Program-made: the position numbers and the translations under genes
Shown here: in pieces, positions 1 to 47,062 of the stretch
Numbering within the stretch: position 1 is the first letter of the stretch
How the letters are laid out: each line of letters opens with the position of its first letter
IMG/VR virus record: IMGVR_UViG_3300030012_003219
Coordinates: 1-47,062 of that record
Origin: a virus
DNA: 47,062 bases
Direction: 5' to 3' (one strand)
Notes under the pieces: model-generated
Databases searched by the model: none
What the model was told of the DNA's origin: nothing
What the model saw: the letters and a program-made list of their open reading frames with translations, nothing else

Positions 1-195
1 TCGTGGTTAAGTAAAAATGTTAGACCACTAGTATTAATATTTTTAATAGTATGCACCATGCTATTAATATTTATAGACGCAGGTGCATTAAATTTTGAAG
101 TTAAATCCAGTTGGGTTGATTTACTTCAGTTAGTATTAATAACAGTGATCGGCGCTTACTTTGGTGGTCGATCAATAGAAAAAGTAAAAAAATAA
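1..195 (+). CDS. Holin-like membrane protein, C-terminal part (5' end outside window)
   Basis: The reading frame is open from base 1 to a TAA at 193-195 and encodes 64 residues of the end of a protein. It shows a hydrophobic helix (roughly residues 9-25, LVLIFLIVCTMLLIFI), a polar linker, a second hydrophobic stretch (about 42-52) and a basic tail ending GGRSIEKVKK. Small membrane proteins with a closing GGRS-[IY]-EK tail are common in marine phages and are usually annotated as holin-like. A holin would sit in the inner membrane and time the release of the endolysin. The N terminus lies before the window, so the total number of membrane segments is unknown. Only 4 bases separate it from the next start, so it is probably part of the same late operon. 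Confidence 0.55.
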   Translation, partial: SWLSKNVRPLVLIFLIVCTMLLIFIDAGALNFEVKSSWVDLLQLVLITVIGAYFGGRSIEKVKK

Positions 196-199
196 AATT

Positions 200-565
200 A
201 TGGGAATAAATTCACAAGAAGTTTCTTACGGCTTTGGGCAAATGGGCAGTGGTTACTTAGATGATACAGGTGCTTTAACACCACCAACAGGTAAAGTTAT
301 AGTTGCAATAACTGTAGTTGCAGCAGCTAAATTTAGTACTTTAACAGCAGACACTTCTTACTATGAGGCTGCAAACGGAAGTGATGGTGTTGCCTTTATA
401 GGTACAGCAACTCAAGTTACTGCTAATGGAGCTAATAGTGAGGCTATTGCATCTGCTGACGAATTTGCAACTGGTGTTACTATATATGGTAGATGGACAG
501 CTTGCACTTTAGCAGCTGGTAAAGTAGTTGTTTACTACGGTCCTGCATCTCATCCTATTTCGTAA
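200..565 (+). CDS. Small beta-rich protein, probable virion surface/decoration component
   Basis: This 121-residue protein is rich in Ala, Thr, Gly and Val and almost devoid of charge. It alternates short beta-prone strands with small-residue turns, for example GKVIVAITVVAAAKF near residues 31-45 and GRWTACTLAAGKVVVYYG near the end. There is no signal peptide or membrane helix. Its composition resembles the three paralogous small proteins at 41849-43153, which suggests a beta-sandwich head or tail decoration protein, but no specific family is recognised. Its stop codon overlaps the next start (TAATG at 562-566), implying translational coupling with the lectin-like gene that follows. Confidence 0.6.
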   Translation: MGINSQEVSYGFGQMGSGYLDDTGALTPPTGKVIVAITVVAAAKFSTLTADTSYYEAANGSDGVAFIGTATQVTANGANSEAIASADEFATGVTIYGRWTACTLAAGKVVVYYGPASHPIS

Positions 566-1329
566 TGCTAGGACTAGGAAATAGTATAATAGGTGGTGCA
601 GCGTTAGATCAGTTTACTCCAGCTAGTATAAATAACTTAGCTTTATGGTTAAAAAATGGTACTGGAATTACATCTGATGGTGGAACTCCAGATAAAGTAA
701 GTCAATGGGATGATTCATCAGGTAATGATAATCACGCTGTTCAAAGCACTAGTGGTAATCAAGCTTCTTTAGTTAGTGGTGGTCTTGATTTTGAAGAAGA
801 TAATCAACATCATTATGATCTTGATACTAACGGTAATGCTGGTGGTAAAATAGCAGTATCAGCAAACCATAACTTTATAGTGGGTTTTGTTGTAACACCA
901 GAAAACCCTACAACTGGTGGCACTGCACATAGAAATTGTGTTTTAGGTGATGACGGCAATGAGTTTATTGATTTTCAATCTGATAAAGTTGCTATTAATT
1001 GTTCTGGTACTGAAACTACTTACATAGGCGACTCTGCTTTGTTTTCAGATGGTACTATAGCAGCTGTTGTTATAAGTAGAAACGATGGGTCAACTGGTAC
1101 TTTCAACATTACTATAAATGGAGTTACGCCTGCTGGATCTTATTTTGGAAGCACCCAAACAAATCCTAAAGCTGTTGAATTTAGCGAAATAGGAGTTAGG
1201 CTCGGTTCACAAAGACCTTTAGATGGAATAATACACGAGTTAGTAGTTTACGATCTTGGAACAGGTACACATACAGCTGCTGAATTAACAGCTTTAAACA
1301 ATTACTTTACAAGTAAATTTGGAATATAA
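565..1329 (+). CDS. LamG/concanavalin-like jelly-roll protein, probable virion adhesin or decoration
   Basis: This 254-residue protein has the layout of a laminin-G/concanavalin-like lectin domain. After a short glycine-rich lead comes INNLALWLKNGTGI (about residues 22-35), then KVSQWDDSSGNDNHA (about 44-58). It then runs through alternating strands to GIIHELVVYDLGTG and a closing helix, AAELTALNNYFTSKFGI. The WxDxSGNxNHA block and the final 'elv-y...ls..e...l..yl..k' segment are typical of LamG-like folds in Bacteroidota and phage proteins, which bind glycans or stack on capsids. No signal peptide is present, so it is more likely a virion part than a secreted product. The start overlaps the preceding stop. 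Family-level confidence is moderate and the ligand is unknown. Confidence 0.6.
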   Translation: MLGLGNSIIGGAALDQFTPASINNLALWLKNGTGITSDGGTPDKVSQWDDSSGNDNHAVQSTSGNQASLVSGGLDFEEDNQHHYDLDTNGNAGGKIAVSANHNFIVGFVVTPENPTTGGTAHRNCVLGDDGNEFIDFQSDKVAINCSGTETTYIGDSALFSDGTIAAVVISRNDGSTGTFNITINGVTPAGSYFGSTQTNPKAVEFSEIGVRLGSQRPLDGIIHELVVYDLGTGTHTAAELTALNNYFTSKFGI

Positions 1330-1359
1330 AATTAAATATTAATAATTAAATTAAATAAA

Positions 1360-1665
1360 ATGGCAACAACAAAATTAAAAGGAACAAGTAAAAAAATTAA
1401 AGAACTTAAAGGTGTTAAACCTGAAAAAATAACTGATGAGCAATTAACAGAAATACAAAATATCATAAACGGTATAAATAGAGCACAGATGGAATTGGGA
1501 CAAATGGAAACAAAAAAACACTCTATATTACACCAGATATCTATATTGCAAGAGCAAGTTGGAGAAATGAAAGATGTTTTTGAAAAAGAATATGGCACTG
1601 CTGATATTAATATTCAAGATGGAGTTATAAATTATTCAAAAGAAAATGGCCAAGCTGATTCGTAA
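1360..1665 (+). CDS. Small coiled-coil protein of unknown function
   Basis: This protein has 101 residues. A basic N terminus (KLKGTSKKIKELKG) is followed by a long, almost uninterrupted heptad-like helix from about residue 24 to 78 (ending around GEMKDVFEKEYG), then a short polar tail. Small coiled-coil proteins of this type often lie a few genes upstream of terminase genes in marine phages, but I do not recognise a function. It is preceded by an A/T-only leader containing aattaaattaaat at 1344-1356 and no Shine-Dalgarno sequence. Its end overlaps the next gene by 20 bases. Confidence 0.6.
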   Translation: MATTKLKGTSKKIKELKGVKPEKITDEQLTEIQNIINGINRAQMELGQMETKKHSILHQISILQEQVGEMKDVFEKEYGTADINIQDGVINYSKENGQADS

Positions 1666-1867
1666 AATATCTGTAGGTAAAGATTATAAAAATGATGCTA
1701 TGCACTACGCTGTAGGGCAAGAAGTCTATGGTGGACATACTATTTGTAATATATTAGAAGAAGAAGAAAAATACTCTATATATATTAAAAAAAATAAAGA
1801 TGTATTACCTTGGAAAGACTTTAATAAAAACATGGCTGTATCGGTAGAGTATAATTTAGAATACTAA
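1646..1867 (+). CDS. Conserved-looking small phage protein of unknown function
   Basis: This 73-residue protein starts inside the end of the previous gene. It begins with a basic stretch (MAKLIRKISVGKDYKNDAMH), has a compact beta-prone core (AVGQEVYGGHTICNILEEE) and ends in aromatic and acidic residues. The ISVGKDYKNDAMHY pattern gives the impression of a small conserved phage family, but no function is known to me. The stop overlaps the next ATG (TAATG at 1864-1868), so it is very probably translated as part of the same operon. Confidence 0.55.
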   Translation: MAKLIRKISVGKDYKNDAMHYAVGQEVYGGHTICNILEEEEKYSIYIKKNKDVLPWKDFNKNMAVSVEYNLEY

Positions 1868-2457
1868 TGAAAAGTGTTTACAACTTTGTTGTAAAGCCAA
1901 AAGGAGAAAGATATAATAATAAAAAGAAAATTGGTGATTCAGAATTAATACTTAATACTGAAATATTTAACCATCAGTTTGTAAATAGAGAAGCAAAAGT
2001 TATATCTACACCTATAATTGGCGATACAGATATAAAGCCTGGCGATACTGTTATTGTACATCATAATGTATTTCGTAGATGGCACGATGTAAAAGGTGTA
2101 GAAAAAAATAGTAAAGCTTATTTTAATGAAGACACTTATTTTATAAACCACGACCAGATCTTTTTATATAAAAGAAAAAATCAGTGGATAGCTCCAAAAG
2201 GTTATTGTTTTGTAAAACCTTTAAGAGCTGTAGATCAATTTAATATTGAACACGAAAAACCGTTGCAAGGTATTGTTAAATATTCAGATGGTACCGTAAA
2301 CGTGAATGATCTAGTTGGTTTTAGGCCAAATAGTAAATACGAGTTTATTGTTGATGGCGAAAGACTATATAGAGTTTTATCTAATTTTATTACAATTAAA
2401 TATGAGTATCAAGGAAACGAAGAAGAGTATAATCCAAGCTGGGCGAAAAGCAGTTGA
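1867..2457 (+). CDS. GroES-like co-chaperonin with two tandem Cpn10-like domains
   Basis: This protein has 196 residues. Residues about 5-103 follow the Cpn10 (GroES) layout. An N-terminal strand (NFVVKPKG) is followed by a variable segment where the mobile loop would be, then a strand before IKPGDTVIVHHNVFR (56-70), which matches the 'vkvGDtVlf.k' signature. The domain closes with FNEDTYFINHDQIFLYK (86-102), which matches the GroES end 'geeYlilredDIla'. Residues about 112-180 repeat the plan: GYCFVKPLR, then PLQGIVKYSDG, VNVNDLVGFRPNSKYEF and RLYRVLSNFITI. Known phage co-chaperonins such as T4 gp31 have one domain and pair with GroEL to fold the capsid protein; a tandem form is known in chloroplast Cpn20. 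Its place just before the packaging and head genes fits capsid folding. The assignment rests on motif reading only. Confidence 0.6.
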   Translation: MKSVYNFVVKPKGERYNNKKKIGDSELILNTEIFNHQFVNREAKVISTPIIGDTDIKPGDTVIVHHNVFRRWHDVKGVEKNSKAYFNEDTYFINHDQIFLYKRKNQWIAPKGYCFVKPLRAVDQFNIEHEKPLQGIVKYSDGTVNVNDLVGFRPNSKYEFIVDGERLYRVLSNFITIKYEYQGNEEEYNPSWAKSS

Positions 2458-2680
2458 TGAATTAATTAAAGTAGCAGAAGAAAAGATTATTACAAATACA
2501 GAAGATGATGTATCAGCTGATAGATTAAAAAACGCAGCAGCTACTAAAAAATTAGCTATATTTGATGCATTTGAAATACTTAACAGAATCCAAGAAGAAG
2601 AAAACTTGCTTGAGGGAAAAACACCTAAAGAGACAGAGAAAAAAACTTTTAAAGGATTCGCAGAAGGTAGATCTAAGTAA
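2402..2680 (+). CDS. terS: Candidate terminase small subunit
   Basis: This predicted 92-residue protein is mostly helical and highly charged. The ATG at 2402 was chosen rather than an in-frame ATG at 2315 because the upstream part would be hydrophobic nonsense inside the co-chaperonin gene. From 2402 the product begins MSIKETKKSIIQAGRKAVDE and looks like a real soluble protein. It overlaps the end of the previous gene by 56 bases and its stop overlaps the TerL start (TAATG at 2677-2681). A small helical protein directly before TerL is the usual place for the DNA-recognition subunit of the packaging motor. No helix-turn-helix is obvious, so the call rests mainly on context. Confidence 0.5.
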   Translation: MSIKETKKSIIQAGRKAVDELIKVAEEKIITNTEDDVSADRLKNAAATKKLAIFDAFEILNRIQEEENLLEGKTPKETEKKTFKGFAEGRSK

Positions 2681-4893
2681 TGTACGAGCAAAGTTTAGTT
2701 AAAATAATAGAACCTATTAAACGCACGACTATTAGTCGGCTTAACAAATCTAAAAAATGGAAATATGGATATGATAAAGAACATGATGTCGTGGTTATCT
2801 CAAAAACTGGGCAAATCGGTGAAGTGGTTGAAATACAAAATTTGCGTATTGCGTTGCCGAAACAACCAGTGCGAGTGTACACACATGAGCTAAACAAGTG
2901 GGTAAGATTTAAACAACCAAAAGATTTAGAGCGTTTAAAAAACATATTTGATTGGAGATCATATCCTGAAGAACAAAAAGAACAGTGGTATGATTATATA
3001 GATGAAGAGTTTAAAAGAAGAGATGAAGGTTTTTGGTTTACTAATAATGGTAAGCCAACTTATATAACTGGTACGCATTACATGTATTTGCAGTGGAGTA
3101 AAATAGATGTAGGCGCGCCAGACTTTAGAGAAGCAAATAGATTATTCTATATATTCTGGGAAGCTTGTAAAGCAGATAAAAGATGTTATGGTATGTCTTA
3201 CCTTAAAAACCGTCGTTCTGGTTTTTCTTTTATGTCGAGTGCTGAAACAGTTAATTTAGCTACATTAGCGAGTGATAGTAGATATGGTATATTATCTAAA
3301 ACAGGTGCTGATGCAAAAAAAATGTTTACAGATAAAGTTGTACCTATTAGTATAAACTATCCGTTTTTCTTTAAACCTATTCAAGATGGTATGGATAGGC
3401 CAAAGTCTGAGCTTGCTTATAGAGTACCTGCTAGTAAGTTTACAAGAAAAAAGATTACAGCTAACGAAAAGCTAGAAGATATACAAGGATTAGATACAAC
3501 TATTGATTGGAAAAACACAGGTGACAATAGTTATGACGGTGAAAAGCTAAACTTGTTAGTGCATGATGAAAGTGGTAAGTGGGAAAGACCTGACAATATA
3601 TTAAATAATTGGCGTGTTACAAAAACATGTTTACGATTAGGTAGTAGAATTATTGGTAAGTGCATGATGGGTTCAACATCAAACGCTTTAGATAAAGGTG
3701 GTAATAACTTTAAAAAATTATACAATGCATCAGATGTCACTAAGAGAAATAGAAATGGCCAGACAAAATCTGGTTTATACTCTTTGTTTATCCCAATGGA
3801 GTGGAACTACGAAGGATTTATTGATGAGTTCGGAATTCCAGTATTCACTACTCCTAACAGCGATGTGTTTGCCCCAGACGGTGAACTAATAGATGTAGGC
3901 GTAATAGATAATTGGCAAAACGAAGCAGAAGGCTTAAAAGATGATCAAGACGCTTTAAATGAATTTTATCGTCAGTTTCCAAGAACAGAAGAACACGCTT
4001 TTAGAGATGAAACTAAAAACTCTATTTTTAACCTTGTTAAATTATATGAGCAAATAGATTATAACGAGGAAATGGCTAGATCTTTAGGTGTTACAACTGG
4101 CAACTTTCAATGGGTTAACGGTATTAAAGATTCACAAGTAATATTTTATCCAGATCCAAAAGGTAGATTTAAAGTTAGCTGGGTTCCACCTCAGCAGTTA
4201 CAAAACAGAGTGGTACTTAAAAACGGTGTAAAATATCCTGGTAATGAACACATGGGGGCATTTGGTTGTGACTCTTATGATATATCAGGAACTGTAGATG
4301 GAGAAGGTTCTAAAGGAGCATTACACGGCTTAACCAGGTTTAGTATGGAGGACGCTCCTGCGAATAGCTTTTTTTTAGAATACTTATCAAGACCACCTAC
4401 AGCTGAAATATTCTTTGAAGATGTATTAATGGCATTAGTATTTTATGGTATGCCAATACTTGCAGAGAACAACAAACCTAGATTACTTTATTATCTTAGA
4501 AGAAGAGGTTATAGAGGATTTAGTATGAATAGGCCAGATAAAATATGGAACAAATTATCTGTAGCTGAAAAAGAAGTAGGTGGTATACCAAACTCAAGTG
4601 AGGATATAAAACAAGCGCATGCAGCTGCAATTGAAATGTATATACAAGATCACGTAGGCATGAAACAAGATGGTAGTTTTGGTAATCTTTACTTTAACGA
4701 GTTGTTAAACGATTGGAGTAAGTTTGATATAAACAAAAGAACAAAATTTGATGCGTCTATAAGCTCTGGTTTAGCTATTATGGCTAACAATAGGCATTTA
4801 TATGCTCCAAATCCTAAGGTTGAAAAACCTAAATTAAACATAAATATTTCCAAGTATAGAAATACTGGAACTAATTCACAAATAATAAAATAA
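2680..4893 (+). CDS. terL: Terminase large subunit (packaging ATPase and nuclease)
   Basis: This 737-residue protein drives ATP-dependent DNA translocation into the prohead and cuts the DNA. The ATPase half has a variant Walker A around residues 176-184 (KNRRSGFSF) followed by helix MSSAETVNLATLA. The Walker B is LNLLVHDESG, with D296 and E297 as the metal-binding and catalytic acidic pair, followed by a segment with the coupling pattern (CMMGSTSN). The nuclease half begins around GAFGCDSYDISG, where D531 and D534 fit the first acidic residues of the RNase H-like centre. Further acidic residues lie in TAEIFFEDVLMAL. The tail is basic and Asn-rich. The length and split motifs fit large-terminase proteins of big podoviruses. 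It is coupled to the candidate TerS and followed 2 bases later by the portal gene. Confidence 0.9.
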   Translation: MYEQSLVKIIEPIKRTTISRLNKSKKWKYGYDKEHDVVVISKTGQIGEVVEIQNLRIALPKQPVRVYTHELNKWVRFKQPKDLERLKNIFDWRSYPEEQKEQWYDYIDEEFKRRDEGFWFTNNGKPTYITGTHYMYLQWSKIDVGAPDFREANRLFYIFWEACKADKRCYGMSYLKNRRSGFSFMSSAETVNLATLASDSRYGILSKTGADAKKMFTDKVVPISINYPFFFKPIQDGMDRPKSELAYRVPASKFTRKKITANEKLEDIQGLDTTIDWKNTGDNSYDGEKLNLLVHDESGKWERPDNILNNWRVTKTCLRLGSRIIGKCMMGSTSNALDKGGNNFKKLYNASDVTKRNRNGQTKSGLYSLFIPMEWNYEGFIDEFGIPVFTTPNSDVFAPDGELIDVGVIDNWQNEAEGLKDDQDALNEFYRQFPRTEEHAFRDETKNSIFNLVKLYEQIDYNEEMARSLGVTTGNFQWVNGIKDSQVIFYPDPKGRFKVSWVPPQQLQNRVVLKNGVKYPGNEHMGAFGCDSYDISGTVDGEGSKGALHGLTRFSMEDAPANSFFLEYLSRPPTAEIFFEDVLMALVFYGMPILAENNKPRLLYYLRRRGYRGFSMNRPDKIWNKLSVAEKEVGGIPNSSEDIKQAHAAAIEMYIQDHVGMKQDGSFGNLYFNELLNDWSKFDINKRTKFDASISSGLAIMANNRHLYAPNPKVEKPKLNINISKYRNTGTNSQIIK

Positions 4894-4895
4894 AT

Positions 4896-7319
4896 ATGGC
4901 ATATTCTGGCAAAAGCTATTTTCCAAGCCAAACAGTTAGTGACGCTGAAAAGTTAAGCTATGACTATGGTTTAAAAGTAAGCAAAGCAATAGAGCAAGAA
5001 TGGTTTAACAACGATAAAGGTTCTAATAGATATAGATCTAATCACAATGATTTTCATAATTTAAGATTGTACGCTAGAGGTGAGCAATCTATACAAAAAT
5101 ATAAGGACGAGCTATCTATAAACGGTGATTTGTCCTATTTAAATTTAGACTGGAAACCTGTACCTATTATTTCAAAGTTTGTAGATATAGTAGTAAATGG
5201 TATAGCTGAAAGAACATATGATATAAACGCTTTTTCTCAATCTCCAAATGGTGTAGAAAAAAGAACTGAGTACATGGAAGCTATAATGAGTGACATGGAA
5301 ATGAGACAGTTTAATCAAGAAGTTAAATCTAGATTTAATATAGACGTAAAAGAAAGTAACTTAGCTAACGAAGATCTTCCAGAGTCTAGCGAGGAACTAG
5401 GTATACACATGCAGCTTAATTATAAGCAAGCAGTAGAATTAGCTGAAGAACAAGCGTTAAGTGTTTTATTTGAAGGAAATAAATATGAATTAACTAAAAA
5501 AAGATTTTATCAAGACCTTACTGTTTTAGGCATAGGTGCTGTTAAAACTTCTTTTAACACTTCAGAAGGCGTTGTCATAGATTACGTAGATCCTGCTGAG
5601 TTAGTTTATTCTTATACTGACTCTCCTTATTTTGATGATATATACTATGTTGGTGAAGTTAAATCTATACCTGTTAACGAACTAGCAAAACAATTTCCTC
5701 ATTTATCAGAAAGCGACCTTGAAGATATAATGAAAAATAAAAATTATAATAAAAACAATTATAATACTAGATATTCCACAGATAAAGAAGATAACAACAC
5801 CGTTCAAGTTTTATATTTTAATTATAAAACTTATATGAATGAGGTTTATAAAATAAAAGAAACTGGTACTGGTGCTGATAAAATTATCCCTAAAGATGAT
5901 CAATTTAATCCACCAGAAAATATGGAAGGAGGTTTTGGTAGAATGTTGAGATCTATAGAAACTCTTTATGATGGCGCTATGATTCTTGGTACTGATAAAT
6001 TGTTAAAATGGGAAATGTCAAAAAACATGATGCGACCTAAAAGTGATTATACTAAAGTAAAAATGAATTATGCTATAGTTGCACCTAGAATGTACAACGG
6101 TAAAATAGATTCTTTAGTTAGACGTATAACAGGTTTTGCAGATATGATACAGCTTACTCATTTAAAGCTACAACAAGTATTATCGAGAATGGTTCCTGAC
6201 GGTGTTTACTTGGATGCCGATGGATTAGCAGAAGTTGATTTAGGCAATGGAACTAATTATAACCCGCAAGAAGCTTTAAATATGTTTTTCCAAACTGGTA
6301 GTGTTATAGGAAGAAGCTTTACATCAGAAGGCGATATGAATCCAGGTAAAGTGCCTATTCAAGAAATAACATCTGGTAGCGGTGGTAATAAAATGCAAGC
6401 TCTTATTGGTAATTATAATTATTATCTACAGATGATAAGAGACGTAACAGGTCTTAATGAAGCTAGAGATGGTAGCATGCCAGATAAAAATGCTTTAGTT
6501 GGTGTTCAAAAATTAGCTGCAGCAAATAGTAACACTGCGACTAGACATATATTACAAGCAGGTTTATATTTAACAGCTGAAACAGCAGAGTGCTTATCAC
6601 TTAGAATATCTGATATTATAGAGTATTCTCCAACTAAAGATGCTTTTATACAAGCCATAGGTGCTCATAATGTAGCAACTCTTGAAGAAATGTCCGAACT
6701 ACATCTTTATGATTTTGGTATATTTATAGACCTTACGCCAGACGAAGAAGAAAAAGCTATTTTAGAAAACAATATACAAATGGCGTTACAACAAAAAAGT
6801 ATAGAGCTTGAAGATGCTATTGATCTTAGAGAAATAAGAAACATAAAGCTTGCTAATCAACTTCTTAAAATACGTAGAAAAAGAAAAGAAGAAAAAGATA
6901 GAAGACTTCAAATGGAAAATATCCAAGCACAAAGTCAGTCAAACGCTCAAGCGGCTCAAGTTGCTGCCCAGGTTGATGTACAAAAAAATCAAGCTTTAAA
7001 TGCTAGCAAAGCTGAGTTGATGCAAATAGAAGCTCAGATAGAATCTCAAAAAATGCTTGCTGAAGTTAATCTTAAAAAAGAATTAATGGCTTTAGAGTTT
7101 CAATATAACATGCAGTTAAAAGGTGCTGAAGTTGAGGGCATGAAAAGTAGAGAAAAAGAAAAAGAAGATAGAAAAGACGAAAGAACAAAGATACAAGCCA
7201 CTCAACAATCAGAAATGATTGATCAAAGAAAAAGTGGTAAACCACCTAAAAACTTTGAATCCGCAGGTAATGATATACTAGGCGGAGGATTTGATTTAGG
7301 TAGTTTTGATCCTAAGTAG
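4896..7319 (+). CDS. Portal protein
   Basis: This 807-residue protein lies between TerL and the scaffold/capsid genes, the canonical place of the portal, the dodecameric ring through which DNA enters and leaves the head. The N-terminal half mixes helices and strands, including DWKPVPIISKFVDIVVNGI, the kind of segment seen in the portal wing and stem. A long helical region from about residue 600 becomes a Gln/Ala/Glu/Lys-rich coiled coil (about 655-770), as expected of a long barrel or crown region. The last 30 residues are Gly- and Asp-rich (ILGGGFDLGSFDPK) and may contact scaffold or internal proteins. No other function fits as well. The length is at the large end for portals but similar to those of big podoviruses. 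Confidence 0.8.
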   Translation: MAYSGKSYFPSQTVSDAEKLSYDYGLKVSKAIEQEWFNNDKGSNRYRSNHNDFHNLRLYARGEQSIQKYKDELSINGDLSYLNLDWKPVPIISKFVDIVVNGIAERTYDINAFSQSPNGVEKRTEYMEAIMSDMEMRQFNQEVKSRFNIDVKESNLANEDLPESSEELGIHMQLNYKQAVELAEEQALSVLFEGNKYELTKKRFYQDLTVLGIGAVKTSFNTSEGVVIDYVDPAELVYSYTDSPYFDDIYYVGEVKSIPVNELAKQFPHLSESDLEDIMKNKNYNKNNYNTRYSTDKEDNNTVQVLYFNYKTYMNEVYKIKETGTGADKIIPKDDQFNPPENMEGGFGRMLRSIETLYDGAMILGTDKLLKWEMSKNMMRPKSDYTKVKMNYAIVAPRMYNGKIDSLVRRITGFADMIQLTHLKLQQVLSRMVPDGVYLDADGLAEVDLGNGTNYNPQEALNMFFQTGSVIGRSFTSEGDMNPGKVPIQEITSGSGGNKMQALIGNYNYYLQMIRDVTGLNEARDGSMPDKNALVGVQKLAAANSNTATRHILQAGLYLTAETAECLSLRISDIIEYSPTKDAFIQAIGAHNVATLEEMSELHLYDFGIFIDLTPDEEEKAILENNIQMALQQKSIELEDAIDLREIRNIKLANQLLKIRRKRKEEKDRRLQMENIQAQSQSNAQAAQVAAQVDVQKNQALNASKAELMQIEAQIESQKMLAEVNLKKELMALEFQYNMQLKGAEVEGMKSREKEKEDRKDERTKIQATQQSEMIDQRKSGKPPKNFESAGNDILGGGFDLGSFDPK

Positions 7320-7348
7320 GAATTTATTAATTATTATTATATTATATT

Positions 7349-8560
7349 ATGGAAGAAAAATTAGAAGAGGTAGTTGAAGAAACTACACAAAACAACAATC
7401 AACAAGATCCAGGTGATGAAAACGTGGTGAAAGTTGATGAAAGTAAATTTGAATCTGCTGGCGACGATAGTATCATAAAAGTAGATTTAAGTAAACCACC
7501 AACACCAAAAGAACAAGAAAATGAAACTAAAGAAGACAACGCTGACGACAGCGGAGTGGTTACAGAGCCTGAAAATGCCGAGTCCACACAAGAACAAGAA
7601 GAAGTACAACCGGAAGCAGAAGCACAAGAAACTCCAGTACTAGAAGAAATAACTGAAGAACAAGTTGAAGAAGCTGAGGAAGTAGCAGACAAAGTTGAAG
7701 AAGCTATTGCCGAAGCAGAAGCAACTGGAAAACCACTACCAGAAAATATTCAAAAGTTAATGGATTTTATGGAAGAAACTGGTGGTGATATAAATGATTA
7801 CGTTAAGCTTAATCAAGATTATTCAAAGCTAGATGATCAAAATCTACTTTATGAATATTACAAGCAAACAAAACCTCATTTAAACAATGAAGAAATTAGC
7901 TTCCTTATGGAAGATTCGTTTTCTTACGACGAAGAAGTTGACGAAGAAAGAGATATACGAAGAAAAAAATTAGCGCTAAAAGAGCAAGTTGCCAGCGCTA
8001 GAGCCCACTTGGACGGGCAAAAGTCCAAATACTATGAAGAGATTAAAGCTGGGTCAAAGTTGACTCAAGAACAACAAAAGGCTGTAGATTTCTTTAATAG
8101 ATACAACAAAGAATCAGAGGCAAATGAAAAGGCAGTTAAAAAGAACTCTGATATTTTTACACAAAAAACTAATCAAGTTTTTAACGATAAGTTCAAAGGT
8201 TTTGAATATAATGTCGGTGATAAAAAATACAGGTTTAATGTAAACAATGCTGAAGAGGTTAAAAATACTCAAAGCGATATAAGTAATTTTACCAAAAAGT
8301 TTTTGGATAAGAAAAATGCTTTAATAGATGCTAAGGGTTATCATAAATCTTTATATACAGCGATGAATGCAGATGCTGTTGCAAAACACTTTTATGAACA
8401 AGGAAAAGCTGACGCTATGAAAAATAGTGTTGCTAAAGCTAAAAATGTAGATATGAATCCAAGACAAAGTCATGGAAAAATTGAAGCTGGAGGTTTAAAG
8501 TTTAAAGTGCTAGGCAATAATGCTGCTGATTTTAAAGTTAAAAATAAAAACAAATCATAA
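7349..8560 (+). CDS. Acidic scaffold-like / prohead assembly protein
   Basis: This protein has 403 residues and sits between portal and major capsid protein, the usual place for a scaffolding protein. The first 130 residues are extremely rich in Glu, Gln, Asp and Pro and almost certainly disordered. A charged helical region follows (about 130-290). The C-terminal 60 residues become basic (KNSVAKAKNVDMNPRQSHGK to FKVKNKNKS), like the capsid-binding helix-turn-helix at the end of many scaffolds. Acidic disordered arms followed by helices and a basic end are characteristic of scaffolds, which chaperone capsid shell growth and then leave the prohead. No protease motif is seen. The leader is pure A/T and ends tattatattATGG, nearly identical to the leader at 10112-10128. 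Confidence 0.65.
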   Translation: MEEKLEEVVEETTQNNNQQDPGDENVVKVDESKFESAGDDSIIKVDLSKPPTPKEQENETKEDNADDSGVVTEPENAESTQEQEEVQPEAEAQETPVLEEITEEQVEEAEEVADKVEEAIAEAEATGKPLPENIQKLMDFMEETGGDINDYVKLNQDYSKLDDQNLLYEYYKQTKPHLNNEEISFLMEDSFSYDEEVDEERDIRRKKLALKEQVASARAHLDGQKSKYYEEIKAGSKLTQEQQKAVDFFNRYNKESEANEKAVKKNSDIFTQKTNQVFNDKFKGFEYNVGDKKYRFNVNNAEEVKNTQSDISNFTKKFLDKKNALIDAKGYHKSLYTAMNADAVAKHFYEQGKADAMKNSVAKAKNVDMNPRQSHGKIEAGGLKFKVLGNNAADFKVKNKNKS

Positions 8561-8578
8561 ATTTAAAATTATTACAAA

Positions 8579-10057
8579 ATGGCAATTACAAGTGCAAATG
8601 GACCGGATGCGGCTCCACGTAAACAAACGTTGACCACTAATTATGTAGACTTTTTAACAAGTGATACAGAAGGGTGGGCTCAACAATATTTACCAGATCT
8701 TATGGATAAAGAAGCTGAGATCTTTGGTAATAGAACAATTTCAGGATTTTTAGCTCAAGTAGGAGCTGAAGAGCCTTCTGACTCTGATAGAGTTGTTTGG
8801 TCAGAGCAGGGTAGATTACATTTAGCTTATAGAGCTACTTGTGAGGATGCAGTTGGTGGTAACGATGATGCATCTGATAACCGATTTACAGTTACTAAAG
8901 ATGTTGATGGTAACACAATCGCTGCTGGTGAGCACGGTCTTAGAGTAGGTGATGTTGTATTAGTATCTAACGCTTCGTTAACTTTAAGAGGTTATGTTAG
9001 TCAAGTTGGTTCAGACAACAACGTTGAAATATTACCTTACGCTGCTGCTAACTTTGATACTGCTGGTTTCTCTGATTCAGCTGGAGCTGACGCTTATAGA
9101 ATATTAGTTGTTGGATCTGAGTTTGGTAAAGGTACAGCTGCTAGAACTTCTGCTAATGAGCCAAAGTTTAAATCTTATCAAAATAAGCATATTATTATGA
9201 AAGATTACTACGAAGTATCTGGATCTGATGCTGGTGCTATTGGTTGGATTGAAGTTTCTGGTGAAGAAGGTCAATCAGGTTACTTATGGTATTTAAAAGC
9301 TGAAGGAGATACTAGAGCTCGTTTTACTGATTATTTAGAAATGACAATGATGGAGTCTGAGCATGCTGCTTCAGCATCTACTATTGAGTCTGGTACTGGT
9401 GGTTTAGGTTTAGCTGCTTCTACTACTGGTATTGACGCTGGTACTGAAGGTTTATTTAAAGCTATAACTACAAGAGGTCACCAAACTACTGGTGTAACTG
9501 GTGTTAATGCTGCTACTGATTTAGCTGAATTTGACGCTATATTAGCTGTGTTTGATCAACAAGGTGCTATTGAAGAAAATATGTTATTCGTTGATAGAGG
9601 AACATCGCTTGCTATAGATGACATGTTAGCTTCTATGAATTCTTACGGGGCTGGTGGTACTTCTTATGGAGTGTTTGATAACTCTGAAGACATGGCACTT
9701 AACCTAGGTTTCTCTGGATTCCGAAGAGGTTCTTATGACTTCTACAAATCAGACTTCAAATATCTAAATGACAAAGGTACTAGAGGAGGTCTTAACGATA
9801 CTGTTACTAATATTAGAGGTGTTGTTATTCCTGCTGGTGTGTCTTCTGTTTACGATGAGCAGTTAGGTAGAAACATGAAAAGACCTTTCTTACACGTTCG
9901 TTACAGACAATCACAAACTGAGTCTAGAAAAATGAAGACTTGGGTTACTGGTTCTGTAGGCGCTGTAACATCTGGTAAAGATACAATGGAAGTACACTAT
10001 TTATCTGAAAGATGTTTAGTTACACAAGGAGCTAATAACTTCATGTTAATGAACTAA
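8579..10057 (+). CDS. Major capsid protein
   Basis: This 492-residue protein follows the scaffold-like gene and is followed by the strongest terminator in the window, as expected for the most abundant virion protein. It has no signal or membrane segment. The N terminus (about 1-60) is helical and polar. The middle is a beta-rich insertion (DGNTIAAGEHGLRVGDVVLV, about 112-131). The second half contains DLAEFDAILAVFDQQGAIEE, a spine-helix-like segment, then MLFVDRGTSLAIDDMLASM and DMALNLGFSGFRRGSYDFY, consistent with the P and A domains of an HK97-fold capsid protein. The length agrees with capsid proteins of large short-tailed phages, including crAss-like ones. The gene uses many T-ending Gly, Ala and Ser codons, in keeping with high expression. 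Confidence 0.85.
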   Translation: MAITSANGPDAAPRKQTLTTNYVDFLTSDTEGWAQQYLPDLMDKEAEIFGNRTISGFLAQVGAEEPSDSDRVVWSEQGRLHLAYRATCEDAVGGNDDASDNRFTVTKDVDGNTIAAGEHGLRVGDVVLVSNASLTLRGYVSQVGSDNNVEILPYAAANFDTAGFSDSAGADAYRILVVGSEFGKGTAARTSANEPKFKSYQNKHIIMKDYYEVSGSDAGAIGWIEVSGEEGQSGYLWYLKAEGDTRARFTDYLEMTMMESEHAASASTIESGTGGLGLAASTTGIDAGTEGLFKAITTRGHQTTGVTGVNAATDLAEFDAILAVFDQQGAIEENMLFVDRGTSLAIDDMLASMNSYGAGGTSYGVFDNSEDMALNLGFSGFRRGSYDFYKSDFKYLNDKGTRGGLNDTVTNIRGVVIPAGVSSVYDEQLGRNMKRPFLHVRYRQSQTESRKMKTWVTGSVGAVTSGKDTMEVHYLSERCLVTQGANNFMLMN

Positions 10058-10066
10058 ACTATTTTT

Positions 10067-10096
10067 AAAAGACCGGGGCTTCGGCCTCGGCCTTTT
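10067..10096 (+). terminator. Strong intrinsic terminator after the capsid gene
   Basis: A GC-rich hairpin stands out in otherwise AT-rich DNA. The stem 10067-10079 pairs with 10084-10096 around a TTCG tetraloop; it has 13 positions with one A/C mismatch and one G-T pair. It ends in CTTTT and is followed by ATTTTTATT. It lies 10 bases after the capsid stop codon. It probably truncates part of the transcripts so that capsid mRNA is more abundant than downstream tail mRNA, and may also protect the 3' end. Confidence 0.85.
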
Positions 10097-10126
10097 ATTT
10101 TTATTAATTTTATTATATATTATATT

Positions 10127-10981
10127 ATGGCAAAAAAGAAAAAAGAAAAAGCAACTGAAACTGAGTTTAAAGTTGCAAATGAAATTAAAGAGGTTATTAT
10201 AAAAGAACCTCAAGAAAAAAAAGAAACAAGAAAAGAACCTACTTACAAAAAACTAGAAGACGGTTGGGAGTTAAAAGATAGAATGTATTATTTAAAAAAC
10301 AACGCAACTCCTTTAACATACTTAATAAGAGGTAGCAATATATTTTGGTTTGACCAAGAAAAAGGTTACGAAAGAGAGCTGAAATATACTTCTAATCAAA
10401 AAACTTGTTTCGTAGATGAAATGAAAGGAGATCAAAGATTAGCTCATATTATTTTTGAAAATGGATCTTTATTTGTTCCAAAAGAAAAAACAGTTTTGCA
10501 AAAACTTTTATCTTTATATCACCCACATACAGACAAACTTTTTGAAGAACACAAACCGGTTGAAATAGCTGCTGACGAAGTAGATGTATTAGAACTAGAA
10601 ATAGAAGCACTAAGCATAGCTAGAGATTTAGATATTGACATGGCTGAAGCTGTTATGAGAGTTGAAAACGGTTCTAAAGTATCTACGATGACTTCTAAAG
10701 AGCTTAAAAGAGATTTATTACTTTATGCTAAACGTAACCCATCTTTGTTCTTAGAATTAGTTAATGATGATAATGTTGTTCTTAGAAACTTTGGTATTAA
10801 AGCTACTGAAATGGGAATATTAAAATTATCTTCTGATCAAAGAACTTTTTTGTGGGGTTCTAATGATAGAAAACTAATGAACGTTCCATTTGATGAGCAC
10901 CCTTATTCAGCTTTAGCCGCTTGGTTTAAAACTGATGAAGGCATGGAGGTTTACTCCAATATTGAAAAAAGATTAAATTAA
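10127..10981 (+). CDS. Virion protein of unknown function, post-capsid position
   Basis: This protein has 284 residues. It starts with a strongly charged, Lys/Glu-rich disordered arm (about 1-45), then a compact aromatic domain (GWELKDRMYYLKNNATPLTY; about 48-130). A helical second half follows, containing EIEALSIARDLDIDMAEAVM and ELKRDLLLYAKRNPSLFLEL. The position directly after the capsid gene suits a head-completion, decoration or internal head protein, but no family is recognised. The gene is bracketed by two RNA hairpins (10067-10096 and 10994-11019), which suggests that its transcript segment is separately controlled. Confidence 0.55.
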   Translation: MAKKKKEKATETEFKVANEIKEVIIKEPQEKKETRKEPTYKKLEDGWELKDRMYYLKNNATPLTYLIRGSNIFWFDQEKGYERELKYTSNQKTCFVDEMKGDQRLAHIIFENGSLFVPKEKTVLQKLLSLYHPHTDKLFEEHKPVEIAADEVDVLELEIEALSIARDLDIDMAEAVMRVENGSKVSTMTSKELKRDLLLYAKRNPSLFLELVNDDNVVLRNFGIKATEMGILKLSSDQRTFLWGSNDRKLMNVPFDEHPYSALAAWFKTDEGMEVYSNIEKRLN

Positions 10982-10993
10982 TCTAACTGTAGA

Positions 10994-11019
10994 TGCAGTC
11001 GCTCTACGGGGCGATTGCA
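10994..11019 (+). promoter_or_regulatory. Intergenic RNA hairpin without T-tract
   Basis: The stem 10994-11002 (tgcagtcgc) pairs with 11011-11019 (gcgattgca) around an 8-base loop. This gives nine pairs including one G-T, in a 60-base non-coding gap that is otherwise A/T. It is followed by ACTACAAACT and a run of A, not T, so it is not a standard intrinsic terminator. It could be a processing or stabilising element, or a weak terminator. Confidence 0.5.
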
Positions 11020-11041
11020 AACTACAAACTAAAAAAAAATT

Positions 11042-11755
11042 ATGGTAAGAGTTGATAATGTATATCAAAAAGTTTTAGCGCTAGCCAATAAAGAACAAAG
11101 AGGTTATATTACTCCACAAGAGTTTAATCTATTTGCAGATCTTGCTCAGATGGAAATATTTGAGCAATATTTTTATGATAAAAATCAATTTGAAAGAGCG
11201 CCTGGTAATAGTAGTGATTACAGTGATATGGTTGATATAATAGATAAAAAAATAAGTCCGTTTAAAAAAATTGTTGGACTTTTAGGAATTACACCTATTC
11301 TTGAAGGAGGATTACATGGTTATTATAGGTTGGGTAAAGTTTGGTGTGAAGATGAAACTACTAACACTCTTGTTTGTACAGTACAAGAAACTACTTTGGA
11401 AAACTTTATTGAATCTGAACGTGGCGCGCTAACTAAATCTACACACAAAAGACCTGTGTATTATATTAACGATCATTCAATCATAATTTCTCCAGCTTCT
11501 AATAATTTAGGAAAGTACAAATGTTCTTATATAAAAAGACCTTCACCTCCAAACTGGACGTACGTTATTCAAGGAACAAATGCTCTTTATGATCCCATGG
11601 CGAGTGATCATAGAAACTTTGAGCTTGATGCTTCTGAAGAAAATGGTTTAGTACTTGGTATCTTAAAACTTGCTGGGGTATCTATAAAAGACTTTAACTT
11701 AGCACAGCTTGCTGGACAAGAAGAGATAAAAACTACACAACAACAAAAACAATAG
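11042..11755 (+). CDS. Probable head-tail connector/neck protein
   Basis: This 237-residue protein has a helical N-terminal region (VDNVYQKVLALANKEQRGYI; EFNLFADLAQMEIFEQYF, about 4-45). A mixed domain follows with ISPFKKIVGLLGITPI and beta strands around YYINDHSIIISPAS, and the tail is Gln/Lys-rich. The opening 'vyq.vl.laNkeqrGYITPqeFN.fa..aQ.eif' is a pattern I associate with marine phage neck or structural proteins encoded between capsid and tail-tube genes. It probably forms part of the connector under the portal. No enzymatic motif is seen. It is followed 4 bases later by the next connector gene. Confidence 0.55.
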   Translation: MVRVDNVYQKVLALANKEQRGYITPQEFNLFADLAQMEIFEQYFYDKNQFERAPGNSSDYSDMVDIIDKKISPFKKIVGLLGITPILEGGLHGYYRLGKVWCEDETTNTLVCTVQETTLENFIESERGALTKSTHKRPVYYINDHSIIISPASNNLGKYKCSYIKRPSPPNWTYVIQGTNALYDPMASDHRNFELDASEENGLVLGILKLAGVSIKDFNLAQLAGQEEIKTTQQQKQ

Positions 11756-11759
11756 ATAA

Positions 11760-13319
11760 ATGGGATTATTAGACGGTAATATACAAAAAGAATACTATGA
11801 AGGTAATGATCTTGGTAATTATCAATTTACTTCATTAGAAGATATTATAAATCAGTTTATGGTGGTTTATGTTGGTGAAAATAAAGTTATACCAAAAGCC
11901 AGCAGAACTGATGTTGCATTTCACGCACAAAGAGCTTTAGCAGAATTATCTTTTGATACTTTTAAATCTACAAAATCACATCAAATAGATCTTCCGCCAA
12001 CGTTAGTAATGCCATTACCACACGATTATGTAAACTATACTAAATTATCTTGGGTTGATTCATCTGGTATAAAACACCCTTTGTATCAAACTAGCGATAC
12101 TAACAATCCATTTCAAATAAGACAAATAGAAAACGGTAATTATGATTTTGATTGGATAACTTCTGTAAATGGAATATTAGAAAACAGTGATTTTTCTGAA
12201 CCTCTTACACCTGCTTTTACAACTAGTTCTAATGTGTCTTTAGAAGGAAATACAAGTGGAGGTGTTAATATTGTTAGTGGCGTATTAAAAACTGGGTTTC
12301 ACACGGCTACTAATGGTGGTGGTATAAACAATGCAAGAGTTCACACTGTATACCAAGCCATAGATGTTAGTGATATAAATTACTTAGATATTTCAGCTAC
12401 AGGTACTGCTAATACTGTTATTATGTCTGCTTCACCTGTTACAAATACAACGCCAAATAGAGGCATTTTAAGATTTGGACTTAGTAGCACTATTCCAGAC
12501 ACTAGCACATTAGATAATAGAAATAATACCGGTGCAAATGCACCAACGCCTAGTTATAACTTAAACACCACTCTTTTTGATTTATCTACTTATTCTGGAG
12601 GTCAAAGTTATATAGAGTGGCAAGGACCAACTACTGTTGAAGCAGCCCCAACTAGTAGCTCTGAAGAAATATTAAACATAAACGTTAGTGATCACGATGT
12701 TGTATATGCTATTGTAGTATCTTTTATAAACTCTGAAGTACCTTCAACAGCGTCAATGACTAGAAATACTGGCGCAGCACCAACATTAGCTAACTCTATA
12801 GATGATTTAGTTGTAACAAGAACTGAAATGTCTAAAAATTTATTACCTAAAGAAGGTAATGAAAAAAACTCATCAACTTGGAATAGCTATAAAGCAATTA
12901 CACCTTCTGAAAATGATAATGATGATTATAGAGATGATGTTTATTGGCCTATGGCTGGTAATAGATATGGTCTTGATCCTAAGCACGCTCAAGCCAACGG
13001 AAGTTTTTATATAGACCAAAGGTTAGGAAGAATACATTTTAGCTCTAATATTTCAGGAAAACCAGTGATCTTAGATTATATAAGTGATAGTCTTGGAACT
13101 GAGTCAGAAATGCAAGTTCATAAGTTTGCAGAAGAAGCTATGTATAAATATATATCACATGCTATTTTATCAACATCTTCTTACGGTCAACCTTTAGTTC
13201 GTAGGTTAACAAAAGAAAAATTTGCTGCCGTAAGAAATGCTAAATTAAGATTATCAAATATTAAATTAGAAGAATTAACTCAAATACTTAGAGGTAAATC
13301 TAAGTGGATAAAACACTAG
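11760..13319 (+). CDS. Tail adaptor/tubular-A-like protein with an inserted beta-sandwich domain
   Basis: This 519-residue protein has a split structure. Residues 1-135 (ASRTDVAFHAQRALAELSFD; LPHDYVNYTKLSWVDSSG) and about 355-519 (YIDQRLGRIHFSSNISGKP; FAEEAMYKYISHAILS) read as one conserved head-tail adaptor of the gp4/tubular-A type, which joins portal to tail nozzle. Between them, about residues 137-352 form a Thr/Ser/Asn-rich beta domain without charge clusters (NGILENSDFSEPLTPAF at its start). This looks like an inserted carbohydrate-binding or decoration module. The C terminus ends in a basic helix (KLRLSNIKLEELTQILRGKS). The order of neighbours (connector, this gene, giant tube protein) fits a podovirus neck. 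Confidence 0.65.
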   Translation: MGLLDGNIQKEYYEGNDLGNYQFTSLEDIINQFMVVYVGENKVIPKASRTDVAFHAQRALAELSFDTFKSTKSHQIDLPPTLVMPLPHDYVNYTKLSWVDSSGIKHPLYQTSDTNNPFQIRQIENGNYDFDWITSVNGILENSDFSEPLTPAFTTSSNVSLEGNTSGGVNIVSGVLKTGFHTATNGGGINNARVHTVYQAIDVSDINYLDISATGTANTVIMSASPVTNTTPNRGILRFGLSSTIPDTSTLDNRNNTGANAPTPSYNLNTTLFDLSTYSGGQSYIEWQGPTTVEAAPTSSSEEILNINVSDHDVVYAIVVSFINSEVPSTASMTRNTGAAPTLANSIDDLVVTRTEMSKNLLPKEGNEKNSSTWNSYKAITPSENDNDDYRDDVYWPMAGNRYGLDPKHAQANGSFYIDQRLGRIHFSSNISGKPVILDYISDSLGTESEMQVHKFAEEAMYKYISHAILSTSSYGQPLVRRLTKEKFAAVRNAKLRLSNIKLEELTQILRGKSKWIKH

Positions 13320-13322
13320 TAC

Positions 13323-16300
13323 ATGCCGGAGATTAAAAATACTTTCCTAAAAGGGAAGATGAATAAAGATCTTGATGAAAGATTAATACCTAACGGTGAA
13401 TATAGGGATGCTTTAAATGTAGAAGTATTTACCGCTGAAGATTCTAACGTTGGAACGTTAAAAAATATATTAGGTAATCATAGAGTAGAATCTTTAGTTG
13501 GAGGAGGGTCAGAATATACTTGCGTTGGTAGTATTTCAAACGAAAAATTAAATAAACTATATTGGTTTATCACAAGCTACTCTAAAGATATGATTTTAGA
13601 GTATGACACGGTTAATGATATTGCTCTTCCAGTAGTTGTAGATAAAAAAGCTGGTACTTTAAACGCTGTATTAAAATTTTCTGGAAACATAATTACTGGA
13701 ATAAATGTAATTGACAACCTGTTGTTTTGGACTGATAATAATAGTGAGCCTAAAAAAATAAACATAGATACTTGCAAAGCTGGTACAAATCCCAACGGCA
13801 ACGTGCACACGGTGTTATCATTTGACAAAGGTAGTTTTGATGGTATGACAATAGAACATACTATTACTAACGAAAATATTTCTGCAAGCGCAACACCTGA
13901 AGATTATACAAATGATTTTGAAAATGGTAAAAATGGAGCTTTTTTTATACCACAAAGAAGAAGGCTTGCTAAGCTTTTAGGTATATCTTACGATGATTTT
14001 GTAGATAAATTTGGTAATATAATAGATGCTAACGAAGATTCACTTGATATTGATTTAGTTGGATCAGGATATACTTTTACTGTTAGGCATTATAGAAATA
14101 ATAAGTTTTTAGGTTTAAAAGAACTAACAGTTTTTGATAACGCGCTAGGTCTTTACGCTAGAGTAGGACAATCAAATTCTACTTTTAATACAGACTATAC
14201 AAACGAAGATTGGTATGTTGGTGACGTAATTTTTGGTAATAATATAGATGTAGAAATAGAAGAGCGCCATGTTACTGTAATAAGACCAAAACCACTAGAT
14301 GTTCTTTCACTTAAAATAAATCACTCAGAAAATTCAAATAGTAAATTTAACATTCCTAACTTATTTGAAACAAAATTTCCAAGATTTTCCTATAGATATA
14401 AATTTTTAGATGGTGAGTATTCTGTTTTTGCACCTTTTACAGATGTTGTGTTTAATCCTAAATACGTTAAAGATACTACTAACTCTAATAATTCAAATAT
14501 ATTATACAATAAAGATAATGCTTATGATATAAAAGAACCTCACAATAAAGCTATGGTTAATTCCATACATTCAGTAGAGCTTACAGATTTTATTACAATA
14601 CAAACGCCAGAAGATGTATTAGAAATAGAATTATTATATAAACAAGAAGAATCACCTGTTATATATTCTATAGGTACTATCAAGCGAGGTGATAAAGAGT
14701 GGCATAGCTGGAGTAATAATGAAGGTTCAAATATAGGTATTGGACATCAATTTGATGAAAACATAGATAATCCAAAACCATATGTTTATGCGTCAGACGG
14801 TGGATACAACCAAGGAAAATATATTGTAAATACAGAAAATATATATGCCGCTTTACCTGCTAATCAATTATTAAGACCATGGGATAATGTGCCTAAAAAA
14901 GCTTTAGCACAAGAAGTTACTGGCAATAGAATAGTTTATGGTAACTATGTTCAAAATTATGATTTAACTAGTAATGTTAGTGTTTCAGTTGGATATGATG
15001 ATAGAAAAAATAAATTTAATAATTTTGATATAAAAGGATTACCCTCTATTAAATCTCAAAGAAATTATCAAGTAGGCGTTGTTTATTGTGACAAGTATGG
15101 TAGAGAAACACCTGTTTTTACATCTACTGATGCAGCTGTAACTGTTCCTTGGCAAGATCAAAACGGTGATAAAAATGCTAGCAAAAGTTTACAGCTAAAT
15201 GTTAGTACGCCGGCAAATTTTCCAGAGTGGGTTGATTCATTAAAGTTTTTTGTAAAAGAAAATTCCAATGAATATTATAACCTTGTTATGGATAGAGCTT
15301 GGGTTATAAATACCACTGATTCAACGGATAATTCAGAAAATCACATTTGGCTTTCGTTTCCATCTTCTGATAGAAATAAAGTTTCAGAAGAAGATTATAT
15401 AATTTTAAAGAAAAAAATTGGTACTGGTGAAAAACAGGTAGACTATCAAAACAAATTTAAAATTATTGATATAGCGAATGAAGCTCCAGACGTTATAAAG
15501 TATAAATACAACAGTCTTGGCGTGGCTCATAATAAAGATTCAACTACTTATCAGGCCATTAACACAATGACTTCTACAAGCCCTACCTACCCAGGTATAT
15601 TTAAAGGTGCATTTACTTCTTTATCACAGCCTAATTTTGCTGGCGCAACCATGTTACAAATCCATAGACAGGCTTGGACGATAGGTAATGCAAATAGTTA
15701 TAACGCTGGTGGTTTAAAAGCTGATTTACTAGAAACACACGGTAATTTTAAACACGGTCTTAAAGAAAATTTATATGTTTCTTGGAGAAATAGAGATACT
15801 GGTGTAAGTTCTAAAAAATATAAAGTTAGTAGCGGTAGCTTTGACAACTCTTATTACAAACTTAAACTAGCCACTCCAATTTCTGAAAAAGACGCTAATA
15901 TAGCAAAAAAAGATGGTAATTTTTCTACCAGTCAACTTACTTCGTTTACGCAAAGATTTCTTCATGCAAAGCTAGACTTTAAAGTAGAGCAAAGAGAACT
16001 TTCAACAGATGATTTTTCAGGAAGATTTTTTGTTAAAATATCTAAAAATCAAGTTACAGATTTAATTGAAAGTGGTAATATAAAAAATATATTAGACCAA
16101 AGTTATGTTTCATCTGCGGCAAGCTTGTTTTTTCTTAGAGATGATAAAGGAGACTCAGCAGATGCTACTAACGCAGATTATGGATTAAATAATTATGAAG
16201 GTGCTTTAGGTCATAGTGGTTATTCATTTCACAATGCAGTACATAACGGTTGGGGTGATGCTTCTGGTGATGCAGCAAGTAGTTTATCATTAAAAGTTAC

Positions 16301-19300
16301 TGATTTTGCACAAGTTTGGAAAAACTTAAGAGATAGCCAACACGGCCCTACTTTTTTTGTTGATGCTTTACACATGGCAGCTGGTCAAAGTGAAGCTAGT
16401 GATAACGCTAAATATTCTTGTATAACTTGGTCTGGCTGTACAAAAAATGACGATGAAGCTACTTCTGAAGAATCAGCTTGGAGCTATCCACCATTAAAAA
16501 CATGGCTTTCAGATTTTAATAACTTAACAAATATATTAACTTCTGGTGTTGAAATACCTATTGGATCTATTTATTATAACGAAGAATTAATTTCAACATC
16601 ACCTGGCTTACCTAACAACAATAACTATAACAATTTAAAAATTGACGGTTGGGTTGGTCCATTGCAAAACGTTGAAAGAGATAATTCTGATAACTTAACT
16701 ACAGTTAATGATAACTCTGTAAATGGTTTAGAAGGTTTTGTTACAACATCGTTAAAACATTCAAGGGGACCAAGAAGATGGTTTAGTGGTATAACATCAT
16801 CAAACACAGAGCATGGTGTTGGTTTTAACACAAATACATACGCTGAAGATGAAAATGATATTAACAGGCACTTTATGCATCTATCATTTTTTGCGCCAGG
16901 AAAAGATCTTCACGATGGAAATTTTGATTTAAACATTAGCTCAGCTACTTCTATTATTTATGGTGAAAAATCTATTGCAGCTAATTTACAAGGTATATGG
17001 GGTGGCGGTGTGTTTACAGGTGAAGAAAAATTTGATACATTTGGAACAAACATTGACCCAGAACAAAAGTTTTTACATTTTCCTATGGAAGGTAATTACG
17101 ATGAAAACAATAATTATTTATCTGAAACGCCTGGTCCTGGCGTTGGTTACGGTTACAACATTAAATATAAAGAGCTTTATGAAAGGCAGTGGGATCCTAC
17201 TTTTAATAAAAATGGAGACGAAGACAATAAAATACGTGACTTTATAAGAAACTTATACCCTGGAGCTAAATTTAGATTTCACAGAACAAGAACAGTAGAT
17301 GCTACAACAGCAGTTGCAGATTTAGTTGACGATACTGTTTATACTATTAAAAAAGTACAAGTAAAAAAACTATATAACCATACTTCTTGGAGAAAGCCTT
17401 ACAATAGATATATTTCTGGAACTACTGGTTCTCTTGGCGTAGATTATGGATATGTACATCTTGATAGTCAAAATGAAATATATCAAAGTGTTGAGCAAGT
17501 TGCATTGCGGTGGTTGGATACAGTTGAAGGCGTAAGCGCTGGAGAAATTGGAACTGACACTTTGCTAGGTTATAACGCAAGTGGTGTTTTAGATTCAGGA
17601 TTAACTCGTAAAATAAAAGAATTTGGAGCTTCTCACAATAGACGTGTTTGTTATATAATAGAACTAGATAAAAATCCTGCTGATAGTACTAGTTCTTTAG
17701 GTAATCCTATTAACGCTCAAACAAAACTTATTAATGGTACCGCCGCTAGTGGCGACTGTATGAGTGCTAATCACTCGCAAAGAGAGTTTTGTGATGTTGA
17801 GTTTTTAAACCCAATAGAAGACTTTATACTTTCTGATTTAAGTAAGTTTCCAGCTATATGGGAGCTTGATCCTAAAAAACAAGAAGTAGATTTAGATATA
17901 TATTACGAAGCAAGTAATAACATACCTATAAAATTAAGCCCAACTACTAACGAGCTTTTTGCACCGCTTGGTTGTAGAGTAGAAGTTTTAAACTCTACAG
18001 TATCATCAAGTTCTATATTAAAATCTTGGAATAATAACGAGGCTATTTTCCATCCTGGTTTTCCAAAAGGAAGTGCTGGTGTTGAAATAAACTACAGCGG
18101 TATGTCGTTTAAATTTATTAGACAAGATGGTAGTTATACTATAGCAGAAGCTGGTCAACAAGATTTAGATGGTGGTAGTACAGGTAGAAAAACAAATTTT
18201 GTTTTTAGAGAAGAAATTGGTGATGTTATATCTGCTGGACTTTCTTGGAATAATTGTTTTTCTTTTGGTAATGGTATTGAATCTAATAGAATTAGAGATG
18301 ATTTTAACGAGCCTTTTATTACAAACGGTGTAAAGGCTTCTACTATAACACAAGAAACATACAGACAAGAAAGAAGAAAAAATGGATTAATATATTCTGG
18401 CATATATAATTCTGACGGTGGCGTAAATGATTTAAATCAGTTTATAATGGCTGAAAAGATTACAAAAGATTTAAATCCAACATATGGTAGTATACAGCGT
18501 CTTTATAGTAGAAATACAGACTTAGTTACTTTTTGCGAAGATAAAGTAATTAAAGTTTTAGCAAATAAAGATGCTTTATTTAACGCAGATGGAAATCCTC
18601 AGCTTGTGTCTAATGAAAACGTTTTAGGTCAAACGATACCTTTTGTAGGTGAATATGGCATAGCAACAAATCCAGAATCTTTTGTTTCAGAGTCTTATAG
18701 AGCTTATTTTACGGACAAACAAAGAGGTGCTGTACTTAGATTATCTAAAGATGGTTTAACACCTATATCTAAAATAGGTATGAACGATTGGTTTAAAGAT
18801 AATTTAAGAGAATACAATCATTTAATAGGTACTTATGATAACCATAAAGAAGAGTACAATTTAACTTTAACAAACAATCCTGTTCTTAGTGAAAACTTTA
18901 TATTAGATTCTTACTTAGAAACTGGGGAAGCTTTAGAAGAGTATTCGCTAGGGTCTTTAAGTGTAGTAACAAATCCAGGTGTTTTTAATGGTAATTCTTT
19001 TAATTTTCTTTACGAACCACTTAACGCGCCACAGTACAGTATTCTTGAATATGAAAACTCAAGCAATATATTTGATTGGAGTCCTTTTACATATGCTGCG
19101 TATAATTTTCAAGAGCAAATTAAAATAGTACATCATGCTGCTATTCCAGTAGGTGGTATTGCTGATGAAATACCAGAAGCACTTGGTCAGCAGGGCGTTA
19201 TAACCGGTACAATTCAAGGCGCTGAAATAACAGAAACTAGATATGAAGTTACTGTAACACTTCCAGATGGTTCTACAATAACTTATGATCAAGATAATAA

Positions 19301-22300
19301 CGGTGATTACTTTAATACATCGCAAGAAGCTATAGATTATGCTGCGTCACAAGGTTATAGCGCAGGTTCTGTATCTGTAGCACCAATTGTAACTCCTTTT
19401 GGACAAGCTGAATATGAAGAAGCGCAAAACTTACCTGATAATGGTTGGTGGTATGATCCAAGATTTACAGATATAAGTAGTGATTTATTTGGTAGTAATA
19501 GAACTGCGTTTGCAGATACAAACGTTTTTAGTGTAATTAAAAGGGTTTCTAATGGATTTGATTTACATAATGAGGGTGATCCGTTTCCCGAAGATAGAAT
19601 TCATTATCCAAATAAAACAGGTTACACAGGAACAACACCTTCAAATATAACTTCAATAGCTCAGTGTGTAACAAGGCATAATGGTCAAAACAATTTAGGT
19701 AGTTATAACGCAGATAACGGCACTGCAAACGCAATAACATTTTACAGGGCTAATCCAGCTAATTCTTATGTTGAGTTTAAAGATGTTGGAAATACATATA
19801 ATCCTGGCCGTGGCGCATTACAAACTTATCATGATAATGGCGGTAATGTTGGAGCGTGGGCACATAGAACTTTTTACGCTGGTGATGAAATACACATACA
19901 GTTTGAAATGACTATTTTTAAAACTGCTGGATCTAGCGGAAGAGCAGCAACTTTAGGTTACAACCATATTATACCTAGAATACAATTATACGATGGGAAT
20001 AATTTAATTAATAGTAATATACTACAAGCTGGCAGTATAAATAATATAAACAGTGATCCTTACGTTGGCGCAAATACTAGTCCTAATGATATGGGTAGTG
20101 ATTTTCACAACGCTAATAGCTCTTTTACACAAGACATGTATGAGGAAAATGATGATAACGATGGCTTTGTTTGTGTAAAAAGAGTTTTCTCAACAAGTGC
20201 TACTGTTGATTTTCCAGATACGTCTCTTGATACAAGTTGGAGAGGTACAACACTTAACAACCCCGCTAAATGCAAATCCAGCTTTGATTATGATTTTCCA
20301 AGTATGACCCAAGGGTTAACTGCTAGTCAATATTTAAGTAGTAGTTTTCCAGCTCAAGGCCAGTTTGATGGTTATGGAACTCATAAAGTTACATGTGGTG
20401 TTAGTTTTAAGTTTAAAGATGTTAATTACCCTAACGCGGCTAACGCAACTGGTGGAATTACTGAAATTGAAGAAGTTAAAGTTGTTAATAATCTTAGAAT
20501 ACGTATAAGTAATGCGAAACCAGCTAGTACATTATATGATACTTTTGGTAGTACTAATCTGACTTTGTATCGGACAACTGAATTTAATGGTAATGAAAAC
20601 TTTTATTTACCAGGTGAACTTGGAGCTTTAAACCAAACTATTGTTGCCCCTTTAAATTATCAACTTTGGCAATTAAACAAACTACTTGTTAAAAAAGGTC
20701 TTGGAGTAACAAAGCCACATGTTGATTTTACTATAACACCTCAAGATGATTTAGTTACCACTGTTGACACAACTAATCTAGGAACTTTTGGAACAGGTTT
20801 GTTTGAACCTGACCAACCGGTTTATACAGATAGACATTATGTTCCACCTATTCCAGCTGTAGCTGTACCTGCTTGGACGGAAGTACTACATAACGTTGGT
20901 AATTCTTTCCCTTGGAATATAGATGTTAACGCTTGGGGAGCTGGTACTGGCGGTAATATATATCGTACTCAAGCTCAAGAGCCTACTGTTTGTGGCGGTA
21001 ACTACGGTAAAGTATTAGTAACTGAGCAAGGTCAAAACCTTACAGATATTTCACAACCACCTAATAACCCTGTTCAATATTACAGGCCTGGTACAACGCC
21101 AGCAGGTGGATCTCCTTACGGAACTTTAGGTGCCGCCTCTGGAAGTCCTATTGGTGTTGACTACAATAGAACTTACATGAGTCACGCTGGCTACAACTCG
21201 GTTTCACCACCTAATAATTCTACTGCAATAAACTACAGCAATGAATATATTTATGTTCAAAATAGCACAGTAGTTCCTTATAACGCACCTGCTAACGAGC
21301 AATACGGCGCGTTAGATATTGAGTACAATATAGGTGGTAATCCTTGGGAGATAGATACATGGTATTTAGTAGATATTGAATGGGATGAATCACACAATCC
21401 TGATGCTGGTCAATTTTACTCTGGTGGAGATGGAATACTAAGGCTTTTTGGTGTACTAGAAAATGATCTAACATACGGAGGTTTTAGCGCTGGAGATGAT
21501 TTATCAATTTCTCCATCATATGGCGAATCATGGGTTGGTAAATTCTCTGGTGGTCATGGTATAGCTTTAGTGCCTGTTACAAGGACTGAATACGGTACAC
21601 AAAGAACTGTATTAAGAGCTATATTTAAAACACAAGCTAACTCTCATGTTTTCACTGGCACTGTTAATCAAAATAGATTTGTTTTAAGAGCTGTTGGTAT
21701 TCTTAACGGTATTAAAATAAATAAAATAATAACAAAAAAATTAAACGGTGGTGTTTCTAATGGTGGCATATGGCAAAGCTGGTTAAATACTAGTGGTACA
21801 GCTGATCAATGGACAATATCAAGCATTGATTCTTCAGGTAATCCAGAAGAAATAAACCATGCTTTTCAAGGCAAACGAGTTTATCACAACGGAGGTTATT
21901 TAAACTGGGAAGTTCCAGCTAGTGCAACTTCAGGGCTACATCATTGGAGTCAAGATTTTAACACTTTACAAACTCAAGATGCACCAGTAGTTTCAGATGT
22001 TGGTTGGAATTTAAGCTTTACAATAAACACAAATCAAAGAACTGGAAATGCTTTTTCTGGAAATTTAGAAGGTTTTGTTACTATAGCAGACGCTGGCGCA
22101 ACTAACTTGGTTGAAGGTATTTACTTTACAGATATTCAAGAAACAGGTCAATATTTAATTAAATTTAACTTTGACGGTAACGATACTAACTGGGAATTTT
22201 TAAGAGGCGAGCTAGGTGCTAGTATTAATACTTTTACAGATTACACTTCTACAGGTTCTATAGAAGCTGTAAGCAATGTATCAAGTTTAACAGCAATAGA

Positions 22301-23687
22301 TGCCAATAAAATAACTATAAGAGAAAAAGCTGGGCAAACTGTAGCTCAAGAATACGGAATAAGCGATATACAACTTACAGATGCTCAACAAGTATTTTTA
22401 GGTGGATCTGCTGGATCTTGGAACTTTAGCGGTTTTAATACTTCTTTAAATGATTATATTTATTGGAATGTAATTAATAAAAATATAGTGTTTTTTAATT
22501 GTCCTGCTGTAGGTAGCTATGGAAATTCTGTAGGTTTTATAAACGCAAATCAATTAATTACTAAAACTATAAAGCAATTTGAAAAGTATAAAATAAGTTT
22601 TACACATACTATAACATCAGATAGCACAGCTACACTTTCAGTTTACTACTATAACTCTGATGGTTATGGTTTTAAAATAAGCAATATAAATTCTTCTACT
22701 GGTGTAAACGGTTTAGTTGAACAAGTAATAACAATTGGTGAACTAGATTCAAATGGTAATCCTGTAGCTGGATCTAAATGGAGTAATACTAATTTAGATT
22801 ACCCTACTTATACTGCTGACTTAAAAAATTCTTTTGTATTTTCTGTTGAAGGCCAGCCAGATGATATTATTGATGGCACAATAGATAATATAACAATGCA
22901 GAGAGTATTTACAGACTCTAGCTTTGAAGATAAAACTGTAACTTTTAATGAAACAGTTAATGGTTGGACTAGTTTTAAAAGTTTTGTACCTGAAAACGGG
23001 TTAAGTGTTTCTAAAAAATACTTTACCTTTAACAAAGGAGGTTTATACCAACACCATGTACCTTTAGACAAGCAAAACAACGCTTATGGTATAGATAATA
23101 ACACTGGTGCTAAAATATATGTAAAACCTGAAGATGCTGTTAATTATAATCTTTTTTATCAAGATCCTTTTGAAATATCAACAGTAACAGCTGTATTTAA
23201 CCAAGAGCCATCTGTAATAAAAACTTTTAATACTTTAAATTACGAAGGTAGTCAAGCGCGAATTGTTCCGCCTTATGTTTCACAATCAGAAAACACAGTA
23301 ACGTTAAACAATGCTAGTGCAGCGTTTCAGATAGGTGGTATAAGGGGTTGGGAATGTACAGCGATAAAAACAGATTTACAAGTTGGAACTGTTAAAGAAT
23401 TTATTAAAAAAGAAGGCAAGTGGTTTAATTATATAAAAGGTACAAAAGAAAACCCAACTATGGATATAGACACAAGTTTGTTTAGCGTTCAAGGATTAGG
23501 CTTTATAGAAAGCATTGAAGTAGCTGATTCTATAGAAGAACTTGGCACGTATGTAGATCCCTTCCCAAGTGGCGTTTCTTCTGTTGATAATACTTCTCCT
23601 AATGCTAGCGTTGCTACTGGAAGTGCTGCTGGTGGTAGTGGTGGTACAACTGGTGGTGGTGGTATAACTGGTGGCGGTGGTTATTAA
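13323..23687 (+). CDS. Giant tail tube/nozzle (tubular-B or stabilisation-like) protein with adhesin-like insertions
   Basis: This protein has 3454 residues. The N terminus (KNTFLKGKMNKDLDERLIPN, then GEYRDALNVEV and VGTLKNILGN) is the conserved opening of phage tail nozzle or 'stabilisation' proteins, like the start of T7 gp12. Beta-propeller-like blades follow (LYWF near 78, LFWTDNNSEPKKINI near 133). A second conserved core lies at about residues 1700-1860 (LYSRNTDLVTFCEDKVIKVL; FTDKQRGAVLRLSKDGL). Between and after these cores are about 1000 and 1600 residues of Asn/Ser/Thr/Gly-rich beta domains, plausibly glycan-binding modules. One, at about 1965-2015, contains YEVTVTLPDGSTITYDQ. The C terminus is a Gly-rich tail of about 25 residues. 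It probably forms the tail nozzle and its appendages. No frameshift is evident over 10.4 kb. Confidence 0.7.
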   Translation: MPEIKNTFLKGKMNKDLDERLIPNGEYRDALNVEVFTAEDSNVGTLKNILGNHRVESLVGGGSEYTCVGSISNEKLNKLYWFITSYSKDMILEYDTVNDIALPVVVDKKAGTLNAVLKFSGNIITGINVIDNLLFWTDNNSEPKKINIDTCKAGTNPNGNVHTVLSFDKGSFDGMTIEHTITNENISASATPEDYTNDFENGKNGAFFIPQRRRLAKLLGISYDDFVDKFGNIIDANEDSLDIDLVGSGYTFTVRHYRNNKFLGLKELTVFDNALGLYARVGQSNSTFNTDYTNEDWYVGDVIFGNNIDVEIEERHVTVIRPKPLDVLSLKINHSENSNSKFNIPNLFETKFPRFSYRYKFLDGEYSVFAPFTDVVFNPKYVKDTTNSNNSNILYNKDNAYDIKEPHNKAMVNSIHSVELTDFITIQTPEDVLEIELLYKQEESPVIYSIGTIKRGDKEWHSWSNNEGSNIGIGHQFDENIDNPKPYVYASDGGYNQGKYIVNTENIYAALPANQLLRPWDNVPKKALAQEVTGNRIVYGNYVQNYDLTSNVSVSVGYDDRKNKFNNFDIKGLPSIKSQRNYQVGVVYCDKYGRETPVFTSTDAAVTVPWQDQNGDKNASKSLQLNVSTPANFPEWVDSLKFFVKENSNEYYNLVMDRAWVINTTDSTDNSENHIWLSFPSSDRNKVSEEDYIILKKKIGTGEKQVDYQNKFKIIDIANEAPDVIKYKYNSLGVAHNKDSTTYQAINTMTSTSPTYPGIFKGAFTSLSQPNFAGATMLQIHRQAWTIGNANSYNAGGLKADLLETHGNFKHGLKENLYVSWRNRDTGVSSKKYKVSSGSFDNSYYKLKLATPISEKDANIAKKDGNFSTSQLTSFTQRFLHAKLDFKVEQRELSTDDFSGRFFVKISKNQVTDLIESGNIKNILDQSYVSSAASLFFLRDDKGDSADATNADYGLNNYEGALGHSGYSFHNAVHNGWGDASGDAASSLSLKVTDFAQVWKNLRDSQHGPTFFVDALHMAAGQSEASDNAKYSCITWSGCTKNDDEATSEESAWSYPPLKTWLSDFNNLTNILTSGVEIPIGSIYYNEELISTSPGLPNNNNYNNLKIDGWVGPLQNVERDNSDNLTTVNDNSVNGLEGFVTTSLKHSRGPRRWFSGITSSNTEHGVGFNTNTYAEDENDINRHFMHLSFFAPGKDLHDGNFDLNISSATSIIYGEKSIAANLQGIWGGGVFTGEEKFDTFGTNIDPEQKFLHFPMEGNYDENNNYLSETPGPGVGYGYNIKYKELYERQWDPTFNKNGDEDNKIRDFIRNLYPGAKFRFHRTRTVDATTAVADLVDDTVYTIKKVQVKKLYNHTSWRKPYNRYISGTTGSLGVDYGYVHLDSQNEIYQSVEQVALRWLDTVEGVSAGEIGTDTLLGYNASGVLDSGLTRKIKEFGASHNRRVCYIIELDKNPADSTSSLGNPINAQTKLINGTAASGDCMSANHSQREFCDVEFLNPIEDFILSDLSKFPAIWELDPKKQEVDLDIYYEASNNIPIKLSPTTNELFAPLGCRVEVLNSTVSSSSILKSWNNNEAIFHPGFPKGSAGVEINYSGMSFKFIRQDGSYTIAEAGQQDLDGGSTGRKTNFVFREEIGDVISAGLSWNNCFSFGNGIESNRIRDDFNEPFITNGVKASTITQETYRQERRKNGLIYSGIYNSDGGVNDLNQFIMAEKITKDLNPTYGSIQRLYSRNTDLVTFCEDKVIKVLANKDALFNADGNPQLVSNENVLGQTIPFVGEYGIATNPESFVSESYRAYFTDKQRGAVLRLSKDGLTPISKIGMNDWFKDNLREYNHLIGTYDNHKEEYNLTLTNNPVLSENFILDSYLETGEALEEYSLGSLSVVTNPGVFNGNSFNFLYEPLNAPQYSILEYENSSNIFDWSPFTYAAYNFQEQIKIVHHAAIPVGGIADEIPEALGQQGVITGTIQGAEITETRYEVTVTLPDGSTITYDQDNNGDYFNTSQEAIDYAASQGYSAGSVSVAPIVTPFGQAEYEEAQNLPDNGWWYDPRFTDISSDLFGSNRTAFADTNVFSVIKRVSNGFDLHNEGDPFPEDRIHYPNKTGYTGTTPSNITSIAQCVTRHNGQNNLGSYNADNGTANAITFYRANPANSYVEFKDVGNTYNPGRGALQTYHDNGGNVGAWAHRTFYAGDEIHIQFEMTIFKTAGSSGRAATLGYNHIIPRIQLYDGNNLINSNILQAGSINNINSDPYVGANTSPNDMGSDFHNANSSFTQDMYEENDDNDGFVCVKRVFSTSATVDFPDTSLDTSWRGTTLNNPAKCKSSFDYDFPSMTQGLTASQYLSSSFPAQGQFDGYGTHKVTCGVSFKFKDVNYPNAANATGGITEIEEVKVVNNLRIRISNAKPASTLYDTFGSTNLTLYRTTEFNGNENFYLPGELGALNQTIVAPLNYQLWQLNKLLVKKGLGVTKPHVDFTITPQDDLVTTVDTTNLGTFGTGLFEPDQPVYTDRHYVPPIPAVAVPAWTEVLHNVGNSFPWNIDVNAWGAGTGGNIYRTQAQEPTVCGGNYGKVLVTEQGQNLTDISQPPNNPVQYYRPGTTPAGGSPYGTLGAASGSPIGVDYNRTYMSHAGYNSVSPPNNSTAINYSNEYIYVQNSTVVPYNAPANEQYGALDIEYNIGGNPWEIDTWYLVDIEWDESHNPDAGQFYSGGDGILRLFGVLENDLTYGGFSAGDDLSISPSYGESWVGKFSGGHGIALVPVTRTEYGTQRTVLRAIFKTQANSHVFTGTVNQNRFVLRAVGILNGIKINKIITKKLNGGVSNGGIWQSWLNTSGTADQWTISSIDSSGNPEEINHAFQGKRVYHNGGYLNWEVPASATSGLHHWSQDFNTLQTQDAPVVSDVGWNLSFTINTNQRTGNAFSGNLEGFVTIADAGATNLVEGIYFTDIQETGQYLIKFNFDGNDTNWEFLRGELGASINTFTDYTSTGSIEAVSNVSSLTAIDANKITIREKAGQTVAQEYGISDIQLTDAQQVFLGGSAGSWNFSGFNTSLNDYIYWNVINKNIVFFNCPAVGSYGNSVGFINANQLITKTIKQFEKYKISFTHTITSDSTATLSVYYYNSDGYGFKISNINSSTGVNGLVEQVITIGELDSNGNPVAGSKWSNTNLDYPTYTADLKNSFVFSVEGQPDDIIDGTIDNITMQRVFTDSSFEDKTVTFNETVNGWTSFKSFVPENGLSVSKKYFTFNKGGLYQHHVPLDKQNNAYGIDNNTGAKIYVKPEDAVNYNLFYQDPFEISTVTAVFNQEPSVIKTFNTLNYEGSQARIVPPYVSQSENTVTLNNASAAFQIGGIRGWECTAIKTDLQVGTVKEFIKKEGKWFNYIKGTKENPTMDIDTSLFSVQGLGFIESIEVADSIEELGTYVDPFPSGVSSVDNTSPNASVATGSAAGGSGGTTGGGGITGGGGY

Positions 23688-23698
23688 AAATAAATTTT

Positions 23699-24997
23699 AT
23701 GAATATAAATAATCTTATAATAGATACATCTGAAATGCCTAGCGTAGAAACCGTTAGAAAAATTACTATAGCTGGTGATATTAATGCCAAGTTTCAATTA
23801 ATAATATTACAAAACCCAACCAGCTCATCTACACATACCTTGTATTATGATTTTAAAAGCAATGCTTTTGAATCTGGATATAATGATGTTAACAACAGTT
23901 TAGTGATTACAATGAAAAGTTCTGTTTTTACAAAAGATATTGTATTTCCTTCTGGTGGTGGCGAATACGTTATCAAGCTAATTACGTTTAGTGGTACAAC
24001 TGTAAACAATTCAAGATCAAATGTTATAACTAAAAGTATATCAAAACAAGCTGCTAGTGCTACTTTAACTTTTCAAGCGGCTACTATTAATACTAATAAA
24101 TACGAAACGTTTGCAACAACTACAGCCAGTGGGCCACTTGGTTCTAGTGGTGGTGAATTAACAATTGACTTTGACGCAACAAACAACAATGATGATCTTC
24201 ATGGGTTTGGTTTGTTTGGAAACCCATCTTTTGCTAGGAGTGGACTTGTAGGCGGTCAAACAGAAAGTACAGCCATAAACCATGATCAAGCTTGGTATTT
24301 TGAAACAACAGAAAATGTCGTTACTAATGTAATAGGAGATGGTGCGGATAGCACTACTATATTAGTGGCTGACGCTACAGATTTAGTAGTCGGCATGGAA
24401 TTAAAGTTTTACAAAGGTACTACGGCACCAGAAAACGCCGCTGGAGACGCTGTTCCAGTAACAGTAACTTTAACAAGTATAACTATTGAAGATACAAATG
24501 TTGAGCTTAGATTTAGCGAAGAAGTTGGTTTTGATGAAGGTGAGACAATGACGTTTAGAGCATATGGTACTGATTTAATTAATAATGCAACTGGTGCTTT
24601 GTTAACGTTTAACAGTATAAATGTTACTCCTGAAATATTACAAAAAACAGTTAGATTAGATTCAGATGGAGATTTTACAACATCTACAACTATAACCTTA
24701 AACAACACGCTTGGGCTTGCGGTTAATCCAGGTAATAGATATAGAGGTCAAGGTGTAGATAATTCTAGTGACAATCGAATTACAAGTATTACAGCAGATG
24801 CAGATGGAACTGGTGGAAATGGCGCTATAGTAGTTCAATTAACTCAACTTTTAAGAAAGGGAACTGTTCTTGATTTTGATGGAACGTTTGCTGTAGTAAA
24901 TTTTGCAACAACTGTAAATATAGACACTTTTCCAAACGCAAATAGAACAATTAATTTTGATATAGATAAATTTTTATCAATAGGAGCAGGATCTTAA
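23699..24997 (+). CDS. Beta-rich virion protein, probable tail component
   Basis: This 432-residue protein is rich in Thr, Ser, Asn and Val throughout and mostly strand-forming (for example GGEYVIKLITFSGTTVNNSR near 86-105, ADSTTILVADATDLVVGMEL near 219-238). The segment TTILVADATDLVVGMELKF is the kind of repeat seen in phage fibre and tail proteins ('...vs.at.l.vGm.v...'). There is no signal peptide, membrane helix or catalytic motif. It follows the giant nozzle gene after 11 bases and probably forms a fibre, collar or nozzle accessory. Confidence 0.55.
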   Translation: MNINNLIIDTSEMPSVETVRKITIAGDINAKFQLIILQNPTSSSTHTLYYDFKSNAFESGYNDVNNSLVITMKSSVFTKDIVFPSGGGEYVIKLITFSGTTVNNSRSNVITKSISKQAASATLTFQAATINTNKYETFATTTASGPLGSSGGELTIDFDATNNNDDLHGFGLFGNPSFARSGLVGGQTESTAINHDQAWYFETTENVVTNVIGDGADSTTILVADATDLVVGMELKFYKGTTAPENAAGDAVPVTVTLTSITIEDTNVELRFSEEVGFDEGETMTFRAYGTDLINNATGALLTFNSINVTPEILQKTVRLDSDGDFTTSTTITLNNTLGLAVNPGNRYRGQGVDNSSDNRITSITADADGTGGNGAIVVQLTQLLRKGTVLDFDGTFAVVNFATTVNIDTFPNANRTINFDIDKFLSIGAGS

Positions 24998-25008
24998 AAA
25001 AATAAAAT

Positions 25009-25362
25009 ATGGTTTTTACACAAGTAAATTTAAATAGCAAATTAAATGTTTCTTTACAAATAGGAGATTTGGTTTTTGTTTCTCATCGTATTTCCACGGC
25101 ACTTAATGTTATAGGAAAACCAATATTTGCAGGTGTAGTTGAACAAATAAATAGTTCTGGAATAGTAGTGAAAGGTCAAAGCGGTATATTTACAGAGCCT
25201 GTTGATCTTAATACACAACAATTTTTATCATTTTCAAAAGATATTAGTGTTAATGAGTCTAGTTTAAAAGGATATTATGCTGATGTTACATTTAAAAACA
25301 CATCGCCTACCGCCGCGGAACTATTTGCTGTAAGTACAGATGTGGTTCCTAGTAGTAAATAA
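25009..25362 (+). CDS. Small beta-barrel-like virion protein of unknown function
   Basis: This 117-residue protein has a series of strands: LNVSLQIGDLVFVSHRI (about 11-28), KPIFAGVVEQINSSGIVVKG (about 37-56), then LKGYYADVTFKNTSPTAAELFAV near the end. The layout suggests a small beta barrel of SH3- or OB-like size, common in tail accessory proteins, but the family is not recognised. It lies 11 bases after the previous structural gene and before a small hairpin-containing gap, so it closes this tail sub-cluster. Confidence 0.5.
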   Translation: MVFTQVNLNSKLNVSLQIGDLVFVSHRISTALNVIGKPIFAGVVEQINSSGIVVKGQSGIFTEPVDLNTQQFLSFSKDISVNESSLKGYYADVTFKNTSPTAAELFAVSTDVVPSSK

Positions 25363-25370
25363 ACAGCAAA

Positions 25371-25394
25371 AAGTGTGACTATATAAGTACACTT
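25371..25394. promoter_or_regulatory. Imperfect hairpin in the gap before the GNAT-like gene
   Basis: AAGTGT (25371-25376) and ACT (25378-25380) pair with AGT (25386-25388) and ACACTT (25389-25394), with one bulged G and an ATATA loop. On the + strand it is preceded by A and followed by AAATT. Read on the - strand it would be followed by a short run of T, as in a weak terminator. Its role is unclear. Confidence 0.35.
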
Positions 25395-25406
25395 AAATTA
25401 AATTAA

Positions 25407-25847
25407 ATGGATGATAGTATAAACTTTAGAACTTTTAAAGAAGGAGATTACGAAACTTGTTGCGAGTGGTGGAAGTGGTGGTGGAAGCGTACTGGTTTAA
25501 ATCCAGTTCAAAGAGCTTTTTTACCGAAAAACGAAAGGTGTTTTGTTATAGAAAAAAACGGTATACCAGTAGCTTGTTATTTTTTATTTATAATGGAACC
25601 AAGTATAGTAGGTTGGACAACTTATTTAGTTACAAATCCTAAATACAAAGAAAAAGATAGAGGAGATATAATAAGACTTTTAGTAAAAAAAGTAGAACAA
25701 GAAGCAGAAAAAATTGGTATAATGCAATTGTTTACAATATGCATGAATGATCATATGACAGATATACATAAAGATTTAGACTGGATATTAATACCAGTTA
25801 AAAACGAAGGCTTTAAATATTTGACAAACAACTTTATAAAACAATAA
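25407..25847 (+). CDS. GNAT-like acetyltransferase domain protein
   Basis: This 146-residue protein looks like a GNAT fold. The opening strand is INFRTFKEGDYETCCEWWKW. A central beta pair carries FVIEKNGIPVACYFLFIMEP and GWTTYLVTNPKYKEKDRG. A helix then follows the acetyl-CoA-binding position (GDIIRLLVKKVEQEAEKIG), although the usual [RQ]xxGx[GA] loop is reduced to KEKDRGDI. An aromatic run, EWWKWWWKR (about residues 17-26), is unusual. Small GNAT-like genes occur among the tail genes of many marine podoviruses, where the substrate is unknown. Possible roles include modification of a virion or host protein, or a structural role after loss of activity. The leader contains aattaaattaaat running into the ATG. 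Confidence 0.6.
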   Translation: MDDSINFRTFKEGDYETCCEWWKWWWKRTGLNPVQRAFLPKNERCFVIEKNGIPVACYFLFIMEPSIVGWTTYLVTNPKYKEKDRGDIIRLLVKKVEQEAEKIGIMQLFTICMNDHMTDIHKDLDWILIPVKNEGFKYLTNNFIKQ

Positions 25848-25851
25848 CAAT

Positions 25852-26817
25852 ATGGGTAAAGATTTTTTTGGAAAAGGGGCAAAAGCAGCTCAAACGCGTG
25901 CCATGAACGAGATGAATGCCATGATTCAACAGCAAGTTAAAGATGCTAAAGTTGACAAGGCAAGGGCCCAAGCTCAAGCAGATAAAGCTAGAGGTAGGTT
26001 TGAAGACTTTGAGTTTACAAATCCATTTGCAGAAGCACAAAATGCTTATGCTGGCATACAAACCGAGTTTGATAATATTTATGGTGATACTAAAAACGTA
26101 TATGCCGATGCTCAAAATATGTATGAGGGCATGGACAACATGTATGAAGGCATGGAAAACCGTTTTGAAGATATGACTGTTGATATGCGTGCTGCTGATT
26201 TTCAAGTTCAACAAAGTCAACAACAACGTGCTAATATACTTCAATCACTAAGAGGTGCCGCTGGTGCAAGTGGTGTTGCAGGTTTAGCTCAATCACTAGC
26301 AAACCAAGGACAGTTACAAACACAACAAATAGCAGCTGGTATCAGCCAGCAAGAAAGACAAAATCAAATGCTAGCAGCTCAAGAAGGTGCTAGAATAGAT
26401 CAACTGCAAAGAGGCGCTGGCATGCAATTACAACAAGCAGAAAGAGCTGGCGCAATGCAAGTTCAACAAATGCAAATGGCTGGTGCTTCAGAACAACAAA
26501 AAATGATGTTGGCTGGAGCAGCACAAGCACAACAGCTAGGTGTATCACAACTAAATTTACAAGCACAAGGTCAATATGCTGCTGATATGGCAGTAATGGA
26601 AGGTGCTGCAGCTGTTCAAGCCGCGGAAGCACAACAGCTTTCTACTTTGCTAGGTATGGATTATGGTGTGTTAGCTGGTGCTAATCAAGCTTACCAAGCT
26701 GGTTTAGCAAATCAAATGGCTGCTATGGGTATGAAGTCACAAATGTATGGCTCCCAAGCACAAAATAGTATGTTTAACCAGCTAGGTACAATGGCTAGCA
26801 ATATGTTTAGTTTTTAA
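25852..26817 (+). CDS. Internal virion protein, Gln/Ala/Met-rich (gp14-like)
   Basis: This 321-residue protein has no signal peptide. It begins GKDFFGKGAKAAQTRAMNEM. An Asn/Tyr/Met-rich repeat block follows (about residues 77-108: MYEGMDNMYEGMENRFEDM and related units), then a long Gln/Ala/Met-rich amphipathic region (about 120-270: QQAERAGAMQVQQMQMAGAS). The Q/A/M-rich helices match the small internal core or ejection proteins of podoviruses, such as T7 gp14, which enter the host envelope to build the DNA conduit. It precedes two larger internal-type proteins, the order gp14-gp15-gp16 seen in T7-like phages. Identity by sequence is not claimed, only by type and order. Confidence 0.65.
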   Translation: MGKDFFGKGAKAAQTRAMNEMNAMIQQQVKDAKVDKARAQAQADKARGRFEDFEFTNPFAEAQNAYAGIQTEFDNIYGDTKNVYADAQNMYEGMDNMYEGMENRFEDMTVDMRAADFQVQQSQQQRANILQSLRGAAGASGVAGLAQSLANQGQLQTQQIAAGISQQERQNQMLAAQEGARIDQLQRGAGMQLQQAERAGAMQVQQMQMAGASEQQKMMLAGAAQAQQLGVSQLNLQAQGQYAADMAVMEGAAAVQAAEAQQLSTLLGMDYGVLAGANQAYQAGLANQMAAMGMKSQMYGSQAQNSMFNQLGTMASNMFSF

Positions 26818-26839
26818 TAAGTAATAACAAGTATAAAAT

Positions 26840-28789
26840 ATGGCAATAAATTTAAATCCAAAAGCAGATGGAGCTTTAATAAACGCAGCGTATAGATCTG
26901 CAGCGGGTAACGCACCTGCTGATTACAGCAAGACATTACAAAGCGCTGCCGATAGTTATGATAAAACAATGGAAGCGCAAGGTGAAGCATGGGGCAATTT
27001 TGCTAAGCTAGGGGCTAAAATTGGTGGTGAAATGATGGCAAACGCGGAAAAACTAACTAAATACGCTGCTGCTGGAGCTGGTTTAAACCCTGATGATGCA
27101 GATATGTTTACAAAAGAAATATATGGCATTAAAGATGAACTAAATGATCTTGGTATTTTTAGCGGCAAGCTTGGTAATAGGGAAACTAGAATTAAAAGAC
27201 AAGAGTTATTGTTAAAACAAAAAGAGCTTTTTGCTGAAATAGATGCGGCTGCATTAACTATTCAAAATGGAACACAAGCTGTTGCAGCTGGATTGTACGA
27301 TGCTAATATAGATGAAATGGAAGCTGAATCAATAAACGCTATTATTAAAAGCGGTTTAAAAGATAATGTTACAGATGAAAAAAATATAGCCAAACTTAGT
27401 CGTGACGAAACAACAGGCGAATTAATATACACTATTTATGATGTAAGTAATAATCCTGATGGCGAAGTTATTATTAATCCTAGAACTGGAAAACCTCAAA
27501 CAATGACGTTGGATCAATTTACTAAAGCTATAAGCACTAACGCAGATGATAAAGGCCTTTTAAAAGCAAATTTAAACAAGCTAAACGATGAATACGCTAA
27601 AATGGGTAATAGTAGTCTTGACGGGGTTTTTGATCCGCAAATGCAACAGTTAGCTTTAAATAAATTAGATAACATGCTTAAAACACCAACTGATTTAAAA
27701 AGAGCTATGAGAACTCAATTTGGTTATTCTGAAACTTCTTTTTTTGACGATATACAAAAGCCTAGTACTTTATCAGCTGGTTTATATAGTACTTTACTTA
27801 AGGCAACTGGTGCCGAAGGCGGCGTGTTAAGCGATGCTGATGGTAGTATAACTAAAAGCGGTACAGTTGATGGCAAAATCCTTGAATATAAAGATGTTGA
27901 TGGTCAACCTGGTGTAAGCCAAGCTGATCTTCAAAATGCAAATAACTACGCTATTTTATCTGCTAATATCTTAGGTATGAAAGATCCAGATGCTAGTAAA
28001 AAGTTTTTTAAAGATTATACAGTTAGAAAACTAGAAGAAGCGTATAACTATGGTTTTAGTAAAAAACCACCTAAAGTAGGTGGCGGTGGAACAGATACTG
28101 AAACAGGTGGTTTTGTTAGTCTTGGTGGTGGAGCTGGAAAACAAAACTATGTCGGTTCTAACACAACACAGGGTTACGTTCCAAACTCTGCTTTAAATTT
28201 TATTGGTAAGAGCGCTAACGATAGAGCTGATATAGATTTAGGTAAAGACAAATATATTTGGGATGAAAAAAATGGAGTTTACACGCTTGATGGGGTACCT
28301 ATAAATAACAAGTCAGAATTATTTACTGTAATATATGGTGAAAACTTTGACCCATCGAAAATAATAAACATGTACAACAGTATTAAAGACTGGCAAGGTG
28401 AAACTAGACAAAAAGAAACTTTTGACAAGGGTACAAATTTAGACGTTGGTTTTGTAAACAAAGCAGACCAAACCGTTGCTGCTGAATTAAATGATATAAT
28501 ACCTTCTCCGGGTGATACTAGAAATCCAAACGCATATATCTTTAAACCTTTAGCTACTTTTGAAAACATGACAGGTATATATAAGGAAGGTGGTAAAATA
28601 GAAACATTTCCAGAAGTTTATCCAGAAGGACATCCAAAAGCAGGTGAAAAACATCCTAGGGCCGGTGCTCAAGCTTGGTTTAGAACAAAAGGTAAAACAA
28701 CAAAATTGAATGCTCAAAATTTAGCTGAAATGATAGATTTATTACAAACATTTGGTCTTTATGACTATATAGAAAAACAATTGCCATAA
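26840..28789 (+). CDS. Internal virion protein, gp15-like position
   Basis: This 649-residue soluble protein is mainly helical in its first 400 residues, with Ala- and Lys-rich amphipathic helices near the start. About 410-440 is a Gly-rich linker (KVGGGGTDTETGGFVSLGGG). The C-terminal third is more mixed, with KNGVYTLDGVPINNKSELFT and a closing helix LNAQNLAEMIDLLQTFGLY. Its size and its place between a Q/A-rich protein and a giant protein match the middle member of a podovirus internal-core set, which helps move DNA into the cell. The C-terminal domain may be a peptide-binding or enzymatic fold that I cannot name. Confidence 0.55.
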   Translation: MAINLNPKADGALINAAYRSAAGNAPADYSKTLQSAADSYDKTMEAQGEAWGNFAKLGAKIGGEMMANAEKLTKYAAAGAGLNPDDADMFTKEIYGIKDELNDLGIFSGKLGNRETRIKRQELLLKQKELFAEIDAAALTIQNGTQAVAAGLYDANIDEMEAESINAIIKSGLKDNVTDEKNIAKLSRDETTGELIYTIYDVSNNPDGEVIINPRTGKPQTMTLDQFTKAISTNADDKGLLKANLNKLNDEYAKMGNSSLDGVFDPQMQQLALNKLDNMLKTPTDLKRAMRTQFGYSETSFFDDIQKPSTLSAGLYSTLLKATGAEGGVLSDADGSITKSGTVDGKILEYKDVDGQPGVSQADLQNANNYAILSANILGMKDPDASKKFFKDYTVRKLEEAYNYGFSKKPPKVGGGGTDTETGGFVSLGGGAGKQNYVGSNTTQGYVPNSALNFIGKSANDRADIDLGKDKYIWDEKNGVYTLDGVPINNKSELFTVIYGENFDPSKIINMYNSIKDWQGETRQKETFDKGTNLDVGFVNKADQTVAAELNDIIPSPGDTRNPNAYIFKPLATFENMTGIYKEGGKIETFPEVYPEGHPKAGEKHPRAGAQAWFRTKGKTTKLNAQNLAEMIDLLQTFGLYDYIEKQLP

Positions 28790-28791
28790 AA

Positions 28792-31700
28792 ATGAATATA
28801 TACAACTACGCTGGACAAGATTTTACTGAAGATCAAATTGAAAAAAGAGCTACATCTAAAGGATTGTCTTTACAAGAATACTTAAATCAAAATCCCGAAA
28901 TAACACTTGTGTCGGGAAAAGAACAAGGCTCGACGGAAGACCCGACGATGAGCCAAGAAAGTATGGGGTCACAATCGGACGATGGTTTTTCGGCTTCGTA
29001 CGATTTACCTCAAGTTGATGTAACTGCTGATAAAACAGAATCACAAGAAGATGACACTTGGATTGAAAGAACTTTAGGCAAGAACTTTGCAACTGATTTT
29101 TTAGGAGACTTATGGAGAGCGGGCGAACAAGGTATGGCTCAAGGTGCTACAGTTGATGAGGCTTTTGATGTTTATAAAAAAGGTAAAGATATATCAGACG
29201 AAGAATTAAGAAGATATATAGAAGTTAGTGACGCTTTAGATAAAACCGGAGTTTCAGACGAAATGCGTGAATACGAAAAAATTAAAGAAGAAGCTGGTGG
29301 TGGAGTTTGGGGTTTTATGAAAGGTATGGTTATGACTAGGGGTCAAGTTATACCACAAGTTATAGTTAGTTCCGCCGCTGCGATGGGTAGAACTTTTTTT
29401 GACTCTGAAGAAGCTGCATTAGCCGCGGGTGGTGGTGCAGCTGTTGCCGGTGCTGCTGGTAGTGTTGTTCCTATAGTTGGTACAGCTACTGGAGCTATTG
29501 GTGGTGCTATCGCTGGATTAACTGGTTCTATGGAAACAGCTTTAACACTAACAGAATTATTAAAAACAGAACTTGGCGATAAAGATTTTAATAAAGAAAA
29601 TATTAGGGCTATATTAGAAGATGAAGAGCTTTTCGAAGATATAAAAGACAGAGCTTTAGCAAGAGGTGCTACTATTGGTGCCGTTGAAGGGATTACGGTT
29701 GGTTTATCAAGAGGTGTTGGGGCTAAGCTATTAGCAAAAGGCGCTAGTAAAGGTAAAATAGCAAGACAAGTAACTGGTATTGAAACGCTTGGGGGTTCTG
29801 GTGGTGAGGCCTTAGGCCAAGTTGCTGCTGGGCAAGAATTTGATATAGCTGAAGTTTTAATGGAAGGTGTTGCTGAAGCAAAAGGTGTTGTAAATGTTGC
29901 TGATATTCTTGCTAAAAAAGAATATAAAATAAACGGTGAGAAAAGAACTAGAAAAGAAGTATTAGATAAAATAAATAATACAAAACCAGAAAGCTTAGCT
30001 GAGATTCAATTTGATATAACTGGAGATAAAAATCTTGATAATTTAGTAAGACAAAAACAAGGTGACGCTATTTTTAAAACACAAATAGATGAAAGAGTAG
30101 AAGAGGCAGATAGAAATAAATTAGTTGAATTAGAAAAGAAAAGATTAAAAGCTGAAGCTGATAAGAAAAAGAAAGGTATATTTGCTGTCCCTGGAGCAGA
30201 AACCACTTTAGAGAATATAGAAGGTCAAATAGCTGAAATTATTGGTAGATATGAAGGTGTTGACCGTAGAACTTCAGATGTTAGAGCAAGAAAGAAAGTA
30301 GCTGGAGAAGTTAGAGCAGGAGTTGCAGAAAGAGATTTTCAAGCTAACATGGCGTTTGCTAAAAAACATAGTGAGTTGTATGGTTTAAAGTTTACTGAGC
30401 TAACTCAAGAAGAAGTAAAGAAAAGATTTGAAAACACTGAAAACTCAGGTTTAGTAAACTCTTTAGGTGGTATTATTGGAGATGAAATAATAATAAACAA
30501 AGACTTAGCAAAAACTAGGGTTTATGGTGACAATGTTGGTAATCATGAATTGTTACATGGTATAATTAAAGCTAGTAAAGCCAATATAACACAGGAGACT
30601 ATAAATGATTTTTTAAATATTATAGGTGAGGACAACAAAGCTATAATTCAAAAAAGAATAGATGAGAATTATGATGCTGATTACATGTCTAAAAATTTAG
30701 ATGAATATTTTACTATATTTTCTGATGCAATAGCTAATAATGAGGTAAAGTTTAACGACAATGTATTTACAAAAATAGCAGATGTTATTAGAAGAATGTT
30801 TGCTAGTTTTGGTATTGCAAAAGTAGACTTTGAAAGTGGCCGTGGTGCTTATAACTTTTTAAAAGATTACAACAAAAGTATACACAAAGGAACATTAAGC
30901 AAAGGTGTTAAAGCAAAAGCAAGCGATGTTGTATTTGAAGAAGCTAAAGACTCTAGAAGTAAACTTGTTGATACTATAAATGATTTACAGCAAGGCGCAA
31001 CCACTAGGGCTAACTTTCAAAAACCTGAAATATTTAATAAGGTATTTGAAGCTGTGCAGTCTGGTGGTGCTATAAACAACTATATAAGAAGTCTTGGCAT
31101 GAGTACTGAAAAAACTCAAGAGACTATTGATGCCGTAACAGATCGTTTAATAAACTTTGATCCAGCTGCTAAAAGAAAAGATGGTACTACTATAGGACCA
31201 AGAGGTCTTGGTGAATTTATAATGGCTAACGTAGGTTTTGGTAAATTAGAAGCGGCTAAAAAACTAGCGGTTGAAGGTGAAACAAGAAAAAGAACTACAC
31301 GTATAGACGATCCAGATGTTAAAAATATACCTGATGATACACCTGCGCCAACTACAAAAACAGAAACTAAAACTAAGAAAACAGTTATAGCAGAAAAATT
31401 AGGTATTACTAAAGAAGTTGCAGAAGCTATTAATAAAATAGTTCCAAACTTAGACATTAATAAATTAAATTTTAAAACTTTAAAAAATCAAATACCTGAA
31501 ATAACTGGTAAATTATTTGGTATATCTACTAAAAAAATAGAAGATTTGTCTAATTTAAGCAAGCCTGAGTTGCAAGCAGCGCAGATGTTTATTAGTAAAA
31601 ATGCCCCTTTGCTAATCGCTATGTTGCCAAAAGGCGCTACTATTAGTGGTACTTCTACTGGAGTGCCTAATACTTTGTTAGCTGCGTTTTATACTAAAAC

Positions 31701-34700
31701 TGCTAAAGCTAAACTTACTAAAACAGGTAGCCGTGCTGGTTTGCCTATACAAGTTAAAAACAAAAATATAACACCTAAAAAGTTTTTAGAAACATTTGGC
31801 ATTATAGATGGTAAGCCAATGCGTGACGATAGAAATACATCCGCTAGAGTATTAGCATTAGCTAATTTAACTGGTAAAATGATAAGTAACCAAGCTGTTA
31901 GACAAGAGCTAAGTCAAACAAGTGAAAAAGTAACAGAGGCTATCAATAAAATAAAAGAAGGTAAATCAGATATTATGTTTTCTAAAAGCTATGGAAATAA
32001 AGTTTTAGAAAAAAGTAAACTTAAACCTGTTTCAAACCAAAATGTTAATGATAGAGTTATTTTTACAACTTTTATTGAAGAATATTTACCTTTATTTGTA
32101 CCTGTTCCTAGATTAAAAAGTGGTAAGTTCAGATTACCTTCTGATACTTATGGTCCTAGATCAAAAATAGTGCCTGGTTATTATATAACAAGATTTCAAA
32201 GAGAAATTTCAGCCGTTAAAGCTGGTAATGTACAACTAGGAAATAAAATTTATACAAAAGAACAAACGGATCAAATAAATAAAGCATATAGTGTTGTAAA
32301 GTTTGACGAGTCACAAAAACAAATTGAAACTAGAAAAAAAGGTGCTGAATTATTTATAAAAGGTTTAAATGAAGCCGTAAACAGTAAAAAAGGAAATAAA
32401 CAAAATTTAAGACCTATACAAATGTTATTAGGTAGTACACCTAACGGCACATATCATATTGTTAGGATGATAGCCCCTGGTTTAGGCGTTACAAATGTTG
32501 GTAAAGCAAGTAAAAGAGAGCATGTTTTAGTAGCAAACAATGCTGCTGATATTATAATTGAATCTTTAGCTAAAGATAATATAAATTTAGTTTTACCTTG
32601 GTTATTAGATAATTATTACCAAATTAATGTTAACTCGCAGCAAGAAACATTAATAGATAATGCTTACAAAGACTCTGACGGTAAAGCTATTTCTAAAGAA
32701 GAAATGCCGCCTATTTTTTATGAAAATTTAAACAAAGCTATTGATGCAAAAGATATGTCTTTAGCTAGTGATCCTTTAATAAGGTACACAATGGCTAATG
32801 TTAATTTAAGCGAAATAAACTGGCATACTGGCGGAACACTATTGCAACATATAGACGCTAAGTACGGTTTTGATGGTGCTTTAAGTTATGGTAATAACAG
32901 TGAAACTAACGTTGAGTTTGTAAACAAACGTTTAACAGATTTTTTTGCTAAAAAAACAGATAAAAAACAAACTAAAAAAGCTATTGAAAACATATCTAAA
33001 GTAAAGTTTAAACAAAAGTTAAATAGCGATAAAACTTTTAATGATGCTGTTAAAGCTTCTAGATCTAGCAAAGAGTCTAAAGGTATTAGCATTTTAGATT
33101 TTGACGATACACTGGCAACAACTAAATCTTTAGTTAAATATACAACGCCAGATGGTGAAACCGGTACTTTAAACGCAGAACAGTTTGCTAGTACGTACCA
33201 AGACTTGCAAGACCAAGGTTATACATTTGACTTTTCTGATTTTAATAAAGTTGTAAAAGGTAAGCTAGCACCACTATTTAACAAAGCAATTAAATTGCAA
33301 GGTAAGTTTGGCCCTGAAAATATGTTTGTATTAACAGCAAGACCACCGCAGGCAGCTAAAGCTATATTTGATTTTTTAAAAGCTAATGGTTTAAATATAC
33401 CTTTAAAAAATATAACTGGCTTAGGTAATAGTACTAGTGAAGCTAAAGCACTTTGGGTTGCAGATAAAGTTGGTGAAGGTTATAATGATTTTTATTTTGC
33501 TGATGATGCTTTGCAAAACGTGCAAGCTGTTAAAAATATGTTAGATCAGTTTGACGTTAAGTCTAAAGTACAACAAGCTAGAGTTAAATTTAGTAAAAGC
33601 ATGAATGACGACTTTAATAATATACTAGAAGAAGTTACTGGTATTGACGCTAAAAAACGTTTTTCAGAAATTAAAGCTAGAAAACGTGGTGCTAGTAAAG
33701 GTAAGTTTAGATTATTTATACCACCGTCACATGAAGACTTTGTAGGGTTATTATATAACTTCATGGGTAAAGGTAAGAAAGGTGATCAACATAGAAACTT
33801 TTTTGAACAAGCTTTAGTTAAACCATTAAATAGAGCTTATAGGGAAATAGATACGGCTAAGCAAGCTATAGCAAATGATTATAAATCTTTAAATAAACAA
33901 TTTCCAGAAGTTAAAAAGAAATTAACAAAAGAGACTCTTGATGGTGATTTTACTTTTCAAGATGCTATAAGAGTGTACTTATGGAATAAACATGGTTATG
34001 ATATACCTGGTTTAACTAAAACTGATCAAGCTAAATTAGTTGAACTAGTAATGAACGATGCAGACTTAGTGCAGTACGCTGAAACTTTAAATGTTATATC
34101 TAAACAAGATACGTATGTAGATCCGGGGCCAAGCTGGGAAACAGGTAATATAAGAATAGATTTAATAGATGCTACCGGTAGAGTTGGTAGAGCACAGTAT
34201 TTTACTGAGTTTAACGAAAACGCTGAAGTAATATTTTCACCAGAAAATTTAAATAAAATTGAAGCTGCTTATGGTAAAGATTTTAGGGAGGCTTTAGAAG
34301 ACATGTTACATGCTATTAAAACTGGTATTAATAGACCTAAAGGTGCTAATGCTAAACCAAATATGTTTTTAAACTGGTTAAACGCTTCTGTATCTGGAGT
34401 TATGTTTTTTAACACTAGATCTTCAATACTACAGCAAATGTCTATTGTTAATTATATAAACTTTGCTGACAATAACATGTATGCAGCTGGCAAAGCTTTT
34501 GCTAATCAATCTCAATACTGGAAAGATTGGGCGTTTATATTTAACTCTGACATGTTAAAACAAAGAAGAGGTGGCATTGGTACAGATATAAATGGTGCTG
34601 AGCTTGCGGAAGCAGTTAAAAAAGCTAGGCCTAATAATTTATTTGATCAAGTAGCTATAATAACAGGTAAATTACTTAAACTAGGATTTTTACCTACACA

Positions 34701-35709
34701 AATTGGTGATAACATCGCAATTGCTACTGGTGGTGCTACTTTTTATAGAAACAGAATAAATAAATATATAAAAGATGGTATGAGCAAAAAAGAAGCTGAA
34801 GCAGCTGCTTTTACTGACTTTCAAAATTTAACACAATCAACTCAGCAGTCGTCAAGACCTGACATGACATCGCAGCAACAAAGATCTTGGATAGGTAAGT
34901 TTGTATTAAACTTTCAAAACATAACATCGCAATATAATAGAATAATTAAAAAAGCCGCTTTAGATATATACAATAGAAGAATTACACCGCCTTATACCAC
35001 GCAAACACAAAGTGATTTAGGTAACTTATCTAAGATATTATATTATGGTGGTATACAAAACGTTTTATTCTATAGTTTACAAACAGCTTTGTTTGCGGTT
35101 ATGTTTGATGATGATGAAGATGAAGATCAAATATTAAAGAAAAAAGAAAGAGTTATAAATGGTACTATTGACTCTATATTAAGAGGTTCTGGTATATACG
35201 GTGCTGTTGCATCTACGCTTAAAAACATGATTATAAAGTTTAACGAGCAAAGAGAAAAAGGTTATAATAAAGATGAAAGCGCTGTATTGATGGAGGCTTT
35301 AAATTTTTCGCCTATTGTTGGTATTAGAGCTAGAGGTATTGTTAGTGGTGAAAAAACTCTTAATTACAGCATGCCTGTTATAAAAGAAATGGAAACTTTT
35401 GACATTGACAATCCTATGTGGTCAGCTGTTACTAATTATATTCAAGTAGCTGGATTTCCTGCAAATAGATTATATCAAAAAAGTATAAACATGCGTAACG
35501 CTCTTAATACAGATTACACTAACTTTCAAAGAGCTTTGTTTTTTAGTGGTTATACAACTTGGAGTTTAGGTTTAGGTGATCCTGAGGCTGTAATAGAAGC
35601 AAAAGAAAAAGTTAAAATAAACAAGAAGAATACTAAAAAGAAAAGCAAAAATAAAACAAAAGCTACATCTGCGCAAGATAGATTAAAAGCTATTAGAGCT
35701 AAAAAATAA
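28792..35709 (+). CDS. Giant multi-domain ejection (polyvalent) protein with zinc-peptidase and HAD domains
   Basis: This protein has 2305 residues. The order seen is as follows. A short N-terminal motif (SLQEYLNQNPEITL, about 25-38) is typical of large marine-phage virion proteins. A glycine-zipper membrane segment lies at about 210-255 (GGGAAVAGAAGSVVPIVGTA). A metallopeptidase-like HELLH motif spans 585-589 (GNHELLHGII). A helical region follows, then an MFSKS motif at 1062-1066. A HAD phosphatase-like domain has DFDDT at 1436-1440, LTAR at 1514-1517 and a FADDA motif with D1571/D1572. A KFSKS motif sits at 1599-1603. Late membrane-interacting segments include LFYSLQTALFAVMF before an acidic cluster, and the tail is basic. 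Such polyvalent proteins are packaged in the head and injected to act on the host early. Its place after gp14/gp15-like genes fits a gp16-like role. The enzymatic activities are inferred from motifs. Confidence 0.75.
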   Translation: MNIYNYAGQDFTEDQIEKRATSKGLSLQEYLNQNPEITLVSGKEQGSTEDPTMSQESMGSQSDDGFSASYDLPQVDVTADKTESQEDDTWIERTLGKNFATDFLGDLWRAGEQGMAQGATVDEAFDVYKKGKDISDEELRRYIEVSDALDKTGVSDEMREYEKIKEEAGGGVWGFMKGMVMTRGQVIPQVIVSSAAAMGRTFFDSEEAALAAGGGAAVAGAAGSVVPIVGTATGAIGGAIAGLTGSMETALTLTELLKTELGDKDFNKENIRAILEDEELFEDIKDRALARGATIGAVEGITVGLSRGVGAKLLAKGASKGKIARQVTGIETLGGSGGEALGQVAAGQEFDIAEVLMEGVAEAKGVVNVADILAKKEYKINGEKRTRKEVLDKINNTKPESLAEIQFDITGDKNLDNLVRQKQGDAIFKTQIDERVEEADRNKLVELEKKRLKAEADKKKKGIFAVPGAETTLENIEGQIAEIIGRYEGVDRRTSDVRARKKVAGEVRAGVAERDFQANMAFAKKHSELYGLKFTELTQEEVKKRFENTENSGLVNSLGGIIGDEIIINKDLAKTRVYGDNVGNHELLHGIIKASKANITQETINDFLNIIGEDNKAIIQKRIDENYDADYMSKNLDEYFTIFSDAIANNEVKFNDNVFTKIADVIRRMFASFGIAKVDFESGRGAYNFLKDYNKSIHKGTLSKGVKAKASDVVFEEAKDSRSKLVDTINDLQQGATTRANFQKPEIFNKVFEAVQSGGAINNYIRSLGMSTEKTQETIDAVTDRLINFDPAAKRKDGTTIGPRGLGEFIMANVGFGKLEAAKKLAVEGETRKRTTRIDDPDVKNIPDDTPAPTTKTETKTKKTVIAEKLGITKEVAEAINKIVPNLDINKLNFKTLKNQIPEITGKLFGISTKKIEDLSNLSKPELQAAQMFISKNAPLLIAMLPKGATISGTSTGVPNTLLAAFYTKTAKAKLTKTGSRAGLPIQVKNKNITPKKFLETFGIIDGKPMRDDRNTSARVLALANLTGKMISNQAVRQELSQTSEKVTEAINKIKEGKSDIMFSKSYGNKVLEKSKLKPVSNQNVNDRVIFTTFIEEYLPLFVPVPRLKSGKFRLPSDTYGPRSKIVPGYYITRFQREISAVKAGNVQLGNKIYTKEQTDQINKAYSVVKFDESQKQIETRKKGAELFIKGLNEAVNSKKGNKQNLRPIQMLLGSTPNGTYHIVRMIAPGLGVTNVGKASKREHVLVANNAADIIIESLAKDNINLVLPWLLDNYYQINVNSQQETLIDNAYKDSDGKAISKEEMPPIFYENLNKAIDAKDMSLASDPLIRYTMANVNLSEINWHTGGTLLQHIDAKYGFDGALSYGNNSETNVEFVNKRLTDFFAKKTDKKQTKKAIENISKVKFKQKLNSDKTFNDAVKASRSSKESKGISILDFDDTLATTKSLVKYTTPDGETGTLNAEQFASTYQDLQDQGYTFDFSDFNKVVKGKLAPLFNKAIKLQGKFGPENMFVLTARPPQAAKAIFDFLKANGLNIPLKNITGLGNSTSEAKALWVADKVGEGYNDFYFADDALQNVQAVKNMLDQFDVKSKVQQARVKFSKSMNDDFNNILEEVTGIDAKKRFSEIKARKRGASKGKFRLFIPPSHEDFVGLLYNFMGKGKKGDQHRNFFEQALVKPLNRAYREIDTAKQAIANDYKSLNKQFPEVKKKLTKETLDGDFTFQDAIRVYLWNKHGYDIPGLTKTDQAKLVELVMNDADLVQYAETLNVISKQDTYVDPGPSWETGNIRIDLIDATGRVGRAQYFTEFNENAEVIFSPENLNKIEAAYGKDFREALEDMLHAIKTGINRPKGANAKPNMFLNWLNASVSGVMFFNTRSSILQQMSIVNYINFADNNMYAAGKAFANQSQYWKDWAFIFNSDMLKQRRGGIGTDINGAELAEAVKKARPNNLFDQVAIITGKLLKLGFLPTQIGDNIAIATGGATFYRNRINKYIKDGMSKKEAEAAAFTDFQNLTQSTQQSSRPDMTSQQQRSWIGKFVLNFQNITSQYNRIIKKAALDIYNRRITPPYTTQTQSDLGNLSKILYYGGIQNVLFYSLQTALFAVMFDDDEDEDQILKKKERVINGTIDSILRGSGIYGAVASTLKNMIIKFNEQREKGYNKDESAVLMEALNFSPIVGIRARGIVSGEKTLNYSMPVIKEMETFDIDNPMWSAVTNYIQVAGFPANRLYQKSINMRNALNTDYTNFQRALFFSGYTTWSLGLGDPEAVIEAKEKVKINKKNTKKKSKNKTKATSAQDRLKAIRAKK

Positions 35710-35746
35710 AAGGTAAACAATCAAAAAAATAAGTGATAATAAAAAG

Positions 35747-36847
35747 ATGGTAAGAAAACTAATAATATTATTATTAACAACTGTTTTAGTAGCTTGTACA
35801 GTTCCTAAAAAATGTTGTGGGCAAACATTTGGAAAAGAAGATGTTAAGAAACTTTTAAAGTTTTCAACGTTCTACGCTGCTGTAAACGGTGGGACGTCGC
35901 TGTCTGATGTTGATGTTTTTTCTGTAAATAATGGTTTGTCTACGCAAACTATTTCAACTCCTTATGATTATAATTTTACCATAGGATTACGTAAGATAGC
36001 AAGGTTTGGTTATGAAAATAAAGCTCAAACGTTTTATGACGGTACGGAATCTAATTACAGTGATGCGGCCACTGTAGGTAAAGTAAAAGGAGTTGAATAT
36101 TTATTTGAAGTAAATCACAAAAGACAAGAAGGCGTAGATTACATGGATCAACACCACTTTATTAGATTTAGTTCTGATGATGGTTGTCCAGATGAATTAT
36201 GTATAAACTTTTTTGCTTTAAAGCTAGAATACTTAGAAGACGGCTTTGCTGATATTAAATATTTTGAAGCATCAGAAAGATATAGGCAGCGTAAAAGTAA
36301 AAACTTATCTTGGAACGTAGGATTAACGCATCGTTTAGCTGAGCCATATGGTTACAATGCTTTAGACGAGTGGATGCTTGATAATGGTAATATACACTAC
36401 ACTTATTTAGCATTAGAAGAAGGATATACGGTGGATGTGTATAGCAACACATATTACGATCCATCTGGCAATGTTGTAGCTAATAGCGCTGAGGTTTGGG
36501 AAGCCGTAGTAATACCACAAGTGCTATCAGATTATACACAAAAGAAAAGAGAAGAACTAAAGAAAACTATACAACACTCTATTGTTGTTGGTTTTGATTA
36601 TTACAAATACACTAAACAAACTTGGACACATGCTTGGGCTAGTTTAATGCCTTGGCATTATGATGATGGTAGTGAATTTAGTTATCACAACTATGTTGAT
36701 GGGCAATGGTACGATTATTCTGCTGGGTTGATTTACGGTATAAAAGTAAACAAACAATTAGGTTATTTTGTAGAAGGCAAATATAATAAGTACTGGAACA
36801 GAGAGTGGTACGATTTTAAATTAGGATTAAATTACACTATATTTTAA
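35747..36847 (+). CDS. Lipoprotein/outer-membrane barrel-like protein
   Basis: This 366-residue protein has a short basic start, a hydrophobic helix and the lipobox LVAC (Cys17), so it is predicted to be lipidated by the host. The final third alternates aromatic and polar residues (for example VVGFDYYKYTKQTW and YFVEGKYNKYWNREWYDF) and ends LGLNYTIF. A terminal Phe after an amphipathic strand is the recognition signal of outer-membrane beta barrels. The middle contains many Tyr, Asp and Trp residues. It probably ends up in the host outer membrane; excluding competing phages, altering a receptor or aiding lysis are possible but unproven. It begins a run of exported products that extends to 41846. 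Confidence 0.6.
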   Translation: MVRKLIILLLTTVLVACTVPKKCCGQTFGKEDVKKLLKFSTFYAAVNGGTSLSDVDVFSVNNGLSTQTISTPYDYNFTIGLRKIARFGYENKAQTFYDGTESNYSDAATVGKVKGVEYLFEVNHKRQEGVDYMDQHHFIRFSSDDGCPDELCINFFALKLEYLEDGFADIKYFEASERYRQRKSKNLSWNVGLTHRLAEPYGYNALDEWMLDNGNIHYTYLALEEGYTVDVYSNTYYDPSGNVVANSAEVWEAVVIPQVLSDYTQKKREELKKTIQHSIVVGFDYYKYTKQTWTHAWASLMPWHYDDGSEFSYHNYVDGQWYDYSAGLIYGIKVNKQLGYFVEGKYNKYWNREWYDFKLGLNYTIF

Positions 36848-36848
36848 A

Positions 36849-37130
36849 ATGGCAAAAGAGTTAAACGAAGACACAGGTTTTAACGTAAGTATAAAAAGTT
36901 TAATAGCTATAGGTTTTGCTATGGCAACTGTTATAGGTATGTGGTTTGCTTTACAAGCAGATATAGCTGAAGCTAAAGAACTACCTGTAGCTCCGCCGCC
37001 AGATGTTACACGTATGGAGTTTGATATGAAAGATCAAATGATACGTAATACAATTATGACTACACAAAAAGACGTGGAAGAAATAAAGAAGTCTTTAGAA
37101 AAAATAGAAGACAAATTATACAATAGATGA
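36849..37130 (+). CDS. Small membrane-anchored coiled-coil protein (lysis accessory-like)
   Basis: This 93-residue protein has one membrane helix at about residues 17-38 (IAIGFAMATVIGMWFALQA). A Pro-containing linker (LPVAPPPDV) and a charged coiled coil follow (TTQKDVEEIKKSLEKIEDKL). The topology of one helix followed by a coiled coil is shared by XhlA-like holin accessory proteins and inner-membrane spanins. It could therefore take part in lysis or in anchoring envelope complexes, but no family is certain. The stop overlaps the next start as ATGA at 37127-37130, which indicates coupled expression with the exported thioredoxin-like protein. Confidence 0.55.
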   Translation: MAKELNEDTGFNVSIKSLIAIGFAMATVIGMWFALQADIAEAKELPVAPPPDVTRMEFDMKDQMIRNTIMTTQKDVEEIKKSLEKIEDKLYNR

Positions 37131-37450
37131 AAAAGCTATTACTTTTATTAATGCTATTTAGTCAAGTTATTTTTGCACAAATAGAAGCAAAACATTTTAA
37201 TGCTAGTTGGAACGAAGCTAATAATGTGCCTTGGTTTATGGATTTAGACTGTAAAACAAAAGGCTTAGTTGATATCGCTAAACATGCAGATGAAGCAACA
37301 AAATATAAAATAGCAGTTGTACCTACTATTATAATATTTAAAGATGGTGAAGAAGCTGTTAGATTCCAAGCTGATTTATCATTTAAAATGCTAGCAACAA
37401 AAGAAGAAGTGGCAGAAGCAATAGATGAATTATTAATGAGTGACTTTTAA
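37127..37450 (+). CDS. Exported thioredoxin-fold protein lacking the CxxC pair
   Basis: This 107-residue protein has a signal peptide at residues 1-17 (KKLLLLLMLFSQVIFAQ), so it should enter the periplasm. The mature part reads like a thioredoxin fold. HFNASWNEANN (23-33) takes the place of the usual 'WCxxC' loop. A helix follows, then KIAVVPTIIIFKDGEEAVRF (61-80), with the cis-Pro loop at P66 and the standard beta hairpin. It ends in a helix (ATKEEVAEAIDELL). The active-site cysteines are absent, and the only Cys in the mature part is C42. It is therefore unlikely to be an ordinary disulfide reductase; a binding or chaperone role is more likely. Confidence 0.65.
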   Translation: MKKLLLLLMLFSQVIFAQIEAKHFNASWNEANNVPWFMDLDCKTKGLVDIAKHADEATKYKIAVVPTIIIFKDGEEAVRFQADLSFKMLATKEEVAEAIDELLMSDF

Positions 37451-37452
37451 TT

Positions 37453-37827
37453 ATGCCAGGAAGCGAAAGACAAAACAGTATGTTTAAAAAAACTAGAGGA
37501 TACGTTCAAGAAGGTAATCCTTTTCCCGTTACTAGTTGTGGTAGGCGTAGAAATGATGGCTCACCAATAAACAAGCTAAGAAAAACAACTAAAGGTAAAG
37601 GTAGACATTTTCTTACAGCTAAAGAAGGTGCTGGTATGACTGAGGCTGGTAGAAGAGCTTACAACAAGCAGACTGGAGGTAATTTAAAAGCACCGCAACC
37701 AGGTGGTGGTAAACGTAAAAAATCATATTGCGCTAGGTCTCTTGGCCAAATGAAAATGCATAATATTAATTGTAGTAAAACACCTAAAAAAAGAATCTGC
37801 GCAGCAAGACGTAGATGGAAATGTTAA
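37453..37827 (+). CDS. Small very basic phage protein, DUF6321-like
   Basis: This 124-residue protein is rich in Lys, Arg and Gly. It contains the block KEGAGMTEAGRRAYNKQTGG (about 57-76), followed by NLKAPQPGGGKRKKSYCARS (about 77-96) and a Cys-containing basic end (KRICAARRRWKC). The segment 'K.GAGlT..Gr..Yn...G.nLk.P.pgg.kRk.SfCAR' is a pattern I recall from small phage proteins annotated as DUF6321. The function is unknown; the charge suggests DNA or RNA binding, possibly packaged with the genome. Eight Cys are not arranged as an obvious zinc finger. It is 2 bases after the thioredoxin-like gene. Confidence 0.55.
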   Translation: MPGSERQNSMFKKTRGYVQEGNPFPVTSCGRRRNDGSPINKLRKTTKGKGRHFLTAKEGAGMTEAGRRAYNKQTGGNLKAPQPGGGKRKKSYCARSLGQMKMHNINCSKTPKKRICAARRRWKC

Positions 37828-37838
37828 AATAAATAATT

Positions 37839-38054
37839 ATGGGATATAAAAGTGATGCACAAAGAAAAGCCGTACATGCTAGTAAAGCTGATGGTGGAGC
37901 GGGTAATCCAAACAAAATGTTAAAGAAAACAAGTCCTGCTTTAGCTAAGCTTAGTGCTAGTTGTAAGGCTGCTGCTAGAAGAAAATTTAAGGTTTACCCT
38001 TCTGCGTATGCAAATATGTGGGCTTCTAAAACACAAAAAGCAGGAAAGTGTTAA
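37839..38054 (+). CDS. Small basic protein, DUF5872-like
   Basis: This 71-residue, Lys- and Ala-rich protein starts GYKSDAQRKAVHASKADGG and ends KFKVYPSAYANMWASKTQKA. The 'K.YPSAYANm.ASK..K' ending is recognisable from small phage proteins of DUF5872-like type, which often lie near other basic proteins. No catalytic residues are visible. Its last codons (aag tgt taa) overlap the GTG start of the PAP2 gene by 7 bases, so the two are probably translated together. Confidence 0.55.
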   Translation: MGYKSDAQRKAVHASKADGGAGNPNKMLKKTSPALAKLSASCKAAARRKFKVYPSAYANMWASKTQKAGKC

Positions 38055-38572
38055 AAAAGTTTGACATATCAAAATTTAAAAAACAAAAACCACCTAGTGA
38101 TAATAGCTTTGATACTGATCAAGAAATTAAAGCTTTAAAAAAAATACCACTACGTAAAGAGTTTGTTAAAAAATATGATGATATAGAATCTGCTTTTAAA
38201 AAAACAGCTGAAGAACAAGGTATAAAAGATTATGATAAAAGTATTGCTAAAAAACTTATAAAAGAGTCTGCACCTGTAATATTAAAATTAAAGAAATATC
38301 ATAATAGACCTAGACCATATGAACTAGACAAAAGCTTAAAAGCTTTTAAAATGAAATCTATGGAAACACCATCGTATCCATCAGGTCACTCTGTACAAGG
38401 TGTATTAATAGGTAGTGTATTAAAAATGAAATATGGTAAATCTGCTTTTATGCAGACTGCTAAAAATATATCTTATAGTCGTAGAGTTGCCCGCGCTCAC
38501 TATAAGTCTGACAGCAAGGTGGGTGAAGATATAGGTAACTCAATGTATAAACATATTAAAAACAAAATTTAA
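38048..38572 (+). CDS. PAP2-family phosphatase
   Basis: This 174-residue protein contains the full PAP2 (type 2 phosphatidic acid phosphatase) signature. Motif 1, Kx6RP, is K82...R89-P90 (KKYHNRPRPYEL). Motif 2, PSGH, is 111-114 (TPSYPSGHSVQG). Motif 3, SRx5Hx3D, is S144-R145...H151...D155. All catalytic residues are present, so it should be an active phosphomonoesterase on phospholipids, lipid carriers or nucleotides. It has no membrane helices or signal peptide, unlike bacterial lipid phosphatases, so the enzyme is soluble and possibly carried in the virion. The start is a GTG at 38048 inside the previous gene; no ATG gives the same N terminus. Related soluble PAP2-like proteins occur in other large marine phages. 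Confidence 0.8.
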   Translation: MLKKFDISKFKKQKPPSDNSFDTDQEIKALKKIPLRKEFVKKYDDIESAFKKTAEEQGIKDYDKSIAKKLIKESAPVILKLKKYHNRPRPYELDKSLKAFKMKSMETPSYPSGHSVQGVLIGSVLKMKYGKSAFMQTAKNISYSRRVARAHYKSDSKVGEDIGNSMYKHIKNKI

Positions 38573-38573
38573 A

Positions 38574-38807
38574 ATGAAAAAACCAATGAAAATGGTGAAA
38601 AAAGCACCTGCAAAAATGGCAAAAAAATCACCTGCTAAAAAAAGTACTAAAGGATTAGAAGCTTTAGCAAAAGCAAACAACATGAAGCTTACGCCAATGG
38701 CAATGAAAAAAGCTGCTATGAAACTTAAGAAAGACGGCATGAAGATGGTTAAAAAGTCAGCTATGATGATGAAAAAAGCTGCTAGTATGAAAATGAAAAA
38801 GAAGTAA
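38574..38807 (+). CDS. Lys/Met-rich DNA-condensing-like protein
   Basis: This 77-residue protein is made mostly of Lys, Met and Ala (MKMVKKAPAKMAKKSPAKK at the start; MKKAASMKMKKK at the end). Around residues 26-42 it has a short ordinary helix (KGLEALAKANNMKLTPM). The composition is like the C-terminal tails of histone H1-like proteins, so nucleic-acid compaction or charge neutralisation in the head is plausible. Met in place of the usual Ala/Pro/Val is unusual. It sits between PAP2 and another basic protein, and its stop overlaps the next ATG (TAATG). Confidence 0.6.
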   Translation: MKKPMKMVKKAPAKMAKKSPAKKSTKGLEALAKANNMKLTPMAMKKAAMKLKKDGMKMVKKSAMMMKKAASMKMKKK

Positions 38808-39091
38808 TGTACGTTCAGAAGAACAATCCTATAAAGAAAGTTAAAAAAACAAAAGCTAAGGGCGGTGGTACCACTAAGGTATGCCTGCCCAAAGCTAAAA
38901 TTGCTAGCATGAGTAAAGCTGAAAGACAAAAAGTCATAAGGGCTAAACGCGCTGCTGGTAAGGCTGGTAAGTATAAACGTTCTTCTAAAAGTAATGTAAC
39001 TGGCACTAGTAGTGGTGGTAGTTTAAAAACATGGGTTAAACAAGATTGGAGACAAGTTGGTAATCCAAGTAAAAAATGTGGAGAAAAATAA
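38807..39091 (+). CDS. Small basic protein, DUF5872-like C terminus
   Basis: This 94-residue protein opens with a Lys-rich arm (NNPIKKVKKTKAKGGGTTK). A short motif, CLPKAKIASMSKAERQKVIR, resembles conserved phage small proteins. The end, LKTWVKQDWRQVGNPSKKCG, matches the 'l..Wv.e.W..v....k.Cg' pattern I recall for DUF5872. Together with the neighbours it completes a set of four Lys/Arg-rich proteins (37453-39091) broken only by the PAP2 enzyme. It is coupled to the previous gene by TAATG. Confidence 0.55.
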   Translation: MYVQKNNPIKKVKKTKAKGGGTTKVCLPKAKIASMSKAERQKVIRAKRAAGKAGKYKRSSKSNVTGTSSGGSLKTWVKQDWRQVGNPSKKCGEK

Positions 39092-39092
39092 A

Positions 39093-41846
39093 ATGAAAAA
39101 TTTACTATTAATATTATTATTACCTATATTTAGCTTTGGACAAGTTATAAATAATTTTCCATGGGTTCATGACTTTGAAAACGGTATTGCTTTAGAGCAA
39201 GATACAAATGATTTTGGTGATTGGCTTTTACAACAAGGGCCAACTAGTTCTATAGCTACAGGACCAGCTGGAGACCACACAACGGGTAGTGGTATTTATT
39301 TTTACGTAGAATCTTCTGGTCAAAACTATGGTGGTAAAGTTTTTACAACTTATACTCCAACATTTGATATATCACAAACACCTGGTAAAGTTTTATCATT
39401 TTGGTACCATATGTATGGTGCTGCTATGGGTGACTTAGAAATCGGTGTATTAGACAGCGCTGGATACACTACTTTAGATACCATATTTGGAAACCAAGGA
39501 GATCAATGGAAACTTGCTTATTATCCAATATTATCAACTACACCATTTAAAATAAAATTTAAAGGTATTACTGGTTCTAGTTATACTAGTGATATATCTA
39601 TAGATGATATAATGATTAGCGATCCATATACAGTTTTATATGGTTGTACTGACACTGTATCATCTAATTATGACTCAACAGCCACGCATGATAATGGTAC
39701 GTGTATATACTATTATGGCTGTATAGATATTAACGCTACAAATTATAATCCATGGGCCAATGTAGATGATGGAAGCTGTATTCAAGAAGTCACTTGTAAT
39801 CCAGGTCAATCGCTAATAGATGTAGCTATAACTTTAGATAACTGGCCAGGTGAAACGTCTTGGTTGATATATTCTGCTACAGATACACTTGTTTATGTTC
39901 CAACCAATACTTATGACTACACTCAAACAGGTCAGACAGTACATACACAAGTTTGTATACCAGTTGGTGATTCTATAACGTTTACAATTAACGATAGCTA
40001 CGGTGATGGTATTGGTGGTGGCTCTGTTGTTGGTGGTTGTTTAGTTACAAATTTAGATTGTCAAGATACTGTATTTTTATTAAGCCCACCTAATTTTGGT
40101 TACACAGCATCGTCTAATACTTACGTATCTGCATCTTGTAATAATGACACCGTTATATATGGTTGTACTACAGATACATATTTAGAATATGATTCACTTG
40201 CTACTGTAGATGATGGTAGTTGTATGACATTAGCTACTTATGGCTGTACAGATGCTAGCGCATTTAATTACGATCCTAACGCAGATAGAATGTTGCTGAC
40301 TTCACCTTGTACTTATAATTTGATATTATATGATGATGGTGGAGATTCTTGGGGCTCTTGTTGGTTAGGTGTTGAACAAGGAGATTCGTTGTGGCAGTTT
40401 AGAATAAACCAAAATGGAGTTTATACAGATACATTTGAATTATCTTTAAACTCATATGATGAGGTTCAATTGTACTATTTTGAAATAGCTACACCACAAC
40501 AAAACCCTCAACAATTAGATATACAAACGATTCAAAACTCGTTTAAACTAGAAAATAGTTATGGAGCTATATTACACGAAGGAAATAATCCTTGGCCTGG
40601 TCCTAACGAAAATAAATTAAGAAATTACAAAAGCGCTTTAGATGTTTACGTAGCACAACCATACTGTGGGACAGAGTGTGTTCCAGTTATAGTTGGTTGT
40701 ATGGATGCCAATGCTTATAATTATAATAGTGCGGCTAATACAGCCGACGCTTGTTATTATAGTCCTGGTTGTACATCTCCGGCTTATTTAGAGTATTACA
40801 CTCAAGGTTTTGTTGCTGATATTGATGATGGTAGTTGTGGCATTTTAGCAGTGTTTGGTTGTACTGATCCAACAGCATTTAATTATGATGCTGGTGCAAA
40901 CGTTAATAACGGTGGTTGTATAGATGTTATTGTTGGCTGTATGATAAGCGGTTCGTTTAATTATAATCCTAACGCGAATACATCAGGACCTTGTATACCT
41001 ATTATTTATGGTTGTATAAGTAGCATTGCTTTAAACTACAATCCTTTAGCAAATACAGATGATGGAAGTTGTATAGGTGTTGTATATGGGTGTACAGATC
41101 CTACTGCTTTTAACTTTAACTCACTAGCTAACGTTGATGATAGTTCTTGTGTCCCTGTTGTTTATGGGTGTACAGACGCTACAATGTTTAATTATAACCC
41201 TATTGCAAACGTAGATAATGGTTCTTGTGAACCGTTTATATACGGTTGTATGGATTCAACAATGTTCAATTATAACCCACTAGCAAATGCTGATAACAAT
41301 TCTTGTATACCTTTTATATATGGTTGCACGGATCCTTCTATGCTTAATTATAACCCACAAGCCAACACGGAGGATTTTAGTTGTATCGCTTATATTTATG
41401 GGTGTATGGATAGTGACGCTCTTAACTATGATTCACTTGCTAACACGGATAACGGTTCGTGTATCGAAATGGTTATGGGTTGCATGGATCCAAACGCGTA
41501 TAACTACGAACCAATTGCTAACACTAACGATTCTTTATCTTGTTTATATAGTGCTAATTGTATTACTGGTGCAGGCAGTCCTTACTGGTTAAATGATGGA
41601 TGTTATGCTTGGGTTATATCAGTAGATGATTATTGCTGTGAAAACGCGTGGGATACAATATGTCAAGCAACATACGATTACTGTGATGGTACTTGGTCAG
41701 GACCATTATTAACAAGAGAAACTGCAGATAAGGAATTAATAATGATAACTGATTTGTTAGGTAGACCAGCAAAAGAAAATAAAAATGAATTACTATTTTA
41801 CATGTACAATGATGGGACTGTAAAAAGAAAATTAATAAAACAATAA
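39093..41846 (+). CDS. Exported MAM-domain protein with 15 Cys repeats and a T9SS-like C-terminal signal
   Basis: This protein has 917 residues. An upstream in-frame ATG at 39057 was rejected because the one at 39093 gives a proper signal peptide (KNLLLILLLPIFSFGQ, residues 2-17). Residues about 20-175 fit a MAM domain: FENG...DFGDWLL, GDHTTGSGIYFYVES, LSFWYHMYGAAMGDLEIGV and YTSDISIDDIMI. From 183 on come Cys repeats of the type YGCTDPTAFNYNPLANxDDGSC, 15 copies by eye (2, 2 and 11). They are split by beta domains at about 234-355 (NWPGETSW; NDSYGDGIGGG) and about 405-533. A Cys-rich module follows (about 819-865, DDYCCENAWDTICQ). The end (LIMITDLLGRPAKENKN; DGTVKRKLIKQ) resembles a type A T9SS sorting domain. 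Such proteins are common on marine Flavobacteriia but unexpected in a phage. Confidence 0.8.
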   Translation: MKNLLLILLLPIFSFGQVINNFPWVHDFENGIALEQDTNDFGDWLLQQGPTSSIATGPAGDHTTGSGIYFYVESSGQNYGGKVFTTYTPTFDISQTPGKVLSFWYHMYGAAMGDLEIGVLDSAGYTTLDTIFGNQGDQWKLAYYPILSTTPFKIKFKGITGSSYTSDISIDDIMISDPYTVLYGCTDTVSSNYDSTATHDNGTCIYYYGCIDINATNYNPWANVDDGSCIQEVTCNPGQSLIDVAITLDNWPGETSWLIYSATDTLVYVPTNTYDYTQTGQTVHTQVCIPVGDSITFTINDSYGDGIGGGSVVGGCLVTNLDCQDTVFLLSPPNFGYTASSNTYVSASCNNDTVIYGCTTDTYLEYDSLATVDDGSCMTLATYGCTDASAFNYDPNADRMLLTSPCTYNLILYDDGGDSWGSCWLGVEQGDSLWQFRINQNGVYTDTFELSLNSYDEVQLYYFEIATPQQNPQQLDIQTIQNSFKLENSYGAILHEGNNPWPGPNENKLRNYKSALDVYVAQPYCGTECVPVIVGCMDANAYNYNSAANTADACYYSPGCTSPAYLEYYTQGFVADIDDGSCGILAVFGCTDPTAFNYDAGANVNNGGCIDVIVGCMISGSFNYNPNANTSGPCIPIIYGCISSIALNYNPLANTDDGSCIGVVYGCTDPTAFNFNSLANVDDSSCVPVVYGCTDATMFNYNPIANVDNGSCEPFIYGCMDSTMFNYNPLANADNNSCIPFIYGCTDPSMLNYNPQANTEDFSCIAYIYGCMDSDALNYDSLANTDNGSCIEMVMGCMDPNAYNYEPIANTNDSLSCLYSANCITGAGSPYWLNDGCYAWVISVDDYCCENAWDTICQATYDYCDGTWSGPLLTRETADKELIMITDLLGRPAKENKNELLFYMYNDGTVKRKLIKQ
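40695..41543 (+). repeat. Tandem Cys-repeat block (11 units) within the MAM/T9SS protein
   Basis: Eleven units, mostly 23-27 codons long, each start with a Gly-Cys pair and end at a Cys, usually within an xxSC motif. They share the core FNYNPLAN and a following D/N-rich turn. The internal units at 41010-41460 are the most alike, with steps near 23 codons, which suggests recent expansion. Regular Asp/Asn turns suggest metal binding, and each unit could hold one disulfide. Confidence 0.8.
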
Positions 41847-41848
41847 AT

Positions 41849-42268
41849 ATGCCAACAACAACTGCAACTATAACGCTAAGTAGCACTGATTTATTATCAG
41901 ATGAGTTAGCACTATCTACTACTTGTACGCTTACAAAAACAACAACATCAACAGGTATAGAAGACACAACAGGTTTAAATAGAAAAAAAATAACATCAAC
42001 AGCAAAAGCAACAGCTAGTGGACAAATAACATTATATACAGCAGACGATTTTGCTGCTATTCCTTATTTGTATATTAAAAACTTAGCTACAACAGCTGGA
42101 CATAGAATACATGTATACGATGATACAACAAGTGGAGATCCTCTTCAATTTCAGTTAGATGCTGGTGATTGGGGCTTTATACCTATGCATGGTGATAAAA
42201 CTTACAAAGCTTACGCTACAAACAACCCTACTTCTATAGAGTTTATGGTAATGGGACAAGATCAATAA
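41849..42268 (+). CDS. Small beta-sandwich surface protein, paralogue 1 of 3
   Basis: This 139-residue protein begins PTTTATITLSSTDLLSDELA. It has strands through KATASGQITLYTADDF and ends DAGDWGFIPMHGDKTYKAYA and IEFMVMGQDQ. It shares this plan with the next two genes: a short Thr-rich start with 'DLLSD', a central 'lYvKN' strand, 'GDW.f.P' and a final strand. This points to one gene family multiplied in tandem. There is no export signal. Head fibre, decoration or baseplate-type fold are the likely roles. It starts 2 bases after the T9SS-like gene. Confidence 0.65.
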   Translation: MPTTTATITLSSTDLLSDELALSTTCTLTKTTTSTGIEDTTGLNRKKITSTAKATASGQITLYTADDFAAIPYLYIKNLATTAGHRIHVYDDTTSGDPLQFQLDAGDWGFIPMHGDKTYKAYATNNPTSIEFMVMGQDQ

Positions 42269-42293
42269 ACAATAACTAAATAAATAAATAAAT

Positions 42294-42707
42294 ATGGCAA
42301 CAACAACAGCGGCGATAACGCTAACAAGTGATCTATTGTCAGACAATATATCTGTATCTGCGTCTTCGACGCTTATGAAAGCGGGTACTACGGCTGATGG
42401 TTTAGATCAAATAGAATATGGATATATAGATTTACCAACTGGAGATGAGTATGATCTTTTAGCTACAACTCCAACTGCTAGTAAAGCAAGTAAACTTTAC
42501 GTAAAAAACCACTCAACAGATGAAACTTATTATATAGCAATTACTCAAAATGCACAAGCTATAGGTAGACTATATGGTGGGGACTGGATGTTTATACCTG
42601 CAGATTTTCATGATGCTGATGCAGATATCGCTATAACAGCTAATGGTGGTACAAATCAAATATGTTATGCTCTTTTCCACGAAGGAACTGCTTTAGCAAC
42701 TACTTAA
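42294..42707 (+). CDS. Small beta-sandwich surface protein, paralogue 2 of 3
   Basis: This 137-residue protein has the family plan: ATTTAAITLTSDLLSDNISV at the start, KLYVKNHSTDETYYIAITQN in the middle and GRLYGGDWMFIPADFHDADA before the last strand. It is closest to paralogue 3 in the GxLYGGDWM segment and to paralogue 1 at the N terminus. The spacers before and after it are A/T-only (aaataaataaat type), with no Shine-Dalgarno sequence. It is probably a virion surface protein assembled together with the other two copies. Confidence 0.65.
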   Translation: MATTTAAITLTSDLLSDNISVSASSTLMKAGTTADGLDQIEYGYIDLPTGDEYDLLATTPTASKASKLYVKNHSTDETYYIAITQNAQAIGRLYGGDWMFIPADFHDADADIAITANGGTNQICYALFHEGTALATT

Positions 42708-42730
42708 TAATAATTTAAAAAACAATAAAT

Positions 42731-43153
42731 ATGGCAACAACATGCTCAATATCAGTATCTTCAGATATAGCTCCTGGGTTTGGTGGAATTAACGAAACTA
42801 TGACACTGACGCAAGCTGGTAATCTTGTGGATATAGATAGCACAACAGGATTTTCAATAAGAAAACTGTCAGCAACAGGTGCAGTAGATTTAATTACAAT
42901 GGCGAACGAACTAGTAGAACCTAAAGATAGTGTAGCTGCAAAAATATACATTAGAAATATCGGTCATAAAGGTATTATAGACAAGTCGGTAGGCGTTACA
43001 ATAGGCGTAAATGCAGAACCAATTGGTAAGCTTTACGGTGGCGACTGGATGATGATGCCTCTTACTTGTATAGATGCTGATGATATTACAGCAACTCCAG
43101 CTACAGATGACACTGTAGTTTTAGAATACATGATGTTCTACGAAGAGGCTTAA
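42731..43153 (+). CDS. Small beta-sandwich surface protein, paralogue 3 of 3
   Basis: This 140-residue protein begins ATTCSISVSSDIAPGFGGIN, then has AAKIYIRNIGHKGIIDKSVG and GKLYGGDWMMMPLTCIDADD, and ends VLEYMMFYEEA. It clearly belongs to the same family as the two preceding genes but has diverged more at the N terminus, where the DLLSD element is altered. The next gene begins 2 bases later, and the set continues into the fibre gene, which supports a shared location on the virion. Confidence 0.65.
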   Translation: MATTCSISVSSDIAPGFGGINETMTLTQAGNLVDIDSTTGFSIRKLSATGAVDLITMANELVEPKDSVAAKIYIRNIGHKGIIDKSVGVTIGVNAEPIGKLYGGDWMMMPLTCIDADDITATPATDDTVVLEYMMFYEEA

Positions 43154-43155
43154 TA

Positions 43156-43479
43156 ATGAGTTTATTCTACAACATAACTGGTTCTACTGGTGTAACTGTA
43201 GAATTATTAAAACCAAACGAAGGTGTTTACGATACTAAAAAAATTATAGTAACAAACGTACATGCTAGTGCTGACGCTACAGTAACTTTATTTATAGAAA
43301 ACGATCCGGATGATACTGAAGGCGTAGCTTCTCAAACTTATAATATAATACATACTGTAGCAGTTCCAGCTGACAGTTCTTTATTGTTAGATGAAAATTT
43401 TTTATTTGAAATACCTAATGATTTTGGATTGTATATAACTGTTGGGTCTACAGACACTGTAGATGTAATACTAGGTTAA
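43156..43479 (+). CDS. Small beta-rich virion protein
   Basis: This 107-residue protein shows a simple strand succession: TGVTVELLKPNEGVYDTKKI, then IIVTNVHASADATVTLFIEN, VAVPADSSLLLDENFLFEIP and GLYITVGSTDTVDVILG. The pattern 'i.vtN...s.dvtv.l...n' with 'vaVPagssL.L...i' is typical of small phage capsid- or fibre-associated beta sandwiches. It lies 2 bases after paralogue 3 and 1 base before the fibre gene, so it is likely a head-fibre or tail-fibre partner. Confidence 0.6.
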   Translation: MSLFYNITGSTGVTVELLKPNEGVYDTKKIIVTNVHASADATVTLFIENDPDDTEGVASQTYNIIHTVAVPADSSLLLDENFLFEIPNDFGLYITVGSTDTVDVILG

Positions 43480-43480
43480 T

Positions 43481-44788
43481 ATGAAATTTATTGGTCAATA
43501 TATACAAAGCTTAATAGCTAGGTTTCGTAACGATGTATATTTAGAAGATATATCTACTGGTACTATAGCGTCTGGTGGCAACTTGGGATTAGACTCAAAT
43601 AATAAAATTGTAAAAGCAGCTGAAGCTACTGGAGATATAACAGGTGTTACTGCTGGTACAAATTTAACTGGCGGTGGTAGTAGTGGTGCGGTAACTATAA
43701 ACTTAGCCGATGCTAGTACTTCTGCAAAAGGAGCCGCTAGTTTTAGTTCGGATAACTTTTCTGTATCATCTGGCGCTGTAACTATAAAAAATGGTGGTGT
43801 TGATTTAGCTGCTGAGGTTACAGGTATTTTAGAAAGTACTCATTTAGATGCTGACACGTCTCATTTAAGTGTTGCGCAAACATTTACAGCTGCAAAAACA
43901 TTTGGAACTACTAACAAGTTACAATTTAGAGATGCTAATGCTTATATAAACTCTCCAACAGCTAATGATTTAGAAATTTCAGCTACAGATATACTTTTAG
44001 ATGCTGCTGGACCAATATATTTAGATGCTGGAGCTGCTAATCCAATTAATTTTCAAGAAGCTGGAACTACAATAGCTGATATTAGCGCTCATCACTCCGC
44101 TACGTATCTCAATATGTATGAAAATGAAGGTGCTTCAACAGATGATTATTTTGAAATAAAAACAGCTGCGGCTGGTGCAACAACAATAACTACTGTTGAT
44201 GCCGCTGGTACAGACGCTAATTTAGATTTTGCTGTTGATGGTACATTTTCTGTAGCCTCAACTGGAATAGATATAGCAACGAACGGGACTATTACTAACG
44301 CTGTTTGGCAAGGTGATGCTATAGCAACTGCTTATATAGCTGATGATGCTGTTACTTTTGCAAAAGCTAGTGGTGTTTCGCCAAAAGTTTTTGGTAGTAC
44401 AATAAAAATACTTCCATCAGATTTTATGACTAATGATGATGGTGGTTCAACAAAATTTGGTATAGGATTTAAAGAAGATGACAGTGCTTCTTTTGGTATG
44501 AAAATACCAAGCGCAAACACAGAACTTTTAGCTTTTGTTTCTATACCTGAAGGTATGAAAGCAACACATGTTGATATTTTTGATAATAGTCATAACAACG
44601 CTATAGAAGTTTTTGAAGCCAATGTAAATTCTAGAACAATTACTTCTAAAGGATCTGGTAATTGTAATACAACATTAGACATAACAGATGTTAATGCTAC
44701 TGCTACAAACTATTTAATGGTTTTAGTAACAACAACGGCTACTAGTGATAGAACTTATGGGGGTACAATAACAATAGCAGCACAATAA
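43481..44788 (+). CDS. Tail/head fibre protein
   Basis: This 435-residue protein opens KFIGQYIQSLIARFRNDVYL, a particle-anchoring segment frequent in marine phage fibres. The repeated Gly/Thr/Ala-rich block that follows (GDITGVTAGTNLTGGGSSGA; ASTSAKGAASFSSDNFSVSS) is the classic text of trimeric phage fibres. A long region of short strands runs from about residue 130 to 290. The C-terminal domain of about 140 residues (KILPSDFMTNDDGGSTKFGI to RTYGGTITIAAQ) is compact and probably the receptor-binding or trimerising head. No chaperone-like intramolecular protease motif is obvious. Host range would depend on the C-terminal part. Confidence 0.75.
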   Translation: MKFIGQYIQSLIARFRNDVYLEDISTGTIASGGNLGLDSNNKIVKAAEATGDITGVTAGTNLTGGGSSGAVTINLADASTSAKGAASFSSDNFSVSSGAVTIKNGGVDLAAEVTGILESTHLDADTSHLSVAQTFTAAKTFGTTNKLQFRDANAYINSPTANDLEISATDILLDAAGPIYLDAGAANPINFQEAGTTIADISAHHSATYLNMYENEGASTDDYFEIKTAAAGATTITTVDAAGTDANLDFAVDGTFSVASTGIDIATNGTITNAVWQGDAIATAYIADDAVTFAKASGVSPKVFGSTIKILPSDFMTNDDGGSTKFGIGFKEDDSASFGMKIPSANTELLAFVSIPEGMKATHVDIFDNSHNNAIEVFEANVNSRTITSKGSGNCNTTLDITDVNATATNYLMVLVTTTATSDRTYGGTITIAAQ

Positions 44789-44798
44789 ATAAAATAAA

Positions 44799-45254
44799 AT
44801 GATAAGTAAACATATAAGTTATAAAGAAGGTGTGTATAGCAACACTGCAACTAGAAGAGGTATAGACAATACACCTACAGATGATCAATTATACTTCATG
44901 GAAATAGTTGCTGAAGAAGTTTTTGAACCTTTGAGAGAATGGGTTGGTGGACCTATAAAAATAAATAGCTTTTACAGATGTCCAGAGCTTAATACAGCTA
45001 TAGGTGGATCTGCTACTTCACAGCATTGCAAAGGCCAAGCTATGGATATAGATGATACGTTTGGTAAAGCTACAAACGCTGAAATGTATAATTTTATAAA
45101 AGAAAATTTAGATTTTGATCAAATGATATGGGAGTTTGGAGATGATGATAACCCAGCATGGGTGCATGTTAGTTATGTGTCACCAGAAAAAAATAGAAAC
45201 AGATGCTTAAAAGCATATAAAGAAAATGGTAAAACTAAATATATGGTTATATAA
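44799..45254 (+). CDS. M15-type peptidase, endolysin
   Basis: This 151-residue protein has the zinc-binding plan of peptidase family M15 (D-Ala-D-Ala carboxypeptidase or L-Ala-D-Glu endopeptidase). INSFYRCPELNTAIGG comes first, then SATSQHCKGQAMDID, where H76 and D83 are ligands (HxxGxxxD). WVHVSYV follows, with H123 as the third ligand. All three zinc ligands are present, so it should be active. It cuts peptide cross-links of host peptidoglycan at lysis or on entry. There is no signal peptide, so release through a holin is expected; the holin-like genes at 1-195 and 45584-45808 are candidates. It ends the + strand operon together with the tiny ORF overlapping its stop. Confidence 0.85.
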   Translation: MISKHISYKEGVYSNTATRRGIDNTPTDDQLYFMEIVAEEVFEPLREWVGGPIKINSFYRCPELNTAIGGSATSQHCKGQAMDIDDTFGKATNAEMYNFIKENLDFDQMIWEFGDDDNPAWVHVSYVSPEKNRNRCLKAYKENGKTKYMVI

Positions 45255-45310
45255 TGAAATTTGAAATAATAATTACAGAAGAAGATATTATTACAGATCT
45301 TAACATATAA
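45254..45310 (+). CDS. Possible 18-residue ORF at the operon end
   Basis: A TAATG overlap with the lysin stop opens an 18-codon frame (MKFEIIITEEDIITDLNI) that stops 2 bases before the terminator stem. The overlap and placement are like the other coupled genes here, but it is too short to judge coding potential. It may be chance. Confidence 0.25.
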   Translation: MKFEIIITEEDIITDLNI

Positions 45311-45312
45311 AA

Positions 45313-45336
45313 AAAGGGAGCTAAAAAGCTCCCTTT
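45313..45336. terminator. Bidirectional intrinsic terminator between convergent operons
   Basis: A perfect 10-base-pair stem (45313-45322 aaagggagct with 45327-45336 agctcccttt) surrounds an AAAA loop. On the + strand it is followed by CTTAATTT; on the - strand the A-run at 45311-45315 gives a T-tract. It lies between the + strand lysin/ORF and the - strand histone-like gene, so it can end both transcripts. Confidence 0.9.
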
Positions 45337-45354
45337 CTTAATTTAAGAATATAA

Positions 45355-45549
45355 TTAGAACTTAGCGTTTTTTTGATCTTGAACTTCAACTCTAACTTCT
45401 TGAGCTAATGCTTTTACAGTCTGCATAGCTTTTCTAACTCGCGTTCCTGCAGAGTTATTCCCCTCAACAAATTTTGTAACATCACTTTGTGAATCATTAA
45501 TAATGTTTTGTAATTCATCGTATAAGGAATCTAATTTATTAAAACTCAT
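45355..45549 (-). CDS. Histone H1/Hc1-like DNA-binding protein of Bacteroidota type
   Basis: This 64-residue helical protein (FNKLDSLYDELQNIINDSQS, then VTKFVEGNNSAGTRVRKAMQ, then TVKALAQEVRVEVQDQKN) matches the core I know from Bacteroidota histone H1-like (Hc1 family) proteins. In these, 'kF..GNkaAGtRvRKamqelK.laqeiR.evq..Kn' is highly conserved. Those host proteins are about this size and bind DNA non-specifically. The basic Lys/Ala/Pro tail of chlamydial Hc1 is absent. A phage copy may compact phage DNA, displace host nucleoid proteins or tune transcription. It is the last gene of the - strand unit, and its leader is a run of AATTAAATTAAAT. Confidence 0.75.
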   Translation of the reverse strand: MSFNKLDSLYDELQNIINDSQSDVTKFVEGNNSAGTRVRKAMQTVKALAQEVRVEVQDQKNAKF

Positions 45550-45583
45550 ATTTAATTTAATTTAATTTGGTTATTATATTTGA

Positions 45584-45808
45584 TTACTCTTTAACAAAAA
45601 ATCCTGCTACTAATAATAATACAACTAAACCAGTGAAACCACCAGTTCCAAAGTTGTTTATTAGTGCTGTAAGATTAGCTATAATATCCATACCCCAAAC
45701 GTCTCCGCCTGTTAATACATACCATAGTATCGTTACTGGGATAATAGCCATCATAACTGACATTAATCCACCAAAAAATCCTGTTAAATAATTAGTTACT
45801 TTTTCCAT
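45584..45808 (-). CDS. Two-helix small membrane protein (holin-like)
   Basis: This 74-residue protein has a short charged start (MEKVTNYL) and two hydrophobic segments, about 9-32 (GFFGGLMSVMMAIIPVTILW) and about 54-70 (GTGGFTGLVVLLLVAGFF). A Gly/Asn-rich loop lies between them and the end is charged (VKE). The size and topology match class II holins, which would let the M15 peptidase reach the cell wall, but many small phage membrane proteins look alike. It lies on the opposite strand to the lysin, with the histone-like and barrel-like genes, so it may be expressed at another time. Confidence 0.55.
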   Translation of the reverse strand: MEKVTNYLTGFFGGLMSVMMAIIPVTILWYVLTGGDVWGMDIIANLTALINNFGTGGFTGLVVLLLVAGFFVKE

Positions 45809-45836
45809 TGTTTTTTACTTTTAAATTAATACTAGT

Positions 45837-46256
45837 TTAAAGTTTGTAAGATATTCCTAATCTAAACTCACCTTCTCTTTTACCTTCATCATTTTCTTTC
45901 ATAGGCATTACATAATAGGGATCAACGTATAATTTTTTCCATACGTTAAAAGAATACCCAACGCCTAATTCTAACTTGTCTTTCATTTCAGCTTCAGAAT
46001 CTTTTTTGTAATTATATATACAAGTAGCCCAAACGCCATTGTATACATCATAACGACCAAGTAATTCATAAGCATCTTCACCGTCCATAGTTGCAGCTAC
46101 CATTAACTTTTCGTTAACTACGTAGCCAACACCTATTTTATCAGTAACATTCCAGGTTGAATCAGTGCCTTCATTAAAAGTTGTTAATCCTACAAATTGC
46201 GCTGACGCGATCATTGTAGAAAAAGCAAACAACATTGTTAAAAATAATTTGTTCAT
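45837..46256 (-). CDS. Exported small outer-membrane beta-barrel-like protein
   Basis: This 139-residue protein has a clear signal peptide (NKLFLTMLFAFSTMIASAQ, cleavage after about residue 20). The mature part is a chain of amphipathic strands: WNVTDKIGVGYVVNEKLMVA, ELLGRYDVYNGVWATCIYNY, KLELGVGYSFNVWKKLYVDP and a final FRLGISYKL. This is the plan of an 8-strand outer-membrane barrel, though the last residue is Leu, not Phe. It would be inserted in the host outer membrane or remain periplasmic. Similar short proteins appear in marine phages, with no known role. It lies between the ribonucleotide reductase and the membrane/histone genes in the same direction. Confidence 0.65.
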   Translation of the reverse strand: MNKLFLTMLFAFSTMIASAQFVGLTTFNEGTDSTWNVTDKIGVGYVVNEKLMVAATMDGEDAYELLGRYDVYNGVWATCIYNYKKDSEAEMKDKLELGVGYSFNVWKKLYVDPYYVMPMKENDEGKREGEFRLGISYKL

Positions 46257-46270
46257 AATAATTGTTTTAG

Positions 46271-47062
46271 TTATAAGCCTGTTATTTCACAAGATCCACC
46301 AGCACAGGCTAATTCACCAGATAGATCAGTTTCGTCAGTAGTTTCTACAATATTAGATAAATTAATATAGTTTAAACTTTTGACTCTTTTGTTAAACTCT
46401 GCTTTTGTAATATCTTCAAACGGAGCTTGAGTATATGTACCACCATCATATGGTAATACTGATAAACCATTATAACACTCTCTGTTATCCCACATCCATT
46501 TACCAGCTTTATCCCAGTCTTCTGCTTTTAAACTAATTGTTGCGGACACATTGTGAGTGTTAGAGCCTTTTCTATGTCCAGGCTTTACCCATTCGGTAGC
46601 AACTTTTTTAACTCTTTTAAGTAAGTCAAAAGCAGATTCAGTTCTTAATATAGAACCTTTTGGTGCTGATTGTGGTATTTCAATAACAGCAGTATCATGT
46701 GGTCTAAAATATTCATCCTGTACTAAATCAGGATTATGTAATTTTAAATATTTATATATAGGTTCGTTTTTACCTACGCGTAGCCTACGTATATAATAAT
46801 CATTGTGCCAAGCGTGTATACCAGAAGAAGTACCAAGTACAAGAGATGTTGTTCCAGCAGGTTTAACGCATGTTGTTCTTGCTGCTTTGTTTATTCCTAT
46901 CAGCTTTGCTACTCTTGTGTTTTCTCTTTTTACTATACTTGCAGCGGCCGTCATATCCAGCTGGAGCACAGCGGCACTCCCGATCCCTGTCATTGACACA
47001 CCTATAAGCGCGTCTTTCTCTGTTGTTTCTTGCCATATTTCTCTTAGATAGTGGAATTCCGT
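46271..47062 (-). CDS. nrdJ: Class II (adenosylcobalamin-dependent) ribonucleotide reductase, C-terminal part
   Basis: The frame is open from the window edge (47062) to the stop at 46271, giving 263 residues of the C-terminal portion. An internal start at 46999 is only an in-frame GTG, and the upstream codons read EFHYLREIWQE, GVSMTGIGSA, the usual sequence of the catalytic barrel in monomeric class II enzymes. Next come ARTTCVKPAGTTSLVLG (phosphate-binding P-A-G-T-T-S loop), SSGIHAWHNDYYIRRLRVG, and the C-terminal Cys pair CAGGSC (46289-46306) that re-reduces the active site, as in Lactobacillus-type RTPR. The enzyme makes dNTPs for phage replication; needing B12 but not oxygen or iron suits marine hosts. 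It probably starts the - strand nucleotide-metabolism region. Confidence 0.85.
   Translation of the reverse strand, partial: TEFHYLREIWQETTEKDALIGVSMTGIGSAAVLQLDMTAAASIVKRENTRVAKLIGINKAARTTCVKPAGTTSLVLGTSSGIHAWHNDYYIRRLRVGKNEPIYKYLKLHNPDLVQDEYFRPHDTAVIEIPQSAPKGSILRTESAFDLLKRVKKVATEWVKPGHRKGSNTHNVSATISLKAEDWDKAGKWMWDNRECYNGLSVLPYDGGTYTQAPFEDITKAEFNKRVKSLNYINLSNIVETTDETDLSGELACAGGSCEITGL

Follow-up and report, generated by a model that had tools for sequence, protein, structure and literature searches.

What would a phage do with a single 2305-residue protein that carries both peptidase and phosphatase motifs? The window analysed here, the whole 47,062-nucleotide stretch of virus record IMGVR_UViG_3300030012_003219, raises this question through a giant ORF with an ATG start at 28792..35709 (plus strand, as are its parts and the terminase, portal and muzzle-domain genes described below), whose product we call P0001. 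The answer that P0001 is ejected virion cargo, combining a zincin with a PNKP-like, end-healing HAD phosphatase, is one to which we assign evenly balanced odds.

Upstream of this gene, a large terminase (identified by homology to annotated TerL) and a portal are encoded at 2680..7319, and a 3454-aa protein at 13323..23687 contains a crassvirus muzzle C-terminal domain (PF25729, E 5.1e-9); the phage is therefore crAss-related. At 3454 residues this muzzle-like protein is very long. The terminase, portal and next head proteins follow the same order as in Bacteroidota podoviruses, including the elemo phages (Flavobacterium), Cellulophaga phi38:1, Maribacter phage Panino and a Manatee Spring podovirus. 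P0001 occupies the position of the last giant gene of these podoviruses, which is annotated “structural protein” in the elemo phages and phi38:1. Homology at this position is real, though partial: our zincin profile picks up the elemo giant protein (E 1.5e-10), and our N-terminal module profile picks up the one from Manatee (E 2.8e-13). Downstream of P0001 we also observed a cluster of small, strongly basic proteins at 37453-39091 (e.g. MKKPMKMVKKAPAKMAKKSPAKK), which are perhaps DNA-condensing; a 929-aa protein at 39057-41846 whose start looks like a signal peptide and which contains a MAM domain (PF00629, E 1e-21), odd in a phage; and a peptidase M15-type endolysin at 44799-45254 (PF08291, E 1.8e-15).

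A sequence-only reading of the window had picked out four motifs in P0001, and all four lie where it placed them: HELLH at residues 585-589 (30544..30558), DFDDT at 1436-1440 (33097..33111), LTAR at 1514-1517 (33331..33342) and FADDA at 1569-1573. Composition shuffling of P0001 produced HExxH with P about 0.0045 (0.45% of shuffles); for the complete [hydrophobic]2-D-[hydrophobic]-D-[DG]-T pattern P was about 0.0015 (0.15%). Conservation is the stronger test of these motifs. The same reading had noted a glycine-zipper stretch and late hydrophobic segments. Using a 19-residue window and a Kyte-Doolittle threshold of 1.4, we found that the only segments of P0001 above threshold fall within residues 208-244 (29413..29523), where GxxxG is kept in the relatives’ consensus; the late segments lie below the threshold, making that part of the claim weak. 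Pfam gave no match to P0001 above its cut-off, and sub-threshold hits to Urocanase and MpsC were dismissed as chance.

We collected relatives of P0001 in three scans. The IMG/VR scan returned 78 loci, a genome-contig scan returned 19 further loci (all in metagenome-assembled bins, several of them Bacteroidota), and a third scan, with a nested kinase-HAD fusion as the query, returned 80 loci, some of which belong to other phages. The search patterns included HAD stretches and so favour HAD-bearing relatives, making the HAD frequency among them an upper estimate. The P0001 core had no homologue by tblastn against 50,697 phage records, and it was not found by a profile search of three isolates run without a positive control. 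Across the 78 IMG/VR relatives, alignment depth is 10-51 over residues 1-700, 8-15 over residues 1101-1400 and 64-73 over residues 1401-2200, and the best-conserved segment, residues 1501-1600, lies inside the HAD domain (89% identity). As far as these alignments reveal, the family is built in three layers: exchangeable N-termini, a swappable zincin slot and a conserved C-terminal core. A variable middle region at residues 720-1400 (30949..32991) contains the stretch where few relatives align.

The N-terminal layer begins with a tag of about 40 residues (residues 1-41, 28792..28914), which in P0001 is predicted to form a confidently folded small domain (pLDDT about 90). Among relatives the first 40-100 residues are exchangeable, with several kinds of short tag that often occur in tandem; across L001-L078 the ~40-residue start takes the form of several unrelated tags, often paired in tandem. 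These tags could be packaging or docking signals. A helical module follows at residues 90-450 (29059..30141), predicted as helical in the model and matching PHROG 32588 over residues 54-448 (E 2.2e-58). Two relatives carry a peptidoglycan hydrolase at the N-terminus: L018 has a T4-type lysozyme and L069 an SLT transglycosylase. Such leading-end enzymes would suit a virion protein on its way across the envelope. T7 gp16 is an ejected protein with a peptidoglycan hydrolase at its leading end. The N-terminal transglycosylase or lysozyme of the two relatives resembles internal virion proteins of the gp16 type, whereas P0001 itself lacks such a domain.

The second layer is a putative zincin at residues 500-700 (30289..30891). 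In the part of the protein that precedes the HAD, exactly one HExxH is found in 69 of 73 relatives and none in the other 4, against an expectation from composition of 0.006 per protein; two of the 4 are truncated, one of which, L048, has HELLH just ahead of its first Met. The zincins of the clade that includes P0001 (clade A) keep H585, E586, H589 and E638 invariant in 38 of 38 aligned sequences, and Y627 nearly so. The proposed third zinc ligand, E638 (30703..30705), is likewise invariant in 54 BLAST-aligned relatives. Predicted helices at 579-594 and 638-648 carry the HExxH and the downstream glutamate of the zincin pattern. The only zincin recognised in the structural list is PPEP-3, a weak match to model residues 512-673 (Z 4.7, rmsd 4.6 over 136 residues). 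The HExxH...Y627...E638 arrangement resembles that of zincins of the lethal-factor/PPEP type, and together with the PPEP-3 match it points weakly to that type. The earlier proposal of a zincin gains in-silico support from the HExxH and downstream glutamate; its suggestion of an M78-like enzyme gains none. The lethal-factor/PPEP type has also been named for the zincins of polyvalent proteins (PMC5512222). A PDB sequence search with the zincin and HAD profiles gave no match. The Pfam MPTase-PolyVal model likewise matched none of 41 records, this being one model against the 12 MPTase clades described for polyvalent proteins (PMC5512222).

Other relatives carry different zincin clades in the same slot (ETRTHEVGH, SPIHELQH, VLSHEISH and more), which are remotely related. 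We rejected the idea that these represent unrelated folds: hhalign single-pair probabilities are 97 for clades A-B, 92 for A-C and 87 for A-D, so the clades are detectably related and the swapping therefore takes place inside one superfamily. On the tree of the C-terminal module, the zincin clade label changes 31 times, compared with 30.7 in shuffles, no better an agreement with the tree than chance gives. Judging by these patterns, the slot preserves a predicted peptidase activity even though one enzyme clade is freely exchanged for another.

In the conserved core, the HAD phosphatase domain is predicted at residues 1428-1592 (33073..33567). The four HAD catalytic motifs (DxDx[TV], T/S, K and DD) correspond to D1436-D1438-T1440, T1515, K1552 and D1571/D1572. 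D1436, F1437, D1438, T1440, the LTAR at 1514-1517, K1552 and D1571/D1572 are invariant in all 72-74 aligned relatives, with residue 1439 always D or E. The proposed motif III lysine K1552 (33445..33447) is invariant in 73 relatives and the motif IV pair D1571-D1572 (33502..33507) in 72. When residues 1405-2290 were modelled, a HAD-like core bearing a small cap emerged. Foldseek of this 886-residue model against the PDB returned helical noise only (best E 0.22), so a second look with VIA was needed. For model residues 21-186, where model confidence is moderate, most of the 50 rows in the VIA structural list are HAD-fold chains, headed by the LNS2 domain of Nir2 (Z 9.7, rmsd 2.9, 111 aligned) and including a HAD hydrolase (Z 8.1), class B/C acid phosphatases, phosphoserine phosphatase, KdsC and Fcp1. 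The invariant catalytic residues and the HAD fold predicted over 1428-1590 uphold the assignment made from motifs alone. The accompanying remark that a HAD is unusual in an internal virion protein does not survive the comparison, as no other part of this large family is so well conserved as the HAD.

Of 67 members, 52 match PHROG 415, which is named polynucleotide kinase (best 2.4e-7), and 18 match Pfam HAD. In a search of these members at E<=10, run with heuristic filters, HAD_PNKP (PF25109) was not among the best 25 of 29 families, and when the HAD profile was compared directly with T4 PNKP, only motif I aligned. An intact HAD is missing from a minority of relatives (L093, L094, L098, L100 and L102), and L096 has a remnant without the DD pair. 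We also noted a SRxxLYxxL domain, GNAT-like in look, beside or in place of the HAD in L095, L096 and L098; in L063 the HAD is followed by a repeat-rich insert.

L062, L088 and L092 contain an insert of ~200 residues in the HAD cap hairpin, after motif I, that is a P-loop kinase; for L088 the best-matching model is AAA_33 (3.4e-17), followed by Zeta_toxin (1.6e-13) and chloramphenicol phosphotransferase (CPT, 4e-7). In all, 42 copies have the HAD interrupted at this one place, model position 43-45, which corresponds to about residue 1455 of P0001. Walker A is present in 42 of 42 of these copies, LTAR or ITAR in 42 of 42 and the DD motif in 40 of 42. Between them, HAD and kinase match PHROG 415 and PHROG 505, which is also named polynucleotide kinase. 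The nested kinase was gained or lost at least 12 times on the tree, counting supported branches, and is present in L034, which is 68% identical to P0001 over the C-terminal part of the core. In P0001 itself the cap-hairpin site (residues 1454-1456, 33151..33159) is empty, and the AAA_33-HAD joining typical of PNKP is not found; the nested mobile kinase lay beyond the view of a reader given this sequence alone. The presence of the kinase within the HAD of dozens of relatives suggests that the pair mends nucleic-acid ends at entry.

Kinase and homologous HAD are encoded as separate nearby genes in L149-L157, L159, L163 and L164, with the two genes overlapping in L159. We detected no RNA ligase near these genes in ten records, several of them partial, and the control for the second ligase family gave no signal. 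In L159 and L163, kinase and HAD both start with a MIKLKDLLxE-type leader that unrelated neighbours share; four ORFs in each of these loci carry the leader, but no ORF of the window does. In L163 the HAD frame begins VVIKLKDLLIE. T4 capsid-targeting sequences are propeptides of about 10 residues that are cleaved after L/I-x-E (PMC9026906), and by sequence the L159/L163 leader appears to resemble them, the L163 kinase leader fitting the pattern less well. If the leader is indeed capsid-targeting, a second phage lineage would have the kinase-HAD pair inside its virions. The leader also heads series of small, mutually unrelated ORFs at L159:7950-10077 and in L149 and L163. At L163:1068-2459 the separate kinase is broken at Walker A by an intein-looking sequence (GGPG-C...HN-SGKT) and, as read here, falls in two frames.

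The sequence-only reading had P0001 acting on nucleotides or modified ends, and the second half of that guess is the better one, given that many relatives have a polynucleotide-kinase-like domain within their HAD. In a rival explanation, an ejected phosphatase acts on small molecules (nucleotides, alarmones or nucleotide second messengers of the infection response) and the nested kinase is a zeta-toxin-like kinase of small molecules. The kinase’s Zeta_toxin and CPT matches agree with this, as do the likeness of the HAD model to class B/C acid phosphatases and phosphoserine phosphatase and the nucleotide-acting domains known in polyvalent proteins (PMC5512222). However, the top-scoring model is AAA_33, to which the kinase domain of T4 PNKP belongs, and HAD and kinase between them match the two PHROGs named polynucleotide kinase; we consider action on small molecules rather doubtful.

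The phosphatase could instead act on host or virion proteins, or be an assembly factor that packs the C-terminal module. It is joined to that conserved module and holds the best-conserved segment (89% identity), and Fcp1 and small CTD phosphatases are in the structural list. Yet the catalytic residues are all invariant, something a purely structural part would not require, some relatives keep the C-terminal module without a HAD, and the polynucleotide-kinase-like partner better suits nucleic acid, leaving this explanation improbable. Delivery itself could also be questioned, since none of the phage isolates searched has the core and P0001 might be a late cytoplasmic protein that just happens to be encoded in the structural gene block. 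This seems improbable to us given the peptidoglycan-hydrolase fusions and the glycine zipper, the slot that P0001 shares with proteins annotated as structural, and a C-terminal likeness to polyvalent proteins. The most economical reading, we infer, is a virion-delivered end-healing phosphatase, accompanied in many relatives by a kinase. Counting against it are the missing kinase in P0001, the lack of HAD_PNKP among the best families for the HAD, the restriction of the T4 PNKP alignment to motif I, the weakness of the zincin fold match, the failure to see an RNA ligase in ten records, the kinase’s other matches to Zeta_toxin and CPT, and a core that no searched isolate carries.

In the mechanism we propose for end healing, P0001 would be packed in the particle of a crAss-related podovirus of marine Bacteroidota and would leave it with or ahead of the DNA. 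The glycine-zipper N-terminal module may help P0001 pass or line the envelope channel, and the zincin probably cuts either P0001 itself or a host protein. Cleavage would free the C-terminal enzyme part in the cytoplasm, where the HAD may strip phosphates from nucleic-acid ends in the manner of the PNKP phosphatase half; many relatives also have the putative kinase half, inserted in the HAD cap. A plausible purpose would be the healing of DNA or tRNA ends cut by host nucleases at entry. More tentatively, and with the balance tilted against it, we propose that crAss-related marine phages inject an end-healing HAD whose cap kinase is repeatedly plugged and unplugged and which is freed by a swappable metallopeptidase, undoing DNA or tRNA breaks that host defences make at the very start of infection, and that other phages deliver the pair as separate capsid-targeted proteins. 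If this is right, repair of nuclease damage starts with particle-borne enzymes, ahead of any phage gene expression, a form of counter-defence without description in the literature surveyed. In this family the kinase nested in the HAD cap is a repeatedly mobile cassette, and the zincin slot retains one predicted activity while the enzyme clade is swapped freely; together they make the enzyme roles of ejection proteins directly testable.

Polyvalent phage proteins are among the closest known systems. Like them (Iyer et al. 2017, PMC5512222), P0001 is a giant multidomain protein of the late structural block with a zincin-like peptidase and, occasionally in its family, a lysozyme; it joins zincin and HAD in one 2305-aa chain inside that block. 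Its C-terminal helical module (residues 1640-2290, 33709..35661), over most of which 64-70 of the 78 relatives align, has BFVD matches named PolyVal ADP-ribosyltransferase, large polyvalent protein associated and MuF C-terminal, and these names place P0001 structurally among polyvalent proteins. The LPD38 model had no match in 41 records, where its control was likewise silent. The view of P0001 as a polyvalent ejection protein thus gains from its position in the structural block, the hydrolase fusions of two relatives and the PolyVal-like C-terminal module, with its domains predicted in silico. Zincins are well described in polyvalent proteins and have been proposed to process the polypeptide (PMC5512222). 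Unlike those proteins, the P0001 family adds a HAD phosphatase and, in many copies, a polynucleotide-kinase-like domain; HAD phosphatases and polynucleotide kinases go unnamed in the main text of that paper (PMC5512222).

P0001 also belongs, by the muzzle domain, to the same broad phage group as crAss001, in whose virion several large cargo proteins (gp45-gp50) were found by mass spectrometry (PMC10172136); the cargo described there is channel-forming or RNA polymerase, not HAD or zincin. HADs of jumbo-phage RNA repair include a family that is usually fused to polynucleotide kinase (PMC7824862). T4 PNKP (PseT), which in our scan comprises AAA_33 and HAD_PNKP, has a HAD that weakly matches models of LNS2, the group heading the structural list of the P0001 HAD. 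As in T4 PNKP, AAA_33 kinase and HAD occur in one polypeptide in 42 family copies, and elsewhere in nearby genes. T4 PNKP is, however, a separate enzyme with the kinase first and the HAD second, un-nested, whereas in the P0001 family the kinase, where present, sits inside the HAD cap as part of a giant chain; P0001 itself lacks it. Zincin-bearing polyvalent proteins were already known; the nested, mobile kinase in the HAD is the new and unusual feature.
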